In this document: piece by piece, positions 1-64,000 of the stretch
Layout: every line of letters starts with the position of its first letter
Position numbering within the stretch: the stretch's first letter is position 1
Assembly: GCA_026414565.1 (NCBI GenBank)
Contig: JAOAIT010000018.1
Span: 248,001 to 312,000, forward strand
From: Verrucomicrobiia bacterium
GTDB lineage: Bacteria; Verrucomicrobiota; Verrucomicrobiia; Limisphaerales; Fontisphaeraceae
Length of the DNA stretch: 64,000 nucleotides
Direction: 5' to 3'
Position numbers and translations under genes: made by a program
The notes under the pieces: model-generated
Databases searched by the model: none
Seen by the model: only the letters and a program-made list of their open reading frames with translations
What the model was told of the DNA's origin: nothing

Positions 1-31
1 ATGAAGCTGTCACAGAAATGGGAGACAATTT

Positions 32-853
32 ATGCGAGCCAAAGTAGCCATCATCATCCTGGTTGCGGTGTGCGTTCTTCTGGGTGTTGCTCTGATTAGC
101 GTCAGCCAGAAAACCAAGGCCCGGGAAAAGGAGTCGGTGACCATTCAGAAAACCAACTGGGTGGAAATCTCCAACACCCTGGCCAGCACGTCGTCCAAAG
201 TGGAAGAGTTGCAGCAAGTCAATACACACTTGACCAACCAACTGGCCAGTGAACGCCGCAAAGTCGAAACACTGACCGGCGAAACCAAGCGTCTGGAGGG
301 CACCTTGCAACGTGTCACGGCGGAACGTGACGACCTCAAACAGGAAATCGAACAGGTCAAGAAAGCGGCCGCCGAGGCCGCCGCTGTGGCGGAAAAGGAG
401 ATTGCCCGGCACACCGCCAAGATTGCCGAGCTGGAAAAGGAGCGCGAGGTGCTCACCCGCACCATGGAGCAGCTCACCAACCAAATCGCCCAGCTTGAAG
501 TGAAAATCGCCGAGACCGAAAAACAACTGGCCGCCGCCACGGGTCAAAACGACTTCCTCCTCAAGGAGCTGCAACGCCTCCGCGCCGAGAAGGCCGAGCT
601 GGAACGCCAGTTCAATGATCTGAAGATCGTCAGCGAGCAAAAGAAAAAGCTCACTGAGGAACATCACATCGCCCTGCGTCTGGAATGGATGCGCCGCGGG
701 CTGTATCAGGACATGCGTGGCGGCGAACGCCTGGTGCGTGGTCTGCCCAAGCCTGCCTCAGCCACCACCAACGCCAGTTTGGAGGCGGAAATCCGCCGCA
801 GCGGCAGCAGCACGATCAAGAGCGCAACCAATGCGCCGGCCGCGCCCAAATAA
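32..853 (+). CDS. Membrane-anchored coiled-coil protein
   Basis: A 273-residue protein of unknown function. Residues about 5-25 form one hydrophobic segment, a signal anchor with a short MRAK cytoplasmic end. Residues about 40-215 are an almost unbroken heptad-rich coiled coil full of E, K, Q and L. The tail from about 215 to 273 is basic and rich in S, T, A and N, and looks disordered. A GGGAG ribosome binding site lies 7 nt before the ATG at 32. This architecture suits a periplasmic spacer or scaffold protein, but no enzymatic motif is visible and the family cannot be named. The first 31 bases of the window hold no complete gene. It converges on the transsulfuration genes, with about 25 bp between the stops. 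Confidence 0.75.
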   Translation: MRAKVAIIILVAVCVLLGVALISVSQKTKAREKESVTIQKTNWVEISNTLASTSSKVEELQQVNTHLTNQLASERRKVETLTGETKRLEGTLQRVTAERDDLKQEIEQVKKAAAEAAAVAEKEIARHTAKIAELEKEREVLTRTMEQLTNQIAQLEVKIAETEKQLAAATGQNDFLLKELQRLRAEKAELERQFNDLKIVSEQKKKLTEEHHIALRLEWMRRGLYQDMRGGERLVRGLPKPASATTNASLEAEIRRSGSSTIKSATNAPAAPK

Positions 854-877
854 GGGCGGCCACCACGAGCAGGATAT

Positions 878-2335
878 TTAACGCGGCAGGGCAGCCTCAA
901 TGCGCCGCCAGAGTGCCTCCGGTTCTTCGAGGCCAACGGAAAGCCGGATTAAATGCCGGGACACGCCGCAGGCTTCCGCCCAATCCAATTCAGTGTAATG
1001 GGCCAGCAACGTGAACGGACAGGCCAGTGTAAACACCGTCCCCAGGCTGGGCCCCTTGTTTACCGCCAGGCGGTCATAGATGGCCGGAGCGGTTTGCGCA
1101 GCATGGCGCGGCAAGAAGGTGACCAAACTGCCCCACCCCCCCCGCGGGCGGCGCACTGACTCGTACACTTCGGCAAATTCCCATTTGGGATACCAAACCC
1201 GCTCAACGGCGGGATGAGCCCGCAGTTTTTCGGCAATCCAGAGGCCATTGGCATTGTGCCGCTCCATTCGCGCCGGAAAATCCCGCGCCTGGCGCTCAAT
1301 CACCAAGGCATCCTCGCCCCACAAAAGCTCCTCGTGCTGTGCCCGTAAAACCTCCTTCAGATGGGAATAAAAGGGGGAGCGTGGATTGCAAATCACCGCC
1401 CCCCCCATGGCGTCGGCCGTGCCGACAATGTATTTGGTCAAGCTGGTTGCCACCAGATCGGCATGCGCGCTCAAGTCCACATTGTAGGGTGTCGCCACCA
1501 CATCATCCGCCACCAAAGGCACCCCGCGCTCCCGCAGCAAGGGCGATACCCTTCGCAGATCCGCCGAGCCAAGCAGGGGGTTGCCCGGGATTTCGCAGAA
1601 GCATCCCGCCAGAGTCTGGCGGGACAACAGGGACTTCAGCTCATGTTCCACGCGATCCAATTGATGGATGAGCGTCGCCCCGTGGCCCAACTTCTGCTGC
1701 AATTTCAGCGTATCCACATACGGAAAACCTAACTGCACAGTGGGCAGGCCGGGACGCAAACAGCGCGCCGCTGCCAGGGCGGCATATTGAGCCGCCATGC
1801 CGGTGGGCTGTAAAAACACGTCATCCGCCTCCACTTCGTAAAACGCCGCCAAATGCCGCCTGAGGGCGGCGCGTACCTCATCGGATTCTTTCGGCTCGCC
1901 GCGTCTCTCCAGAAACGCCCTGGCCTGCCGGCTCGATACAATCAAACCCGTGTGCTGCCAAAAAGCTTTCAGGATCAAACCGCCATCCAACGAAGTGACC
2001 ACCCCCCAGAGTCTGTCGCGTTGCACGACCATGCCATCCTGGCCGTTGGCGCGCAAAAATTGTTGCGCCAGCTCCGCCACCCGGGCGGAGGGAAATGGCA
2101 GGCAGGCATTCCAGTTGCCCATCTGCATGGCCACCTGCTGGACCAGGGGATGAATGACAAACCGTGGATAGCCATTCCGCAGTTGCTGCATGGTGGCAGG
2201 ATTTTTCTCCTCGTAACCCACCACATCCTGCCACCGTGGAAGAGCCATGGAAACGGCGTGCTCATCCTCCGGCAACGGTTTGCCCAAGTCTGCCGCCTGC
2301 CAGCGGGGATGCTCCAGTAATTCCCAGGCATTCAT
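878..2335 (-). CDS. PLP-dependent cystathionine gamma-synthase, fungal-like long form
   Basis: Member of the Cys/Met metabolism PLP enzyme family (fold type I aminotransferase-like), 485 residues against about 390 for usual bacterial members. The PLP lysine is K301 in the SLTKYIVG motif, followed by the glycine-rich DAMGG. The cofactor-contacting ADD lies at about 276-278. The extra N-terminal 115 residues carry a GKPLPEDEHAVSMALPRW segment and a GYPRFVIHPLV segment. I recall these as hallmarks of fungal cystathionine gamma-synthase (yeast Str2, Neurospora Met-7). The enzyme would join cysteine to an activated homoserine to make cystathionine for methionine synthesis. The start codon overlaps the stop of the upstream paralogue by 4 nt (ATGA), so the two are translationally coupled. 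The substrate is inferred, not proven. Confidence 0.85.
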   Translation of the reverse strand: MNAWELLEHPRWQAADLGKPLPEDEHAVSMALPRWQDVVGYEEKNPATMQQLRNGYPRFVIHPLVQQVAMQMGNWNACLPFPSARVAELAQQFLRANGQDGMVVQRDRLWGVVTSLDGGLILKAFWQHTGLIVSSRQARAFLERRGEPKESDEVRAALRRHLAAFYEVEADDVFLQPTGMAAQYAALAAARCLRPGLPTVQLGFPYVDTLKLQQKLGHGATLIHQLDRVEHELKSLLSRQTLAGCFCEIPGNPLLGSADLRRVSPLLRERGVPLVADDVVATPYNVDLSAHADLVATSLTKYIVGTADAMGGAVICNPRSPFYSHLKEVLRAQHEELLWGEDALVIERQARDFPARMERHNANGLWIAEKLRAHPAVERVWYPKWEFAEVYESVRRPRGGWGSLVTFLPRHAAQTAPAIYDRLAVNKGPSLGTVFTLACPFTLLAHYTELDWAEACGVSRHLIRLSVGLEEPEALWRRIEAALPR

Positions 2336-3492
2336 GCCGCCAGTCCTCCCAAGGCGTTTCTCAGATCAGCTCGCAGATCAGCCTCATCCTCCAAACCCAC
2401 GCTTAAACGCAGCAGGCCGTCGCCAATGCCCACCTGCCGCCGCACCTCGGCCGGCACGGAGGCATGGGTCATTGTGGCCGGATGACATATCAAACTCTCC
2501 ACCCCCCCGAGGCTTTCCGCCAGCGTGATATACTTCAAGCGCCGGCAAAATTCCACAGCCGCCGTAGTCGAACAATCCAGTTCAAAGGAGATCATGCCGG
2601 AGCCACCCCGCATTTGCCGTCGCGCCAGCTCGTACTGGGGATGGCTGGGCAAAAACGGATAGCGCACCCATTTGACTTTGGGGTGTTGCTCCAGCCACGA
2701 CGCCAGCGCCAGCGCCGTGGCGCAATGCCGTTCCATGCGCAAAGCGAGCGTTCGTTGCCCTCGTGCCGTCAGCCACGCATCAAAGGGACTGGGTTGCAAG
2801 CCCAGCGCCTTTTGGGCAAACAACATTTTTTCCTGCCAGGCAGCCTCATTGGTAACCACCACCCCCCCCAAACAATCACTATGGCCGTTAATGTATTTGG
2901 TGGTGGAGGAGAGGGACAAGGTGGCCCCCAGTTCAAGCGGGCGCTGCAAATAAGGCGAGGCAAAGGTATTGTCCACCACCACCGGCACCCCTTCCCGGCG
3001 CGCCACCGCGCTGACCCCGGCAATGTCCACGATCTTCAACAGCGGGTTGGTCGGACTTTCCAGCCAGATCATGGCTGGCCGCAGTCGCTCAATGGTTTCC
3101 CATTGCTCCGGCCGTGACAAATCCACATAGCGGGTTCGCACCCCAAACCGGCTCATCACCCGCTCCAGCAGCCGGTAGGTGCAGCCGTACAGGTTTTCCT
3201 CGGCCAATACCCAGTCCCCCTGTTTTAACGTGCTGAGCACCGCCGTGATGGCCGATACCCCGCTCGCAAAACACGTTGCATATTTCCCGCCCTCCAACGA
3301 GGCGGCGGCGCGCTCCAACAGCCGGAAATTAGGATTGCCGGAGCGGGTGTAATCGAAGCCGTCGGGATTGCCGCTGGCAAAGGTGCTGGTCAGAAAGACC
3401 GGCGGCATCACCGCCCCTGTGCTGCCGCTATAACCGCAACTTTCATGCACCGCCCGCGTTGTGAAACCGCTTTGCTGATCGCTGCCTTCCAT
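2332..3492 (-). CDS. Trans-sulfuration family PLP enzyme (cystathionine lyase/synthase type)
   Basis: A normal-length (386 aa) member of the Cys/Met metabolism PLP family. It has the YTRSGNP motif that contacts the PLP phosphate in the partner subunit, the ESPTNPLL segment, VVDNTFASPY with the PLP-pyridine aspartate, and the Schiff-base lysine in STTKYINGHSD (about residue 199). I chose the ATG at 3492 rather than a GTG at 3510, because GGAAAGG sits 8 nt upstream of that ATG. It could act as cystathionine gamma-synthase, gamma-lyase or beta-lyase, or O-acylhomoserine sulfhydrylase; sequence alone does not decide. Pairing with a second, fungal-like paralogue suggests the two perform successive steps between cysteine and homocysteine. 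It lies downstream of tRNA-Glu in the same direction. Confidence 0.85.
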   Translation of the reverse strand: MEGSDQQSGFTTRAVHESCGYSGSTGAVMPPVFLTSTFASGNPDGFDYTRSGNPNFRLLERAAASLEGGKYATCFASGVSAITAVLSTLKQGDWVLAEENLYGCTYRLLERVMSRFGVRTRYVDLSRPEQWETIERLRPAMIWLESPTNPLLKIVDIAGVSAVARREGVPVVVDNTFASPYLQRPLELGATLSLSSTTKYINGHSDCLGGVVVTNEAAWQEKMLFAQKALGLQPSPFDAWLTARGQRTLALRMERHCATALALASWLEQHPKVKWVRYPFLPSHPQYELARRQMRGGSGMISFELDCSTTAAVEFCRRLKYITLAESLGGVESLICHPATMTHASVPAEVRRQVGIGDGLLRLSVGLEDEADLRADLRNALGGLAA

Positions 3493-3650
3493 GGTAACCA
3501 CCTTTCCCACACTCGAACTTTACGCGATAAAAATAACTTCTATTCGAAAAAAGTCCTCCTTTTATTGCACATACTCCCGCGCCGACAAGCCCAAACACCA
3601 AAGCCGATGCTTGCGCAGCGTGGAAATTAAGCAGGGATTGACCGAGGTTT

Positions 3651-3725
3651 TGGCGACCCCACCGGGACTCGAACCCGGGCTACCACCGTGAAAGGGTGGT
3701 GTCCTAACCGCTAGACCATGGGGTC
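3651..3725 (-). tRNA. tRNA-Glu (anticodon TTC)
   Basis: Read on the minus strand, the 75-nt sequence folds as a full cloverleaf. The acceptor strands are GACCCCA and TGGGGTC, the anticodon loop CTTTCAC carries TTC, and the T-loop has GGTTCGAGTCC. The discriminator is G and the 3' CCA is encoded. It lies 59 bp downstream of tRNA-Lys in the same direction, so the two are probably one transcript. Confidence 0.97.
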
Positions 3726-3784
3726 TTGCGCCGGAGGTGATTAACATTCACCGGCGGCTTTGTCACGACACTTCTGCAAAAATC

Positions 3785-3860
3785 TGGTGGGTTGGCTGGG
3801 ACTCGAACCCAGGACCAATAGCTTAAAAGGCTACTGCTCTACCGACTGAGCTACCAACCC
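3785..3860 (-). tRNA. tRNA-Lys (anticodon TTT)
   Basis: Minus-strand cloverleaf of 76 nt. The acceptor strands GGGTTGG and CCAACCC pair perfectly, the anticodon loop CTTTTAA gives TTT, and GGTTCGAGTCC forms the T arm. The discriminator is A and CCA is encoded. It is preceded by a good promoter at 3882-3910. Confidence 0.97.
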
Positions 3861-3881
3861 CCGCCGACAAAGCGGGCGCAA

Positions 3882-3910
3882 AATCTAAACGACCCTCCAC
3901 CGCCACGCAA
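3882..3910 (-). promoter_or_regulatory. Sigma70-type promoter of the tRNA-Lys/tRNA-Glu unit
   Basis: On the minus strand a -35 element TTGCGT (3910-3905) and a -10 element TAGATT (3887-3882) are separated by exactly 17 nt. The -10 ends 21 nt before the first base of tRNA-Lys, leaving a short leader. The rest of 3911-4147, up to the CotH stop, shows no gene. Confidence 0.6.
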
Positions 3911-4147
3911 GCCCTTTGTCACAAAAAATCGGCATGCCATTCTTGCGCCTGGCGCCCTGCCGAAAATGTCGTCCACCCTCCCCGCTCCCGCAAGCAGAAA
4001 AAACCCGGCGTTTATAACGGCCTCCGTCCTGGTCTTGGGGAGGGAAAATCCCAAGCTATTATGAATCCCTGAAAGTAAGGGCATTGGTCAGGGCTAAATC
4101 CGGCGTTTTCAGTGACCCCTTACGGAGCGGGTTAGCCCTTGCTGCCC

Positions 4148-6007
4148 TCAACGCTGCGGAGGGGATGATTCAACCACATAGATCGCGACAGCCGGCGGAC
4201 CCCACGCCCCTTTGGATTGCCGAATTCGCGCGGTTACGCGCACCTTGCCGCTCTCCAGGTTGATGGGGCTTTCATAGATGCGTGCGGAGGAGGAGGGTTG
4301 GCCGCCAGATTGCCTTGGGTCTGATCCATCGAGCGTATAGTAAATGACTTGTTGCGGCCTGTTGGTGCCCTCGATGGTCAACGGCGTGCCAGCAGCAACC
4401 ACCACCGGCCGAGGATTAAAGCGCGGTGCCGGCAGGAATTGCTGGTCCAGCCAGGCCATGCGTCGGGCTATCCAATTGGTCATATAACCCACGGTTTCTT
4501 TGTACGTTCGATTGCGCGCATCGGCTTCCGCATTGGGCCAGACATACTCGCCGAGTCTCGGCCAGCGTTTGAATTCGCGCTGTTGAGCTTCCTCCAAGAG
4601 CCGGGCATAGCCCTCCACGCGGGCGAGAAGATTGCTGGTGGCAAACAGATGACGCCGCAACTCCGCGTAACGATCGGTGCTCTCCTGGTCAAAATCCGGA
4701 TCCCGAAACAACCGCCCATACCACAAGTCGCGGCCCCCTACCGCCGCCCAGTACCAGCCATGCGGATTGTCGCCGTCCTGATAATTCACGTTGCCGAAGC
4801 TCAAATTGCGGTCCCAAATTGGTGAAAGCACCAGTTTGCCATTGCGGTCCTTGTGCATAAACACGCTGAGGGTGTAGCCATCAATGGTTTTGGACATTTC
4901 CACAATCCAGAAATAATCAATGGCGGTGGGCACATCCAGGTATTGGCGATAACCGTTCTCAGGGTGCAGCCAGTCCCGGCTGGCCAAGGCGGCTTCAAAT
5001 TGATTCATCCATTGCCGTATATAATGTTTTTGCGCCGGCGCCAGTTTGTCTCCCTTGGGGTATTCAATGCCCAACGTCATGCCCCACGAGGTGTTAAAGC
5101 CATTGTCATTGGCGTCCAGGCGGTCGCGTTTCAAAATGTAACCCCCGGTGATCGCCGGCGGATTGGTATCGGCGGGGGTCAATTTGGCGATGTTCACGCG
5201 CTGCTTGCCTTGCTTGATTTTTTCCAGCAGCACATAGACCCCCTGATAATCACGCAGCGAAACCGGTTGCGCATGCTGGGCCAGAAATAGTTCCACAAAC
5301 CGCCGCCGCACCGAGTAATGCCCCATATCTTCCCATAAATCGTAGGCCACCACATCCCGCATTAAAGTTTTATCGCTGTAAGGCCCGTACAGCACCCAAT
5401 CAGACTCCGCCGGCAATCCCAACAATGGCGCCTTGGCATCGTCGCCGTTGGTTTCATTCACGCATTCCACTCCGTAGGAACTCTTGGGAGCGCGGCGTGA
5501 ACTGGAGCCGCGGTACTCCACCCCAATGCGGCCCTGCCATTCAGGTTTGCCCAACAGGCTGGCCCGGCCTTCATTGGTGTGCCAGGTCATCATCCAAGCG
5601 GGATGTTTGATGTCGTCCACAATGGGGCCGCCAAAGGTATTTATGAACACCAACGGCAAATTAGAATTGAAGGCCGCCAGCTCTCCGCCGGCCAGGGTGT
5701 ATGCCGCACCGCAAATCGGCCCTGCCGGCTGGCCGTCCACAAACACCCGTGCGCGCACATAAACGCTGCGCTTGATCTCCAAGGCCTCTTTATAAATCGC
5801 CGCATTGGTGGTAGGCGCACTGCCATCCAGGGTAAAATGCACCACCCCCGGCCCGTGGTACCGCAACTCCAGCACCGCCTGATTAGTCAACAATCCCCCG
5901 GGGGGGCTGAACAAAATCACAGCGTCGTTGCCAGTTTTTGCGGCGGCCGCCTGCACGGTCTGCCCCAAGGCCGCGACCAGAAGGAAAAGCACGAATCGCT
6001 GGAACAT
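4148..6007 (-). CDS. Secreted CotH-family kinase-like protein with chitobiase-type beta domains
   Basis: CotH kinase domain protein (PF08757 type) of about 620 residues. The ATG at 6007 gives a clear signal peptide (MFQRFVLFLLVAALG, then cleavage near QAAAA). Longer in-frame starts would overlap the upstream FGE-like gene and lack a signal. Domains in order: signal; a chitobiase/beta-hexosaminidase C-terminal-like domain (HFTLDGSAPT, about residues 45-100); the CotH core with RGSSSRRAPKSSYGVE, GYILKRDRLD and PIWDRNLSFGN; and a second chitobiase-like domain (YYTLDGSDPR) at the C-terminus. In spore-coat CotH the family phosphorylates proteins; targets of the many bacterial homologues are unknown. 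In the WDxD-like metal motif the second acidic position is N (WDRN), which could affect activity. It follows the FGE-like gene by 40 bp, probably in one operon. Confidence 0.85.
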   Translation of the reverse strand: MFQRFVLFLLVAALGQTVQAAAAKTGNDAVILFSPPGGLLTNQAVLELRYHGPGVVHFTLDGSAPTTNAAIYKEALEIKRSVYVRARVFVDGQPAGPICGAAYTLAGGELAAFNSNLPLVFINTFGGPIVDDIKHPAWMMTWHTNEGRASLLGKPEWQGRIGVEYRGSSSRRAPKSSYGVECVNETNGDDAKAPLLGLPAESDWVLYGPYSDKTLMRDVVAYDLWEDMGHYSVRRRFVELFLAQHAQPVSLRDYQGVYVLLEKIKQGKQRVNIAKLTPADTNPPAITGGYILKRDRLDANDNGFNTSWGMTLGIEYPKGDKLAPAQKHYIRQWMNQFEAALASRDWLHPENGYRQYLDVPTAIDYFWIVEMSKTIDGYTLSVFMHKDRNGKLVLSPIWDRNLSFGNVNYQDGDNPHGWYWAAVGGRDLWYGRLFRDPDFDQESTDRYAELRRHLFATSNLLARVEGYARLLEEAQQREFKRWPRLGEYVWPNAEADARNRTYKETVGYMTNWIARRMAWLDQQFLPAPRFNPRPVVVAAGTPLTIEGTNRPQQVIYYTLDGSDPRQSGGQPSSSARIYESPINLESGKVRVTARIRQSKGAWGPPAVAIYVVESSPPQR

Positions 6008-6047
6008 CCGGCCAGGTGAAAGCGCGCAGAGAAGTCCTCCGCCTTTA

Positions 6048-6842
6048 TCACAAATCTTTGACACAGCGAAACCCCAGACCGTCATACACACCGTATGGCA
6101 CACTGCGCACGCGGTCACTGGTCCGCCGCGTGGACTCGGCTTGATAGTACGCAATGGCTCCGCCTCCGCGAATCACCTTGAACTTTGTGCCGTATTCCAG
6201 TTCCCGCTGCGGGTTTCCCGGGTATGCGTCGTACCAACTTGACGTCCATTCCCAGACGTTACCGGCCATATCGTAGCAACCATAAGGTGAAACATCGTCA
6301 GGGAAGCTGCCCACCGGCCACGTTCGCTCCTTACCCTCCGCACCGCTGGCGGTTTTTTTGCCCTGCGGTTCATTGCCCCAGGGATATACCCATCCATTGG
6401 TGCCACGGGCGGCTTTTTCCCATTCCGCCTCGGTAGGCAGGCGTTTTCCTGCCCAGCGCGCATAAGCCTCGGCATCTTCAAAACTGACATTCACCACCGG
6501 ATGCCGCGCCAATTGGGCTGGCATCTGGCCGCCCGGCCAATCCACGGGCGCGCGGCGGCCTGTGGCCTGCAGAAAGCGGGCGTATTGCTCATGTGTCACC
6601 TCATACTTATCAATGTAATAGGCCTTGAGATGAACGCGGTGGGGTGGCCGTTCATCCGGCTCGCCTTTAAGGCTCCCCATGAGAAATGGCCCGGCGGGCA
6701 CCAGGACCATCTCGGCTCCATCTTTGGCCATGATGGTTTTGGGAGGCTCAGCAGCAAAAAGCGCCCACGCTCCCAGCCAGAGGGAAATACTCAGCAATAC
6801 CAGACTGAATAGCTGGCGCTGTTTTGCGGGAGCATGTGCCAT
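6048..6842 (-). CDS. Secreted formylglycine-generating enzyme (FGE/SUMF1)-like protein
   Basis: A 264-aa protein with an N-terminal hydrophobic signal (residues about 10-30), then a complete FGE-sulfatase fold (PF03781 type). Landmarks are MVLVPAGPFLMGS, YYIDKYEVTHEQYARFL, HPVVNVSFEDAEAYARWAGKR, LPTEAEWEKAARG, YPWGN, YDMAGNVWEWTSSWY, VIRGGG and the terminal LGFRCVKDL. True FGEs convert a sulfatase cysteine to formylglycine using a copper-bound cysteine pair. I do not see that pair near the C-terminus here, so this is more likely one of the many FGE-fold proteins of other function. No sulfatase gene is in the window. It lies directly upstream of the CotH gene. Confidence 0.85.
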   Translation of the reverse strand: MAHAPAKQRQLFSLVLLSISLWLGAWALFAAEPPKTIMAKDGAEMVLVPAGPFLMGSLKGEPDERPPHRVHLKAYYIDKYEVTHEQYARFLQATGRRAPVDWPGGQMPAQLARHPVVNVSFEDAEAYARWAGKRLPTEAEWEKAARGTNGWVYPWGNEPQGKKTASGAEGKERTWPVGSFPDDVSPYGCYDMAGNVWEWTSSWYDAYPGNPQRELEYGTKFKVIRGGGAIAYYQAESTRRTSDRVRSVPYGVYDGLGFRCVKDL

Positions 6843-6916
6843 GCCCCAAGTTTGAGGAAACTCTCTCGTCCCGGCAAGTGTAATGCTGCGGCGAAGCTGC
6901 GCGTAAAAACCAGCCT

Positions 6917-7342
6917 TTAGCGCTCCACGTAGCTGATTTTAACCCCACAACATTCGTTTTTACGGCTGCCATTTTGCTGCCGCCATTTGGGACTTTTCGG
7001 CCCCTGGTAGGTCACTTGCAGGTGGTTGCTTCCAAGCCATTGCAAATCAAAATTACCAAACCCGCTCCACATTTTGTCGCCCAAGATGAAATGCCGCTGA
7101 TTGAATGCCTCCCCCTGGCGCCGGACATTAACATTCGCATAACAATACCCGGCAGCGCCCCCTCCTTCGCACTCAAACGCTGTGGCGACAAATCTCCCCC
7201 CGGGACTGGTTTTTTCCTGCAAAATCGTTACGCGATCGGTTTTCCGCCACTGCTCCCCACAGGCCAGGGCAGTGATGATGATCCCCAAACACACAAGACC
7301 CCACCAAAAAGCCGGGTTCTTAAGCAGGATGCAGGGTTTCAT
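6917..7342 (-). CDS. Hypothetical lipoprotein
   Basis: A 141-residue protein starting with basic residues and a hydrophobic stretch (about 12-27), ending in a lipobox-like ITALAC. The mature protein would be tethered at C28. The body (TSPGGRFVATAFECEGG, then AGYCYANVNVR) resembles small surface proteins of the DUF5412 kind, but the match is by eye and weak. It is divergent from the GH106-like gene, with about 100 bp between the starts. Confidence 0.6.
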   Translation of the reverse strand: MKPCILLKNPAFWWGLVCLGIIITALACGEQWRKTDRVTILQEKTSPGGRFVATAFECEGGGAAGYCYANVNVRRQGEAFNQRHFILGDKMWSGFGNFDLQWLGSNHLQVTYQGPKSPKWRQQNGSRKNECCGVKISYVER

Positions 7343-7440
7343 TTTGGGTCAGTTTGAAGATAGTCTTACGCGAAATTTTCGCAACCCTGAAGTTGACATT
7401 TTTATCGGCAACTGCCCCGGGATTCAGTAATCTTGAGGCC

Positions 7441-10400
7441 ATGCGAAACATACTCCCCGCAAGCCTGGTTTTGGCAGCCGCGTGTCTGACCTGCCCGGTG
7501 CCTGCGGCAGCGCCCGCCCCTGCCCTGCCCTCTTCGGTCTCAATTAAAAAGCTTTTTGCCCAGCCTCCGCGGGAGTACGCCAGTGCTCCCCTATGGGTCT
7601 GGAATGACCGGTTGACCGATGCCCAGATTCGGGAAACTCTGCGGGACCTGGCCGAACAAAACGTCAAGCAGGTTTTTGTTCACCCGCGCCCGGGCTTGAT
7701 GACGCCCTACCTCTCGTCAGAGTGGTTTCGCCTGTGGAAGGTGGCCTTGCAGGAGGCCAAGCGTCTGGACATGAACGTCTGGATTTATGACGAAAATTCA
7801 TACCCCAGCGGCTTTGCCGGGGGATGGGTTCCGGAATTGATGCCCGAGTCACGCGGCCGCGGCTTGGCGTTCAAGGAAGAAAATGCCCCGCCCCGGTGGA
7901 GCGACAACACCCTGGCGGTTTTTCTCATGGAGGGTAACACGGCCTCTGATGTCAGTTCCCGTGCTCTGCGTGGCGAGAATCTGCCCCCGGGCCAATACCT
8001 TGTGGCCACCATGCAACGCGCCAAGAATTCGCCCTGGCATGGTGACCGTTGCTATGTGGATTTGTTGTATCCGGGCGTGACCGAAAAATTTCTGGAAGTG
8101 ACCCTGGAGGCTTACCGTCGCGAGCTGGGCCAAGAGTTTGGCAAGCGCATTCCTGGCAGCTTCACCGACGAGCCCGAATTGACGCCGGCCGGCGGACTGC
8201 CCTGGACGGAGGACTTGCCCAAACAATTTCAGCAACGGTGGGGGTATAGTCTGCTGACGCAACTGGCTTCCCTTCATCGGCCGGTGGGAGATTGGCAGCG
8301 GGTGCGGCATAATTACTACCAGACTTTGCTCGATTTGTTCATCGAACGCTGGGCCAAACCTTACTACGAGTATTGCGAAAAACACGGCCTCGAGTTCACC
8401 GGTCATTACTGGGAGCACGAATGGCCCAATGCGCGTATGGTGCCCGATAACATGGCCATGGCCGCCTGGCAGCAACGCCCCGGCATCGACATTCTGATGA
8501 ATCAATATGCCGAACACACCCACGCCCAATTCGGCAATGTCCGCTCCTGCCGCGAGACTGCCAGTCTTGCCAACCAGTTGGGACGCGCGCGCACCTTGGT
8601 GGAACTATACGGGGCCGGTGGGTGGGACTTGCGCTTTGAAGACATGAAACGGATTGCCGATTGGCTGCAAGTGCTGGGCGTCAACACCATGGATGAACAC
8701 CTCTCCTACATCACCATTCGCGGCGCCCGCAAACGCGATCATCCCCAGTCCTTCAGCTACCATGAACCATGGTGGCAGGACTATCACGTTCATGCCACCT
8801 ACATGGCCCGCCTGTCCTGCGCCATGTCCCAAGGCCGTCAAATTAATCGCATTCTCGTCCTGGAACCCACGACCACGGCCTGGATGTGGCAGGGCGCCCC
8901 GCAACTCGGCGAGCTGGGCGGCAGCTTTTTCAACCTGTTAATGGCCCTCGAGCGTGCACAAATCGAATACGACCTTGGCTGCGAAGATGTGTTGCGCAAT
9001 CACGGCAAGGTGGAAAAAGCCCAGCTTATCGTGGGCCAGGCCCGGTACGACCGCGTGGTGCTGCCACGCCTTACCGCAAATCTCAACCGGGCCACCCTGC
9101 AATTATTGGGACAATACGCCGCCCAGGGCGGTGTTCTTCTGCATCTGGATGACCTCCCCACGCGGGTGGACGGACAGACCTCCGAGGCTGCCAAACAGGC
9201 CCTCCGCGGCGCTCAGGTGACGAAGATCTCCCAAGATGAACTGATCAGCTCGCTGCGCGATTTCATGGGCCAGCAGGGCTTTTCCATCAACCGTGCCCCC
9301 AACGATGCCGGCATTCTTTTCCATCACCGCCGGCAGCTTGCCGACGGCGAGTTGCTGCTGCTGGTCAATACCAGCGCCGAGGCTCCCAGCAGTGGCCTCA
9401 TCCAGTGCGATACCGCCCAGGGTGTGGAGGCCTGGAATCTATATACCGGCGCCGTGGAGCCTTACGCCTGCGAGCGGGAGGGCCAGGGCATCCGCATCCG
9501 CTACTCGCTGCCGCCGGTGGGCAGCTTGCTGCTTTACCTAAGCCCGCAACCGCTGCCCTCCCCTGCCCCGCCGCCTGCCACCCGCCAGCGCCTGGCTGCG
9601 GCAGGCCCCATGGACATTCAGCGGTTGGAGGCCAACGTTCTGACCCTGGATTTTGTGGATGTTGCCGCCGGCGGGGAGACGCGCACGAATGTTTATTTCT
9701 ACGCTGCCAACCAGTTCGCCTTCCAAAAAAACGGTATGCCACGCAATCCCTGGGACAGCGCCGTGCAGTTTAAGGACGAACTCATCCGGAAAACCTTCCC
9801 TGCCGAGAGTGGCTTCACGGTGACTTACCGGTTCTTTATCACCGGCGCCGTGCCTTCCGACTTGCGTTTTGTGGTGGAGCGTCCCGATCTCTATACCATG
9901 ACCTGCAACGGCCATCCCATCACCCCCATGAAAGGCAAATGGTGGCTGGACAAATCGTTTGGTGTACTGGATTTGCGACGCGTGGCGCAGGTGGGAGAAA
10001 ATGTGGTCTCCTGCACCGCCCGCCCCTTCCGCATCGAGCACGAAATTGAGGCCGCCTATGTTTTGGGAAGCTTCACCTTGCAGCCCACTGACAAGGGCTT
10101 TGTGATTGCCCCTGATGCACCGTTGGCCATCCGACCCGCCCTTGCCGAGCCGGTCCACAATATCAATCCTGATAATACGATGTGGTTGAGCGGCGGTGTC
10201 AGGTTTTCGCCCAACGTCCAAGACCGGCAGCCTTGGGTGGTTCTCGACCTCGGCGCAGCAAAAACGCTGGGGGAAATATGGATTTGGAATTACTGCGAAG
10301 GCCATGTACGGGACCTCACCGGACGCGGCGCGCGTGAAATTCGTCTGCAGGGCGGATTGAACTCACCCACGGAAACCCCTCTGGAATTGGGACGGCACAC

Positions 10401-11094
10401 CCTGCCCAAAGCGCAAGGGCCTGCGCGCGCACACAAAATCCGCCTCAGCTCACCATCTTTGCGCTATCTCAAGATTGAAATCCTGTCCAATTACCAAGGC
10501 GTAACCTACCCCTGCGGCGATGACTCTCCCGATCATGGCTTTGTGGGGCTGGCCGAAATCCAGTGCATGGATACCTCCGGCCAGAAAGTTTCCGGGGTGC
10601 GCGTCGTTGCTTGTTCCAGTGAATTGCCCCAGCATCAACGCCTGGCCCGCTACCTGGTGGATGGCTCGGGTCTGCAGGGCGCCAAGCCGGGTTGGAATGA
10701 ACAAGGGCATCCCTTTTACGCCCAAGGGGTGGCTTACCGCCAGACCTACGAGCTTGCCCAACCCGCCGGCCGCTATTTCGTCCGTCTGCCCGACTGGCTC
10801 GGCAGTGTGGCGCGGGTGAAAGTGAACGGCAAACCTGCCGGCCATATTTTCACCCCACCCTACGAATGTGACGTAAGCCGGCATCTAAAAAGCGGCCGCA
10901 ATACCCTTGAAGTAACCGTGGTGGGCACGCTAAAGAACACGTTGGGACCCCATCATAATGGCCCCACCTTGGGTAGTGCCTGGCCCGGCATGTTTCAACG
11001 CGGCCCCACGCAAGGACCGCCACCGGGCAATCAATACTTTACGGTGGGGTATGGGCTTTTTGCGCCTTTCGAGCTGGAGCAAATAAGGCCATAA
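7441..11094 (+). CDS. Secreted GH106-like alpha-L-rhamnosidase
   Basis: A protein of 1217 residues from the ATG at 7441, which begins a signal peptide (MRNILPASLVLAAACLTCPVPAAA); the in-frame ATG at 7354 would hide it. The catalytic half opens with APLWVWNDRLT, VFVHPRPGLMTPYLS and WIYDENSYPSGFAGGW, followed by SFTDEPEL and FTGHYWEHEW. These fit the GH106 alpha-L-rhamnosidase fold (PF17132 type), which removes terminal rhamnose from rhamnogalacturonan-like glycans. Near residues 900-1000 a discoidin/F5-8-like segment (PWVVLDLGAAKTLGEIWIWN) is visible. The end (RVKVNGKPAGHIFTPPYECD) is a GH2-like jelly-roll typical of the family. It is followed by a prolyl oligopeptidase gene 121 bp downstream. 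The family is fairly secure; the exact substrate is inferred. Confidence 0.8.
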   Translation: MRNILPASLVLAAACLTCPVPAAAPAPALPSSVSIKKLFAQPPREYASAPLWVWNDRLTDAQIRETLRDLAEQNVKQVFVHPRPGLMTPYLSSEWFRLWKVALQEAKRLDMNVWIYDENSYPSGFAGGWVPELMPESRGRGLAFKEENAPPRWSDNTLAVFLMEGNTASDVSSRALRGENLPPGQYLVATMQRAKNSPWHGDRCYVDLLYPGVTEKFLEVTLEAYRRELGQEFGKRIPGSFTDEPELTPAGGLPWTEDLPKQFQQRWGYSLLTQLASLHRPVGDWQRVRHNYYQTLLDLFIERWAKPYYEYCEKHGLEFTGHYWEHEWPNARMVPDNMAMAAWQQRPGIDILMNQYAEHTHAQFGNVRSCRETASLANQLGRARTLVELYGAGGWDLRFEDMKRIADWLQVLGVNTMDEHLSYITIRGARKRDHPQSFSYHEPWWQDYHVHATYMARLSCAMSQGRQINRILVLEPTTTAWMWQGAPQLGELGGSFFNLLMALERAQIEYDLGCEDVLRNHGKVEKAQLIVGQARYDRVVLPRLTANLNRATLQLLGQYAAQGGVLLHLDDLPTRVDGQTSEAAKQALRGAQVTKISQDELISSLRDFMGQQGFSINRAPNDAGILFHHRRQLADGELLLLVNTSAEAPSSGLIQCDTAQGVEAWNLYTGAVEPYACEREGQGIRIRYSLPPVGSLLLYLSPQPLPSPAPPPATRQRLAAAGPMDIQRLEANVLTLDFVDVAAGGETRTNVYFYAANQFAFQKNGMPRNPWDSAVQFKDELIRKTFPAESGFTVTYRFFITGAVPSDLRFVVERPDLYTMTCNGHPITPMKGKWWLDKSFGVLDLRRVAQVGENVVSCTARPFRIEHEIEAAYVLGSFTLQPTDKGFVIAPDAPLAIRPALAEPVHNINPDNTMWLSGGVRFSPNVQDRQPWVVLDLGAAKTLGEIWIWNYCEGHVRDLTGRGAREIRLQGGLNSPTETPLELGRHTLPKAQGPARAHKIRLSSPSLRYLKIEILSNYQGVTYPCGDDSPDHGFVGLAEIQCMDTSGQKVSGVRVVACSSELPQHQRLARYLVDGSGLQGAKPGWNEQGHPFYAQGVAYRQTYELAQPAGRYFVRLPDWLGSVARVKVNGKPAGHIFTPPYECDVSRHLKSGRNTLEVTVVGTLKNTLGPHHNGPTLGSAWPGMFQRGPTQGPPPGNQYFTVGYGLFAPFELEQIRP

Positions 11095-11215
11095 AGCTGT
11101 CCACGAAGGCTTAAATCCGCTCGCTTTTGCCTCCGACGGTCAAGACCATCGGGCGCAGCAGCCCGTGTTTTTATCTGGCTTGAAACCGCCAAACTTTGGA
11201 TAACACGGCAAGCTT

Positions 11216-13369
11216 ATGATGAATCTTGCTTTGCGATGGGGATCGGTAGTGGCACTGCTCAGCCTCGCCGGTTCTGCGCCTTTCTCTCTCATGGCTGTTT
11301 CCCCTTCAACTTTCACTTACCCGCCCACGCGTAAAATTGACCACTGGGATGAATACCACGGGCAGCGTATTGCCGACCCCTACCGCTGGCTCGAAGACCC
11401 CGACGCCCCGGAGACCCGCGCCTGGGTGGAAGCACAAAACCGGGTCACATTTGCGCATTTGGAATCCATTCCTGAGCGCGAAGCCATCCGAAGACGGCTG
11501 ACCGAGCTTTGGAATTATGAGCGATATGGCATTCCCGGCAAACAAGGGGACCTCTACTTTTTCAGCAAGAATGACGGACTGCAAAACCAGTCCGTGCTGT
11601 ACGTGACGACATCGCTGGAGGCCCCACCGCGCGTGTTGTTGGATCCGAATCGTCTATCCGCCGACGGTACCACGGCCCTCGCAGGTTCGGCCGTAAGCGA
11701 GGATGGTCGGTGGCTCGCTTATGGTTTATCGGGCGCCGGTTCAGACTGGCAGACGTGGAAAGTCCGGGATGTGCACACCGGCGAAGACCTGCCGGATGAA
11801 TTACAATGGATCAAGTTTTCCGGCGCAGCCTGGACGCATGATCATCAGGGCTTTTTCTACAGCCGATATGACGCCCCTCAGCCCGGGGCGCAATTCCAGG
11901 CCGTCAACCGGTTTCCCAAGGTGTTTTACCATCGTTTGCGCACCCCGCAGAGTGAAGATCGGCTCATCTACCATCGTCCGGACCAGCCCAACTGGGGTTT
12001 TTACAGCACCGTAACCGAAGACGGCCGCTATCTCATTCTCACCGTGACGCGCGGAACAGACACCAAAAATGGGGTTTTCTACCTCGATTTACAGGATCCA
12101 GCAGGAAAGGTGGTGGAACTGCTCAACGAGTTTGACGCCGATTATTCCTTCGTCGGCAATGACGGCCCCCTCTTTTGGTTTCGCACCGACTGGCAGGCCC
12201 CCCGGGGACGCGTGATCGCCATAGACATCCATCAGCCCGCCCGCTCCCAGTGGCGGGAGCTTATTCCGCAAACCAAAGACACCCTGCGCGGTGTTTCTGT
12301 GGTGGGCGAGCGCTTTATCGCCCACTACTTGCGCGATGCTCACTCCGCCGTTCGGATTCACCATTTGAACGGCCGATTGGACCGCGAATTGAAACTGCCC
12401 GGTCTGGGCAGTGTCTCCGGCTTTGGCGGCAAACGCAGTGACCACGAAACCTTCTTTGCGTTCACCAGTTACACCACCCCCGGCACCATTTACCGGTTGG
12501 ATTTAACGACGATGAAAACCACCGTTTGGCGGTCACCCCAGGTCAAGTTCAATCCCGCTGACTACGTTACCCGTCAAATCTTCTATCGCAGCAAGGACGG
12601 CACGCGGATTCCCATGTTCATTACTCACCGCAAAGGCCTTAGGCGCGACGGTCAGCGCCCTGTTTATCTCTACGGTTACGGCGGTTTCAACATCAGCCTC
12701 ACCCCCTCCTTCTCCGTCGCCAGTCTGGTATGGATGGAAATGGGCGGTGTCCTGGCCATTCCCAATTTGCGCGGCGGGGGTGAGTATGGGGAAGAATGGC
12801 ATCAGGCGGGCATGAAAAACCGGAAACAAAACGTCTTTGACGATTTCATTGCTGCCGCGGAATGGCTGATAAAGAACCGCTACACGCGGCCGGAGAAGCT
12901 CGCCATTGGGGGAGGCAGCAATGGCGGTTTGTTGGTGGGCGCGTGCATAACCCAACGCCCCGAGCTTTTTGGAGCGGCTCTGCCGGCTGTGGGGGTCATG
13001 GACATGCTTCGTTTCCACAAGTTCACCATCGGCTGGGCATGGACGGCGGAGTATGGCAACCCTGACCAGCCGGAAGATTTTCCCTACCTGCTGGCCTATT
13101 CGCCCCTCCATCAACTCAAGCCCGGCACCTGTTATCCGGCCACTCTGATTACTACGGCAGACCATGATGACCGGGTCGTGCCGGCGCACAGCTTCAAGTT
13201 TGCGGCCCGATTGCAGGAATGCCAGGCCGGGCCGGCCCCCGTGTTGATTCGCATTGAAACCCGGGCGGGGCACGGCGCCGGCAAGCCCACCACCAAGATG
13301 ATTGAAGAGGCCGCCGATCGCTGGGCCTTCCTGGTGCGCCATCTCAACTTTCGTCCGCGACTTCCTTAA
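11216..13369 (+). CDS. Prolyl oligopeptidase, S9A family
   Basis: A protein of 717 residues, typical of S9A enzymes (about 700) plus a signal peptide (about 1-28). The beta-propeller region starts with IADPYRWLEDPDAPETRAWVEAQN, split here as IADPYRWLEDPD and ETRAWVEAQN, the classic N-terminal signature. The catalytic serine is S568 in GGGSNGGLLVGA. The aspartate lies in the DHDDRVVP motif (649-656 region). The histidine is H686 in RAGHGAGKPT. It cuts short peptides after proline, and the signal sequence places it in the periplasm. It is followed after 18 bp by a POT peptide transporter, so the two look like a peptide-processing and uptake pair. The start is an ATGATG doublet; the second ATG (11219) is equally possible. 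Confidence 0.93.
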   Translation: MMNLALRWGSVVALLSLAGSAPFSLMAVSPSTFTYPPTRKIDHWDEYHGQRIADPYRWLEDPDAPETRAWVEAQNRVTFAHLESIPEREAIRRRLTELWNYERYGIPGKQGDLYFFSKNDGLQNQSVLYVTTSLEAPPRVLLDPNRLSADGTTALAGSAVSEDGRWLAYGLSGAGSDWQTWKVRDVHTGEDLPDELQWIKFSGAAWTHDHQGFFYSRYDAPQPGAQFQAVNRFPKVFYHRLRTPQSEDRLIYHRPDQPNWGFYSTVTEDGRYLILTVTRGTDTKNGVFYLDLQDPAGKVVELLNEFDADYSFVGNDGPLFWFRTDWQAPRGRVIAIDIHQPARSQWRELIPQTKDTLRGVSVVGERFIAHYLRDAHSAVRIHHLNGRLDRELKLPGLGSVSGFGGKRSDHETFFAFTSYTTPGTIYRLDLTTMKTTVWRSPQVKFNPADYVTRQIFYRSKDGTRIPMFITHRKGLRRDGQRPVYLYGYGGFNISLTPSFSVASLVWMEMGGVLAIPNLRGGGEYGEEWHQAGMKNRKQNVFDDFIAAAEWLIKNRYTRPEKLAIGGGSNGGLLVGACITQRPELFGAALPAVGVMDMLRFHKFTIGWAWTAEYGNPDQPEDFPYLLAYSPLHQLKPGTCYPATLITTADHDDRVVPAHSFKFAARLQECQAGPAPVLIRIETRAGHGAGKPTTKMIEEAADRWAFLVRHLNFRPRLP

Positions 13370-13387
13370 TCCGCGCCCAGTCTCGCC

Positions 13388-14740
13388 ATGTCAGCCTCAT
13401 CTTATCCCACCAAACCCGTGGAAACCTCGGGGATGCCACCGGGCATCCCTTACATCATCGGGAATGAAGCGGCCGAGCGTTTCAGCTTTTATGGCATGCG
13501 CACCATTTTGGTGGTGTTCATGACCCAGTACCTGATGAATGCTCAAGGCCAACTGGCCCCCATGCCCGAGGCTGAAGCGCGCGCCTGGTTTCACACGTTT
13601 GTCTCCGCGGTTTATTTCCTGCCACTGCTGGGAGCCATCATCTCCGACGCGCTTCTGGGCAAGTATCGCACCATCTTTTATCTCTCCATTGTGTACTGCT
13701 TCGGGCATCTGGCGCTGGCCATTGATGATACCCGGCTGGGCCTTGCCATCGGGTTGACTTTGATCGCCGTGGGTTCAGGCGGCATCAAGCCCTGCGTCTC
13801 GGCCAACGTCGGAGATCAATTTGGCCGGGCCAATCAACACCTGCTGCCGCGCGTCTTCGGGTGGTTTTATTTCTCCATCAATTTTGGCTCGTTCTTTTCC
13901 ACGCTGCTCACTCCCTGGTTGCTGAAGCATCATGGTCCGGCGTGGGCCTTTGGTGTGCCGGGCATTTTCATGTTCCTGGCCACGCTCATTTTCTGGATGG
14001 GCCGTAACAAATTTGTACGTGTCCCGCCGGCAGGCATGCAGTTTGTCAAAGACCTCTTCAGCTTGAACAACCTGAAAATCATTGGCCGGCTGGTGCCCAT
14101 TTACCTATGTGTGGCCATGTTTTGGGCCTTGTGGGACCAGACCAGCTCGGCGTGGGTGTTACAGGCCGAGAAAATGAATCGCCAGATGTTCGGGTATGAA
14201 ATCCTCTCGTCGCAAGTCCAGGCCATCAATCCCCTGCTGATTCTGGTTTTGATCCCCTTCTGTTCCTACGTTTTGTACCCGTTCATTGACCGGTTTTGGA
14301 AGCTTACCCCGCTGCGCAAAATTGGTCTGGGCTTTTTCCTCACCATTCCGTCGTTTTTATTGACGGCGTGGGTGGAATCACAGATCCAGGCCGGGCATCA
14401 ACCCCACATTTCGTGGCAATTCCTTGCTTTCGTCATCATCAGTCTGGCGGAGGTCATGGTTTCCATCACCTGTTTGGAGTTTTCCTACACCCAAGCGCCC
14501 GTCACCTTGAAATCCCTCGTCATGTCGGTGTATCTGCTCTCCATCTCATTGGGCAACGCTTTCACTGCCGGCATCAACCACTTCATTCAAAATCCTGACG
14601 GCTCCAGCAAACTGGCGGGCACTGACTATTACCTGTTTTTTACTGTCCTCATGGCCGTGACAGCGGTGGTTTATGTCTTTATTGCCCGGTGGTACAAGGA
14701 ACAACCGGTGCATCTGGCCACCGAGGCCGCGGCAAAATAA
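13388..14740 (+). CDS. POT/PTR family proton-coupled oligopeptide transporter
   Basis: A 450-residue major facilitator protein with about 12 hydrophobic segments. The family signature [13 protein letters not shown] (about 25-37) corresponds to the ExxERFxYG motif on helix 1, which couples proton and peptide binding. [18 protein letters not shown] and [12 protein letters not shown] match the two PTR2 signatures. It should import di- and tripeptides into the cytoplasm with protons. Its position right after a secreted prolyl oligopeptidase suggests it takes up that enzyme's products. The length is slightly short for the family (450-500). The last bases overlap the T-tract side of the opposing ilvC terminator. 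Confidence 0.92.
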
Positions 14741-14767
14741 AAACCGGGAAGAGTTTCCCCTTCCCGG
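14734..14767 (-). terminator. Rho-independent terminator of ilvC
   Basis: An 8-bp perfect stem (14744-14751 with 14760-14767; arms CCGGGAAG and CTTCCCGG) with an 8-nt loop. On the minus strand it is followed by TTTTTATTTT. It lies 24 bp after the ilvC stop. The T-run overlaps the stop codon of the converging peptide-transporter gene; in the plus direction no T-run follows. Confidence 0.8.
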
Positions 14768-14791
14768 CTGGCAAAACCTTGCCTTGGATGG

Positions 14792-15892
14792 TTAGTTGGA
14801 GGCGCGGCCCGCCACCCCTTTGGTGCCCTTGGTGATGGCTTTGGCCGGCTCCTTGGGCCGCAGGGCGCGCACCGCCGCGCCTGCCCGCCACATCTCGGAA
14901 TCGCGAATCTCGTTCAACTCCTTCTGGAGCTGCTCCTGGTAATTCGGCGCGCCGCAGGCCTTGAGCACCCGCTTGCATTCCTCACCGCTCTTGACCCGCT
15001 TGTACAGCTCCTTGAACACCGGCATGACAGCCTTCTTGAACTTGGGCTTCCAGTCCAGGGCCCCCCGCTGAGCCGTGGCCGAGCAGTTGGCGTACATCCA
15101 GTCCATGCCATTTTCGTCCACCAGGCGAATGAGGCTTTGGGTTAATTCCTCCACCGTCTCATTAAAGGCCTCGCTCGGCGTGTGGCCGTTGGCGCGCAAC
15201 ACATCGTATTGGGCCTCCATGATGCCGGCCAGCGCCCCCATCAGAACCCCGCGCTCGCCGGTAAGATCGCTGAACACTTCATGCTCAAACGTGGTGGGGA
15301 AAAGGTATCCTGAACCGATGCCAATGCCCACGGCCAGGCAGCGCTCTTCGGCGCGGCCGGTGTAATCCTGCTCAACGGCGTAGCTAGAATTGATGCCGGC
15401 GCCGGAGAGGAAGTTGCGGCGCACCGAGGTGCCCGAGCCTTTGGGCGCCACCATGATGACGTCCACGTTGGGCGGCGGAATCACGCCCGTCAGCTTTTTG
15501 TAGGCGATGCTGAACCCGTGGCTGAAATACAAGGCATCACCGTCCTTCAAATGCTTTTTCACCGTCGGCCAGATGGCCCGCTGCGCCGCATCGGAAACAA
15601 GCATCTGAATGATGGTCCCACGCTGCACGGCCTCCTCGATGTCGAACAAGGTTTTGCCCGGCACCCAGCCATCCTTCACGGCGCGGTCCCAATCCTTTTT
15701 GAATTGCCGGGCCTGGCCCACAATGACGTTGAAGCCATTGTCCCGGAGATTCAACCCCTGCGCGGGCCCTTGCACGCCGTAACCAATAATGGCAATGGTT
15801 TCGTTCTTCAGAACTTTACGCGCCTTGGCGATCGGAAATTCCTTCCGCGTCACCACTTTTTCTTTTGTGCCGCCAAAATCAATAATGGCCAT
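14792..15892 (-). CDS. ilvC: Ketol-acid reductoisomerase, yeast-like form
   Basis: Acetohydroxy acid isomeroreductase, the second common step of valine, leucine and isoleucine synthesis. It has 366 residues from the ATG at 15892 (MAIIDFGGTKEKV); a 41-residue upstream in-frame extension is leader sequence. The Rossmann motif is GYGVQGPAQG (37-46). The C-terminal knotted domain has GINSSYAVEQDYTG, FEHEVFSDLTGERG and HTPSEAFNETVEELTQS with the Mg-binding acidic residues. ALDWKPKFKKAVMPVFKELY and RDSEMWRAGAAVRALRPKE continue the pattern I recall from yeast Ilv5 rather than from E. coli IlvC (about 490 aa, duplicated domain) or the common 330-aa bacterial class I enzyme. No ilvB, ilvN or leu genes flank it. 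It has its own terminator and a structured leader. Confidence 0.95.
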   Translation of the reverse strand: MAIIDFGGTKEKVVTRKEFPIAKARKVLKNETIAIIGYGVQGPAQGLNLRDNGFNVIVGQARQFKKDWDRAVKDGWVPGKTLFDIEEAVQRGTIIQMLVSDAAQRAIWPTVKKHLKDGDALYFSHGFSIAYKKLTGVIPPPNVDVIMVAPKGSGTSVRRNFLSGAGINSSYAVEQDYTGRAEERCLAVGIGIGSGYLFPTTFEHEVFSDLTGERGVLMGALAGIMEAQYDVLRANGHTPSEAFNETVEELTQSLIRLVDENGMDWMYANCSATAQRGALDWKPKFKKAVMPVFKELYKRVKSGEECKRVLKACGAPNYQEQLQKELNEIRDSEMWRAGAAVRALRPKEPAKAITKGTKGVAGRASN

Positions 15893-16117
15893 GTTTGTTA
15901 CTCGTTTGAGCGGGCCGTCAAACGCCCGCCAGATTAATTGTTGTGTTTTACAAGTTGACTCTCCAGCACTGTGCCAGGATCGCCATCCCTTCAGCCACAG
16001 GACTGTACCAGCCAACGTGCGGGTAATCCTACCCGCTGGCGTCCTTTCGTCAAATGTAATTCCTCCGCCTCCGGGGCTCCCGGGGTAATCTAGTGGCGCA
16101 CACCCGGCAACGGCTCC
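15893..16117 (-). promoter_or_regulatory. Structured leader region upstream of ilvC
   Basis: A 225-bp stretch between the lipoprotein stop and the ilvC start. It contains a GC hairpin 17-37 nt before the ilvC ATG (arms GCGGGC 15910-15915 and GCCCGC 15924-15929). Further upstream is a compound stem around 16016-16042, where CGGGTA and TACCCG lie inside CCAGC and GCTGG arms. It also holds the promoter. I see no T-box consensus and no run of branched-chain codons, so the mechanism is open. Confidence 0.4.
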
Positions 16118-16477
16118 TTATTTCTTAGGCAAATCTTGAAGTGTTTTAGTGGCTTCGCCCGCCGCCTTTTCCACCGATTTGGTCGCCCCCTCCGCAATGA
16201 GCTTTTGCAAGGCCTCGATGGTATCCTTGATGGCCTGTTTTTGCGCCTCGGTCAGCTTGGCTTTGGCATGAGTCTTCTGCAACTGAGTCAAGGCACCCGC
16301 CAGATCCTCCGCCTTGATGGCCTGGATGGCTTTCTCAATTTCTGACTTCACCGACGCCTCGGCTGAACTGAAGGCCGATTCCAGCTTGGACGTATCCACC
16401 TTCGACTTGCTGCCACAGCCCACCATGCCGCAGAGAGCCGCCACCAAGATTGCAATAGCTATGATTGTTGGTTTCAT
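16118..16477 (-). CDS. Small alpha-helical lipoprotein
   Basis: A 119-residue protein from the ATG at 16477. Residues 1-20 form a lipoprotein signal (MKPTIIAIAILVAALCGMVGC) with lipobox MVGC. The rest is A-, K- and E-rich amphipathic helix (AFSSAEASVKSEIEKAIQAI, KLTEAQKQAIKDTIEALQKL) without a catalytic motif. It resembles short lipoproteins common in Verrucomicrobia whose function is unknown. It is divergent from the GH28-like gene, with 139 bp between the starts. Confidence 0.75.
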   Translation of the reverse strand: MKPTIIAIAILVAALCGMVGCGSKSKVDTSKLESAFSSAEASVKSEIEKAIQAIKAEDLAGALTQLQKTHAKAKLTEAQKQAIKDTIEALQKLIAEGATKSVEKAAGEATKTLQDLPKK

Positions 16478-16616
16478 AATATGTACCGGCCACTTTACGC
16501 CGAACCTGTCAGATGTCAACCGACAGCAGTGTTCTCCGTCGTCTGGCCGGGCGGAGGTGTTTCTCTCCCAACAATTGCCATTGCATTATTTGTCCGCCTT
16601 TGTCAGCTTCACGGCG

Positions 16617-18038
16617 ATGACCACGCGGATGTTTTGGCTGGCGCTGGTGTGCGTCTTGCTGGATGGCTCAGCGGCCATGGCGGCCACGCTCAACGTCAAA
16701 GATTTTGGCGCGCAGGGGGACGGTCGCACCGTAGATACACCCGCCCTGCAAAAGGCCATGGATACTGCCGCCAGCCAGGGGGGCGGCACCGTAATCTTCC
16801 CTGCCGGTCGTTATCTTTCCGGCACGCTGCACCTCCGTGACAACCTCACCATGGTCTGGGAGGCAGGCGCCTGTCTCGTGGGCACAACCAACCTGGACCT
16901 CTACTCCGCCCCGAATCCCCCCGCCTACCTGCCGGAGGCCAGGTGGGGCAAGTGGCACCGTGGACTTATCATTGGCCAAAGCGTCACCAATGTTACGCTG
17001 TGCGGTCCGGGCAAAATTGACGGCAACCGCGTGTTTGATCCCACTGGCGAGGAGCGTATGCGGGGGCCGCATACCATAGTGTTTGTGGATTGCCGGAATT
17101 TTACCATTCGGGACCTGGAAATTGTGGATTCGGCCAATTACGCCATCTTTTTCCAGGTCAGCGACGAGGTGGAGATTCGCCGCGTGAAAATTCGTGGTGG
17201 CTGGGACGGAGTACATTGGCGGGGCGCGCCCGAGCGCTGGTGCAGGGATGTGCGAATCCTCGACTGCCAGATGTACACTGGCGACGATTGCATTGCCGGC
17301 CGATATTGGGAGCGCACCCTGATTCAGAATTGCGTGCTGAACAGCTCCTGTAACCCTGTGCGCATTATTGGGCCGGTGCGGCAGCTCATTCTCCAGCAAT
17401 GTCTCCTCTATGGCCCCGGTTTGGAGCCGCACCGCACGTCCAATCGCTACAATGCCCTGGCGGGCGTCAATCTGCAGCCCGGGGCATGGGACGCCACCCG
17501 CGGTTTGACCGATGATGTGCTCATTTCGGATGTCACCATGCATCATGTCGCCGCGCCCGTGCATATCTCTCTCAAACCCGGCAACACCGCCGGCACCATC
17601 CGTGTGCAACGGGTGAACGCCAGCGGCGTGTACCGGGCCGCCATGTCCGCAGAAAGTTGGGCAGATGCCCCCATCACCAACATCATTTTCCGGGACATCA
17701 CCGTGGAGTACACTGGTGGTGGCCGCGCCGTCTCACCCCTGGCCGCCGTAAAGTCCCCGGGGGTGGATGTGCGTCCGTTGCCAGCTTGGGGATTATACGT
17801 CCGCGATGTGCAAAATCTTGAGCTGGACCAAGTGCGGCTACGATTTGAAAAGCCAGATACCCGTCCGGCTCTGCTATTGGAAAAAGTCGGGGAAGCTTGG
17901 CTTGAACAGGTCTCAGTACGCCAAGCGGCGGACGCTTCTGCGCCCCTCCTTACCACGAACGTGGGTAAAGTCCATCTCCGGCAAACTAATTTCACCGAAC
18001 CTTTCCGAGAATTGACGCCTTCGTCTCCTGTTCCCTAG
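16617..18038 (+). CDS. Secreted GH28-like right-handed beta-helix protein
   Basis: A protein of 473 residues, starting at the ATG at 16617 with a signal peptide (MTTRMFWLALVCVLLDGSAAMAA). The mature N-terminus has the pectate-lyase superfamily opening VKDFGAQGDGRTVDTPALQKA and GGGTVIFPAGRYLSGTL, as in GH28 polygalacturonases. The TGDDCIAG segment gives the paired aspartates expected of GH28, but the usual NTDG and GHG motifs are not visible. It may therefore be a rhamnogalacturonan-acting or otherwise divergent enzyme. Many coils of the helix (IVFVDCRNFTIRDLEIVDS, DVRILDCQMYTG) follow. With the nearby GH106-like gene it suggests pectin side-chain or backbone breakdown. The upstream in-frame stretch back to 16314 lies antisense to the lipoprotein gene and is not coding. 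Confidence 0.78.
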   Translation: MTTRMFWLALVCVLLDGSAAMAATLNVKDFGAQGDGRTVDTPALQKAMDTAASQGGGTVIFPAGRYLSGTLHLRDNLTMVWEAGACLVGTTNLDLYSAPNPPAYLPEARWGKWHRGLIIGQSVTNVTLCGPGKIDGNRVFDPTGEERMRGPHTIVFVDCRNFTIRDLEIVDSANYAIFFQVSDEVEIRRVKIRGGWDGVHWRGAPERWCRDVRILDCQMYTGDDCIAGRYWERTLIQNCVLNSSCNPVRIIGPVRQLILQQCLLYGPGLEPHRTSNRYNALAGVNLQPGAWDATRGLTDDVLISDVTMHHVAAPVHISLKPGNTAGTIRVQRVNASGVYRAAMSAESWADAPITNIIFRDITVEYTGGGRAVSPLAAVKSPGVDVRPLPAWGLYVRDVQNLELDQVRLRFEKPDTRPALLLEKVGEAWLEQVSVRQAADASAPLLTTNVGKVHLRQTNFTEPFRELTPSSPVP

Positions 18039-18055
18039 CGCCCTCCCTTGAAATG

Positions 18056-18102
18056 TGTCTATTTGAGACAACTCCGGCTTGGATAAAGTCCGTATTTGTC
18101 TC
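18056..18102. promoter_or_regulatory. Cluster of TGTCT/AGACA half-sites upstream of the M29 gene
   Basis: TGTCT (18056-18060) and AGACA (18066-18070) form an inverted pair with a 5-nt spacer, and TGTCTC recurs at 18097-18102. They sit 38-84 bp before the aminopeptidase start. A regulator site is possible but unproven. Confidence 0.25.
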
Positions 18103-18139
18103 GACATCAAGGTTTTACGCAGTAAACTAGCCGCCATTT

Positions 18140-19249
18140 ATGAATGACCCACGTTTTGCCAAACTGGCCAAAGTTTTGGTGGAATATTCCACGCGCTTGA
18201 AACGGGGCGAAAAGGTGCTCGTGGAATTGTTTGATGTGCCGGATGAGTTTGCCGTTGAATTGATTCGGGCCATTCGCTCTGTGCAAGCGATCCCGGTGGT
18301 GGAGGTGCGCCATAGCCGACTGGTGCGCGAACTGATTCGGGATAGCAATCCTTCGCATGCCTCGCTGGTCCGGGATTTGGAGCTGTTCCGCATCAGGAAA
18401 ATGGACGCCTACATCGCCGTGCGCGGAGCCTACAATGCGAATGAAAACGCTGATGTGCCCTCCGAACGCATGGCCATGTACACCCGCACCTTGCGGCCGG
18501 TGCTCAACCATCGCATCAACCATACCCGCTGGGTGGTCCTGCGCTGGCCCACCCCCTCCATGGCGCAGGCGGCCAACATGAGCACCGAAGCCTTTGAGGA
18601 CTTTTACTTTGAGGTGTGCACCATGGACTACGAGCGCATGGCCAAGGCCATGCAGCCGCTGGTGCGGCGCATGAAAACCGCTGACCGTGTGCACATCAAA
18701 TCGCCCGGCACCGATTTAACTTTCAGCATCAAGGGCATTGGCGCCAAAGGCTGCGAGGGGCGGCTCAATATCCCCGATGGCGAGGTTTTTTCCTGCCCCG
18801 TTAAAAACAGCGTGAATGGGGTCATCCAGTTTAATACCCCCACCATTTACTCCGGCAAACGTTTTGAAAACGTGCGGCTGGAATTCAAAAACGGAAAAAT
18901 CATCAACGCCACCGGCAGCGACACCCAGCGGCTCAATGAAATCTTGGATACGGATGCCGGGGCGCGATACATCGGGGAATTCGCCCTCGGATTCAACCCC
19001 TATATTTTGAACCCCATGTGCGACATTCTTTTTGACGAGAAGATTGCCGGTTCACTTCACTTCACCCCCGGCCAGGCCTATGAAATCGCCGATAATGGGA
19101 ATCGCTCGGCCGTCCACTGGGACATGGTTCTCATCCAGCGTCCCGAATGGGGCGGAGGGGAAATATGGTTTGACGGCGAGCTGATCCGCAAAGACGGACT
19201 GTTCGTCCCCAAAGACTTGCAGGGTCTGAACCCGGACAACCTCAAATAA
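18140..19249 (+). CDS. M29-family aminopeptidase
   Basis: A 369-residue thermophilic-type aminopeptidase (PF02073 type; usual length 370-410). The two-metal site residues are in recognisable places: the glutamate in [10 protein letters not shown], the glutamate in [11 protein letters not shown], the histidine in [12 protein letters not shown], and the histidine and aspartate in SAVHWDMVL. The N-terminal part ([25 protein letters not shown], split as [16 protein letters not shown] and ELFDVPDEF) is the family opening. It has no signal peptide, so it would act in the cytoplasm, removing N-terminal residues from imported or recycled peptides. This fits a window that also encodes a prolyl oligopeptidase and a peptide importer. 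Confidence 0.9.
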
Positions 19250-19479
19250 TCTTGTGGGCCGGCCGCCCCCGTTTGGCCCTTAAATGGGGTCTGCGCCCGC
19301 AGACAGAGGAGAGGCTTGGCGTGGATTATTCGTATCTCCACGTTCAAAAAGACTAGGCACCGGCGACGGCTTGGCTTATAAAAACATCGCCGATCCTTGC
19401 ACCAGGGGCATCTTTAAGCGTGCCTGTGAGGTTTCGGTGAGCAATTATCAACCTTGGATGGCGCCCGGTGGTCTGACTT
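19250..19479 (+). other. Intergenic region with several hairpins
   Basis: This 230-bp gap has a perfect 6-bp hairpin GTCTGC/GCAGAC (19289-19304), a 6-bp CGTGGA/TCCACG pair (19320-19342) and a longer-range CGGCGA/TCGCCG pair near 19361-19394. None is followed by a T-run, so they are not plain terminators. It may be the 5' leader of the VTC gene. Confidence 0.3.
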
Positions 19480-20265
19480 ATGGCGGTTGATCGAATGCAG
19501 GCACAGCGGTTTGAGCTGAAGTACCTCATCAGCGAAGAAACCGCTTTGCAAGTGCGCGACTTTGTCTCCTGTCACCTGGACCTGGACGAGTACGGGGTGG
19601 CCAAGCCCCACCTGTCCTACGATGTCCACAGCCTCTACCTCGACTCGGACTCGCTGCGGACATACTGGGATACCATCAACGGGAATCGCAACCGCTTCAA
19701 ACTGCGCATCCGCTTTTACAGCACCGATCCCAGCGTGCCGGTATATTTTGAGATCAAGCGGCGGGTCAACAACTGCATCATGAAACAGCGCGGCGGCGTC
19801 AAGGGCAGCGCCATGCCCCTGCTGTTGCAAGGGTACCTGCCCGAGCCGGATCATCTCGTCTCTTACACGCCCAAAGCCCTGGTTGCCTTGCAGAATTTCT
19901 CCCGCCTCATGCACATGATCCAGGCCAAGCCCAAAGTGCACATTGCCTACCTGCGCGAGGCGTACGCCAACGAGCCCGGTACCGTGCGCGTCACCATGGA
20001 TCGGGAGGTGCGCGCCCAACCCAATCTTACGGGCGTCATCAGCACGGAAATGACCAACCCTCACTACAGCTTCAAACCTTGGGTCATTCTGGAGCTGAAA
20101 TTCACGGATCGCTTCCCCAACTGGTTCGGTGACCTGGTGCGCCACTTTAACATTATGCAGCGCGGCGCAGCAAAGTATTGTGCCTCCATTCAGGCCATTG
20201 GCGCGGGCCCGCTCAAAAGCATCTTCCCGGTTGTTCCGGAAGAGGAGGTTCAATATACGGAATAA
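19480..20265 (+). CDS. VTC-domain protein (polyphosphate polymerase-like)
   Basis: A 261-residue protein that is essentially one VTC catalytic domain (PF09359 type), a member of the tunnel-shaped triphosphate-tunnel family. Core strands are recognisable in order: RFELKYLI, HSLYLDSD, FKLRIRFY, PVYFEIKRRV, GTVRVTMDREVRA, WVILELKFTD, and the terminal AKYCASI. The basic residues in RIR, KRR and the paired acidic E-x-E strands are those that line the tunnel in yeast Vtc4, where they bind ATP and growing polyphosphate. There are no SPX or membrane segments. In many bacteria such genes sit next to CotH and DUF4956 genes; here no DUF4956 is nearby and a CotH gene lies 13 kb away. The start may also be the ATG at 19495. 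Confidence 0.88.
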   Translation: MAVDRMQAQRFELKYLISEETALQVRDFVSCHLDLDEYGVAKPHLSYDVHSLYLDSDSLRTYWDTINGNRNRFKLRIRFYSTDPSVPVYFEIKRRVNNCIMKQRGGVKGSAMPLLLQGYLPEPDHLVSYTPKALVALQNFSRLMHMIQAKPKVHIAYLREAYANEPGTVRVTMDREVRAQPNLTGVISTEMTNPHYSFKPWVILELKFTDRFPNWFGDLVRHFNIMQRGAAKYCASIQAIGAGPLKSIFPVVPEEEVQYTE

Positions 20266-20328
20266 GGCCAGGTACCGCCACGTGGCAATGGCCTTGGCCA
20301 ATCAACACCTCTGGGCTAAGCTGGTTCT

Positions 20329-22596
20329 ATGCGCTGCATTGTCTGTTCCATCCTGGCCATTTTGGCCGTGGGCATGGTGCCCCCTCGAGCGGCCACAGTT
20401 CTAGTAGAAGCCGAAAGTTTCCAGTCCCTTGGAGGCTGGGTGGTGGATACCCAGTTTATTGAGATTATGGGATCGCCCTACCTCATGGCTCACGGCCTGG
20501 GAAAACCCGTCCGGGACGCGGAAACTACCGTGACCCTGCTGCAACCCGGTAACTATCGGGTGTGGGTGCGTACCAAGGATTGGGTGGCGCGCTGGCAGGC
20601 GCCGGGTACACCCGGAAAATTCCAATTGCTTATCAACGGCCGACCCTTGCCGGTGACCTTTGGCACGGAGGGCAACGACTGGCACTGGCAGGCTGGCGGC
20701 ACTTTTACAGCAAACCAACGCGAGATCAAACTGGCCCTTCACGATTTAACCGGTTTCAACGGCCGCTGTGACGCGATTTTGTTCTCGGACGATCCACAGT
20801 TTACCCCTCCCAATGACTCCACCCCGGCGGCAAAATGGCGGCTGCGGTATGCCGGCCTACCCGAGAAGCCACGCGACGCTGGCGAATTTGATCTCGTGGT
20901 GGTGGGCGGAGGCTACGCCGGCACAGCGGCGGCCGTATCCGCCGCACGCATGGGTTGCAGGGTGGCGCTCATCCAAAACCGCCCGGTTCTGGGGGGTAAT
21001 GGCAGCAGTGAAATTCGCGTGTGGGCGCAAGGCCGAACCCGTCGCGGCCTGTTTCCGCGCCTGGGGGAAATTGTCGAGGAGTTCATGGACCAGGCGAAAG
21101 CCTCGCCCGGCACGGCCGAGGAATTTGCCGATGACCGCAAGGAGGCCATCGTGCGGGCGGAAAAGAATATTCAGCTTTTCCTCAACACCCACGCCCTGGC
21201 CGTGGAAAAAGACGGCAACCGCATTCAGGCAGTCATTGCTCTGGACGTGCGCAGCGGCGAGCTGCGCCGCTTTGCCGGGCGATTATTTGCTGATTGCTCC
21301 GGCCACGCCACGCTGGGCCGAGTGGCGGGCGCCGAACATACCGTGCGCGAAACAGATCATCTGGGCATGAGCAACATGTGGCGCTGGCGCACCAACGAGA
21401 CCGCCACGACTTTTCCATTCACGCCTTGGGCTTTGGATTTGAGCATGAGCGATTTCCCCTATCCCCGGAATGGCCGGGGCGAGTGGTTTTGGGAAACCGG
21501 TTTCAACCGGCATCCGTTGCAGGATCTGGAATACATGCGCGACTGGAATCTGCGCGCCGTGTTTGGAGCCTTTAACGCGATGAAAAACAAAGAGGGCCGG
21601 GAGGCGCACACCCGCGCCGAGCTGGAATGGGTGGCGTACATCGGCGGCACGCGCGAATCGGTCCAGCTTCTTGGGGATGTCATTCTCAGCCGCGATGACA
21701 TTGTGGAGAAACGCCCCTTCCCGGATGGCTGTGTACCCACCACGTGGGACATTGATTTACATTATCCCCGCGAGGAATTCACCCGGAAATACCCGCAGGA
21801 TCCCTTCATCTCCCGGGCTGTGTTTGATCAGTCCGTGGACCGTGAACATGGTTATCCCGTCCCCTATCGCTGTTTTTATTCGCGCAACCTTGCCAATTTA
21901 TTCATGGCCGGACGCAACGTGAGCGTCACCCACGAAGCTTTGGGTACGGTGCGCGTAATGAAAACGGGCGGAATGATGGGCGAAGTCGTGGGCAAAGCGG
22001 CGTCCATTTGTTTGAAACACGACTGCACTCCGCGGGATGTTTATGAACGCTACTTGACCGAGCTTAAGACCTTGTGTCACCTGCCCGGCGCCACACGGCG
22101 GGAGAATGTGCATGCGCCCCTGCAAATTCCCCCCAACCCGCCGCCCCTCCCTGACCCGCCCGCCCTGGAAGGGGTGGACCCCACATCGCTGCCGGGCATC
22201 GTCATTGATGATACACAGGCCAAATTCACGGGAGCATGGGGCGACAAAGGCAGCCTAAAAGGGTATATCGGGCGGGGCTATCGCTACGCCACGCCCGCCG
22301 CTAAAGCCACGGCGCGTTTCGAGTTTCAGGTGCCCCGGGATGGCCGCTATGAGGTTCGGCTGGCCCAACAACCCCACGAAAATCGGGCGCGCAACACGCC
22401 TGTGATTGTTTTTTGTGCCGAGGGGGAGAAAGAATTGGAGGTTAATCAGCAGGCGAAACCGGACCTCCCTCCGACTTTTATCAGTCTTGGTATATTCGCT
22501 TTCACCGCCGGCAAGGTTTGGGCGGTGGAAATTCGCAGCGCCGGTGCTAATGGTTATGTGCATGCAGACGCCGTGCAGGTGCTTCCCGCGCCCTGA
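20329..22596 (+). CDS. Exported FAD-dependent oxidoreductase flanked by beta-sandwich domains
   Basis: A 755-residue protein with three parts. Residues 1-20 are a signal-like sequence (MRCIVCSILAILAVGMV). Residues about 22-155 form a carbohydrate-binding-like beta sandwich (AESFQSLGGWVVD, GNYRVWVRTKDW). Residues about 187-600 are an FAD-dependent oxidoreductase of the PF12831 type, with the dinucleotide-binding motif VVVGGGYAGTAAAVSAARMG (191-210). GGNGSSEIRVW and NLFMAGRNVSVTHEALGTVRV provide the FAD-contacting signature. The C-terminal 120 residues (GRYEVRLAQQP, ending GYVHADAVQVL) resemble the golvesin/xanthan-lyase C-terminal binding domain. Substrate unknown; a sugar or polymer is plausible. 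It has no twin-arginine motif, which is unusual for an exported flavoprotein. An Rrf2 gene follows after 33 bp. Confidence 0.85.
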   Translation: MRCIVCSILAILAVGMVPPRAATVLVEAESFQSLGGWVVDTQFIEIMGSPYLMAHGLGKPVRDAETTVTLLQPGNYRVWVRTKDWVARWQAPGTPGKFQLLINGRPLPVTFGTEGNDWHWQAGGTFTANQREIKLALHDLTGFNGRCDAILFSDDPQFTPPNDSTPAAKWRLRYAGLPEKPRDAGEFDLVVVGGGYAGTAAAVSAARMGCRVALIQNRPVLGGNGSSEIRVWAQGRTRRGLFPRLGEIVEEFMDQAKASPGTAEEFADDRKEAIVRAEKNIQLFLNTHALAVEKDGNRIQAVIALDVRSGELRRFAGRLFADCSGHATLGRVAGAEHTVRETDHLGMSNMWRWRTNETATTFPFTPWALDLSMSDFPYPRNGRGEWFWETGFNRHPLQDLEYMRDWNLRAVFGAFNAMKNKEGREAHTRAELEWVAYIGGTRESVQLLGDVILSRDDIVEKRPFPDGCVPTTWDIDLHYPREEFTRKYPQDPFISRAVFDQSVDREHGYPVPYRCFYSRNLANLFMAGRNVSVTHEALGTVRVMKTGGMMGEVVGKAASICLKHDCTPRDVYERYLTELKTLCHLPGATRRENVHAPLQIPPNPPPLPDPPALEGVDPTSLPGIVIDDTQAKFTGAWGDKGSLKGYIGRGYRYATPAAKATARFEFQVPRDGRYEVRLAQQPHENRARNTPVIVFCAEGEKELEVNQQAKPDLPPTFISLGIFAFTAGKVWAVEIRSAGANGYVHADAVQVLPAP

Positions 22597-22629
22597 AGCA
22601 GCCAAGCTCGCGCCGGTATTGAATGCGCT

Positions 22630-23094
22630 ATGAAAATTTCCAAGAAGACTGATTACGCCCTGCGGGCGTTGTTCACGCTGGTGGACGCCTATGGCCGGGG
22701 GCCGGTCTCCATCCGTGAACTTGCCGAGCGCAACGCTGTACCCAAACGCTTTCTGGAGCATATCATGCTGGACTTGAAGGCCAAGGGATGGGTCACCAGC
22801 ATCCCTGGCGCCCGCGGCGGTTATCAGCTCGCCAAGCCGCCCGAAAAAATAACCATGGGCGAAATCGTCCGCTACTTTGACGGCATCATTGCCCCCATCG
22901 AATGTGTCTCGGTCTCCGGCTACAAGGCCTGCTCGCAGGAGCCGGTTTGCCGGTTCCGCCGCGTTTTTCTGGATGCCCGCAATTACGTCACCCTGCTGAT
23001 GGACCGCTCCACCCTCGCCGATGTGGCCCGCGGCGCTCCCGTTACGGGGCGCGAAGTCTTCTCGCAAGGTTTTATTGGTGGCGAGGGGATCTAG
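22630..23094 (+). CDS. Rrf2-family transcriptional regulator with three cysteines
   Basis: A 154-residue Rrf2 protein. It opens with the family signature MKISKKTDYALRALFTL and a winged helix-turn-helix (VSIRELAERNAVPKRFLEHI, LKAKGWVTSIPGARGGYQLA). Cysteines C92, C101 and C107 (C-x8-C-x5-C) sit where IscR-type members bind an Fe-S cluster (C-x5-C-x5-C), so redox or iron-sulfur sensing is plausible. No isc or suf genes are in the window, and the targets are unknown. It could regulate its upstream neighbour, the exported flavoprotein, with which it shares direction and a 33-bp gap. It converges on the LarA-like gene, leaving only 3 bp between the stops. Confidence 0.9.
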   Translation: MKISKKTDYALRALFTLVDAYGRGPVSIRELAERNAVPKRFLEHIMLDLKAKGWVTSIPGARGGYQLAKPPEKITMGEIVRYFDGIIAPIECVSVSGYKACSQEPVCRFRRVFLDARNYVTLLMDRSTLADVARGAPVTGREVFSQGFIGGEGI

Positions 23095-23097
23095 GCC

Positions 23098-24687
23098 TTA
23101 CTCCACCTCCCACATTGCGATCGGTGGGGAATGAATAACCGAGATGGCGGCCGAAGCGCCCTGTTTGGCGCGGGCCTGCGCAATTGCGTCATCCAAGGTG
23201 GGAGCCGTCTCCCACCCAAGTCGTTGGGCGGCCTCCGGGCTGCGCGGATTGACAATGATGACCTGGCCGCAATGCTTCATGCCATGAGCGCCCCAGTTCC
23301 ACATCGAGACCGGATGAAAACCGTGGTAGGCGTTGTGAAAGCGATATAGACGAATGTAGCGTTCATCGTGCGCCAACGCATCCGCCCACCGCCGGTCCAC
23401 CTCATGAGGATCCCGGGTAATTTGCAGCTTTTCAAACAGATCGCTGTAACTGGGATGATGCACCGGATCAAATTTGTTCTCCAAAGGATGCAAAAATATG
23501 ATGCTGCCCCCTTCCTTGAGCAGCGGCTTGCCTTTGTAGAAATTGAACATGTACCCCAGCCCCATGGCGTACACGAGGATGGGGTTCATCACTGAATGCA
23601 CGCTGTAGGGCATGACGTAGGGAATCGGCACGATCAAAATGTCGCACTGCCCCTGCAACTTGATGAGCTGCTGTTGATAAAGGTGCTTAAGGGTGAGTTG
23701 ATGCACCGCCTCCGCCTCGCCCGCCTGGATGCTGGTGACGCCGTAAGGGGCTTTATTGGCAAAAAAGATCTGCCGGTTGAGGGCCAGTGGGGTGCATTGC
23801 AGGAAACTTTGTGTCACCCGGGCAGAGATTTTATTAAACCACGACCACGTCGTTTCCTGCGTCTGCATGTAGCCCAGATAACCCGGGAAGGTGTCGGTAT
23901 TTACCGTCATCTCAATATGAAACACCTTGACGTGCTTTTCGACGTACCGGCCTATGCGCTCAATCACCTGATGCATCCGGCTGCGTGGCGGATCATTGAA
24001 ACTGCGGGAATGCATTTGCGCCTCGCAGTTGTGATTGGGCCGGATGCAACGGTAAGTGGCCAGCCCCACGCCAACCGACTTGTGTCCGCCGTTGAGGGCA
24101 ACCAGGTTCAGGTTTACATAGATGAGCAAGTCCGAAGTAGCCGCGCGTTTTTGAATCTCAACAATTTCCCCGTGATCGGTATGCCCCAGCACCACGTTGC
24201 CGTCGGGATCTTCAGCGTCATAGTTGTACAACGTGCCCTTGGGCCAATGGGCATTAAAAATCCGCCGCCCCAGCATTTCCTTCAGCTCCCAATCATGCAT
24301 GTGGCGGTGCAGACACACGGCCACCACCAGATGCACATCATCCACCCCCGCCGCCGCGAGCCGTTCCAGCAGCAGTTCAATCACCACCTGCCGGCAGTCT
24401 GGCGCCCGCATCTTGGGCAGGGAAAGCGAAATATCATCAAAGGCGATGGTCACTTTCATGCCTGGCTTCAGATAGGCCCGCAAAGGATCCATGCCCAACG
24501 GATGATCAATTGCCCGCTCTGCCTCGGCTCGCAGACTGGCGAAGCCCGGCAGAGGGGGCCGCGGATACAGCACTCGCGTGCCAGGCGGGACCTTGGCATA
24601 GACAAAACTCTCGCCCCGCATCAAAAAGAGAGGCGGATCCCCCGCCTCATACAATCGCACCAGGCCTTCGGCATCAAGTGACATCAT
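23098..24687 (-). CDS. LarA-like (DUF2088) nickel-pincer racemase family protein
   Basis: A protein of 529 residues from the ATG at 24687; that start overlaps the stop of the dehydrogenase gene by 4 nt (ATGA). The N-terminal half matches the lactate racemase LarA domain: a Rossmann-like KVTIAFDDISLSLPKMRAPD, then LVVAVCLHRHM in place of the family A-x-G-x-HR motif. LNGGHKSVGVGLATY follows, whose lysine corresponds to the LarA lysine that bonds the nickel-pincer cofactor. The family TRP motif after the first strand is altered to SLP, and the protein is longer than LarA (about 425 aa). It probably isomerises a hydroxy acid, but not necessarily lactate. No larB, larC or larE cofactor genes are in the window. 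Confidence 0.7.
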   Translation of the reverse strand: MMSLDAEGLVRLYEAGDPPLFLMRGESFVYAKVPPGTRVLYPRPPLPGFASLRAEAERAIDHPLGMDPLRAYLKPGMKVTIAFDDISLSLPKMRAPDCRQVVIELLLERLAAAGVDDVHLVVAVCLHRHMHDWELKEMLGRRIFNAHWPKGTLYNYDAEDPDGNVVLGHTDHGEIVEIQKRAATSDLLIYVNLNLVALNGGHKSVGVGLATYRCIRPNHNCEAQMHSRSFNDPPRSRMHQVIERIGRYVEKHVKVFHIEMTVNTDTFPGYLGYMQTQETTWSWFNKISARVTQSFLQCTPLALNRQIFFANKAPYGVTSIQAGEAEAVHQLTLKHLYQQQLIKLQGQCDILIVPIPYVMPYSVHSVMNPILVYAMGLGYMFNFYKGKPLLKEGGSIIFLHPLENKFDPVHHPSYSDLFEKLQITRDPHEVDRRWADALAHDERYIRLYRFHNAYHGFHPVSMWNWGAHGMKHCGQVIIVNPRSPEAAQRLGWETAPTLDDAIAQARAKQGASAAISVIHSPPIAMWEVE

Positions 24688-25940
24688 AACTGTAAATCGA
24701 AAACCGTCTTGAAATTGCCCGGCTGCTCCGTATGAAACGCGTGGGCAATGGCTTCGCGGTAGTCGGTGAGGGGGTATTTTTTGCTTACCAAGGGCTTTAA
24801 TCGCCCGGCAGATTGAGAGAGCAGCTCCAAGGCCAGTTGAATCGTCTTGACGCGCCGCCCCTCCGGCAGGTGCTCCCAGCCGTAGGCATAAGAACCTTGA
24901 ACGCGCAATTCCTTGTACCAGGCACTCGTCCAATCAATACCCTTGGGGATGCCGGGCATACCCACCAACAGAACCAGCCCTCCCGGCTTGGTCAGGCGCA
25001 GGGCATCGTCCATGGTCGAGCCGGTACCGACACAGTCCAATACGGCGTCCGCCCCTCCTAAAACAACCGGTTTGCCAAGCTCCGGTTGGTAAATGCCGCC
25101 GCCGGCAGCCAGGCTGCCCGTTCGTTCCAGGACCCATTGATAAAGTGCCGCCGGTGGTAGCAGGCCGGTACACTCATCCGCTCCCCATTGGCGGGCCATT
25201 TCGGCCTGATGCGGAAACCGGGCGACAGCCAGCACGCGTCCCAAACCGCCCATCATGCGATAAGCGGCAATAAGCAACAATCCTATGGTGCCGCAACCAA
25301 TTACCAACAGCGTCTTGTCTTTTTCCCTGGGTACCTTGAGAGCGGCATGAAGAGAGCAGGCCAAAGGCTCCGCCAGCACGGCTTCTTCATCTGCAAGGTC
25401 CTCCGGCACAGCATGCACCTGCGAAGGGTGCGCCACCAGCGTGGCATGACTCCAACCGCCGCCGGTACTGGCGCAATAACCGGTCTGAAAACCGCCTTGC
25501 AAACAGCCCTTGAGGATGTTTTCGCAGTTGGCATACTGGCCTGCAGCACAAGGCCGGCAGGGCGGCACAATGCCCCGCACTTCGCAACCCAGGGCCGGCT
25601 CCAACACTACCCGCATCCCTGGACGCAGTGACGATGGGGTGGCCGGGCCGGTCTCCACAATTTCCCCCACCACTTCGTGTCCCAGAACAAAAGGGGTTGA
25701 GACAAAGGGGGAAAAATAGGGACTGCCTTTGCAGGCAATGGTAGATAAATCCGATCCGCAAATCCCGCTCAACCGGCTGCGAATTCGCACCCATTCAGGA
25801 CGTGGCAGGGGCGGCGGGGCCACCTCGGTGAGCTGCAGGCACGATAGTGCGCCCGTGGCCACCCCGGGCCAGCGACCGGCCAGGTTGCGGACCAGCAACC
25901 AGCGCGGGACAGACCGTATAAATTGAACTGCACGCGGCAT
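24684..25940 (-). CDS. Zinc-dependent medium-chain alcohol/polyol dehydrogenase
   Basis: A 418-residue MDR-superfamily dehydrogenase. The catalytic zinc ligands are in SGICGSDL (C61) and VLGHEVVGE (H88, E89). A structural-zinc cysteine set is C119, C128, C131 and C139, with a longer first spacing than usual. The NAD(P)-binding motif is VIGCGTIGLLLI. The protein has about 40 extra N-terminal residues (MPRAVQFIRSVPRWL) seen in a subgroup of threonine/sorbitol-dehydrogenase-like proteins. The substrate cannot be read from sequence. It is tightly linked to its neighbours: 12 bp after the HAD gene and a 4-bp overlap with the LarA-like gene, so the three likely act on related hydroxy compounds. Confidence 0.85.
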   Translation of the reverse strand: MPRAVQFIRSVPRWLLVRNLAGRWPGVATGALSCLQLTEVAPPPLPRPEWVRIRSRLSGICGSDLSTIACKGSPYFSPFVSTPFVLGHEVVGEIVETGPATPSSLRPGMRVVLEPALGCEVRGIVPPCRPCAAGQYANCENILKGCLQGGFQTGYCASTGGGWSHATLVAHPSQVHAVPEDLADEEAVLAEPLACSLHAALKVPREKDKTLLVIGCGTIGLLLIAAYRMMGGLGRVLAVARFPHQAEMARQWGADECTGLLPPAALYQWVLERTGSLAAGGGIYQPELGKPVVLGGADAVLDCVGTGSTMDDALRLTKPGGLVLLVGMPGIPKGIDWTSAWYKELRVQGSYAYGWEHLPEGRRVKTIQLALELLSQSAGRLKPLVSKKYPLTDYREAIAHAFHTEQPGNFKTVFDLQL

Positions 25941-25952
25941 GTCGGGAGCATT

Positions 25953-26639
25953 CTAGCGCCAGTTTTCCACCTGCCAACCCCGTTCCGCCGCCACCCGGCA
26001 CAGGCGCCGGTCGGGATTGACTGCGATGGGGTATCCCACACACTCCATCATGGGCAGGTCACCAAAGGCGTCGCCAAGAGCATAACAATGGGACAAATCA
26101 AATTTGTTTTGGTCCGCATGCGCGCGTAACAGCCTGGCTTTAACCTGCCCGGTAAAGGGTTCAGGCAATACCCGCCCGGTGCAAACTCCGTTGACCACTT
26201 CCAGGTGGGGTGCCAGAACATCGGCCTGCCATTCCGCTGCCAACGGCCCGAGGAAAACATCCAACCCACCGGTGACCAGAACAATTTTCACCCCCGCCTG
26301 TTGAAACGCCTGCAGGCACTTTCGGGCTGGCGCAAATATTTTTGCCTGCAAGTAATGCCGTCCAAATTCCAATGCCTCCGTCCGTAACAAATCCCACGGC
26401 ACTCCTCGATAATGCCTGTAAATGGCCCGATTCGACGCTGCACGATCAGCGGCGTCCAACAAAAACCACCACGGGCCATGAACCACCAGTGAGGCAAGCC
26501 ACAGCCAGCGCCAGGGAGGCCGCAAGGCCCGCCGCTTGATGTGGACCAGTGGCGCTACAATGGTGGTATCCGATAAGGTACCATCCACGTCGCAATAGGC
26601 CGCCCGCTGGGAACCCGATGAATGTTTTGGCTCTGCCAT
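25953..26639 (-). CDS. HAD-superfamily phosphatase (SerB-like, subfamily IB)
   Basis: A protein of 228 residues from the ATG at 26639 (MAEPKHSSGSQ). HAD motif I is YCDVDGTLSD with nucleophile D17 and acid D19. Motif II is the threonine in IVLVTGG, motif III the lysine in GQVKARLL, and motif IV GDAFGDLPMM. A hydrophobic helical cap insert (RWLWLASLVVHGPWWFLL) follows motif I, as in the HAD-IB phosphoserine-phosphatase-like group. It should remove phosphate from a small phosphorylated metabolite. It is the first gene of the HAD-dehydrogenase-LarA-like unit. A phospholipid or sugar-phosphate substrate is equally possible, because the cap is unusually hydrophobic. Confidence 0.82.
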   Translation of the reverse strand: MAEPKHSSGSQRAAYCDVDGTLSDTTIVAPLVHIKRRALRPPWRWLWLASLVVHGPWWFLLDAADRAASNRAIYRHYRGVPWDLLRTEALEFGRHYLQAKIFAPARKCLQAFQQAGVKIVLVTGGLDVFLGPLAAEWQADVLAPHLEVVNGVCTGRVLPEPFTGQVKARLLRAHADQNKFDLSHCYALGDAFGDLPMMECVGYPIAVNPDRRLCRVAAERGWQVENWR

Positions 26640-26834
26640 GAGGCAAATCGCTGCAAGTTTCAAGGCCAAGAGACGGGGGCGCAAGCGAAAAGTCCCTCTC
26701 AAGCCTTGAATTGTCGGCCCATGGCCGGGCGACGCCCTGGTGGGATACAACAAATGATCCTGCCCGCCCGCCGCTTGGTTGGGCGTTTTTTCCCGCCGTT
26801 GGCCAACGTGGGAACGGGTATTTACCCTCCCCGT

Positions 26835-28700
26835 CTAAAACCTCATTTTGCGAAGCTCTTCGTCGTGCGGGGCAAGTTTACGCGCAAAAGCCAGGTGGTT
26901 TTGCGCCTCGTCCGCGCGGCCCATGGCCATCAAGGTTTTGCCATAGACTAATTGGAAGGCATACTGGGTCGGATAGGTTTTTATCAACCAGGCAAAAGTG
27001 CTGGCGGCTTCGGTGGGTTTGCCTAGTTGCAAATAAGCGTTGCCCAGGTTGAAGCGCAGGGCCCAGTCGTCCGGCCGGCGGCGGATGGCCTCATAATAAG
27101 TTGCCAGGACCCGCTCCACTTCTTCCTGCGTCAGGGCTTGCCGCAAACGGGAGACCTCGCGTTCCATTTCGGCCAGCCGCCAGTGGTGATCTGCCTGATC
27201 CAGGAAAGGGGGCTGACTATAGAGCCGGGTCATGGCCTGCGCCACATTGTATTCGTCCAGGGCGGTAAAGGCGAGTCGCCGCGCACACTCATCCTGGGAC
27301 AGGAAACCGTCGCCAGCGGGGGCTCCCATGGTATTGCGCAACACCTTTTCGGTGGACTCCACCAAATGGCGGGCCAGCCAGTAGGTTCCGGTAAAGGTGG
27401 TATGCACATGCTCGTAAAAAAGCTCCCGTCCCGGAAGCTGCATCCGAGCTGTGGGATGCCGGGAAAAGGCCGCCTCAAGGTCGCACAACTCGACTCCTCG
27501 GGCCGCATGGGCGGTCGCCAGTTCGCGCACGATGCGATTGATGCGCGGATCGGCGCGAAAACGCAAAGTGTCCAGTTCCCAGGCTCGCGTCAGGTGCTCC
27601 CGCGCTTTTTCCTCATTATTCAGAGCCTTGAAACACAGGCCAAGGCGGTAGTGCAATTCGGCATAGTGTTGATCAAGAGCCGCTGCGGTTTGATATTGTA
27701 CCACGGCGCTTGCATAGCGCCGCCCTTGCTCCTCCGCCATACCCTGCGCATAAGCTTCATTCCACAGCTTGAGTTGGTCTTCCGACAAACCCGGCCGGTG
27801 CAAAGAGCCCAAGGGCGGGAAATCCCGCACGTTGACAGCCACCGTGGCCAGGATTTTGGGAAAATCTCCCAACTGGATGACTTCCGCGAGGTTTTGCCGG
27901 AAATTGTGCAGAACTTTCAGTGTGCGTGGATCATCTGCCGCACGCCGCTGCCGCCGTAGAAAGCTCATGTCCTGCACCGGCGGCGGATTCCAGGCATTCA
28001 CCATGCGACAGGCTAACTGCCCAACGCGGGTCGCCCTGCACCAGTCCATGAAAAGGGCCAGCGGGCGCGTGGCCCACAAGGCAGACTCATTTTCCAACGG
28101 CACGTGCAACCCAATCAACTCATTGTTGCCGGTGTAAATAATAAACAAATCCGGCTCATATTGAGCACATTCCCGGGCAATGCGCCGCAGCACAAAGGAA
28201 TCAATCCCCATCATTGCGGCGTTGATGACCTCGATTCGTTTACCAGGATACCGCTCCTCGAGCATGACCTGCATCAGCCGCGAAGGCCCAAATGCGGGGT
28301 CGGGCGTGCCGAAAGCTGCGGATTCTCCCAGCAAAAAGACCCGCACCGTATCCGCGGGTTTTGTCACCGTCATCTGGGTGAAAAAGGGGCGGGGGGGATT
28401 TTTTCTGGAGCTGTAATGCCGGGCAAACTCGTAGTTGGTTTTAACGGTGCCCGGTTCATTTCCCTCCACCCAAAAACGTTCGGAAAATCCCACGCCGAAT
28501 AGACGCAAGGTTAACTCCAGCGCCACCAACAACAGCACGGGCAGGCCGAGGGCAAAAAAGGCCCTCCACACCCATAACCGCTTGGGGGAAATGGACTTCA
28601 AAGAATGGGCCTTTTTCGGCTTGGCCACATTCCCGTCATGAGCGCGCGAAGGTCCGGACATACCTTTGCGTTCTTTGGGCACAAACAAACGATAATTCAC
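26835..28700 (-). CDS. Membrane-anchored SGNH hydrolase-like protein with TPR repeats
   Basis: A protein of about 621 residues if it starts at the GTG at 28700; an ATG at 28661 (MSGPSRAHDGN) is an alternative, and neither has a clear ribosome site. A basic N-terminus is followed by one membrane segment (about 45-68). The SGNH/GDSL core has block I FLLGESAAFG (serine S127), block III IIYTGNNE, and a final YEHVHTTFTG with the block V histidine. TPR-type helical repeats are inserted (RYASAVVQYQTAAAL, AELHYRLGLCFKAL) and more lie at the C-terminus (WALRFNLGNAYLQLGKPTEA). Such proteins may act as acyl esterases on cell-surface glycans. It is divergent from luxE, with 41 bp between the starts. Confidence 0.8.
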   Translation of the reverse strand: MNYRLFVPKERKGMSGPSRAHDGNVAKPKKAHSLKSISPKRLWVWRAFFALGLPVLLLVALELTLRLFGVGFSERFWVEGNEPGTVKTNYEFARHYSSRKNPPRPFFTQMTVTKPADTVRVFLLGESAAFGTPDPAFGPSRLMQVMLEERYPGKRIEVINAAMMGIDSFVLRRIARECAQYEPDLFIIYTGNNELIGLHVPLENESALWATRPLALFMDWCRATRVGQLACRMVNAWNPPPVQDMSFLRRQRRAADDPRTLKVLHNFRQNLAEVIQLGDFPKILATVAVNVRDFPPLGSLHRPGLSEDQLKLWNEAYAQGMAEEQGRRYASAVVQYQTAAALDQHYAELHYRLGLCFKALNNEEKAREHLTRAWELDTLRFRADPRINRIVRELATAHAARGVELCDLEAAFSRHPTARMQLPGRELFYEHVHTTFTGTYWLARHLVESTEKVLRNTMGAPAGDGFLSQDECARRLAFTALDEYNVAQAMTRLYSQPPFLDQADHHWRLAEMEREVSRLRQALTQEEVERVLATYYEAIRRRPDDWALRFNLGNAYLQLGKPTEAASTFAWLIKTYPTQYAFQLVYGKTLMAMGRADEAQNHLAFARKLAPHDEELRKMRF

Positions 28701-28741
28701 CCTACTTCAAGAAGGCAAGATATTTTAACAAGAAATTAACT

Positions 28742-29914
28742 TTGTTCCCCCTCCCCCCTTTCCCCTTGCCGGGAATCCCCGGATTCCGTCATGGTAGGCC
28801 TGTGCATTGGGCGCAATTAAGCCAGGTAGCGGGCGACGTCCTGGAGGCCATTCATAGCACGGCCTCCGGGGAGGATCTTCCCGCCACTGCGTTCAACACC
28901 CTGGCCCTGCGCTTGGCCAACGCACAAAAAGAAGTTAATCCCGTGTTGGCCGCCTTCTACGAGAGGTTGCCCGCGAGGGCTTGGAATTCATGGAGGGAGA
29001 TCCCTCCCATCTCTGTCGCGGCCTTCAAGGAAACCGAAATGACCTGTATCCCCCCGGCGGAGCGAACACACGTCTTTTATTCCAGCGGCACCACAAGCCA
29101 AAGCCGCAGCCGCCATTGGCATCATCAAGCCTCCCTACAGCTCTACGTCGAGGCCCTGAAACTCTGGTTTGCCCGGCATGTACTGGCAGGGAGTGGGGCC
29201 AATCCTCCTTCCCAATGGCTGCTGGTGAGCCTCACTCCTCCGCCTGCCCAAGCCCCTCATTCCTCCCTGGTTTACATGTTGGCCACGGCGATGGGTGCCT
29301 TCGGACTGCCAGAGTCCTGCTTTCTAGGCCATTCCAACGCCGACGGAAACTGGGTCTTGGACCTGCCCAAAACCACCTCGGCCTTGGAGTCTCTTTCCCG
29401 GCTCGGTCCTCCTCTGGTGCTGCTGGGTACGGCTTTTAATTTCGTTCATCTACTGGATTACCTCGCCGGCGAGAGCAGGCAGTTGCCCTTGCCGCCAGGC
29501 TCGCGATTGATGGAAACCGGTGGCTATAAAGGACGTTCACGTGACGTCCCCCCCGATGAATTACACGCCGCTCTACAATACCTATTTGCCGTTCCTCCCA
29601 CGGCCATCGTTCGAGAGTATGGCATGTGTGAGCTTTCCTCACAGGCTTACGACCGAATTGCCCTGCAGCCGGCCGCCCCAGCCCGTTTTCGGTTTCCCCC
29701 GTGGGTGCGGTTTCGCATCGTTTCGCCGGAAACTGGCATTGATTGCCCGCCTGGCGTGCCTGGGTTATTGTGCATTTATGATCTGGCCAATGTGTGGTCA
29801 GTCATGGCCATCCAGACGGCGGACCTGGCCGTGGGCCATGAAGATGGTTTTGAACTCCTTGGCCGCGCGCCTTTAGCTGAGCCGCGCGGGTGTTCGTTGA
29901 TGGTAAACGAATGA
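28742..29914 (+). CDS. LuxE-like acyl-protein synthetase
   Basis: A 390-residue protein of the LuxE domain family (PF04443), the acyl-activating subunit of the bacterial fatty acid reductase complex. The adenylate-forming motif is FYSSGTTSQSRSRH (112-125). ETGGYKGRSR and REYGMCELSSQ follow, as in the ANL-like fold. A cysteine close to the C-terminus (C384, in RGCSL) matches the position of the acyl-carrying cysteine of LuxE. The start is uncertain: TTG at 28742, with a downstream GTG at 28802 as alternative and no good ribosome site for either. It overlaps luxC by 4 nt. There are no luxA, luxB or luxD genes, so light production is not its role. Confidence 0.82.
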   Translation: MFPLPPFPLPGIPGFRHGRPVHWAQLSQVAGDVLEAIHSTASGEDLPATAFNTLALRLANAQKEVNPVLAAFYERLPARAWNSWREIPPISVAAFKETEMTCIPPAERTHVFYSSGTTSQSRSRHWHHQASLQLYVEALKLWFARHVLAGSGANPPSQWLLVSLTPPPAQAPHSSLVYMLATAMGAFGLPESCFLGHSNADGNWVLDLPKTTSALESLSRLGPPLVLLGTAFNFVHLLDYLAGESRQLPLPPGSRLMETGGYKGRSRDVPPDELHAALQYLFAVPPTAIVREYGMCELSSQAYDRIALQPAAPARFRFPPWVRFRIVSPETGIDCPPGVPGLLCIYDLANVWSVMAIQTADLAVGHEDGFELLGRAPLAEPRGCSLMVNE

Positions 29915-31272
29915 ATTTGCCGGATTATTTTCTAGCGGACATGCCGCCCGAGGCCGTCCTCTCGCCGGATTTGGTGCGGGAGGCCTGCCAAACCCTTCGT
30001 AAAAACCGCCAGACCTACCTTGTCCATCGGGATACGGCCGGGATCATCCGCACCCTGGCGGATTTGGGGGCTGCGTGGCTCGATGAAAGCTATCCCTTTC
30101 GCCAGACAGCGCTGCAAGAGGGCCCGGCGGCCACCGGATTCTCTGCGCCGGTATTGCAGCGGGGGCTTGACGATTATTTCCGGCAACTGACCGAGGCGAA
30201 TCTGCGAGCCCTGGTGGAGCAGGACCTGGGTCATTTCGAGCGTCTCGATCGCCTCGTGGCCTCTGACGCCGAGCGCCTCACGGGCATCCAGTCCGTTGCC
30301 ACCGGCCCGGAATTGATGTTTCACATCACCGCGGGCAATCTTCCCATCCCCGCACTCATGAGCATGGTGTTGGGGTTGCTTGCCCGCTCCAGTCAGTTTG
30401 TCAAATGCGCCACCGGCGCTGCATTCATCCCCCGCCTTTTCGCGCATTCCCTTTATGAGCTGGACTCCAAGTTGGGCGCCTGCCTGGAAATCGCCCAATG
30501 GCGGGGAGGGAGTGCGGATTTTGAAAAGATTCTGCTTGCCGAGGCTGACTGCATCACGGCCACGGGCTCGGATGAAACCCTGCAAACCCTGCGTCGCGTG
30601 GTACCCGGCCACGTTCGGTTTCTCACTTACGGCCACCGGGTAAGCTTTGGTTTCCTATGCCGTGAAGAGCTGTCCGCGCACGCGGCGAAATCCTGGGCGG
30701 CCAAAGCGGCACAGGATGTGGCGGCATGGGACCAGTTGGGCTGCCTGTCGCCGCACGTTTTTTATGTGGAACGGGAGGGGCGCATCTCGCCGGAGCAATG
30801 GGCAGAGATGCTGGCAGCCGAAATGGCACGCATGGAACAAATCATGCCTCGAGGCCCTGCACCGTTGGAAGTGACAGCCGCCATTGCGAGCCGCCGGGCG
30901 TTTTATGCCGTGCGCGCGGCAGCTTCGCCGGACACGCGCTTCTGGCAAAGCGAAGGTAATACAGCCTGGACGGTGGTCTATGAAGCCGATCCACGGTTTC
31001 AAGTGTCCTGTCTCCACCGTTTTATTTACGTCAAAGCCGTGGAAAACCTGGAGGAGGCCCTTCAGGGTGCAGATGACCTGCGCGGCAAAGTGTCCACCGT
31101 GGGACTGGCCGCCAGCTCCCAACGCCTGCCGGAGCTGGCCCGGCGCCTGGCCAGTTGGGGCGCCAACCGCGTGTGCCCATTGGGGCAAATGCAAAAGCCC
31201 CCCTTGACCTGGCGCCACGATGGGCGCCCGGCCCTCGGTGACCTCGTGGGCTGGACGCAGCTTGAAATGTAA
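29911..31272 (+). CDS. LuxC-like long-chain acyl reductase
   Basis: A protein of 453 residues from the ATG at 29911, which overlaps the luxE stop (ATGA). It belongs to the LuxC family (PF05893), distantly related to aldehyde dehydrogenases. The [12 protein letters not shown] segment matches the nucleotide-binding region, and [17 protein letters not shown] carries the catalytic cysteine (C278). LuxC accepts an acyl group from LuxE and reduces it with NADPH to a fatty aldehyde. Here the pair has no luciferase or thioesterase partner, so it probably supplies fatty aldehyde or alcohol for lipids, wax or a surface modification. queD begins 5 bp downstream, so the transcript may continue. Confidence 0.85.
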
Positions 31273-31277
31273 CTTTT

Positions 31278-31640
31278 ATGCAGATGGAACTTCGCAAAAC
31301 TTTTCAATTCGAGGCTGCCCACCGCCTCCCTTTATTGCCGAAAAAACATAAGTGTTACCGCCTGCACGGCCACAGCTTCCAAGTGGAAGTGGCGGTCAGC
31401 GGGGAGTGCGACCCCAAACTGGGCTGGCTGATTGATTACGCCGACATCACCGCGGCCTTCAAACCGCTGTGGGAAAAGCTGGATCATCGTTACCTCAATG
31501 AAATTCCGGGACTCGAAAATCCCACCAGCGAAAACATTGCGGTCTGGATTTGGAGGCGGCTTAAACCGCGGCTTCCCCAACTCACCGAAGTGGTCGTCGC
31601 GGAAACCTGCACGGCGCGCTGCGTGTACCGTGGCCAGTAA
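31278..31640 (+). CDS. queD: 6-carboxy-5,6,7,8-tetrahydropterin synthase / PTPS family
   Basis: A 120-residue QueD/PTPS enzyme (family length about 120). Zinc ligands are the histidine in FEAAHRL and the two in YRLHGHSF; the catalytic cysteine is in [32 protein letters not shown] and [11 protein letters not shown] complete the fold. It makes the carboxytetrahydropterin precursor of queuosine from dihydroneopterin triphosphate. No other queuosine gene is in the window. It follows luxC by 5 bp. Confidence 0.93.
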
Positions 31641-32223
31641 CTCCCTGGAAGATCTGCTTGCGGAGGTCCGCGCCTGCCGCTGGTGCGCAGCGCACCTCCC
31701 CCTGCCGCCGCGGCCGATCCTGCGTGTTGCCGCGTCCGCCAGAGTGTTGATTGTGGGTCAGGCGCCCGGCCTGCGCGTACACGAGACGGGCATTCCCTGG
31801 AATGATCCGTCCGGCGATCGTTTGCGCGCATGGCTGCAAATGAGCCGGGACGAGTTTTACGACATCCGCCGCATTGCCATCATCCCCACCGGCCTATGCT
31901 ACCCCGGCAAAGGACGCTCCGGCGATTTGCCGCCTCGTCCTGAGTGCGCGCCCAAGTGGCATCCGCTCCTGCGCGCCGCCCTGCCCCACATCCGATTGAC
32001 GTTGCTGGTTGGGGCGTACGCCCAGGCTTATTATCTTGGCGCAAGCCGCCGCGCCACACTAGCCGAGACCGTCCGCCATTGGGCAGCCTATTTGCCGGAG
32101 TTTTTCCCCCTGCCTCATCCCAGTCCGCGAAATCGCCGCTGGCTGGCCCAAAGGCCCTGGTTTGAAAAAGAGGTATTGCCCGCTTTGCGGCAGCAGGTGC
32201 GGCGCGCCCTGATGGAAACCTAG
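31630..32223 (+). CDS. Uracil-DNA glycosylase-family protein
   Basis: A protein of 197 residues. The start is a GTG at 31630 that overlaps the end of queD by 11 nt; in-frame starts further upstream lie inside queD. The family motif A is [21 protein letters not shown], split as VLIVGQAPG and [16 protein letters not shown], as in UDG family 4/5-type proteins (PF03167). The [14 protein letters not shown] segment is motif [11 protein letters not shown] pair of cysteines near the N-terminus could be part of an Fe-S or zinc site, but the full four-cysteine set is not obvious. It may excise uracil or a related damaged base. Its stop overlaps that of the converging pit gene. Confidence 0.82.
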
Positions 32224-33443
32224 CTCCACTGCGAAATGCGCATCAGGGCATAAGCCAGCGCCGCGGTGATAGGTATGGTCATCACCCAAGCCCACAGCAT
32301 ACGCTCGGCCACGCTCCACTTGACGGCATTGAGCCGCTTGGTGGCGCCCACGCCCATGATGGAGCCGGAAATTACATGGGTGGTGGACAAGGGAATGCCA
32401 TAGTGAGTCGCCACGCCGATGACCGCCGCCGCCGTGGTTTGTGCGGCAAACCCGTGAATGGGCTGCATCTTCACGACGTTCTTACCCATGGTTTTGATGA
32501 TCTTCCATCCCCCCGCCGCGGTACCGGCGGCGATGGTAATGGCGCAGATCACCTTGACCCAAGTGGCGACCTCAAATTTCTCCGTGCGCAGAAAACTCAA
32601 CCAATCCGGCAAGTCGGCGAAGACCCTGGACTGGGTTGCCGTGTAAAGGGTTAGCGCGATAATGCCCATGGTTTTTTGGGCGTCATTGCGGCCGTGCTCA
32701 AAACTCATCCACGCAGCGCTGAACAGTTGCGACTTGCCAAAAACCTGATTGACGATGCGCGGGTGTACTTTCCGCAGGAGCAGTAACAGCAGGCCCATCA
32801 GCAGGAAGCCGCACACGATGCCCATGGTCGGGGCGACGAACATCGGTTTCACCACCTTGGGCCATAAGCCGCTGGTGGACAGCACGGTATGCGTGGTCTC
32901 CATCATGACTGGTGCGCCAGCCACCGGCGGGATGACAAGGTTGACGATATTAGTGCCCAACGGAACGGCATTGGTGCCCACCGGCAGATTCATGGTGGCA
33001 ATCGAGTCCAGCACATTTTGTGGCGCTGTCACCCATTTGGTCACCACGCTGGTTTTCACCTCAATCCACTTGATGGCCTGCCAATTATTGTGGGAGGCCG
33101 CCAGTGCAGCACCGCACAACCCGCCAATCAGTGCATGGCTGCTGCTGGAAGGCAGCCCAATCCACCAGGTGAATAGATTCCACGCAATCGCCCCGCCCAG
33201 GGCGCAGAGAATCGCCCCCGAATTGATGAAGGTCGTATCCACCAAGCCCTGCCCGATGGTTTTAGCCACGGCGGTTCCCATCAAGGCTCCCACCAGATTC
33301 ATGGAGGCCGACAGCAGGATGGCCTGGGCGGGGGTCATGACCTTGGTGGCCACCGAGGTGGCAATGGCATTGGCGGTGTCGTGGAAGCCATTGATGTATT
33401 CGAAGATCAACGCCACCAACAACACGGAAAGCACCAGCAGCAT
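32220..33443 (-). CDS. pit: PiT-family inorganic phosphate transporter
   Basis: A protein of 407 residues. The start is the ATG at 33443 (MLLVLSVLLVAL), because an AGGAGG site lies 6 nt upstream; the in-frame TTG at 33449 is too close to that site. The family repeats are clear: the first GFHDTANAIATSVATKVM and the second SFEHGRNDAQKTMGII, each followed by GLPSSSSHALIGG or GIPLSTTHVISGSIMG. About ten membrane helices are visible. It imports phosphate with a cation, probably sodium or proton. It lies 22 bp behind its DUF47 accessory gene. Confidence 0.94.
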   Translation of the reverse strand: MLLVLSVLLVALIFEYINGFHDTANAIATSVATKVMTPAQAILLSASMNLVGALMGTAVAKTIGQGLVDTTFINSGAILCALGGAIAWNLFTWWIGLPSSSSHALIGGLCGAALAASHNNWQAIKWIEVKTSVVTKWVTAPQNVLDSIATMNLPVGTNAVPLGTNIVNLVIPPVAGAPVMMETTHTVLSTSGLWPKVVKPMFVAPTMGIVCGFLLMGLLLLLLRKVHPRIVNQVFGKSQLFSAAWMSFEHGRNDAQKTMGIIALTLYTATQSRVFADLPDWLSFLRTEKFEVATWVKVICAITIAAGTAAGGWKIIKTMGKNVVKMQPIHGFAAQTTAAAVIGVATHYGIPLSTTHVISGSIMGVGATKRLNAVKWSVAERMLWAWVMTIPITAALAYALMRISQWS

Positions 33444-33449
33444 CAGCAA

Positions 33450-33455
33450 CCTCCT
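33450..33455 (-). promoter_or_regulatory. Shine-Dalgarno site of pit
   Basis: AGGAGG on the minus strand, exactly 6 nt before the pit ATG at 33443. It decides the start against the in-frame TTG at 33449. Confidence 0.85.
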
Positions 33456-33465
33456 GTCCTCCGGC

Positions 33466-34098
33466 TTAAGAATGTTTCAACGCAATGCGCGCCATCACGT
33501 TCCCGGCCGAGCGGCTGCGATCCAAGGCTTTCTCCAGCAACTCGTAAAGGTCCTTGAGGATGATGGCATTGAGCGGGTCCACGCGGCCGGAAAAAAGCTC
33601 GGCATTCAATTCATTGAGAAAACGGTCACCTTCCGCCTCAATCTCCCGCAGCCGCGTGCTCAGGCGCACCAGTTCCTGCAAACGCATGGCCCGCAGCTCT
33701 TTGAGCATCTGAATCAAGGTGGAAGTGGCTTCCTCCAGCAAGGCCGTGTGACGTGAGAAATCTACGCCCTTCAACCGCTCTTGCGCGCACATCAAACGCT
33801 CGGCAAATTTTTCGATGATTTTGGGGATTTTATACAGGGCCACCGCCAAATCCTGAATGTCCTCACGCTCGAGGGCCGTTACAAATGTCCGGCATAATAA
33901 CTCATGGATTTCGTTGGTAATCCGCTTGTCTTTGCGCCGCAGGGTGGCAAAGGACTCCAAACTGGCCTTCTCCGGGTGCTGCAACAACTGTTTCAAGGCC
34001 AGGACGCTGGCATGAGATTCTTGCGCACTGGCGTCCAGCAAATCAAAAAATTGTTTGTCGTGTCCTAAAAGGCGCTGCAGCGATAACATGATTGTCAT
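33466..34098 (-). CDS. DUF47/PhoU-like Pit accessory protein
   Basis: A protein of about 210 residues, all helix, of the DUF47 (PF01865) family that usually accompanies PiT transporters. The opening MLSLQRLLGHDKQFFDLLD, the DKRITNEIHELLCRTFVTAL helix and the LREIEAEGDRFLNELNAELF acidic segment (the E/D-rich metal-binding feature of PhoU-like folds) are visible. It is thought to control the transporter. The start may be the ATG at 34098 or at 34089. A perfect inverted repeat lies just before it. Confidence 0.88.
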   Translation of the reverse strand: MTIMLSLQRLLGHDKQFFDLLDASAQESHASVLALKQLLQHPEKASLESFATLRRKDKRITNEIHELLCRTFVTALEREDIQDLAVALYKIPKIIEKFAERLMCAQERLKGVDFSRHTALLEEATSTLIQMLKELRAMRLQELVRLSTRLREIEAEGDRFLNELNAELFSGRVDPLNAIILKDLYELLEKALDRSRSAGNVMARIALKHS

Positions 34099-34102
34099 CT
34101 TA

Positions 34103-34122
34103 TTGTTACATATCCGTAACAA
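34103..34122. promoter_or_regulatory. Perfect 7-bp inverted repeat upstream of the DUF47-pit operon
   Basis: TTGTTAC (34103-34109) and GTAACAA (34116-34122) are separated by 6 nt, and end only 5 nt before the first possible start codon. It could be an operator for a phosphate regulator, or a hairpin in the leader that hides the ribosome site. Confidence 0.45.
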
Positions 34123-34219
34123 TCAATGGAAAAAGCGGGTTTTGTACGGGCTCGCTTCCGGGCTTATTGCCGACAGGCCGGCCTTCTTGTGCAGGGGCTT
34201 CTGATGGAGTGGGGTACGA

Positions 34220-35359
34220 TCAGACCTGAGCGGTGGTGCACACCAGATCTTCCTCTGGTCGGATGCCCCACTTTTGCGCCATCAATTCCAGGTCGGGAGT
34301 AAGCCGCCACCGATCAGGCAATGGCTCGCCCTTGTGTTCGGGATTGCCCCCCTTGAGATGCATACAGCCCCGGTTTTGGCCAATGGCCTCCATTACCTCA
34401 ATTTCCTCTGGGGCCAAGGTTACCTCCGGCGTGGCAGCCAGTTCAGCGGCTTTCCGTTCGATGGGTTTGCGTCCGTCCAACTCCTCAATCAGAGTTGGCA
34501 CCACACAGGTCACGGGTGGATGGCTCAGATTCCATACACTGGCCAGTTGCAGGAGGGTTAGGCCGTGTCTTTCGGCAATTGGCCGCATTTGCTCCAGCTT
34601 ACGGTTGCCCTCCTCCACCCAACCGGCTGGTCTGAAAACGCGATGATCCTGGGGCGGGAAAACATGGCCCGGTTTGACATCATCATGGAACAAACCACCG
34701 CAATCCACCACCCGCGTGATGATTTTAACGTTGTGGGCCTGTGCGGCTCGCAGGCACAGCTTGCCCGGCCAGGGCTCCAGAGGATTGAGAATGATCATGG
34801 CCCATTGGACCAGGCCATCAAACCGGTGAAAGTTGAGCAGCAAATCCAGGGTGAATCCATTGGCCGGCCCGGGCGCCACGCCCACACACCGGGTCAGGCC
34901 GGCATCCACGAGACGCTCCATGCCCTTCCACACTTTTTCCGAGCTATAACCAACATAATCAGGATTGTGCAGCAGGACGCAATCAAACGCATCCACCCCC
35001 ACTCGCTCCAAGGATTTCTCGGTAGCCATGCGCAGGTAATCCGCGTACTCGCCGGGCGACCGCAGGCGTTCATCGGTGAAACGGGGATACCCCTTGGCGC
35101 CTTCGCGCCGGCCGGTGTAGAAATCATGGCCGATCGCCGCCACCACCGCGTATTCTTCCCTGGGCAGCCCGATTAAGGAGCGCCCTAACAAAGCATCGGC
35201 AGCCCCTGTGCCGTAAACGTCCGCCGTGATAAAGGTGCGAATGCCCTGGTCAAAGGCCTGGCGAACCAGTTTTTGATAGCGCTCTTCCTCGATGGCAACG
35301 CCAAAGTTCATAAAGCATCCGCCATTCCACGTGCCAAAAGCCGTCCGGGTAATGTCCAT
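34220..35359 (-). CDS. Aldo/keto reductase-family protein with altered catalytic residues
   Basis: A 379-residue TIM-barrel protein of the AKR superfamily. Family segments are GIRTFITADVYGTGAADALLG, read as the D-T-A-x-x-Y-G motif, and VDAFDCVLLHNPD. By eye the active-site aspartate position (FDTA in active enzymes) is isoleucine (FITA) and the usual lysine after the third strand appears replaced (VVAAIGHD). The tyrosine (VYG) and histidine (LLHNP) remain. The C-terminal tail is longer than usual (QNRGCMHLKGGNPEHKG). It may have lost reductase activity or work differently. It is divergent from a UroD-family gene, 160 bp apart, with a perfect palindrome between the starts. Confidence 0.78.
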   Translation of the reverse strand: MDITRTAFGTWNGGCFMNFGVAIEEERYQKLVRQAFDQGIRTFITADVYGTGAADALLGRSLIGLPREEYAVVAAIGHDFYTGRREGAKGYPRFTDERLRSPGEYADYLRMATEKSLERVGVDAFDCVLLHNPDYVGYSSEKVWKGMERLVDAGLTRCVGVAPGPANGFTLDLLLNFHRFDGLVQWAMIILNPLEPWPGKLCLRAAQAHNVKIITRVVDCGGLFHDDVKPGHVFPPQDHRVFRPAGWVEEGNRKLEQMRPIAERHGLTLLQLASVWNLSHPPVTCVVPTLIEELDGRKPIERKAAELAATPEVTLAPEEIEVMEAIGQNRGCMHLKGGNPEHKGEPLPDRWRLTPDLELMAQKWGIRPEEDLVCTTAQV

Positions 35360-35395
35360 ATCGTGATATTTTTCGTAACAAGTGCACGCACATTA

Positions 35396-35412
35396 TGGCA
35401 CAGTTTGTGCCA
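35396..35412. promoter_or_regulatory. Perfect palindrome between the divergent AKR and UroD-like genes
   Basis: TGGCACA (35396-35402) and TGTGCCA (35406-35412) with a 3-nt GTT centre. It lies 36 bp from the AKR start and 107 bp from the UroD-like start. TGCAC motifs recur on both sides (about 35383 and 35415). It is a good candidate operator for a dimeric regulator controlling both genes. Confidence 0.5.
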
Positions 35413-35519
35413 CTGCACAAACGGCGGGCTGGGGAAGGGCGGGCAACTGAATTTGGCTCACCTTTTTACTGGTTTTTCCCTGGCGGTTGGCATAAGCATG
35501 TCTCAATAGCATCCCCACT

Positions 35520-36950
35520 ATGGATACGGAAAAACTCTATCAGGAGCGCCTGCGCCGTTACGTGGCGGCCATGCGCCACGAACAGCCCGACATGATCCCC
35601 ATCCGCCCCTTCGTAGCGGAGTTCACCGCCAAGTACACGGGCTATACCTGCCAGGAGGTCACCCACGATTTTGAGAAGGCTTTTGAGGCGGCCCGTCAAT
35701 GTGCCCGGGATTTTGATTGGGACGCCATTGTCCCAAACATGGTTTATGTCTGGACAGGATTAACGCAGGCCATGGGATTGCGCTATTATGGGGTGCCGGG
35801 CATCGGCATGCCCGCCGATACCGGTTTCAACTACATCGAACCTCCGGAAGAAGAGGCGTTCATGCGCGCCGATGAGTATGACGCCTTGATTGAGGATCCC
35901 ACTGGATTTTTATACAATGTCTGGTTCCCACGGGTATGCGCAGAAGCCAGCCGGATTGGCGAACCCTGCACCTATCGCAACAACCTGGCTTACGTGAAAG
36001 GGGGCATGGCCATGCTGCATTACTTCCACAGCTTTGGCCGCCAAATTGCCCTGATGCGCTCCGAATGCGGTACCCCCTCCGCCATTGCCGGCATTTTCAA
36101 AGCACCGTTTGACATCATTGCCGACAAGTTGCGGGGCTATGTGGGGTTGACCATGGACATGCACGAACAGCCGGATAAGGTTTTAAGGGCATGTGAAGCC
36201 CTTGCCCCGCATCTGTGTCATGTCGGGCTGACCACCGCCGATCCCGAGAAAAAGCTGCCCATCGGTTTCTGGATGCATCGGGGATGTGTCCCGTTCATCA
36301 CCCCGGCGCAATTCAAGTCTCATTACTGGCCGACGCTGAAGCCCATTATTGAGGAGTTTTGGAAAAATGGCTACCAGACGCTGTTTTACGCCGAGGGCAA
36401 CTGGAATGCCCACCTGGATGATTTCCTGACCCTGCCGGACCGCAGCATTGTCTATCATGTGGATCGGGCGGACATTTTCGAAGTGCACCGCAAATTGGGG
36501 CACAAGTTCTGCCTCAGCGGCGGGATTCCGAATGTGCTGCTCAGTTACGGCAAACCGGAGGAAGTGCGGCAGTTCTGCCGCAGGGTGGCCCAAGAAGTGG
36601 CCCGGGAGGGCGGTTACATTGCCGATGCCAGCGCCATCATGCAGAATGATACCAGCATCGAAAACATGCGGGCGTTCACTGAAGCCTTTCGTACCTACGG
36701 CCAATACTCCGGTCCCTCCTACACGCCTTCTCTGCCCGAACCGCATCGCGATGACCCCTCCCGCCAGGGGCTACGCGGTTTGGAAGGCTGGCCCGTAACC
36801 CGCCGCCGGCCCGGTGTATGTTTCCCCTGGGAAGACAAAGTCAAAGAGCTGCCGGAAATCACCGGAGACCCAGAGCTTGTCAAGCGAATCTGGGAAATGA
36901 CAGACAGCTTCGGCAACTTGTTTATCTGGCAGGTGCTTCTGAGTTTCTAA
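35520..36950 (+). CDS. Uroporphyrinogen decarboxylase-family protein
   Basis: A 476-residue protein of the UroD/MtaA superfamily, longer than haem-pathway UroD (about 350). The TIM-barrel segments APFDIIADKLRGYVGLTMDM, GFWMHRGCVPFITPAQFKSHYWP, TLFYAEGNWNAHLDDF, IVYHVDRADIFEVHRKLG and FCLSGGIPNVLLSYG match the methyltransferase-like branch. The haem UroD N-terminal arginine signature is not seen. This branch includes corrinoid- and other methyltransferases, so a demethylation or C1 role is possible; no corrinoid protein is adjacent. It ends in a strong hairpin terminator shared with the giant gene. Confidence 0.8.
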   Translation: MDTEKLYQERLRRYVAAMRHEQPDMIPIRPFVAEFTAKYTGYTCQEVTHDFEKAFEAARQCARDFDWDAIVPNMVYVWTGLTQAMGLRYYGVPGIGMPADTGFNYIEPPEEEAFMRADEYDALIEDPTGFLYNVWFPRVCAEASRIGEPCTYRNNLAYVKGGMAMLHYFHSFGRQIALMRSECGTPSAIAGIFKAPFDIIADKLRGYVGLTMDMHEQPDKVLRACEALAPHLCHVGLTTADPEKKLPIGFWMHRGCVPFITPAQFKSHYWPTLKPIIEEFWKNGYQTLFYAEGNWNAHLDDFLTLPDRSIVYHVDRADIFEVHRKLGHKFCLSGGIPNVLLSYGKPEEVRQFCRRVAQEVAREGGYIADASAIMQNDTSIENMRAFTEAFRTYGQYSGPSYTPSLPEPHRDDPSRQGLRGLEGWPVTRRRPGVCFPWEDKVKELPEITGDPELVKRIWEMTDSFGNLFIWQVLLSF

Positions 36951-37008
36951 CCAAAAGGCCGGCAAGGGAGCACGGGAGAAGCTTTTCCAAATAAAATGCC
37001 CTGAAAAA

Positions 37009-37036
37009 AAAGGCCGGGGATTGCTCCCCGGCCTTT
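37009..37036. terminator. Bidirectional rho-independent terminator
   Basis: A perfect 12-bp stem (37009-37020 with 37025-37036, arms starting AAAGGCCGGGGA) and a TTGC loop. On the minus strand it is followed by eight T, strong for the giant gene ending at 37077. On the plus strand TTTGAATTTT gives a weaker stop for the UroD-like gene. Confidence 0.9.
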
Positions 37037-37076
37037 GAATTTTCCGGCTCGTGCGCGTTACGCACGAGTGTTGGCT

Positions 37077-40000
37077 TTAGGGCTGAGTGGTGCTCGCCGC
37101 CACGCGGTAGAACCGCTTGGAGCCGGCCGGAGCAGGATCAGCCAAGGTCAGCACGCCGCCCGTGCCTTGCACTGCCGGCAGGCGCTGCCACTGGGCATCG
37201 TTCAGGTCGTTCTTGTACTCAATCCAGTACCAGGCACCTGCCACCGTCTCGACCGTGAAGGAGAATCCCGCCGGCCCATACACCGGTGCGGTTATATTGG
37301 GCGCTGTCGGAGGCAGAACGACGGTCACCACCAAGGTCGCATCCTGGCTCATGGTCGAACCCACACTGTTGCGAACCTCGACGCTGTAAACGCCAGCCGA
37401 GGCAGGCATGACATTGGTAAGCGTCAATGTCGCACTGGTGGCTCCGTCTATATTCACGCCATCCTTCTTCCACTGGTAGAGCGCCGGATCACCACCAATC
37501 GCCGCCACGGTGAACACGACCGTACTTCCCGCAGTCGCGGTGACATTGGTCGGCTGCACCGTGATCAGTGGCGGCACCGTCGGATACACGCTGAGGTTGG
37601 CCCGGTTGGTCGCCGTCAACCCGATGCCGTCCGTAGCAATCATGGTGATGGTGTGAGTGCCCAGCGGCAGTTCACTGCCCGGAGCCGGGATTTGCTCAAT
37701 GACCACATAGCACCCGTTGTCCGTCGCCACCACTTGCGAGCGCAGATCGGGCACCACCAGGAGGTGATTCGTACCCGCGCCCATCGTTTGATCCTGCAAT
37801 CCGGTCACAAACACCGGCGGCACAGGCGTGGTTTCGGCGATAATCACCGTCACCGCCTGATAGACCGTGCTGCCCGTCTGCCCGTCATTGACGGCGTAAT
37901 AGAAGGTATCCGCACCGCACGCAGACGGTGGCGGCGTGTAGGTGACCTGACCGCCAGCCACCGAGACTGTGCCGCCCTGGGCCGTATTGCGCGGCACGGC
38001 GAGGATGTACAGGTCATCCATGTAGTGCGCCTCGTATTCACCACCCGTGCGGGCGTAGATGCCGAAGCGGCCACCGGTGATGGGCTGGTAGGGAGTCTGC
38101 ACGTTATTGAAGTACATGACCCCGCCCAGGGCCACATCCACCGTGCCGTCAGCGTCCATGCGGATGTAGAGGTCCTGGTAATCGCTCATGTTAATCTTGG
38201 CGATCGGATAGCGCAGCAGCCACGAGCCAACCCGCACCTCGATGGCCGGGGCTTCGTTGCCGCCGCTATTGTAGTTGTCAATGTTGACGCCAAAGCCACT
38301 GCCGACACCGTCCTCGGCCGGTCCGGGCGACGGGCCATCGGGCAGATCGGTGGCGAAGTTGATGCTCATGCCATCGGCGGCATTCGCCGACCCACGTCCG
38401 ATGAACAGCTTGGCACGGATCGTGAATTCGGAGACCGCCATGGCGCTGATGGCGGAGTCATTCACCACGAAGCTGCCATTCAGGCTGCCCACAGGGTCGG
38501 TCAACTTCAGGACGCCGCTATTACCCACCCCACCCGCGGCATCAATGTAGGCGTTACCGTAGGTCATGGTGTTGACCGGCAACAAGCCGTCGTTGAAGTT
38601 GTAGGACAGCTCCCGCGGCAGACCGGCGTACACCCGCTCAAAGTTGAGCGTGGCCCCTTCCGGATCACTGTCATTGGCCAGCAACTGCGCAACGGGCACC
38701 GTCACCGGCGTATTGGCCTGGGTGGTCAGGGTATCCGCCCCTGTCACTGGACGTTGATTGACCACATTGACCACCAGCGGCTGGCTGGAGGTCTCGCCGC
38801 CATGGTTACCCGCCACCACCACATACACGCCCCCATCCGCCACCTGGATGTTAGGCAGTTGCAGGGTGGCGCTGTTGGCTCCCGGAACGAGCACACCATT
38901 CTTGAACCATTTGATGGTCAGCGGGCCGCTGTTGGGCGGATTCACAATTGTGGCGGTGAGGGTGACCGACCCGCCCAGGTTGACCTGGATGTTCTCCAGG
39001 GACGAATCCACCGTCAACGACGGCGGCGGCGGGAAGTACAGGTTATCATACACCGCTGTGGCCCGGATGTTCATGTCATGCGAGGTCGTCGCCAAGCCCA
39101 CGAGCAGCGTCCGGGCCAGCGAGGACACCCGCGTGTAATGCCAGATCCAGTTCACGCCATCATAGCTGTAGTAGGCCGAGAAGGCGTTGCCCTGGCGCAC
39201 CAGCCGCACCCAGTTGTTCGGATAATCGGCCAACGGCGGCCGCACCAGACCAATGGCAGCATCACCGGTGCTTTGGGAGTTGGGCGCCACCGCCGAATCA
39301 CGCCACTGGAACGAGAAGGTGTTCTGGCCGCCACGCGGCGTCGAGCACATATACACGTTGAAACTGGCGTTATTAGTGGTTTCACGGGCCATGATACCCG
39401 CCTTGGTCCAGGCGTTGGCCTGCGTCAGGCTTTGCACGCGGACGCGGATATCGAAGTCACCCGTCACCGGGCGATACATCAGTTGACCGCCGTCAGTGGT
39501 TCCCCAGATGTCCACACCGTCGCAGTTCACACTAAAGACTCCCAGATCCAGCATGGAAACCACGCTCGGTCCGGTGAGCTGGCCCAGCCCCAACCCGATA
39601 TCTGCCAACCTGAATCCATAATTTTGGATCGTGGCCGACAGATTAAAGGCCAGGTTTTGGCTCCGGTCATAAGCCATCTGGCAGGCAAGCTCAGTGCCCG
39701 TGGCCAGGTAAGAGTCAGACGTCAGCTTGACGGTCCGGCCGTCCGGCAACAACTCACCGCTCAAGAAGTTGATGGTACCGTTGTTGGCCGAATACAAGGT
39801 GGCATCGGCCGGGTTGTAGAGCACGGTCTCCAACAACTCATTGAATCGCACATACAACTGATAACCGTCCAAGGCAACCGCCCATTGTATGGTAGGTGGC
39901 TCGACATCAGCCACAACGGTGACCGTCGCCACGGCGCTCTCGACGGGAGCGGCGCCAGGAGCCATGACCACCACCGAGTAATTCACCGCCACCAAGTCAG

Positions 40001-43000
40001 GCGTCAAGATCGGGGTAGTGTACACCGGCCCGTTGGCGCCGACAATGTTCACGCCGTTGCTGCGCCACTGGTAGGCCAGGAATTCAGTCAGTGGCGCCGG
40101 ATTCACGGCAGCCTGCACTGACAGCGTCGCAGAACGATAGGCCACCACGTTGGCACTTTGCGGCGGCTGCGTGATGGTAATCGCCGAGGGCGGAGCATAG
40201 ACCCCAATCCCCGAGCCGCCCAGCGGTGGTAACGTGGACGGATCGGTGTAGCTGGGATCGCTCACGTCAATCCACGGACGGATGGCCAAGCGGAAGTAGT
40301 CACCGCCGCCGCCCTCCTTGCCCAACACCTCAAAGAAGTACCGCTGTCCGGCCACCAAGTTATTGGTGAAGGAGCGGAGGCCATCGGCAAAGGTACCCTG
40401 ACAGCACGGTTGGTTGATAATTTCCACCGCGTTGGCGGGATTGTCGTCCGGGCTGGCCCGGACAATCACCGCATCATCATGGGCCACATAAATCACGTGG
40501 GGCCCGCTGACTTGCGGCGTGAAGAAGCCGCGGATGACCGCGCCGTAATTGTTCCACAGCGCATCGGTCAGGTTGTTACCCAGATTCACGAAATTGGTGA
40601 AACCGGTAATGTCAGCCGTACGCGCCTGGTACTTCGCATTGTTCGTCAGATCGGTGATGGCCGATCCGGTAATGTTGGTGTACCGCTCGTAGTACACGAA
40701 GTTGGTGGTGAAGGTCCACGCCGTCACCGTAGTCACCAAGGCGCCACTCACATTCGGTGTCGCCGCCCGATCGGCAATATTGGCCGCAACCACGGTATAA
40801 GTGGCCCCCTCGGTGGGCAGCGGGCTCAGCGTCAGCAAGACGTCACGGTTGTTGGCCATTAACTGGGCACTGACGACCGTTAAGGCGCCGGCGTCATTGG
40901 TCACGAGATAATTGGCGGTATTGCCCGCCGAGGCGGCCGACACCGGCTCGCTGAAGCGCAGCCAGAACTCGCGTGTGCCGCGCCAGCCACCCTGCGCCGC
41001 CACCAGCGTGGGCGCTTCGAGATCGCGCACCACATTAATGACGGTGGGACTGCTGGTGATGCTGTTGTAGGTCGTCACGACCACCACATCCACCGCCATG
41101 CCATTATGCGCGGCAAACGACAGGGTTGGCGTGGTGTAGGTGCGGTTGGTGGCATTGGCCACCGGCACCCCATTGGTGCGCCACTGGATGCTGACCAGCG
41201 GGAAGCCATCAATTTGCGGAGCCAGGGTCACCGTCGCCAGTTCATTCGTCGTGATGCTGGCCGGCAAACCGGTGACGCGCGCAAACGAGTTCGGGGTCAG
41301 ACCGGACAAATTGTCCGGCCCGATTCGGGAAATAACACCGTTGACCGGATCGATATCACCCGGTGCTTTCCAGTTGATGGCCACATAGTCGCCACCGCTG
41401 CCTTCACGATGACGCACTTCAATGTAGTAGGCCTTGCCCGCCTGCAAGAAGATGGGCACCGAGATGTTGGCTTGCATGCCGGTAGCCGGATTAATACCGC
41501 GACGGCCACCGGCGTTGCTGGTCCAATCCCGCGAGTTTCCATAGCTCGGTTCGTAGCAGATGAGCCGAATATTGGCCGGATTCTCATCCGTGCTCAGGTA
41601 CAACTCGCCATTGTCGTCGGAGGCAATGTAGAAGGTGTAGTTTCCGGTCCGCTCTGGGATCAGGTAACCCTGGAAGCGGGTGGCATAGTAGTCAATGTTC
41701 AGTGTCGGCTTGTCCGGCACCGTCATCAACTCGATGACGGACGGCTGATCGTTAAGCCACACCGTGGTGTTGGTCAGGGCCGACAGCGAGCCCGGATTAT
41801 TGCTCGAGGTGAAGTTATACTGTTTGCGGACAATATAACCTTGAGGCACCCAGAACTTGTAACTGGTGTTGGCGGGCACTGGGTTGGCCGGACTCACGGT
41901 GTCCGTCACGTTGTTCACGATCACATTGTACGCTGCGCCCGGCATAAGTGCCTGGGCCAGTGTCAGCAACACCGTCGTGCCATCGGCCTGCAGCGCCGCC
42001 GAGACCACCGGCACGTCGGCCAGACCATCAGTAATCCGGTAGTTGGCCGTGTTGTTGGCGGTGGCGGGAGCCAGAGCTTTGTTGAACATGACGCGTACCT
42101 GCTCGCGCGCCATGACTTTCACGCTGGCCCCGATGATTGCCGGCCCCACGGCATCCGGAGCCGAAAGGATGACCGTGCCGATGGCGCTGGCGAAACCGCT
42201 GGGCGTGTAACACATGACGCGGAAGCGGTTGGTAGGTTCGCTCACCGGCGGAGTCACATAAGTGTTGGCCAGGGCGTAGGGGATGTTGGTGAACACGCCG
42301 GAGCCATACGCCGTTTCCCGCTGCCAGACATATTGGATGGGCAGCCGCGTGTCGATGCCCGCCGCCATGACGGTCAACGTGGCGGATTGTCCCGGAGCCA
42401 CGGTCACGGTGCCCGGCGGTTGCAGCACATAGACATCCGTCCGATTCTCCGGCGCCACCGGCATGAGGAAGTAGGCGCCGCTGGTACCCGGCTCGGAGCT
42501 GTTGTCGCTGGGGACGTAGTAGTTGTTGGGACCGCGAATGATGGCCGTCACGTAATCCCCACCCGTGCCCTCCTGCATCACGGCCTCCACGTAATAACGC
42601 TGGCCTGCCGACAAGGCGGCAACGGAGTAACGCGGATTGCCGTTGACAGTGTTGTTGAAGGCCACGTTGGCAGATTCAACCCTGGCCACCACCTGCTTGC
42701 CTTCGGCAGCCGGTCCGGTGGGATTGACAAATAAGATGGAGCCATCATCGCTGCGCACATAGAAGGCGTAGTTGCCGGTTTCCGGCGGGACAAACCAGCC
42801 AATGACCCGGGCGCCGTAATATTCCAAATTGGCGGGCGCATAATAAAAGATATTGCGCACATCCACCACGTCCGGCTGTTTGTCCACAAACTTCTGGTTA
42901 AGGTAGAGACCGCTGGCCGGCGTGCCCGGGGCCACAAAGTCCCACTTCCCAATCTCATCGTACCGCTCCACACGCACAAAGCCCTGAACCAGGAAGTGCG

Positions 43001-46000
43001 AGGTGAAGTTCGTGGCGACGGTCAGTGAGGGCCCATTGACGCCCGCAGCCCGGATGTCGGTGAGGGTCAAGGGATAAGTGGTGTATTCACTCTGCGGGCC
43101 GGTAGCCACGAAGATGGCCCTGCCATCCGTACGCAAACGCCAGCCGTAAACCGGAAGCCCGCCGCCCACCTGGATGGCGTTCGGAGTATATACCGACGCC
43201 GGATCCAGCGGACGGTTGAATTCGATAATCGCCCCGTCCATGGTAGCCTCGGAGCGGATCCGCACAATTTGCAGCGGCGTCGGGTCTTCGGCGAAGGCAA
43301 TCGTTACGCTCGCCTCCGCCCGGCTGAAGGCGTTGCTGATTACATACGTGTAAACGGTGCCGGCGTCGGCGGGAGTAGCGTTAATTTCCAAAGTGTAACC
43401 CCGCCCGGAAGCCCCCGGAATGGGTACGCCATTGCGGTACCATTGCATGATGTAAGGTCCGGCGCCCTGGATACCCCGAGCTTTCAAGACCACGCGGCCC
43501 GCATAAGTCAATGGCATTGCAGGCGTAATCTCCTGCACGCGCACCGGACCAAGCGGCGCCTCAAACAGCGAGGCGGGGATGAAGGAATCCGACGCGGGGG
43601 TGGTAGTGCTGTTGATGGTGTAGGCGATGCCGAAGCCGTCGCCACCCGTGCCTTCCGCATGGATGAATTCGAAGTAGTAACGCTGGCCCGCCACCATGTT
43701 AATGCCGCCCAATTGATAGCGGTTGCCAGTGCCGTAGTTGGTGCCCGATGAACCGCTGCTATAGGCAATCAGCACGGCATCAGCCGGATCCCAACTATTA
43801 ACGGCATTGGTATTCATGAACATCCGCGAACCGTCGTCCGACTTGATCCAGAAGCGGTACAAACCGGAGCTTTGCGGCACGAAATAGCCGCGGACCCGCG
43901 CACCATAGTTGTTCAGGGTCGAATCAATGAAGTTCGGGAAGTTAAATACGGGCGCATTGGTGTAATACAGCACGTCCACCGCGCCTCCCAGAACCCGCGG
44001 ATGATAAATCAGGTCCTGCAAGCGGCCGCCGTAGTTGGGCACGTTCTGCCACATCTCGAACAGGATGGGATTGCTCGCATAATTGGGAGCGGTCACCGAG
44101 CGAGTGACCTCTGCCAAGGGGTTATTGGCAGCGTCAGTCATGTTGATGAAGGTCACGTTGTAGTTGGCGCCCGCAATCAGGGCAGCATTCACAGTGAGCA
44201 CCACCCGAGTGTTGTTGCCATAAGGCTCGGCTTTCAATACCGTCAGGGGGGTGTTCCCTGCGTCCACAACCAAATAACTTGCGATGTTGGTCAATGCGCT
44301 CAGGCTCATGCCCTCGGAGAAGGTGACGAGCAGGCTGTTGGTGGATCCCGGGGCCACCACCACCGAGGAAACGGTGGGTGCCGTGCTATCCGTCATGTTC
44401 ACCACCAGCTCCCGGGAAATCGCCTGCGCGCCCGGCACTTGAACAATGCAACGGTAGCGGGCTCCATGATCGCTCCAATACCGCAACGTGGGCGTGGTGT
44501 AGGAGGCGCTGGTGGAAGCCACTCCCGGAATGGTCACAAACGAGCTGCTGCCGGGCTCTGCACGTTGCCAGATGTAGCGAAGCTCTGAAGCCGGCGCCAC
44601 CGTCGCGGTGGCGGCCACCGTCAGGGCCAGGGTGTTACTGTCAGCTACACTGGCCGAGGCAGCCAGGTCGGTGGTGATGGTCACCGTGGCTCCAGGATAA
44701 GTAAATTCGCCAAAGTCACGGAAGCGGCCCGAGGCCTTGCCCATGTACCAGTTGGCATTGTAGTGTACCGTGCCAAACAGGCCCACCCACATCGTCTCCG
44801 GCGAACTCTTGGTATAGGAACCGGTCAGCACCGTCCAAGTGACCCCGTTGGTGCTGGCGTAGGGCGTAAAGGTATCGCCCGCACGGCGCAAGCGAATCCA
44901 ACAGTTCGGGAACGTCACCACCGGCGTGGTGGCGCTGTGAATGGTGGCAGCCCCCTCGGCCGGAGTGGCCCGCCGGCCGGCTTCAAACCGGTTCAGGCCC
45001 TGCCACAACAGAGACGTGGCCGGCGGGAACGGATGCACCGTCACCCACGGTGCGGCAGAATACAAGTCGTCGCGGGCCGTCAGACCAAACTTGGCCAGAT
45101 CAGAGGAATTTTGGGCCTCCATAATCAGTGTCTCAGGGGCGCGAACGATTTCTTCCACCCGCACCACGATATCAAAGTCGCCCTTGCGCGGAATCAGGAA
45201 GAAATACCCCTGGTCACTGTTGCCCCACACATCTGCACCGCCGGCAGAGAAATCAATGGCATTGGGGGCTGGAGCCGCTTCAACATTGCCATAAACCAGC
45301 GGATAACCAATGTTGGTTCCGAGGTAGTTCCAGTCCCACCCGGTGCCGGCCACCGTGCCCCCGCCCACGTTGCCACTGGCATCCGCAATGTTGGCCGCAG
45401 TCACCGAGAAGGTGGTGGAAGGCAGCGCCGTGAGCAAATCCAGTCGTACGGTCCGGTAATCATCCAACAAAGTGGCCTTGCCCACGCTGGCACCGGTCAC
45501 TGTGTAGTTGGCCGGGTTTTCGGCCGTGGCTTTGGTCACTGTCTCGCTGAAGACCACCGTGGCCAAATGCCGTCCCGCCGCACCGGCCGAAACCAGGGTT
45601 GGCCCGGTGGTGTCAGTGCCCTGGACGGTGAGTCGCGCCACACTGCTGGTCACCGAGCCATAAGGGCTGGAGGCCACCACATAATACAACGTCCCATTCA
45701 TCGCCGCGTTGGCCGGCGGAGTCGTGTAAATAATGTTCGTCGCCCCCGGAATGGCCACACCATTGGCATACCACTGCAGCGAGGGGCTGGCCAGCAAGCT
45801 GCCTTCAAGCCCCACCCGGAAAGTGGCCAGCGTGCCGGGCGTCACAGTTTGCGACAGAGGCGCCGAGGAAATCAACGGCAGCGGCCGATAATCCTCGTAA
45901 ATGGCGAGGTCGTCCAGGTTGTCAGTGCCCGTATCGTTGTTGCCGCGGAAGGAGACAAACACATCCGGATCCCGCGCGATGACAGTGTTCGGTATCAGCA

Positions 46001-48860
46001 TGGGCGCGAAGTAATGGACCATGCGGCCGGGCACCAGGCCATCGGCACCATAATCCCACACATGACCGGTTACACGGATGTTGTAGTTGTCCACGTTTTC
46101 AAACCAAACGACCACCCTGTACCAACGGTTGTTCAGCGGTCGGTTGCGATTGACCACGATGCCGTCCACCACGGTGGTGTCGGTTGACTCCTTGTTTTGG
46201 AAGCGGAAGTCAGTTTCCGGGCTGCTGTTGGCCACGGTGTCCCAGCGCAGCGTAATCCATTGTTTGTCCGCATCGGCATTTGGCCGGCTCTGCGGCCCCT
46301 GCACCAGGCCCAACTGGAGAATGCGCTGCGGGTTGCCGCTGCCGCCCGCCGTCTTGAATTTGACCATCATGGTCACGCCAATGACTTTGCCGGCGCGTGA
46401 GAAGTTGAAGCTGCGGTTGGTCAAGGTGGCCGAACCGTCCGCATTGTTCGGGAGATCGAGCGATGGAGAGTTGCTGACACCGCCGGTGTTTACCCAGTTG
46501 AAATTGCCCGCATTGGTGTGATAGGTGCTCTTGAAGCCGGCTTCCGTATTGAAGGGATCAAAGAACGTGGGCGCCGGATAATTAACCTGCAGGGTGGCGG
46601 CGGAACTGGTGGTGGCGCCCCGGTCGTTCATGGCCACCACGCTGTAGCGTCCCACGTTTTGCATGTTGGCGTTGTTGATCACCAGCGTCGCCGACGTGGC
46701 GCCCGGAATATCAATCCCGTTTAATTGCCATTGGAAACTGGCCGGCGGATCGGCATTGACCGCCACGGTGAAGGTGGCGCTGCCGCCGATGATCGTGGTT
46801 TGATTGGCCGGTTGCGTGGTGATGATAGGGGCAAATTTCACATCCAGAAATGCCACCGAACTGGTCTGACTGAAGAAGTTGTTGGCCACCACCACCGAGT
46901 AGTTGCCTTCATTGGTGATTTGAATGTTATTGAGCGTAAAGGAAACATTGGTGGCCCCGCTCACCAGTTGGCCGTCCTTGTACCACTGGTATGTCAGCAG
47001 GTTCCCCGTGGCCGCCACCGTGAACGTATGGCTGCCGCCCACGCCCACCACCGCTCCCTGCGGGGGTGTGGTGATGCTCACCGGCAGCACCACCGTCACA
47101 TTGGCCACGGTGCTGGTGGCGGCCCCCAAATCGTTTGTGATGATCGCCCGATACTGCCCGGAATCGGCGGCCGTCCAAGACAACCGCGCGAAGGCGTTGG
47201 AAGCAGGCGCCTCAGAGGTCACATTTTGCCACGCTGTATCCACCAGTTTCTGCCAGATAAAGGTCAGCGGCGTCTGCCCACGGGCCTGGATGCTGAATCC
47301 GCCGAAGCTCGCCTCGGCGAAGTAGTACTGCGCCTGCGGCTGCTGGGTGATTACCGGCACCAGTAACACTGTCACCGTGGCCACCGAACTGGTCACGCTG
47401 CCCGCGGCATTGGCCACCACCACGTCATAGGCCCCTCCGTCGCTAATTGCGGTATTGCTCTTTGAATAACTGGCACTGGTGGCCCCGCCAATGTTGGCAC
47501 CGTCCTTCCGCCATTGGTAGGTCAGCGTCCCCTGCCCCACCGCCACCACCGAAAGATTGAAGGTGCCGCCCTCGGGCACGCTGACACTTTGCGGCTGCAC
47601 CACAATGGCTGGAGGCGTCAGCACGCTGCGCTCCGGCGACTGGCTGCTCTCGCCCTCAGGCAAATTGCCCGTGACAACGTAGTAGTAAGTGGCGCCATTG
47701 GTGATGGTATTGTCGCTGTAGCTCGTGCCCGACACGCTGCCGCTGAGCAACTGATAGGGTCCACCCGAAACCAGCGAGCGATACACCTTGTAGCTCGTCG
47801 CTCCTGTCAAGGCCGGCCAGCTCAAATCAACCTGGCCGTTATTATAGGTCGCCGTCAGGTCCGCCACCGCCGCCAAGGGCAAGCCGCTGACTTCCGCCGA
47901 GTAGAACCCTTCACCCAGCGCGGAAGCCGCATTGATGATGTAGTAATAAGTGGTGCCATTGACCAGACCCGTGTCCAAAAGCGCCGTTTGCGTGGTGTTG
48001 GTGATCAGCGTGTACGGCCCGCCCGCCGTAGTGGCACGTTGGATGTTATAACTGGAGGCACCGCTTACCGGCGCCCAGGAGAGCCGCAGCGCCCCGTCGC
48101 GCCGTTGCACCGTTATCGAAGGCGCGGGCAGTGCCTGGGCAATAACGACCCCATAAGACGCCCGGCCGCCATTGTCCGGCCCAAAGGTTTTCACCAGACC
48201 CGCAGGCACCGTTTTGACATAGACCGACATGAAATCGTTAAGCGAGCCGTCGTTGTTGTTGTCGTTGGCCACTTCATCCGGCCAGTCCGCCCGCCCGGCG
48301 CGGTTGAGGCCGTTCATTACCGCGACCCAGCCATTAGTAACCAGCCATTGCATGTTGTTGGGACCGAAGACTGGCGGGTCGTTTGCGTTCGGAGTGGCTT
48401 CGCCCAGACGGTTGTCCACCAACAGATAGACGCGGGACGGCACCGCCAGGTAGATGTCCAGCACCAAGTTGGTGTTATCACGATTGTCATTGCCAATCAT
48501 GATATATTCCGCCCCCTGCAAATAAGGCAGGGACACCGGCTGGCCCAATCCATTGGTGAACCATTTCCAAGTGTGCGTGCGGTCCACGTAGGCAGGAACA
48601 CCGTTGTCAAAGAGGGGCACGGTGTATGGGTCTAGAAATTCGCCGGGCACCCCGTTGGTGAAAGTCACCCCGGTCCATTTGGCCGTAACGGTGTCCGTCG
48701 GTTCATTATCGCCCCCCGTTTCCACCACATTGGTGATATTGGGGAAGGCCATCAGGGCCAACGTCATGAACACGTACGCGACCATCACGCCAAGGCGGGC
48801 GGGCCAGCGGCGGAAGGTCCGGGCCAGTTGACGATACGTGGAGACAGGCTTGGTTTTCAT
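37077..48860 (-). CDS. Giant modular secreted surface protein (Fn3, Ig-like, PA14, ConA-like)
   Basis: An open frame of 3927 residues. The ATG at 48860 starts a basic N-terminus and a signal/membrane segment (VMVAYVFMTLALMAF). Domains in order, by nucleotide position: two Fn3 domains (48130-47620); four Ig-like domains with QPQSVSVPEGGTF-type starts (47610-46570); a LamG-like jelly roll (46570-45900); an Ig-like domain; six tandem modules (45625-38750; see the repeat entry); a cadherin-like domain with a jelly roll inserted (38750-37830); an HYR-like domain; an Ig-like domain; and a C-terminal GFSFTVETVAGAWYWIEY domain seen at the end of many verrucomicrobial surface proteins. Several PA14 units have SDDGS-type calcium loops. 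Likely function: adhesion, or binding of glycans at the cell surface. No catalytic domain or sorting tag is seen. Confidence 0.93.
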   Translation of the reverse strand: MKTKPVSTYRQLARTFRRWPARLGVMVAYVFMTLALMAFPNITNVVETGGDNEPTDTVTAKWTGVTFTNGVPGEFLDPYTVPLFDNGVPAYVDRTHTWKWFTNGLGQPVSLPYLQGAEYIMIGNDNRDNTNLVLDIYLAVPSRVYLLVDNRLGEATPNANDPPVFGPNNMQWLVTNGWVAVMNGLNRAGRADWPDEVANDNNNDGSLNDFMSVYVKTVPAGLVKTFGPDNGGRASYGVVIAQALPAPSITVQRRDGALRLSWAPVSGASSYNIQRATTAGGPYTLITNTTQTALLDTGLVNGTTYYYIINAASALGEGFYSAEVSGLPLAAVADLTATYNNGQVDLSWPALTGATSYKVYRSLVSGGPYQLLSGSVSGTSYSDNTITNGATYYYVVTGNLPEGESSQSPERSVLTPPAIVVQPQSVSVPEGGTFNLSVVAVGQGTLTYQWRKDGANIGGATSASYSKSNTAISDGGAYDVVVANAAGSVTSSVATVTVLLVPVITQQPQAQYYFAEASFGGFSIQARGQTPLTFIWQKLVDTAWQNVTSEAPASNAFARLSWTAADSGQYRAIITNDLGAATSTVANVTVVLPVSITTPPQGAVVGVGGSHTFTVAATGNLLTYQWYKDGQLVSGATNVSFTLNNIQITNEGNYSVVVANNFFSQTSSVAFLDVKFAPIITTQPANQTTIIGGSATFTVAVNADPPASFQWQLNGIDIPGATSATLVINNANMQNVGRYSVVAMNDRGATTSSAATLQVNYPAPTFFDPFNTEAGFKSTYHTNAGNFNWVNTGGVSNSPSLDLPNNADGSATLTNRSFNFSRAGKVIGVTMMVKFKTAGGSGNPQRILQLGLVQGPQSRPNADADKQWITLRWDTVANSSPETDFRFQNKESTDTTVVDGIVVNRNRPLNNRWYRVVVWFENVDNYNIRVTGHVWDYGADGLVPGRMVHYFAPMLIPNTVIARDPDVFVSFRGNNDTGTDNLDDLAIYEDYRPLPLISSAPLSQTVTPGTLATFRVGLEGSLLASPSLQWYANGVAIPGATNIIYTTPPANAAMNGTLYYVVASSPYGSVTSSVARLTVQGTDTTGPTLVSAGAAGRHLATVVFSETVTKATAENPANYTVTGASVGKATLLDDYRTVRLDLLTALPSTTFSVTAANIADASGNVGGGTVAGTGWDWNYLGTNIGYPLVYGNVEAAPAPNAIDFSAGGADVWGNSDQGYFFLIPRKGDFDIVVRVEEIVRAPETLIMEAQNSSDLAKFGLTARDDLYSAAPWVTVHPFPPATSLLWQGLNRFEAGRRATPAEGAATIHSATTPVVTFPNCWIRLRRAGDTFTPYASTNGVTWTVLTGSYTKSSPETMWVGLFGTVHYNANWYMGKASGRFRDFGEFTYPGATVTITTDLAASASVADSNTLALTVAATATVAPASELRYIWQRAEPGSSSFVTIPGVASTSASYTTPTLRYWSDHGARYRCIVQVPGAQAISRELVVNMTDSTAPTVSSVVVAPGSTNSLLVTFSEGMSLSALTNIASYLVVDAGNTPLTVLKAEPYGNNTRVVLTVNAALIAGANYNVTFINMTDAANNPLAEVTRSVTAPNYASNPILFEMWQNVPNYGGRLQDLIYHPRVLGGAVDVLYYTNAPVFNFPNFIDSTLNNYGARVRGYFVPQSSGLYRFWIKSDDGSRMFMNTNAVNSWDPADAVLIAYSSGSSGTNYGTGNRYQLGGINMVAGQRYYFEFIHAEGTGGDGFGIAYTINSTTTPASDSFIPASLFEAPLGPVRVQEITPAMPLTYAGRVVLKARGIQGAGPYIMQWYRNGVPIPGASGRGYTLEINATPADAGTVYTYVISNAFSRAEASVTIAFAEDPTPLQIVRIRSEATMDGAIIEFNRPLDPASVYTPNAIQVGGGLPVYGWRLRTDGRAIFVATGPQSEYTTYPLTLTDIRAAGVNGPSLTVATNFTSHFLVQGFVRVERYDEIGKWDFVAPGTPASGLYLNQKFVDKQPDVVDVRNIFYYAPANLEYYGARVIGWFVPPETGNYAFYVRSDDGSILFVNPTGPAAEGKQVVARVESANVAFNNTVNGNPRYSVAALSAGQRYYVEAVMQEGTGGDYVTAIIRGPNNYYVPSDNSSEPGTSGAYFLMPVAPENRTDVYVLQPPGTVTVAPGQSATLTVMAAGIDTRLPIQYVWQRETAYGSGVFTNIPYALANTYVTPPVSEPTNRFRVMCYTPSGFASAIGTVILSAPDAVGPAIIGASVKVMAREQVRVMFNKALAPATANNTANYRITDGLADVPVVSAALQADGTTVLLTLAQALMPGAAYNVIVNNVTDTVSPANPVPANTSYKFWVPQGYIVRKQYNFTSSNNPGSLSALTNTTVWLNDQPSVIELMTVPDKPTLNIDYYATRFQGYLIPERTGNYTFYIASDDNGELYLSTDENPANIRLICYEPSYGNSRDWTSNAGGRRGINPATGMQANISVPIFLQAGKAYYIEVRHREGSGGDYVAINWKAPGDIDPVNGVISRIGPDNLSGLTPNSFARVTGLPASITTNELATVTLAPQIDGFPLVSIQWRTNGVPVANATNRTYTTPTLSFAAHNGMAVDVVVVTTYNSITSSPTVINVVRDLEAPTLVAAQGGWRGTREFWLRFSEPVSAASAGNTANYLVTNDAGALTVVSAQLMANNRDVLLTLSPLPTEGATYTVVAANIADRAATPNVSGALVTTVTAWTFTTNFVYYERYTNITGSAITDLTNNAKYQARTADITGFTNFVNLGNNLTDALWNNYGAVIRGFFTPQVSGPHVIYVAHDDAVIVRASPDDNPANAVEIINQPCCQGTFADGLRSFTNNLVAGQRYFFEVLGKEGGGGDYFRLAIRPWIDVSDPSYTDPSTLPPLGGSGIGVYAPPSAITITQPPQSANVVAYRSATLSVQAAVNPAPLTEFLAYQWRSNGVNIVGANGPVYTTPILTPDLVAVNYSVVVMAPGAAPVESAVATVTVVADVEPPTIQWAVALDGYQLYVRFNELLETVLYNPADATLYSANNGTINFLSGELLPDGRTVKLTSDSYLATGTELACQMAYDRSQNLAFNLSATIQNYGFRLADIGLGLGQLTGPSVVSMLDLGVFSVNCDGVDIWGTTDGGQLMYRPVTGDFDIRVRVQSLTQANAWTKAGIMARETTNNASFNVYMCSTPRGGQNTFSFQWRDSAVAPNSQSTGDAAIGLVRPPLADYPNNWVRLVRQGNAFSAYYSYDGVNWIWHYTRVSSLARTLLVGLATTSHDMNIRATAVYDNLYFPPPPSLTVDSSLENIQVNLGGSVTLTATIVNPPNSGPLTIKWFKNGVLVPGANSATLQLPNIQVADGGVYVVVAGNHGGETSSQPLVVNVVNQRPVTGADTLTTQANTPVTVPVAQLLANDSDPEGATLNFERVYAGLPRELSYNFNDGLLPVNTMTYGNAYIDAAGGVGNSGVLKLTDPVGSLNGSFVVNDSAISAMAVSEFTIRAKLFIGRGSANAADGMSINFATDLPDGPSPGPAEDGVGSGFGVNIDNYNSGGNEAPAIEVRVGSWLLRYPIAKINMSDYQDLYIRMDADGTVDVALGGVMYFNNVQTPYQPITGGRFGIYARTGGEYEAHYMDDLYILAVPRNTAQGGTVSVAGGQVTYTPPPSACGADTFYYAVNDGQTGSTVYQAVTVIIAETTPVPPVFVTGLQDQTMGAGTNHLLVVPDLRSQVVATDNGCYVVIEQIPAPGSELPLGTHTITMIATDGIGLTATNRANLSVYPTVPPLITVQPTNVTATAGSTVVFTVAAIGGDPALYQWKKDGVNIDGATSATLTLTNVMPASAGVYSVEVRNSVGSTMSQDATLVVTVVLPPTAPNITAPVYGPAGFSFTVETVAGAWYWIEYKNDLNDAQWQRLPAVQGTGGVLTLADPAPAGSKRFYRVAASTTQP
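38750..45625 (-). repeat. Six tandem three-domain modules within the giant gene
   Basis: Each module runs: an SbsA-like Ig domain (D-x-x-x-P-T start, then VxFSExxxxAxxxNxANYxV), a middle domain, and an Ig-like domain (WQR- or W-x-x-NGVPI-type core). Module starts are near 45625, 44393, 43290, 42160, 41025 and 39912, a period of about 1.1-1.23 kb. The middle domain is PA14 in modules 2-5 (YGARVRGYFVPQSSGLY, YYATRFQGYLIPERTGNY and the like). In modules 1 and 6 it is a ConA-like DUF1349-type domain (GDFDIVVRVEEI and GDFDIRVRVQSL). The copies are well diverged, so there is no long exact DNA repeat. Confidence 0.8.
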
Positions 48861-49201
48861 GGTGCTCACTGCTTTGAGGGTTCTAAATGACACCCCACAC
48901 GCCCCCTGCCCGATAGGGCGGGCTACCAGGCAACCACATAAAACAGCTTGTGGCTGAGGCACGTTTGGATGTCATTGCTGGGTTATAAAATTAGAGAACC
49001 GTCCAAAAAATGCAAGCCTGAATGAGAAAAAAATCTAAAAATTTTTATCCCCAAAATTGGTGACGTCCACAGCAAGCAAAGACCTCATGGTCTTGCGCGA
49101 ATCGGACCTCAAGCACGTTCAACATGTTGAGTTGCCGCCATTTTTTTCATTGTCACCCCCACCTCCCTGGCGTGAAGATGCGGGGGAAATTTCAGCGCCC
49201 T
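48861..49201. promoter_or_regulatory. Divergent intergenic region between the giant gene and the thioesterase gene
   Basis: A 341-bp gap with no gene. The middle (about 48985-49062) is strongly AT-rich, unlike its surroundings, and probably holds the promoter of the giant gene; a TATAAC -10 candidate at 48989-48984 lacks a good -35. A perfect 12-bp palindrome TCAACATGTTGA lies at 49119-49130. In-frame upstream starts of the thioesterase (ATG 49178) fall inside this region. Confidence 0.4.
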
Positions 49202-49600
49202 ATGGAAAAAATCCGCCGCTTTTTCAAGAACGACCGCTTTGCTGCCCGCGCCAACATTGAGCTGGTGTCGCTGGCCCCCGGCTACGCCAAATGCCGGATG
49301 CCCCTGCAGGACTACCACCTCAACGGCTATAACACCGTTCATGGAGGGGCCATTTTTACGCTGGCGGATTTCACCTTTGCCGCCGCCAGCAACTCCCACG
49401 GCAACATCGCCGTGGCCATCAATGCCTCCATTTCATTTTTGAAGGCCGGCGTCTCCGGCACCCTCTGGGCGGAGGCCCGCGAGCTGGCCCGCAACCCCAA
49501 ACTGGCCTCCTACACCGTGGAGGTGCGCGATGATGCCGGTGACCTGGTGGCCATCTTTCAAGGGATGGTCTATCGAAAAAGTGAGGTGATCCCCGAGTGA
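49202..49600 (+). CDS. PaaI-type hotdog thioesterase
   Basis: A 132-residue hotdog-fold protein from the ATG at 49202 (MEKIRRFFKNDRFA). The family motif GYNTVHGGAIFTLADF contains the HGG of the active site and the following acidic residue. ASISFLKAGVSGTLWAEARE and YTVEVRDDAGDLVAIFQGMVYRK are the later strands. It should hydrolyse acyl-CoA thioesters, often aromatic ones, in the cytoplasm. An ATG at 49178 would add eight residues. It converges on the next gene with 25 bp between the stops. Confidence 0.9.
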   Translation: MEKIRRFFKNDRFAARANIELVSLAPGYAKCRMPLQDYHLNGYNTVHGGAIFTLADFTFAAASNSHGNIAVAINASISFLKAGVSGTLWAEARELARNPKLASYTVEVRDDAGDLVAIFQGMVYRKSEVIPE

Positions 49601-49625
49601 CTGCCCCGATTCCCGGCCCATCCGC

Positions 49626-50870
49626 TTAGCGCGGCGGTTTGTTGGCCTTGGGGGTGGCCTGCAGGGATTGACGCAGGTTGGGGTCCACCATCGCGGCCAG
49701 ACGCAGGCGCGTCTCATCCAACACACCGAGCTGCGAAGATGCCTGAATTTGATTCCGCAGATGTTCCAAGAGTTGAAGCCGGGCCTGGGCCAGTTGCACG
49801 TCTTGGGGGGTAGGATTTTTGGGATCTTGAAAACCCTTCTTTTCCAGATCCCGAATGAGCCGATCCCTGGTTTTATCGGGCAAATCAGAACTCAACGCGG
49901 ACTGATACCACATTTGATTGGCCTGCTCATTTCTGCCGACGTACTCTGCAGCCAGCCGGCTTAATTCCTCGCGCAGTTTAGCATCGGCCAGGCGGGGATC
50001 CTGAAAGAGCTGCTGGGCGACGGGAAGAAAGTCCTGCTTCAACACACTTTGCAGATAATCCAAGGCATCCTTATTGATGCGCCCATCTGGCTGCACCAGG
50101 TTGGCCTGGGCCTGTTGCACGTAGGAGTGATCCCCATACATGGCCAGGATTTCCAAGGAGGGGCCAATGTCCCCCTTGGTGTTGGCCGCGGTGGCCAGTT
50201 GCGCATTGGCCGCGGCAATGGCGGCTTGTTGGTATTTGCCAGGGGCCATTTTTTCCAGGGTTTTGGCCAGCCGCAGCATTTCCTGCGGGCTGGCGGCCTG
50301 GGTCATGACCTGGGCCAGTAATTGTTCGGCTTGTTCACCGCCAATTTCCTGCACCACTTGCAGCAGCTCCTGCCGCAGCCAGCCAGCTTTGCCCCCCCCT
50401 GCCTTCCCCTTGCCTTGGGCGTCCAGCTTCATGTCCTCCCCTGCGGCCAGGAATTCCCTGATGGCCTCCAGCGACTGGGGGCCAGCCAGCACCAGTTCGC
50501 TCAACAAACGTTGAATGGCCCGCTGGCTATTGGGACCGCCACTTTGTTGCAACTCCCGAATGCGGGCCAGGATTTCCCGGGGGCTGGAAAGGCCGAGGGC
50601 GGGGCTGACTGACGGGACAACGGCCGCGCTATCTGCCGCCGCGACACGGGGAGCCCCTGCGGCTCCAGCGTTGTCCCGTTCTCCGGCCGGCCGCCGCCAC
50701 TTGGAGCTTGCCATCGCCTCCGCCACCGCCGCCGCGCCTTGTTGCTGCCACTGTTGTTCGAGCCGTTGAATTTCCGCCGCGTAATGCCGGTGCCATCGCT
50801 GGCCGGAAATGAAGTAACCCAGGACAAATGCCGCTGCGACTGCTCCCTGAAATAGAAGTGTCTTTTTCAT
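49626..50870 (-). CDS. Membrane-anchored helical protein of unknown function
   Basis: A 414-residue protein. Residues about 5-23 are a signal anchor (MKKTLLFQGAVAAAFVLGYF). Next comes a short coiled coil (AAEIQRLEQQWQQQG) and an A/P-rich linker. From about residue 95 to the end it is all helical, with repeat-like helix pairs (SEILARIRELQQ-like, SLEAIREFLAAG, QELLQVVQEIGGEQAEQLL, QEMLRLAKTLEKMAPGKYQQ) that suggest HEAT- or TPR-like stacking. No catalytic motif. It is divergent from dnaE. Confidence 0.7.
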   Translation of the reverse strand: MKKTLLFQGAVAAAFVLGYFISGQRWHRHYAAEIQRLEQQWQQQGAAAVAEAMASSKWRRPAGERDNAGAAGAPRVAAADSAAVVPSVSPALGLSSPREILARIRELQQSGGPNSQRAIQRLLSELVLAGPQSLEAIREFLAAGEDMKLDAQGKGKAGGGKAGWLRQELLQVVQEIGGEQAEQLLAQVMTQAASPQEMLRLAKTLEKMAPGKYQQAAIAAANAQLATAANTKGDIGPSLEILAMYGDHSYVQQAQANLVQPDGRINKDALDYLQSVLKQDFLPVAQQLFQDPRLADAKLREELSRLAAEYVGRNEQANQMWYQSALSSDLPDKTRDRLIRDLEKKGFQDPKNPTPQDVQLAQARLQLLEHLRNQIQASSQLGVLDETRLRLAAMVDPNLRQSLQATPKANKPPR

Positions 50871-51029
50871 AACCAGACTGAGTGCTTTTCAAGGGTCAAC
50901 AGGCATTACCACCTCATTTTCCACCTCCGTTCCTTGATTGCAATCCCTAAAACCGCATCAACCGGAGAAAGGCAGCCGGCTGCATTTTGCGGATAACAAA
51001 CACTGGACATTCCCCGGCCACCCCCCAAC

Positions 51030-54000
51030 ATGAAAGGCATGTCGCATGCCGACTTCGTGCATCTGCATTTGCATACGGAATACTCCCTCCTGGACGGGGC
51101 CTGCCGCGTGGATAAACTGGCCGGTCTCGCCGCGGAGATGGGGTTTCCGGCCCTGGCCATCACCGACCATGGGGTGATGTACGGGGCCATTGATTTTTAT
51201 CAGGCTGTGAGCAGTAAAGGGGTGAAACCCATCATCGGCTGCGAGGTTTATGTGGCTCCCGGCCATCGCCGGGAGAAAAAGGGCGGCACTAGCGGACGCG
51301 ATCCCTACCACCACCTGGTGCTCCTGGCCCGGAACAACACCGGCTACCACAACCTGATCAAGCTGGTAACCCGGGCCCATCTCGAAGGCTATTACTACAA
51401 GCCCCGCATTGACAAGGAGCTGTTGGAGCAATTTCACGAGGGTCTGGTGGTGCTCTCCGGGTGCCTGAACAGCGAGGTCCCCCAGCTTATTCGCAAGGGC
51501 GAACTGGACAAGGCCCGCGCGGTGATAGACTGGTTCAAGCAGCTCTTTGGGCCGGAGCATTATTTTCTCGAACTGCAAAACCACGGCCTGCCGGAGCAGC
51601 AAACCGTCAACCGCTATCTCATCCAGTGGGCGCGAGAATTCGGCCTTTCGCTCGTGGCCACCAATGACGTGCATTACTTGAAGAAGGAGCACTCGGAAGC
51701 CCACGACTGCCTGCTGTGCATCGGGCTGCAGACCGTGCGCGAAGACACCCGCCGGCTGCGTTATCAACCGGGGCAGTTTTATCTCCGCTCCGCCCAAGAA
51801 ATGCACGCCTTGTTCGCGGAAATCCCGGAAGCTGTTACCAACACGCTGGCGGTGGCCGAGCGCTGCGATCTGCAAATCAAGTTTGGGGTGCTGAACTACC
51901 CTGTTTTTCAACCGCCCGCCAACATCACCCGCGAAACCTACCTGCGCCAGCAAATCCTCCAGGGACTGCAACGCCGCTACACCCTGCGCGCGGTTCTGGA
52001 AGGAGAGGTGATTCGACCGGTCGCCATCGAAGATCCTTTCCGGCTGCCCACCTGGCCCGGGGTGGACGGTTTGTGGGACGATCCGGAGGCCAATCTCCGC
52101 CATCCCCTGGTCGCCGAGGCCGTTCGGGTCGTGATGGATCGCCTGGCCCTGGAATTGATGGTGATCGAAAAAACCAATTTCGTCAGTTACTTCCTTATCG
52201 TGGGCGATTTTGTGCAGTATGGCCGCAGCCGGGGGGTGTCATGCGTGGCCCGCGGTTCGGCAGCCGGTTCGCTGGTGACCTATCTGCTGGAAATCTCCAA
52301 CGTGGATCCCATCCGGTATGGGCTGCTGTTCGAGCGGTTTCTCAACCCGGAGCGCGTTAACCCCCCCGATATTGACATAGATTTTGCCGATGACCGGCGC
52401 GAACTGGTCATCAACTATGTGCGCGAAAAATACGGCAAGGAATGCGTGGCCCAGATCATCACTTTCGGCACCCTCGGCGCCAAATCCGTCATCCGCGATG
52501 TGGGGCGCGTGCTGGGCTGGAGTTATGGCGAATGTGACCGCCTGGCCAAAATGGTGCCCAATGACCCCAAGATGACCCTGGAGAAAGCGCTGAAGGAATC
52601 TCCAGACTTCCGCAAGGAATACGAGGAGAACCCCAAAACCCAGGAGCTCCTCAACATTGCCTTTGTGCTGGAGGATTTGACCCGCAACGCCTCCGTGCAT
52701 GCAGCGGGGGTGGTCATTGGTCCTGAACCGCTGGAAAACCTGCTTCCACTCAAAGAAGACGAACACGGAGCCATTGTCACCCAATATGCCATGGGGCCGG
52801 TGGGCGACCTGGGCTTGTTGAAAATGGATTTCCTGGGGCTGAAAACGCTCACTGTCATCCGCAACACCTGCCAGATGGTGGAACAGACAAGAGGCATCAA
52901 AATCCAGATTGACCGCCTGCCACTGAACGACCAGCCCACCTACGATCTTCTCAACCGGGGTTTGACGGTGGGCGTATTCCAACTGGAATCAGGGGGGATG
53001 CGCGATTTGTGCCGGAAATTCCAAATCAGTTCCATTGAGCACATCACGGCCTTGGTGGCTTTGTACCGCCCCGGCCCCATGACGCTGATCGATGATTTTG
53101 TGGAGCGCCGGCATGGCCGCCGGGAGATTGTTTACGAGCACCCCCTCCTGGAGCCGATCACCCGGGAAACCTATGGGGTGTTGATTTATCAGGAGCAGGT
53201 CATGCAGGCCGCGCAGGTCCTGGCCGGCTATTCCCTGGGTGGCGCCGATCTGTTGCGCCGGGCCATGGGCAAGAAAAAGCCCGAGGAAATGGCCAAACAA
53301 CGGGAGGTTTTTGTCAAAGGTTGCTGGGAAAAAAATCAAATCCCGGCAGACAAAGCCAATGCCATTTTCGATTTGCTCGATAAGTTTGCCGGCTATGGAT
53401 TCAACAAATCCCACGCGGCTGCCTACGCCATCGTCGCCTATCAAACGGCGTATCTGAAGGCCAACTACACCGTGGAGTTCCTGGCCGCCATGATGACCAA
53501 CGACATGAGCGACACGGATAAAGTCGCCATTCTCATCAATGAGGCCCGGGAATTCGGCATTCAGGTGTTGCCTCCTGACGTCAATCGGAGCCAGATGCAT
53601 TTCAGCCCCGATCAAAACGGCCAGGCAATTCGCTTCGGCCTGGCCGCCATCAAGGGCATCGGGGAAGTGGCCGTCAGCGCCATCATTGAAGCCCGCCAGG
53701 CTGGCGGCCCCTTCCATTCCCTGGCAGACCTGACCGCCCGCGTGGAGAACCGAAGCGTCAACCGCAAAGTGCTCGAGGCGCTCATCAAGGCGGGCGCCTG
53801 TGATGGTTTCGGCCAGCCACGCAAGGCCATGTACGAGCAGATTGACGCCGTGCTGGCGCGTGCTGCCAGCATGCACGCCGACCGCCAGGCCGGCCAAGAC
53901 AACCTCTTTGATGTCTTTCAGGAAACGCCGTCTTCACCCAAAGCCCCCGCTGCGGCGGAAAGACCTGCCGAGGACTGGCCCTTACATGAGCGGCTGCAAT

Positions 54001-54686
54001 ACGAGAAGGAGTTGTTGGGGTTCTACGTGACCGGGCATCCTCTGCAGCCTTTTGAACGCACCTTGGTCCGTTACTCCACCCACAACACTCAATCGGCAAA
54101 AACCATGGCTAGTGGCTCCATGGTTCGCATGGGGGGATTGGTGACGGCGGCGCAAAAGGGCATCTCCAAGAAAAACAACCGTCCCTACCTCATGGCCACC
54201 TTGGAGGACATGGACGGCATAGCGAAAATCCTGCTGACAGGAGAGGCCTTCGAGCAGTTTCAGGCCCTGGTCATTCCCAATGCTCCCTTGCTGGTCACCG
54301 GGGAGGTGCGTAACGACGAAGACGTGCCGAAGCTGTTTCCTGCCGAAATCATTCCTCTCGAAGAAGCTCCCCAACGGCTTACCAAGCAGGTGCAGATTCG
54401 GATCCCAAGAAGCGCCTTAACAGAAGAAAATTTGCAGCACGTCTTTGACATTGTTCAACGGCACCGTGGCCGCTGTCCCCTCTTTCTGGCGGTGATCCAG
54501 GAGGATGGTGCCGTGTTGTTCATCGAGGCGCATGAGACTTTTGCCGTCGCACCCAGTATCCAACTGGAAAGGGAGGTCAACGAGGTTTTGGGCGAAGGTA
54601 GCTATTACGCCAAAGTGGATGACACCCTTCCCGCAAAACGCGAACGGCCTTGGAATGGACGCTCGCGCAATGGAAACTACGAATAA
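51030..54686 (+). CDS. dnaE: DNA polymerase III alpha subunit
   Basis: The replicative polymerase subunit, 1218 residues (family about 1150-1200). Domains in order: PHP (FVHLHLHTEYSLLDGA at about 10-25, ITDHGVMYG), the C-family polymerase core with PDIDIDFADD (catalytic D447, D449, and D451) and the palm/fingers with VAALYRPGPM, YGVLIYQEQVMQAAQ and GYGFNKSHAAAYA, then the helix-hairpin-helix region (FGLAAIKGIGEVAV), and a C-terminal OB fold (VRMGGLVTAAQKGISKKNNR). The intact PHP metal residues suggest it may keep PHP activity. It is divergent from the helical membrane protein, with no other replication gene beside it. Confidence 0.97.
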   Translation: MKGMSHADFVHLHLHTEYSLLDGACRVDKLAGLAAEMGFPALAITDHGVMYGAIDFYQAVSSKGVKPIIGCEVYVAPGHRREKKGGTSGRDPYHHLVLLARNNTGYHNLIKLVTRAHLEGYYYKPRIDKELLEQFHEGLVVLSGCLNSEVPQLIRKGELDKARAVIDWFKQLFGPEHYFLELQNHGLPEQQTVNRYLIQWAREFGLSLVATNDVHYLKKEHSEAHDCLLCIGLQTVREDTRRLRYQPGQFYLRSAQEMHALFAEIPEAVTNTLAVAERCDLQIKFGVLNYPVFQPPANITRETYLRQQILQGLQRRYTLRAVLEGEVIRPVAIEDPFRLPTWPGVDGLWDDPEANLRHPLVAEAVRVVMDRLALELMVIEKTNFVSYFLIVGDFVQYGRSRGVSCVARGSAAGSLVTYLLEISNVDPIRYGLLFERFLNPERVNPPDIDIDFADDRRELVINYVREKYGKECVAQIITFGTLGAKSVIRDVGRVLGWSYGECDRLAKMVPNDPKMTLEKALKESPDFRKEYEENPKTQELLNIAFVLEDLTRNASVHAAGVVIGPEPLENLLPLKEDEHGAIVTQYAMGPVGDLGLLKMDFLGLKTLTVIRNTCQMVEQTRGIKIQIDRLPLNDQPTYDLLNRGLTVGVFQLESGGMRDLCRKFQISSIEHITALVALYRPGPMTLIDDFVERRHGRREIVYEHPLLEPITRETYGVLIYQEQVMQAAQVLAGYSLGGADLLRRAMGKKKPEEMAKQREVFVKGCWEKNQIPADKANAIFDLLDKFAGYGFNKSHAAAYAIVAYQTAYLKANYTVEFLAAMMTNDMSDTDKVAILINEAREFGIQVLPPDVNRSQMHFSPDQNGQAIRFGLAAIKGIGEVAVSAIIEARQAGGPFHSLADLTARVENRSVNRKVLEALIKAGACDGFGQPRKAMYEQIDAVLARAASMHADRQAGQDNLFDVFQETPSSPKAPAAAERPAEDWPLHERLQYEKELLGFYVTGHPLQPFERTLVRYSTHNTQSAKTMASGSMVRMGGLVTAAQKGISKKNNRPYLMATLEDMDGIAKILLTGEAFEQFQALVIPNAPLLVTGEVRNDEDVPKLFPAEIIPLEEAPQRLTKQVQIRIPRSALTEENLQHVFDIVQRHRGRCPLFLAVIQEDGAVLFIEAHETFAVAPSIQLEREVNEVLGEGSYYAKVDDTLPAKRERPWNGRSRNGNYE

Positions 54687-54922
54687 ACCATTGCCGTTCA
54701 GGTATTTATAGTTTTTTTAGGCAGAACGACATCCTACCGGGACCTGCGGGGAAGGGTTTGCATGTACATAAGGGCTTGAATTCTCAAGAATGAGATCTCT
54801 GTTTTTGAGGGATACACCAACCTCTATATTTCGTAACATATTGCATAGGAGTATATTATAACATTTTCAAGTTAGCTTTTTGGACACTTGTTTTTTTAGT
54901 CGGTGGCTCGTACGTTGTTGCC
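54687..54922 (+). other. AT-rich intergenic region between dnaE and the LOG-family gene
   Basis: A 236-bp gap, AT-rich against its surroundings, with T-runs near 54713-54719 and 54890-54898. The first may help end dnaE transcription, though no good stem precedes it. A TATTAT/TATAAC cluster at about 54852-54861 may be a -10 element for the downstream genes. No ORF or RNA gene is recognisable. Confidence 0.4.
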
Positions 54923-55603
54923 ATGCAACCGGTGCAAAGCGGTTTTGTAAAAGAGGACCCTTGGCGGATTTTCCGCATCATGGCGGAATTTGTGGACTCT
55001 TTTGAGACGATGTCGAAGGTCGGACCGGCGGTCACCATCTTTGGCAGTGCCCGCACCAAACCTTCCGACCCGTACTATCGTTCGGCTGAAAAGATTGCGC
55101 GTGGTCTGGCCGAAAATGGGTTCGCGGTCATTACGGGCGGCGGGCCCGGCATCATGGAGGCTGCCAACAAGGGCGCTGCCCGGGGGAAGGGGCAGTCGGT
55201 GGGCTTGAACATCGAACTGCCGTTTGAGCAAAAGAGCAACCGCTACGTGAACGTGCCGATCGAATTCCATTACTTTTTCTCGCGCAAAGTCTGTTTCGTG
55301 AAGTACAGCATGGGCTTCATATACATGCCCGGCGGTTTTGGGACCTGCGATGAGTTTTTTGAGGTGATTACGCTGGTGCAAACCCAGCGGATTCCAAAAT
55401 TTCCGCTGGTATTGTTCGGAAGTGAATATTGGAGCGGCCTGTTGGCCTGGATGAAAAAAGCCATGGAGGGCCGAAAATACATCAGCCCGGGTGACCTCGA
55501 CCTCGTCAAGCTCGTGGATCGGGAGGAGGATGCCATTGAAATCATCCTCGACTACCGCCGCCGCACCGGTGTGCCTGAACGTGTGAGTAAAGCTTTTGTG
55601 TGA
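54923..55603 (+). CDS. LOG-family protein (TIGR00730-type, nucleotide phosphoribohydrolase-like)
   Basis: A 226-residue Rossmann-like protein. The signature motifs are FGSARTKPSDPYY, VITGGGPGIMEAANKGA and PGGFGTCDEFFEV, the last being the PGGxGTxxE catalytic motif of cytokinin-activating LOG and related nucleotide hydrolases. VCFVKYSMGFIYMPGG supplies the R/K region. Members split the N-glycosidic bond of nucleoside monophosphates; in bacteria the physiological substrate is often unknown. The M16 peptidase gene starts 7 bp after its stop. Confidence 0.9.
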   Translation: MQPVQSGFVKEDPWRIFRIMAEFVDSFETMSKVGPAVTIFGSARTKPSDPYYRSAEKIARGLAENGFAVITGGGPGIMEAANKGAARGKGQSVGLNIELPFEQKSNRYVNVPIEFHYFFSRKVCFVKYSMGFIYMPGGFGTCDEFFEVITLVQTQRIPKFPLVLFGSEYWSGLLAWMKKAMEGRKYISPGDLDLVKLVDREEDAIEIILDYRRRTGVPERVSKAFV

Positions 55604-55610
55604 GTGTCCT

Positions 55611-56942
55611 ATGGCAGCTTCCAAGAAAAACGGCTCCCCAATTCCTGTCTATCGCATTTCCCGTCTGCCCAATGGTTTGCGGGTGGCCACCGCCGAAATG
55701 CCCCACATGACCAGCGTCAGCCTGGGCATCTGGGCCGGCGCCGGTTCCCGTTACGAGCCGGCCCCGCTGAATGGGGCCTCCCATTTCATTGAGCACATGC
55801 TGTTCAAGGGCACCCGCCGGCGCTCCCCCCTGGAAATCTCTCAAGCCGTGGAGGGGATTGGGGGCTATCTCAACGCCTTCACCAGCGAAGAAAGCACCTG
55901 CTTTTATTCCAAGGCCCGGCATGAATGCTTCGAGGATTTGCTGGATGTCCTCACGGATATGTACCTCCACAGCCGTTTTGCCCCGGAGGACATTCGGAAG
56001 GAGCGCGAAGTCATCAAGGAGGAAGTGGCCCAATATTTTGATGAGCCGCAACAATACGTCCTGGAGCTGCTCAACGCGCTCCAATGGCCGGGCCAGCCGC
56101 TGGGCCGGCCCATCACCGGCACCTTTGAGACGCTGGATGCCATGGGCCGGCGGCATCTTACCACCTTTCTGCGTGAACATTACCGCGCGGGCAATACGTT
56201 GATTTGTGCTGCCGGCCGCATCACCCATGCCCAGGCTCTGCGGGCCGTGAGGGCCCTGGCCGGCAAGTTTGCCTCCGGCACCCCACCCGCTTTTGCGCCT
56301 GCCGCCGGCCGGCCTCAAGGTCCGGTGGTTCATCTGCACTGGCGCAAGACCGAGCAAACCCAGTTTGCCCTGGGACTGCGCACCTGCTCCCGCCATGACC
56401 CGGCCCGCTGGGCTTTACGACTGCTGAGCGTGGTGCTGGGCGAGAACATGAGCTCGCGCCTGTTTCAGAAGCTGCGGGAAGACTCCGGCATGGCCTATTC
56501 CATCCAGAGTTCGGTTAGTTTTTTTGCCGACACCGGCGACCTGGTCATCGCCGGCGGGTTGGACGCTGAAAAGCTCGGACCGGCGCTGGAATTGATCTGG
56601 CGGGAGCTGGAAGACCTGGCCACACATGCGCTGCGCCCGGCGGAGCTGCGGCGCGCCCGCGATTACCTCCTGGGCCAGATAGACCTCAGCCTGGAAAACA
56701 CTGAAAGCCAGATGATGAATTTGGGGGAACAATGCCTGGGGCTGAATGATTTCCTGCCGCCGGTAGAGGTGAAAGCCGCTTTGAGCCGCGTCACCGCCGC
56801 GGAGATGCGTGCTGTGGCCGCCCGCTATTTTCGACCGGAGCGTTGCAGCCTGGCGGTGATCAGCTCCGACAAGTCAGTAGGGCGCATCGCCCTGCGCGAG
56901 CTGCCCGGCAACCCGCAGTTGGTGCAAAGCCTCAGCGCGTGA
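55611..56942 (+). CDS. M16-family zinc peptidase (insulinase/processing-peptidase type)
   Basis: A 443-residue single-chain M16 protein of PqqL/mitochondrial processing peptidase size. The inverted zinc motif is HFIEHMLFKGT (H58, E61, H62), with the downstream glutamate in REVIKEEVAQYFD. The second half has the paired R and Y (SSRLFQKLREDSGMAYS) that bind substrate in this family. No signal peptide is visible, although a periplasmic homologue would need one. The ATG at 55611 lies 7 bp after the LOG gene, and the stop overlaps pabB by 4 nt. Confidence 0.93.
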   Translation: MAASKKNGSPIPVYRISRLPNGLRVATAEMPHMTSVSLGIWAGAGSRYEPAPLNGASHFIEHMLFKGTRRRSPLEISQAVEGIGGYLNAFTSEESTCFYSKARHECFEDLLDVLTDMYLHSRFAPEDIRKEREVIKEEVAQYFDEPQQYVLELLNALQWPGQPLGRPITGTFETLDAMGRRHLTTFLREHYRAGNTLICAAGRITHAQALRAVRALAGKFASGTPPAFAPAAGRPQGPVVHLHWRKTEQTQFALGLRTCSRHDPARWALRLLSVVLGENMSSRLFQKLREDSGMAYSIQSSVSFFADTGDLVIAGGLDAEKLGPALELIWRELEDLATHALRPAELRRARDYLLGQIDLSLENTESQMMNLGEQCLGLNDFLPPVEVKAALSRVTAAEMRAVAARYFRPERCSLAVISSDKSVGRIALRELPGNPQLVQSLSA

Positions 56943-58393
56943 GCGTGCTCGTGTCAGAACTGAATGGCTTTCCCGACGTGGAAAGCCTGACGGCCTGTCT
57001 GGCCGGCCAGCCCGGCAGTCTTTTCCTGGAGAGCACCCTCACCGGCCCCAGCGGAGCGCGGTATTCCCTGTTTGCGGCGCGGCCGATGCTGGTTTTGCGT
57101 AGCTGGGGCAACCGTTGCCTTATCAGCTCCTGCTCCCACACCACGGAAGTTTTTGGCAATCCCTGGCAGGTGCTCAATGCCTGGTGGGAGCGTTTCGAGC
57201 TGGCGGATGAACCTGATTGCCCTTTCCCCCTCGGGGCTGCCATGGGTTTCTGGGGGTACGAACTTAAACACTTTGTTGAGCCCTGCCTCACCCGCATTTC
57301 CATGGATGATCTAGGCCTGCCCGAGTGTTGGGTGGGATTTTACCCGAGCCTGCTGGTGGTGGATCATGCCACCCACCGCGCGTGGATTGTGGCCACCGGT
57401 CTCCGGCCTGACGGCACCCAGGACGTGGCCGAAGCCCGCCGCCAACAGGAGGCCTGGATGGCCCTGTTGGATAATAGCGTGGGGCAGAAGCCATGCGATA
57501 AACCGATAAGCCTCCCGCCCTCCGAAGCGCTTCATTCCACCCTGACTCGTGATCAGTTTCTGCGTGCTGTGGAGCGCGCGCAGTGGTTCATTCGCCACGG
57601 CCATATATATCAGGTCAACCTCTCTCACCGCCTGCAGGCGCCCCTGTCCACCTCGCCGTTTGCCTTTTATCAACGCCTCCAGGCCGTCTCCCCTGCCCCC
57701 TTCGCCGCCTGGCTCAATGCCGGAGATTTTCAGGTGGCCTCTTCTTCTCCCGAACAATTCCTGCGTCTTACCGGCAGGCACATTACCACCCGCCCCATCA
57801 AGGGCACCCGGCCGCGGGGCACGGATGCCACCCGCGACGCCCAATTGGCCTACGAACTTCAAACCAGCCCCAAGGAAATGGCCGAGCTGGTCATGATAAC
57901 GGACCTCCTGCGCAACGATCTCGGACGAGTCTGCGAATACGGCAGCGTGCAAGTCCCCGACCTGGCACGCTTGGAACGTTTTGCCCACGTCCAACACCTG
58001 GTCTCCACCATCGAAGGCGAATTGCGCCCGTCAGTGACCCATGCCGCGGCCTTGGCGGCCTGTTTTCCGGGTGGCAGCATCACCGGCGCCCCAAAAATCC
58101 GCGCCATGCAAATCATTGATGAGTTGGAGCCGGTGGTACGGGGGGTTTATACCGGCTGCATGGGGTATCTTGGTTTCAACCGCGAGAGCCAGCTCAGCAT
58201 CACCATCCGCACCGCCGTGTGCCATGCCGGGCGCGTGTATTTCGCCGTGGGTGCAGGGATCGTTGCCGACTCCGTCCCCGAAGCGGAGTACGCCGAGACC
58301 TTGGACAAGGCTGCTGGTTTCCTGGCGGTGTGCAGGGGGTCAACAGCAGAAAAGCCAGCCCAAGTGCCCTTACCACCTTCCGGGCAAGTCTGA
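56939..58393 (+). CDS. pabB: Aminodeoxychorismate synthase component I
   Basis: A protein of 484 residues starting at a GTG (56939) that overlaps the M16 stop (GTGA). It has the chorismate-binding domain with RPIKGTRPRGTD (K288), whose lysine distinguishes PabB from anthranilate synthase TrpE (alanine there). DLLRNDLGRVC, GGSITGAPKIRAMQIIDELE and YFAVGAGIVADSVPEAEY are the other signatures. It turns chorismate plus ammonia into 4-amino-4-deoxychorismate for folate. The glutaminase partner PabA is not in the window. A lyase (pabC) is also absent. Confidence 0.92.
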   Translation: MSVLVSELNGFPDVESLTACLAGQPGSLFLESTLTGPSGARYSLFAARPMLVLRSWGNRCLISSCSHTTEVFGNPWQVLNAWWERFELADEPDCPFPLGAAMGFWGYELKHFVEPCLTRISMDDLGLPECWVGFYPSLLVVDHATHRAWIVATGLRPDGTQDVAEARRQQEAWMALLDNSVGQKPCDKPISLPPSEALHSTLTRDQFLRAVERAQWFIRHGHIYQVNLSHRLQAPLSTSPFAFYQRLQAVSPAPFAAWLNAGDFQVASSSPEQFLRLTGRHITTRPIKGTRPRGTDATRDAQLAYELQTSPKEMAELVMITDLLRNDLGRVCEYGSVQVPDLARLERFAHVQHLVSTIEGELRPSVTHAAALAACFPGGSITGAPKIRAMQIIDELEPVVRGVYTGCMGYLGFNRESQLSITIRTAVCHAGRVYFAVGAGIVADSVPEAEYAETLDKAAGFLAVCRGSTAEKPAQVPLPPSGQV

Positions 58394-58493
58394 ATTAATT
58401 CTTTTCAAGCCTTGTCCGGCAGGTGCATTCGCTCTTAGGGCAAAGCTAGCCGCTGCTGTGCTTGCCTAAATAACCCCGGAGGGCCTACCTTAC

Positions 58494-61265
58494 GTGCGCA
58501 TGGCTGGCTGGCTTGAAAAAATGACGGAAGAAGCGGCCCGACTGGTATTGCCACCTGGACGGCACCCGGCACAAGAACTGGCGCGCTATCGTCATTTCCT
58601 TAAAATCCAATCACACCGGTTGAAAATCCTCCACCGCAACGGCGGGGGTGGGCAGGAAGTTTGCCGGGCCCGCGCAGCGATGCTGGATTTGGTGGTCAAG
58701 AATCTGTTCGCGGCCTTGCAAGCCCTGGCCAAACCCGCGGAGTGGCAACCGCTGGCCCTGATCGCCGTGGGCGGCTATGGGCGGGGTGAATTGAATCCGT
58801 GGAGCGACGTGGACCTGCTCTTCCTGCAAGATCGGCCGCCCGGCCGCGGCCCAGCCCATCCAGCCCTGGCCCTGATTGGGGAGGGTATATTAAGTGATTT
58901 GGGGCTCAAGGTGGGCCATGCCACCCGCACCATCGAGGAATGCGTGGCCGAGGCCAACAAGGAGATGCAATCCAAAACCGCCTTGATTGAGGCCCGTTTT
59001 CTCTGTGGTGACGAAAAACTTTTTCAACGGCTGAAAACCCAGTTGCTTAAACGGTGTGTTAAAGGCCGCGAAGCGGAGTACATCGCTGCCCGCCTGGCCG
59101 ACCAGGCCGCCCGGCGACAACGATTTGGCAATTCGCCGGTCATGCAGGAACCGCACCTCAAAAATGGTTGTGGCGGGCTGCGGGATTACCAGAACCTGCT
59201 CTGGATGACCTACTTCAAGTATGGAGTCGGCCAGTTGGAGGAGCTGGTCAAGGCGAAGATGGTGTATCCGGCCGAGGCGCGGGATCTACAGGCCGCTTAT
59301 GATTACCTGCTGCGAGTGCGCACCGAGCTGCACTATCAAAGTCCGCGTCCCCAAGACATCCTGACCAAGCATTATCAACCCACAGTCGCCTGGCACCTCG
59401 GCTTCAAGGAGCGCTCGGCGTGGGTGCGGATTGAGAACTTCATGCGTGAGTATTACACCCATACCCGCAATATTTACCTCATCACCCGCACCGTCGAGCA
59501 GCGTCTCGCGCTTGCCCCCCAGGAAAACCGCCTCCTTAAAAGCCTGCCCCGCCTGTGGCGCAAAAGCAGGCAGCCCGCCGTGGTGGATGGATTCCGCATT
59601 CAAGGCGGCCAGATGGGGGCCGCCTCCTCCCGCATCTTTGACGAGGCCCCCCATCGCCTCATGCGGGCTTTTTTACTGGCACAACAGCGCGGCCTCATCT
59701 TTGAACCTGAACTGGTGCAGTTGATGCGCAACAAGCTGCCCCTCGTCAACCGTGGTTTTCTCAACAGCTCGCGCGTGCGCGAAACCTTTTTGGAAATCTT
59801 GAACCACCGCGGCAGCGTGGGAGCCATCCTGCGTCAGATGCATGAGGTTGGACTGCTGGGCAAATATGTGCCGGAATTCGGCCGGCTCACCAACCTGGTG
59901 CAACACGAATTCTATCACCAGTACGCCGCTGATGAACACACGCTGGTGTGCCTGGAAAAACTCGACGTCATTTGGGAGGCCAAGACTGAACCCTTCCTGC
60001 GGTACGGGGATTTGTTGCGCGCCGTGGAAAAGCCGTATTTGCTGAATTTGGCGCTGCTATTGCATGACGCGGGCAAAGCCGGTAACACCTCGGACCATGC
60101 CGAAGTTGGCGCGCGTCTGGCGCGCAATTTTGCCCAACGGATGGCCCTGGACGGGGCCGCGACGCGGCAGCTCTGCCACTTGATCCAACACCACCTGGAC
60201 ATGGCCCGCATCTCCCAGCGGCGCGACCTCAACGATCCCCAGGTCATCGCTCATTTTGCTCAAATCATTGAAACCGAAGAACAACTTCGCCTGCTGACCC
60301 TGCTCACGGTGGCGGACCTCCTGGGTACCAGCGAAAAGCTGTGGAATGGTTTCAAGGATTCACTGCTCTGGCAGCTTTACCAAAAGACGTCCGATTACCT
60401 GCGCGGCATCCGGCCGCCCGCCGAGGAGGCTGAGAAACACCGACAACTGCTCGCCCTGGAACTGGCCCGGCAGTTGCCCCGGCATATTGCCGAGGAGGAA
60501 CTCTACGCCCATTTCCAACATCTTCCCGTGCGTTATTTTCAGCAATGCACCCCGCAGGAAATCCTGCTGGATTTGGAACTGGCCCATCAATTCATGCGCC
60601 GCGCGGTGGATGAAGACCTGGACAGTGGCCTGGCCTCGCTGCGTCCCATCCTCCACTGGACGCCCCTGCCGGATCGTGGCTGTACGGAGCTGAAGTTGTG
60701 CACCTGGGACCGCCCCCGCCTCTTCAGCCGCATCGCCGGGGCATGCAGCGCCAGCGGTTTGAACATCTTGAGCGCCCAGATCTACAGCCGCGCCGACGGT
60801 ATTGCGCTGGACACCTTTTACGTCACCGACGCCCGGGCGGGCGGGCCGGTGAGCAAGGAACAACGGGAGCAATGCACCCACCTGCTCAACCGCGTGCTGG
60901 AGCGGGGAGATGTGGATTTGTACGCCGCGATTCACCGCCAGAAGCTGGGCGCCAGTCTGTACTGCGCCGTGGGCGGTGAACGCCTGCCCACCCGGATTCA
61001 GATTGACAATGACAGCGCCAAAACCGCCACTGTCATTGACATCATCACCGAAGACCGTCTGGGACTGCTCTACGCCATTTCCATGGCTCTGGCTGATGCC
61101 GGTCTGGATGTTTCGTGGGCGCGCATTACCACGGAAAAAGGGGCGGCCATAGACACCTTTTATGTGACTCACCGTTATGAGGGCAAGCTCACCTCGCCCC
61201 GCACGCAGAGCACAGTGCGCTCCAAAATCCTGGGCGCCATCCTGCAACTTGACAATCAACGCTGA
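58494..61265 (+). CDS. glnD: [Protein-PII] uridylyltransferase/uridylyl-removing enzyme-like
   Basis: A 923-residue GlnD. The GTG at 58494 has GGAGGG 10 nt upstream; an ATG at 58500 is less well placed. Domains: nucleotidyltransferase with GGYGRGELNPWSDVDLL (about 91-107), the linker with LKNGCGGLRDYQNLLWM, an HD domain (LLLHDAGKAGNTSDHAEVGARL, about 520-540), and two ACT domains at the C-terminus (LFSRIAGACSASGLNILSAQ, LLYAISMALADAGLDVSWAR). GlnD modifies PII proteins according to glutamine level. No glnB, glnK, amtB or glutamine synthetase gene lies in the window. Confidence 0.93.
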   Translation: MRMAGWLEKMTEEAARLVLPPGRHPAQELARYRHFLKIQSHRLKILHRNGGGGQEVCRARAAMLDLVVKNLFAALQALAKPAEWQPLALIAVGGYGRGELNPWSDVDLLFLQDRPPGRGPAHPALALIGEGILSDLGLKVGHATRTIEECVAEANKEMQSKTALIEARFLCGDEKLFQRLKTQLLKRCVKGREAEYIAARLADQAARRQRFGNSPVMQEPHLKNGCGGLRDYQNLLWMTYFKYGVGQLEELVKAKMVYPAEARDLQAAYDYLLRVRTELHYQSPRPQDILTKHYQPTVAWHLGFKERSAWVRIENFMREYYTHTRNIYLITRTVEQRLALAPQENRLLKSLPRLWRKSRQPAVVDGFRIQGGQMGAASSRIFDEAPHRLMRAFLLAQQRGLIFEPELVQLMRNKLPLVNRGFLNSSRVRETFLEILNHRGSVGAILRQMHEVGLLGKYVPEFGRLTNLVQHEFYHQYAADEHTLVCLEKLDVIWEAKTEPFLRYGDLLRAVEKPYLLNLALLLHDAGKAGNTSDHAEVGARLARNFAQRMALDGAATRQLCHLIQHHLDMARISQRRDLNDPQVIAHFAQIIETEEQLRLLTLLTVADLLGTSEKLWNGFKDSLLWQLYQKTSDYLRGIRPPAEEAEKHRQLLALELARQLPRHIAEEELYAHFQHLPVRYFQQCTPQEILLDLELAHQFMRRAVDEDLDSGLASLRPILHWTPLPDRGCTELKLCTWDRPRLFSRIAGACSASGLNILSAQIYSRADGIALDTFYVTDARAGGPVSKEQREQCTHLLNRVLERGDVDLYAAIHRQKLGASLYCAVGGERLPTRIQIDNDSAKTATVIDIITEDRLGLLYAISMALADAGLDVSWARITTEKGAAIDTFYVTHRYEGKLTSPRTQSTVRSKILGAILQLDNQR

Positions 61266-61292
61266 TACCTGAGGAAGCCTTTGACGGGCATT

Positions 61293-61326
61293 AAAAAACC
61301 CCCACCGCGCACGGGCGCGGTGGGGG
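61293..61326 (-). terminator. Rho-independent terminator of the DUF1080 gene
   Basis: A perfect 12-bp stem (CCCCCACCGCGC, 61299-61310, with 61315-61326) and a 4-nt loop. On the minus strand it is followed by TTTTTT at 61298-61293. It lies 26 bp after the stop of the minus-strand gene. On the plus strand, behind glnD, no T-run follows. Confidence 0.88.
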
Positions 61327-61352
61327 CGGCAACACTGCGTTGGGGACGGCGA

Positions 61353-62555
61353 CTATTTCTTCTGTTTGTCCCACCCCTGCTCCCGGATCAGGTCCTCCAG
61401 CGCCACTTTGGGCCCGAACTCATTGGTAATAGCTTTGGCCCGCACCAGATACCGGAAAGCATCACGCAGGCTCCGGGCTTCGTCGCGCTTGCCCTGCAGC
61501 TTTTCCGGCGGCAAGGCCTTCAAACTCTTCACATAGGCCGTCGCCATCTGCTCCACCTTTTGCAAGGCGGACGGCTCCACTTCATACACCAGGGACTCCA
61601 TCCACAACCGCAATTCCGGAACCGGGTCGGCCGGATTGGCGGCCTTGGCCGCGTTGGCGCGGATGCCGGCCGCAATTTCCTTGCGCTTCGCCAGCGTGGC
61701 CTCGGGGGTCAGGAAACCATCCGTGCCACCCTGCGATGGCCGCGGCGGCAGCGGGCGATACCAGATATTGCGGAAGCGGGTGGGATTTCCGTGGTCTTGC
61801 AGGCGCAGCGGCCCCTTTTCCGGGAAGGGCCGCGCCCGGGAGCGTCCCATGTGGCCGCCCGGGCCTTCCAGGGGGGTATGATCTTGCACCAACACCCCAT
61901 TGAGAAACACGGTGACATAACCAGGATCCACCACCTTGCCCTCCTTGTACACGGGGCGGCGGAACACAATGTCATAAACCTGCCACTGTCCGGGCGGGCG
62001 CACGGCATTAACTAAAGGGGGCATGACCCCATAATACGCGCCAGCCGTGCCGTCGGCGTAAGTGGGGTTGTTGTAATTGTCCAGCACCTGGATTTCCAGG
62101 CCGCCCGGCAGAAAGACGCCGCTGTTGCCGCGGCCCTGCCCGGAGCCTTCCACTTTGGTGGGGGCGCACCATTCGATGTGCAGTTGGCAGTCGCCAAATT
62201 CTTCGCGGGAACGAATTTCTCCGGAGCCAGGCGTCACCTCCATGTAGCCATCCCGCACCACCCACTTCACTGGATTGCCCTTGTTATCCGAAAACTTGGA
62301 AAGATCCGTACCGTCAAACAGGATGATCGCGTCCGACGGCGGCTTGCCCGCCTGCTCCTGCGTGCTAAAGGTGCCGGGCGTCACCACCGGCGGCAGGGGC
62401 CGGTTGCGGTCATGCACCGCCCAGGGATGATTTTCATCCGGCGGATCGCCGTAGAAGGGCGGCGCCACATCGCTCGCGCCAAACACTGGCAGCCCACCCA
62501 ATGTCACCAATATGGCAACACCAGGCCAACAAAGACTAGGAATGCGTAATTTCAT
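61353..62555 (-). CDS. Secreted DUF1080 protein (3-keto-disaccharide hydrolase type)
   Basis: A 400-residue protein with a signal peptide (MKLRIPSLCWPGVAILVTLGG, cleaved near FGASD). The PF06439 domain covers about residues 78-275: ILFDGTDLSKFSDNKGNP, WVVRDGYMEVTPGSGEIRS, GNSGVFLPGGLEIQVLDNY, QWQVYDIVFRRP and PLRLQDHGNPTRFRNIW. These are ConA-like jelly-roll strands. Some homologues hydrolyse 3-keto glycosides made by FAD oxidoreductases. The C-terminal 100 residues are helical and not recognised. It is divergent from the DUF1080-PHP gene across 208 bp. Confidence 0.88.
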   Translation of the reverse strand: MKLRIPSLCWPGVAILVTLGGLPVFGASDVAPPFYGDPPDENHPWAVHDRNRPLPPVVTPGTFSTQEQAGKPPSDAIILFDGTDLSKFSDNKGNPVKWVVRDGYMEVTPGSGEIRSREEFGDCQLHIEWCAPTKVEGSGQGRGNSGVFLPGGLEIQVLDNYNNPTYADGTAGAYYGVMPPLVNAVRPPGQWQVYDIVFRRPVYKEGKVVDPGYVTVFLNGVLVQDHTPLEGPGGHMGRSRARPFPEKGPLRLQDHGNPTRFRNIWYRPLPPRPSQGGTDGFLTPEATLAKRKEIAAGIRANAAKAANPADPVPELRLWMESLVYEVEPSALQKVEQMATAYVKSLKALPPEKLQGKRDEARSLRDAFRYLVRAKAITNEFGPKVALEDLIREQGWDKQKK

Positions 62556-62763
62556 ACATCAATGCTTGTTGCCGCCAGCATGGCAGCCGGCTGAACCAGG
62601 TCAAGGAAATTGCTGCTGGCAGCCCCCAACCCCTGCAGGAAGCATAAAGGCAGGCCTCAGCCAACGGCTGAACAATAACCGTCTCTGCAGCATCTGACGT
62701 TTTCGCGGAGTAATCAGGTCAGGCAGTCCACCTCCAACCTTGCCAGCACTGTTTTTTCTGCCC
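62556..62763. promoter_or_regulatory. Shared divergent region between two DUF1080 genes
   Basis: A 208-bp gap with no ORF. It must hold promoters for both DUF1080 genes. Its base composition is ordinary, and I see no clear -35/-10 pair or strong palindrome. Confidence 0.35.
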
Positions 62764-64000
62764 ATGATGCGGGCGATGAAAACATTGCACCTCGCCTGCC
62801 GGAAGACCGGCCTGATTGTCATGGGATGTCTGTTCCTGGTCTGTGGTCTGTTCGCCGCAGAATCAACCGATTGGCAGTCCTTGTTTGACGGACAAACCTT
62901 GAATGGCTGGCGGGCCAGTGAAAACCCGGGTTCTTTCAAAGTTGAAGCTGGCTGCATCGTGGCCGATGGCCCGCGTGCACACCTCTTTTATGTCGGCCCG
63001 GATGGGGGGGCATCGTTCAAGAACTTCGAGCTGGAATTCGAGGCCAAGGCCGGAGCCCTGGCCAACAGCGGGGTGTTCTTTCACAGCCGTTTTCAAGAGA
63101 AAGGTTTTCCAGGCGCCGGCCTGGAGGTGCAAATCCACAACGCCCGCCACGGCGAGGGCGATTACCGCGAGAATAAACTTACCGGCAGCCTTTACGGTGT
63201 GCGCAACGTGTACAAGGCCCTGGTAAAAGATGAAGAATGGTTCAAAATGGCCGTCCGGGTCAGCGGCAAACGCGTCCAAATTCGGGTCAATGGCACGCTG
63301 GTGGTGGATTATTTGGAGCCTACCCCCCCCTTCGCCAATCCAGAGCGTCCCGGGCGCCGCCTGGGCGAGGGCACTTTTGCCCTTCAATGCCACGATCCCA
63401 AAAGCAAAGTGTGGTTTCGCGGTCTTCGCGTGCGGCGCCTGCCCGATGCCGCACCCCCCGAGGACATCCGCGAATTTGCCATGACCGAGCATGACCGCTC
63501 GGTGCTGCGGCTGGGCGCGGCCAACTACCCCGTGGTCAACTATCACATGCATCTCAAGGGCGGCCTCACCCTGCCTGAGGCGCTGGCCGAATCGCGTCGC
63601 TCGGGGGTCTTTTACGGGGTGGCCGTCAACTGCGGAGTTGGTTTTGCCATCACCAATGACGCTGGCATTGACCAATTCCTCCAGGAAATGAAGGGGCAGC
63701 CCGTTTTCCTGGCCATGCAGGCTGAGGGCCGCGAATGGGTGAACATGTTCTCCCCCGAGGCCGTGGCCAAATTTGACTATGTATTCACCGACTCCATGAC
63801 CTTCACTGACCGGCAGGGCAAACGCATGCGCTTGTGGATCAAGGAGGAAGTGGGTGAAATCCGTGATAAGCAGGCCTTCATGGATTTGTTGGTGGAGAAA
63901 ACCGTGGAAATTCTAAATCGTGAAGCGGTGGACATTTACGTCAACCCCACGTTCCTGCCCGAGGTTCTGGCCGCAGAATATGACACGCTGTGGACCGCCG
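62764..64000 (+). CDS. DUF1080-PHP-like metallohydrolase fusion, 3' end outside the window
   Basis: A frame from ATG 62764 that stays open to the window edge (412 codons), so only the N-terminal part is seen. A signal peptide (MKTLHLACRKTGLIVMGCLF) comes first; starts at 62767 or 62776 are also possible. Residues about 40-220 are a DUF1080 jelly roll: WQSLFDGQTLNGWRASEN, FELEFEAKAGALANSGVFFH, GLEVQIHNARHG and GTFALQCHDPKSKVWFRGL. From about 255 a second domain begins with NYHMHLKGGLTLPEALAESR (HxH at 261 and 263), resembling PHP or amidohydrolase barrels. It continues with VFTDSMTFTDRQGKRMRLW and a helix-rich tail. The joining of the two suggests one polypeptide acting on a modified sugar. 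Function is inferred. Confidence 0.8.
   Translation, partial: MMRAMKTLHLACRKTGLIVMGCLFLVCGLFAAESTDWQSLFDGQTLNGWRASENPGSFKVEAGCIVADGPRAHLFYVGPDGGASFKNFELEFEAKAGALANSGVFFHSRFQEKGFPGAGLEVQIHNARHGEGDYRENKLTGSLYGVRNVYKALVKDEEWFKMAVRVSGKRVQIRVNGTLVVDYLEPTPPFANPERPGRRLGEGTFALQCHDPKSKVWFRGLRVRRLPDAAPPEDIREFAMTEHDRSVLRLGAANYPVVNYHMHLKGGLTLPEALAESRRSGVFYGVAVNCGVGFAITNDAGIDQFLQEMKGQPVFLAMQAEGREWVNMFSPEAVAKFDYVFTDSMTFTDRQGKRMRLWIKEEVGEIRDKQAFMDLLVEKTVEILNREAVDIYVNPTFLPEVLAAEYDTLWTA

Follow-up and report, generated by a model that had tools for sequence, protein, structure and literature searches.

How six copies of a three-domain unit came to stand in a row in one very long bacterial protein, and what such a protein might do, are the questions raised by a gene of a Verrucomicrobiia bacterium. 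The gene lies on the (-) strand of the window, by which we mean the whole stretch of 64,000 nucleotides that was analysed; all coordinates given below refer to this window and this strand. Its open reading frame (37077-48962) encodes 3961 residues, or 3927 when counted from M35, which is the length reported in an earlier, sequence-only reading of the locus.

Architecture of the protein

M35, the likely start, and a signal-peptide-like segment occupy 48729-48860; judged by eye, a basic stretch runs into a hydrophobic one here (LGVMVAYVFMTLALMAF). The adjoining domain (48132-48728) has no family assignment, and searches of Pfam, NCBIfam and PDB sequences returned zero matches for it. It is followed by two FN3-like domains (47625-48131; Pfam fn3, E 3e-4, and local HMM), four Ig domains of the I-set/Ig_3 type (46584-47624; Pfam I-set 1e-33, Ig_3 1e-32), an outer LamG/ConA-like domain (45891-46583; local HMM, 251 bits, with no match in Pfam) and an Ig spacer (45618-45890; local HMM) that leads into the six-unit array. 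Beyond the array, the chain continues with a cadherin-like/Big_9 domain (37836-38759) and with HYR-like and Ig domains (37311-37835; Pfam HYR, E 5e-4; Ig_3, E 6e-12). It closes with an unnamed FN3-like domain of 77 residues (37077-37310; recurrence and AF2) that ends in ...RFYRV... and the stop codon. This domain, whose AF2 model (pLDDT 93) has an FN3-like fold, recurs as the last domain in dozens of proteins that this genome encodes, and provides a handle on the possible sorting or anchoring of giant proteins.

The boundaries that we found for the six units (38760-45617) agree with the span of 38750-45625 proposed by the sequence-only reading, and the unit lengths of 408, 368, 377, 378, 372 and 383 residues (1104-1224 bp) with its period of about 1.1-1.2 kb. 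Its triplet order was recovered by iterated local HMMs as Big5-middle-Ig in six of six units, the middle domains scoring 144-211 bits, and HMMs, Pfam and, for units 5-6, AF2 agree with its assignment of a ConA domain of the DUF1349 type to units 1 and 6 and of PA14 to units 2-5. Unit 1, the N-terminal cap (44394-45617), comprises Big5 (45330-45617), ConA/DUF1349 (44706-45329) and Ig (44394-44705). The PA14 units are unit 2 (43290-44393; Big5 44082-44393, PA14 43551-44081, Ig 43290-43550), unit 3 (42159-43289; Big5 42999-43289, PA14 42444-42998, Ig 42159-42443), unit 4 (41025-42158; Big5 41856-42158, PA14 41289-41855, Ig 41025-41288) and unit 5 (39909-41024; Big5 40710-41024, PA14 40191-40709, Ig 39909-40190). 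Unit 6, the C-terminal cap (38760-39908), comprises Big5 (39615-39908), ConA/DUF1349 (39033-39614) and Ig (38760-39032). HMM and Pfam were used for all six units, with AF2 fold matches in addition for units 5 and 6. Pfam PA14 matches are above the cut-off in units 2-4 (E 3e-9, 7e-8 and 3e-10), and unit 5 has E 0.03. Pfam Big_5 (PF13205) matches in units 2-4, with units 2 and 4 over the curated cut-off; a genome search adds a third unit over this cut-off, and the remaining Big5 domains are recognised by the local HMM only. For DUF1349 (PF07081; cut-off 32.4 bits), units 1 and 6 alone score 21 and 28 bits, and the whole protein scores 38.2 bits, which exceeds the cut-off.

The folds of the individual domains were read from an AF2 model covering units 5-6 (pLDDT 84, pTM 0.57). 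Its Big5 domain matches SbsC (Z 16.3), and the Big5 sequence has a weak match to 2ra1 (E 1.5e-4). The PA14 domain of unit 5 matches RsgI3, Cea1 and Flo1 (Z 12.7-14.4), the Ig domain matches I-set-like domains, and the ConA domain of unit 6 matches 3mep (Z 21.7) as well as the C-terminal ConA domain of GH43 (Z up to 17.9), fold comparison showing that GH43 enzymes, too, contain ConA-like domains as parts without a catalytic role. All four domain types of the cassette (Big5, PA14, ConA and Ig) are confirmed by HMMs, Pfam and AF2.

Missed by the earlier reading was a LamG-like domain outside each end of the array (residues 818-1022 and 3468-3653), which makes the full layout LamG-ConA-PA14x4-ConA-LamG. 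The C-terminal LamG (37998-38627) is inserted inside the cadherin-like domain, whose two halves (38628-38759 and 37836-37997) match Big_9 positions 1-43 and 41-82 and, when joined, positions 1-82 with 63 bits. The N-terminal one is of the same lineage and in the same position in genomes G013 and G041. We considered a mirrored duplication of the LamG pair and rejected it, the N- and C-type domains having no mutual blastp match. The symmetry ConA, four PA14, ConA had also been pointed out; the order is real, but 3 of the 15 possible orders of two ConA and four PA14 domains are palindromes, and therefore the symmetry alone is unremarkable and was discarded as a signal.

Ancestry of the units

The copies are only 25-32% identical across most of their length, and the array is therefore a repeat at the protein level; colinear blastp matches between units reach E 3e-25, which excludes chance similarity. 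The sequence-only reading had explained the array by duplication of the unit. In its old, in-situ form, this explanation holds that one Big5-X-Ig unit was multiplied here and that copies afterwards spread to other proteins, because of which neighbours would no longer be each other's closest relatives. The colinear alignment of the units fits this scenario, as do the correlation of distances within units and the result for Big5+Ig alone, for which one clade was not rejected (AU test, p-AU 0.107). Other results nevertheless make it unlikely. For every unit, the nearest relatives lie in other proteins and families and not beside it in the array, where the best matches score 72-102 bits versus 145-224 bits outside. 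One clade was rejected for the four PA14 units (p-AU 0.00025), for the PA14 domains alone (0.002) and for the two ConA end units (0.0004). Moreover, unit 5 falls together (97% support) with units that belong to a different G002 protein, and the fourth unit of the G013 relative has LamG as its middle domain, which means that middle domains are exchangeable. Thus, rather than one unit copied in place, the six units look like an assembly pieced together from cassettes common to many giant proteins of this lineage. In all, 41 Big5-X-Ig cassettes were used in this work.

Units 1 and 2 are sisters to units 1 and 2 of G013, respectively, and unit 6 clusters with the final units of both G013 and G041; the two ConA ends represent separate old lineages, each kept by position in other families. 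The old divergence claimed for the copies holds, a near-identical order being present in genomes of other families: LamG-Ig-ConA unit, PA14 units and ConA unit follow one another in this way in G001, G013 and G041. Trees of the six units alone do not resolve the deep relations, a search of the stretch from LamG to unit 2 against genome contigs found nothing, and the alignment is too diverse for a pattern search.

The triplet behaves as a co-inherited cassette, in line with the earlier suggestion that it is retained as a unit: Big5 and Ig distances within units correlate (z 4.2, with rate and orthology effects partly removed), and in an equal-sample test this correlation is stronger within units than across unit borders. 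When all available cassettes were included, a Mantel test gave a strong correlation across unit borders too, a signal probably driven by whole-protein orthologues. The exact unit phase therefore rests on the equal-sample test and is only moderately supported.

Possible function

The domains are under strong purifying selection, which is strongest on the middle domains. These have the lowest dN in four of the six units, tie in unit 1 and are lowest again in unit 5 (sister species); dN is 0.052-0.077 for PA14, 0.066-0.078 for ConA and up to 0.26 for Big5, with dS near saturation. A DD motif is present in four of the four PA14 domains and aligns with the DD of the Flo5 Ca site, the pair of aspartates that, in PA14 lectins, makes up the Ca-binding DcisD site (PMC8092209). 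The six carbohydrate-binding faces proposed earlier are accordingly plausible for the PA14 domains and unproven for the DUF1349-type ConA domains; with the outer LamG pair included, they perhaps number eight. No ligand or function is known for DUF1349.

We favour, with a probability of roughly 0.6, the view that the protein is a secreted, fibrillar-adhesin-like, multivalent glycan binder built from lineage-wide cassettes. It combines Ig_3, I-set and Big_5 stalk domains with PA14 domains above the Pfam cut-offs, the combination by which fibrillar adhesin-like proteins are recognised, and PMC12077191 also supports this view. Weighing against it are the absence of an RTX, sortase or other recognised anchor, the lack of a known ligand of DUF1349, the non-catalytic ConA-like domains of GH43 enzymes, the result for Big5+Ig alone, the correlation across unit borders and the near-saturated dS. 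We infer secretion, surface display, glycan binding, a rod shape and the direction of cassette flow. Pairs of a Big5 (SbsA/SbsC-like) and an I-set Ig spacer would set the ligand-binding domains apart along the chain, namely four PA14 domains of the type seen in Ca-dependent lectins, bordered by two ConA domains of the DUF1349 type and two LamG-like domains. Through many weak contacts the cell could thus hold glycans, be they polysaccharide from algae or plants, matrix, or those of other cells. The array would have been assembled over long periods from Big5-X-Ig cassettes that circulate among this lineage's giant proteins; its ends would have stayed fixed, with turnover confined to the interior and to the kind of X.

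Instead of attaching the cell, the protein could be a scaffold that captures polysaccharide and concentrates it for secreted enzymes that degrade it. The window also encodes two enzymes, one a GH106-like rhamnosidase and the other GH28-like, and PA14 is counted among the carbohydrate-binding modules in Verrucomicrobia (PMC5615132); however, the immediate neighbours of the gene are housekeeping genes, for which reason operon context was discarded as a clue to function, and a Pfam scan found no catalytic or dockerin-type domain in the protein, so that we regard this as a tentative alternative. Somewhat less probable still is a structural matrix, sheath or S-layer-like protein with PA14 and ConA as building blocks and not binders, which would fit the Big5 fold nearest to that of the S-layer protein SbsC, the many all-beta domains and the giant length, but not the slower evolution of middle domains than of spacers, the DD motif retained in every PA14 or the LamG placed within a split domain.

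Significance and relation to known systems

For the glycan binder that we favour, the implication is that a giant surface protein of a bacterium can be a mosaic of one portable cassette of three domains, in which the binding domain is exchangeable and the spacers on its two sides are fixed, and not the product of repeats expanding in place. The evolution of surface recognition thereby becomes open to testing in a group that has many giant genes and few members in culture. More speculatively, the Verrucomicrobiota may recognise surfaces by means of an open system of cassettes, in which Big5-X-Ig units with an exchangeable binding domain X (PA14, ConA or LamG) are recombined between dozens of giant proteins that have the FN3-like C-terminal domain in common for sorting or anchoring; if true, this would give each strain its own glycan-binding repertoire. 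We found no paper in which the PA14 domain, Verrucomicrobia and a giant protein appear together.

Like fibrillar adhesin-like proteins, the protein has many Ig-type stalk domains, known adhesive domains and a very long chain. In a survey of such proteins, most adhesive domains occur once per protein and PA14 is among the commonest (PMC8286594), whereas here binding-type domains alternate with spacers in mid-chain, and no sortase or other recognised anchor motif was found in the 3927 residues. With the RTX adhesins MpIBP/MpPA14 and AhLap it shares PA14 with the DD motif and a LamG within a split Ig/cadherin-like domain; it differs in having four PA14 domains in separate cassettes instead of one, and in the absence of an RTX C-terminus, no RTX/hemolysin-repeat family having turned up when the entire protein was scanned with Pfam. 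The end domains have the fold of DUF1349/ConA-like 3mep and of the GH43 C-terminal ConA domain, but unlike in GH43 enzymes, this fold occurs here in a 3927-residue protein without the GH43 catalytic domain. The Big5 spacers resemble the S-layer Ig domains of SbsC and SbsB in fold and weakly in sequence, although they stand singly between lectin-like domains, while those of SbsC/SbsB form a tandem, lattice-forming array. Finally, the LTD/CotH giant proteins of Verrucomicrobiota differ in carrying lamin-tail and CotH domains elsewhere in the part that was scanned, but their N-terminus, PA14-Ig-Big5-ConA, follows the same cassette grammar.

Architecture of the giant protein

The open reading frame at window 37077-48962 (minus strand; the window is C18:248001-312000 of a 4.3 Mb genome, G000) encodes a giant protein of 3961 aa when read from a GTG, or 3927 aa from an internal ATG (M35). 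Its domains were cut by hand and checked with Pfam and with HMMs iterated on the protein and its relatives. They run, from N- to C-terminus, as two FN3, four Ig, LamG, Ig, six Big5-X-Ig units, a cadherin-like domain interrupted by a LamG, then HYR, Ig and a C-terminal domain, where Big5 is an SbsA/SbsC-type Ig domain and X the middle domain of the unit. An N-terminal domain of about 200 residues (window 48132-48728, minus strand) had no family or structure match in sequence searches. The six units, of 368-408 aa each, occupy window 38760-45617, with ConA (DUF1349-type), PA14, PA14, PA14, PA14 and ConA as successive middle domains; the coordinates and the symmetrical order proposed by a sequence-only reading were correct. 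Pfam gave only E 0.03 for the PA14 of unit 5 and missed both the Big5 and the Ig of unit 1; all three were recovered by the iterated HMMs.

Beyond either end of the array there is a LamG-like domain, at residues 818-1022 and 3468-3653. The second of these is inserted into the cadherin-like domain (window 37836-38759, minus strand). One half of that domain aligns to Big_9 positions 1-43 with 28 bits, the other to positions 41-82 with 31 bits, and the two joined give a full-length match to positions 1-82 at 63 bits. In RTX adhesins, ligand-binding domains have been described as emerging from split domains (PMC12077191).

The last 77 residues (window 37080-37310, minus strand) form an FN3-like domain with the pattern YxvEYxxxLxxxxWxxl...RFYRV-stop (loci L152-L181). 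Its AlphaFold2 model has a pLDDT of 93 and a middling best fold match in the PDB (Z 7.8); the window copy has no Pfam or NCBIfam match, and 28 members show no consistent one. A model of the domain finds 63 matches in the same genome at E 0.01, and 28 of the 30 matches examined closely from a single-sequence search of that genome reach to within 10 residues of the stop codon, as do 33 of 36 to within 12 residues in loci of other genomes. At E 1e-4, it is present in 48 of the 145 genomes sampled across the phylum, and in the matches examined the host proteins are otherwise different from one another. A natural guess is that it is a candidate sorting or anchoring domain common in Verrucomicrobiota.

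The genome is rich in giant genes, with open frames of 10043 aa (C44, 108099), 6813 aa (C12, 72283), 5610 aa (C70, 37964) and 5132 aa (C55, 100651). The window also encodes a GH106-like alpha-L-rhamnosidase (7354-11094), a GH28/pectate-lyase-like protein (16314-18038) and neighbouring LuxE-like acyl-protein synthetase and LuxC-like acyl-CoA reductase genes (28742-31272, plus strand).

Relatives and origin of the six units

Of the 78 genomes searched, mostly from the same order, 76 contain a relative of some part of the array. The stretch from LamG to unit 2, by contrast, has strong matches (E 1e-40) in just 7 of 320 genomes from the order, G000 among them. The orthologue in G001, of the same genus, has an identical domain order and 86% protein identity across the array. 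In two other families, G013 has LamG followed by ConA, PA14, PA14, LamG, PA14, PA14, ConA, and G041 has LamG, ConA, two PA14 pairs, ConA, LamG, LamG. A paralogue in the same genome (C53) has ConA, four PA14 units and, later, a ConA. Most of the named loci with such cassettes are from Verrucomicrobiota, Pedosphaera and Limisphaera among them, which makes that phylum the very probable source of the window. Combinations of PA14 units and a C-terminal ConA unit are frequent in it. Giant proteins of about 3200-3500 aa that start with a PA14-Ig-Big5-ConA grammar (L040, L048, L049, many of L096-L150) are widespread there; the two scanned, L040 and L049, contain LTD and CotH domains. A further array with multiple PA14 units and a ConA unit at its end is encoded jointly by two adjoining frames in G013 (L071:1569-8878), of 1338 and 1122 aa, which share about 70 bases; they reflect a frameshift or else a split gene.

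The sequence-only reading also took the array for an old duplication kept as a functional unit; that it is one duplication series is not supported. In blastp, all six units are closer to units in other proteins than to any in their own array: the best scores for units 1-6 are 72, 102, 75, 92, 102 and 72 bits within the array, and 224, 221, 145, 193, 165 and 209 bits outside the genus. The outside units were collected by similarity to the window protein, a fair basis for the question of whether any closer units exist. A single clade of units 2-5 is rejected with 41 PA14 cassettes (p-AU 0.00025) and with PA14 alone (0.002), and is not rejected with Big5 and Ig alone (0.107); units 1 and 6 as sisters are rejected with 22 ConA cassettes (0.0004). 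In the PA14 tree, the second unit of G013 is the sister of unit 2, and cassettes from a different protein, in G002, are sister to unit 5. In the ConA tree, unit 1 and the first unit of G013 form a pair, and unit 6 groups with the final units of G013 and G041. A direct matrix against G013 gives one-to-one matches at the ends (units 1, 2 and 6; 224, 221 and 175 bits) and no clear partner for units 3-5. The LamG within the G013 array is of the same lineage as the window protein's outer LamG at the C-terminal end, which indicates that a binding domain has moved position.

That the triplet was kept as a unit is supported. Within a unit, the distances of Big5 and Ig correlate more strongly (z 4.2) than do those of Ig and the next Big5 (2.9) or of Big5 and the previous Ig (2.1). 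Correlations also cross the unit border in a larger set that is partly orthologous. Big5 similarity is predicted by the type of middle domain (z 5.7). From these comparisons we read Big5-X-Ig as a cassette that tends to move or stay together, with an exchangeable middle, rather than the array as a single run of tandem duplications. Cassettes may have passed either from a pool to the array or from the array to the pool.

Predicted folds, constraint and function

Units 5-6 (755 aa) were modelled with AlphaFold2 from a 28-row alignment, A5 (mean pLDDT 84, pTM 0.57). Fold matches in the PDB are SbsC 2ra1 for Big5 (Z 16.3, 98 residues, rmsd 1.4), RsgI3, Cea1 and Lg-Flo1 for PA14 (Z 14.4, 13.4 and 12.7), 3mep for ConA (Z 21.7, 171 residues, rmsd 2.3; GH43 C-terminal domains up to Z 17.9), and the Ig domains of MALT1 and Dscam for Ig (Z 13.7 and 12.7); the Big5, PA14 and Ig assignments agree with the sequence searches. 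All four PA14 domains carry a DD pair that aligns with that of Flo5, and in PA14 lectins this pair forms the DcisD motif, which binds the Ca used in sugar binding (PMC8092209). An E-G-x-G-G-D loop, also common to these domains, is one that we infer to correspond to the second binding loop of MpPA14.

A comparison with the G001 orthologue, 85% identical in protein sequence across 3959 aligned codons, gives the window protein a dN of 0.098 and a dN/dS of about 0.08, with dS near saturation. The middle domain has the lowest dN of its unit in units 2-6 and ties with Big5 in unit 1; values are 0.052-0.077 for PA14 and 0.066-0.078 for ConA, and reach 0.26 for Big5 and 0.17 for Ig. The slow change of the middle domains fits binding domains carried on more freely evolving spacers.

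The best reading of the window protein is that of a putative secreted, multivalent glycan-binding fibre; the rival explanations are that it is a scaffold for substrate capture or a structural matrix protein. Such a fibre would follow a logic similar to that of fibrillar adhesins (PMC8286594), from which the window protein differs in that its binding-type domains alternate with spacers.
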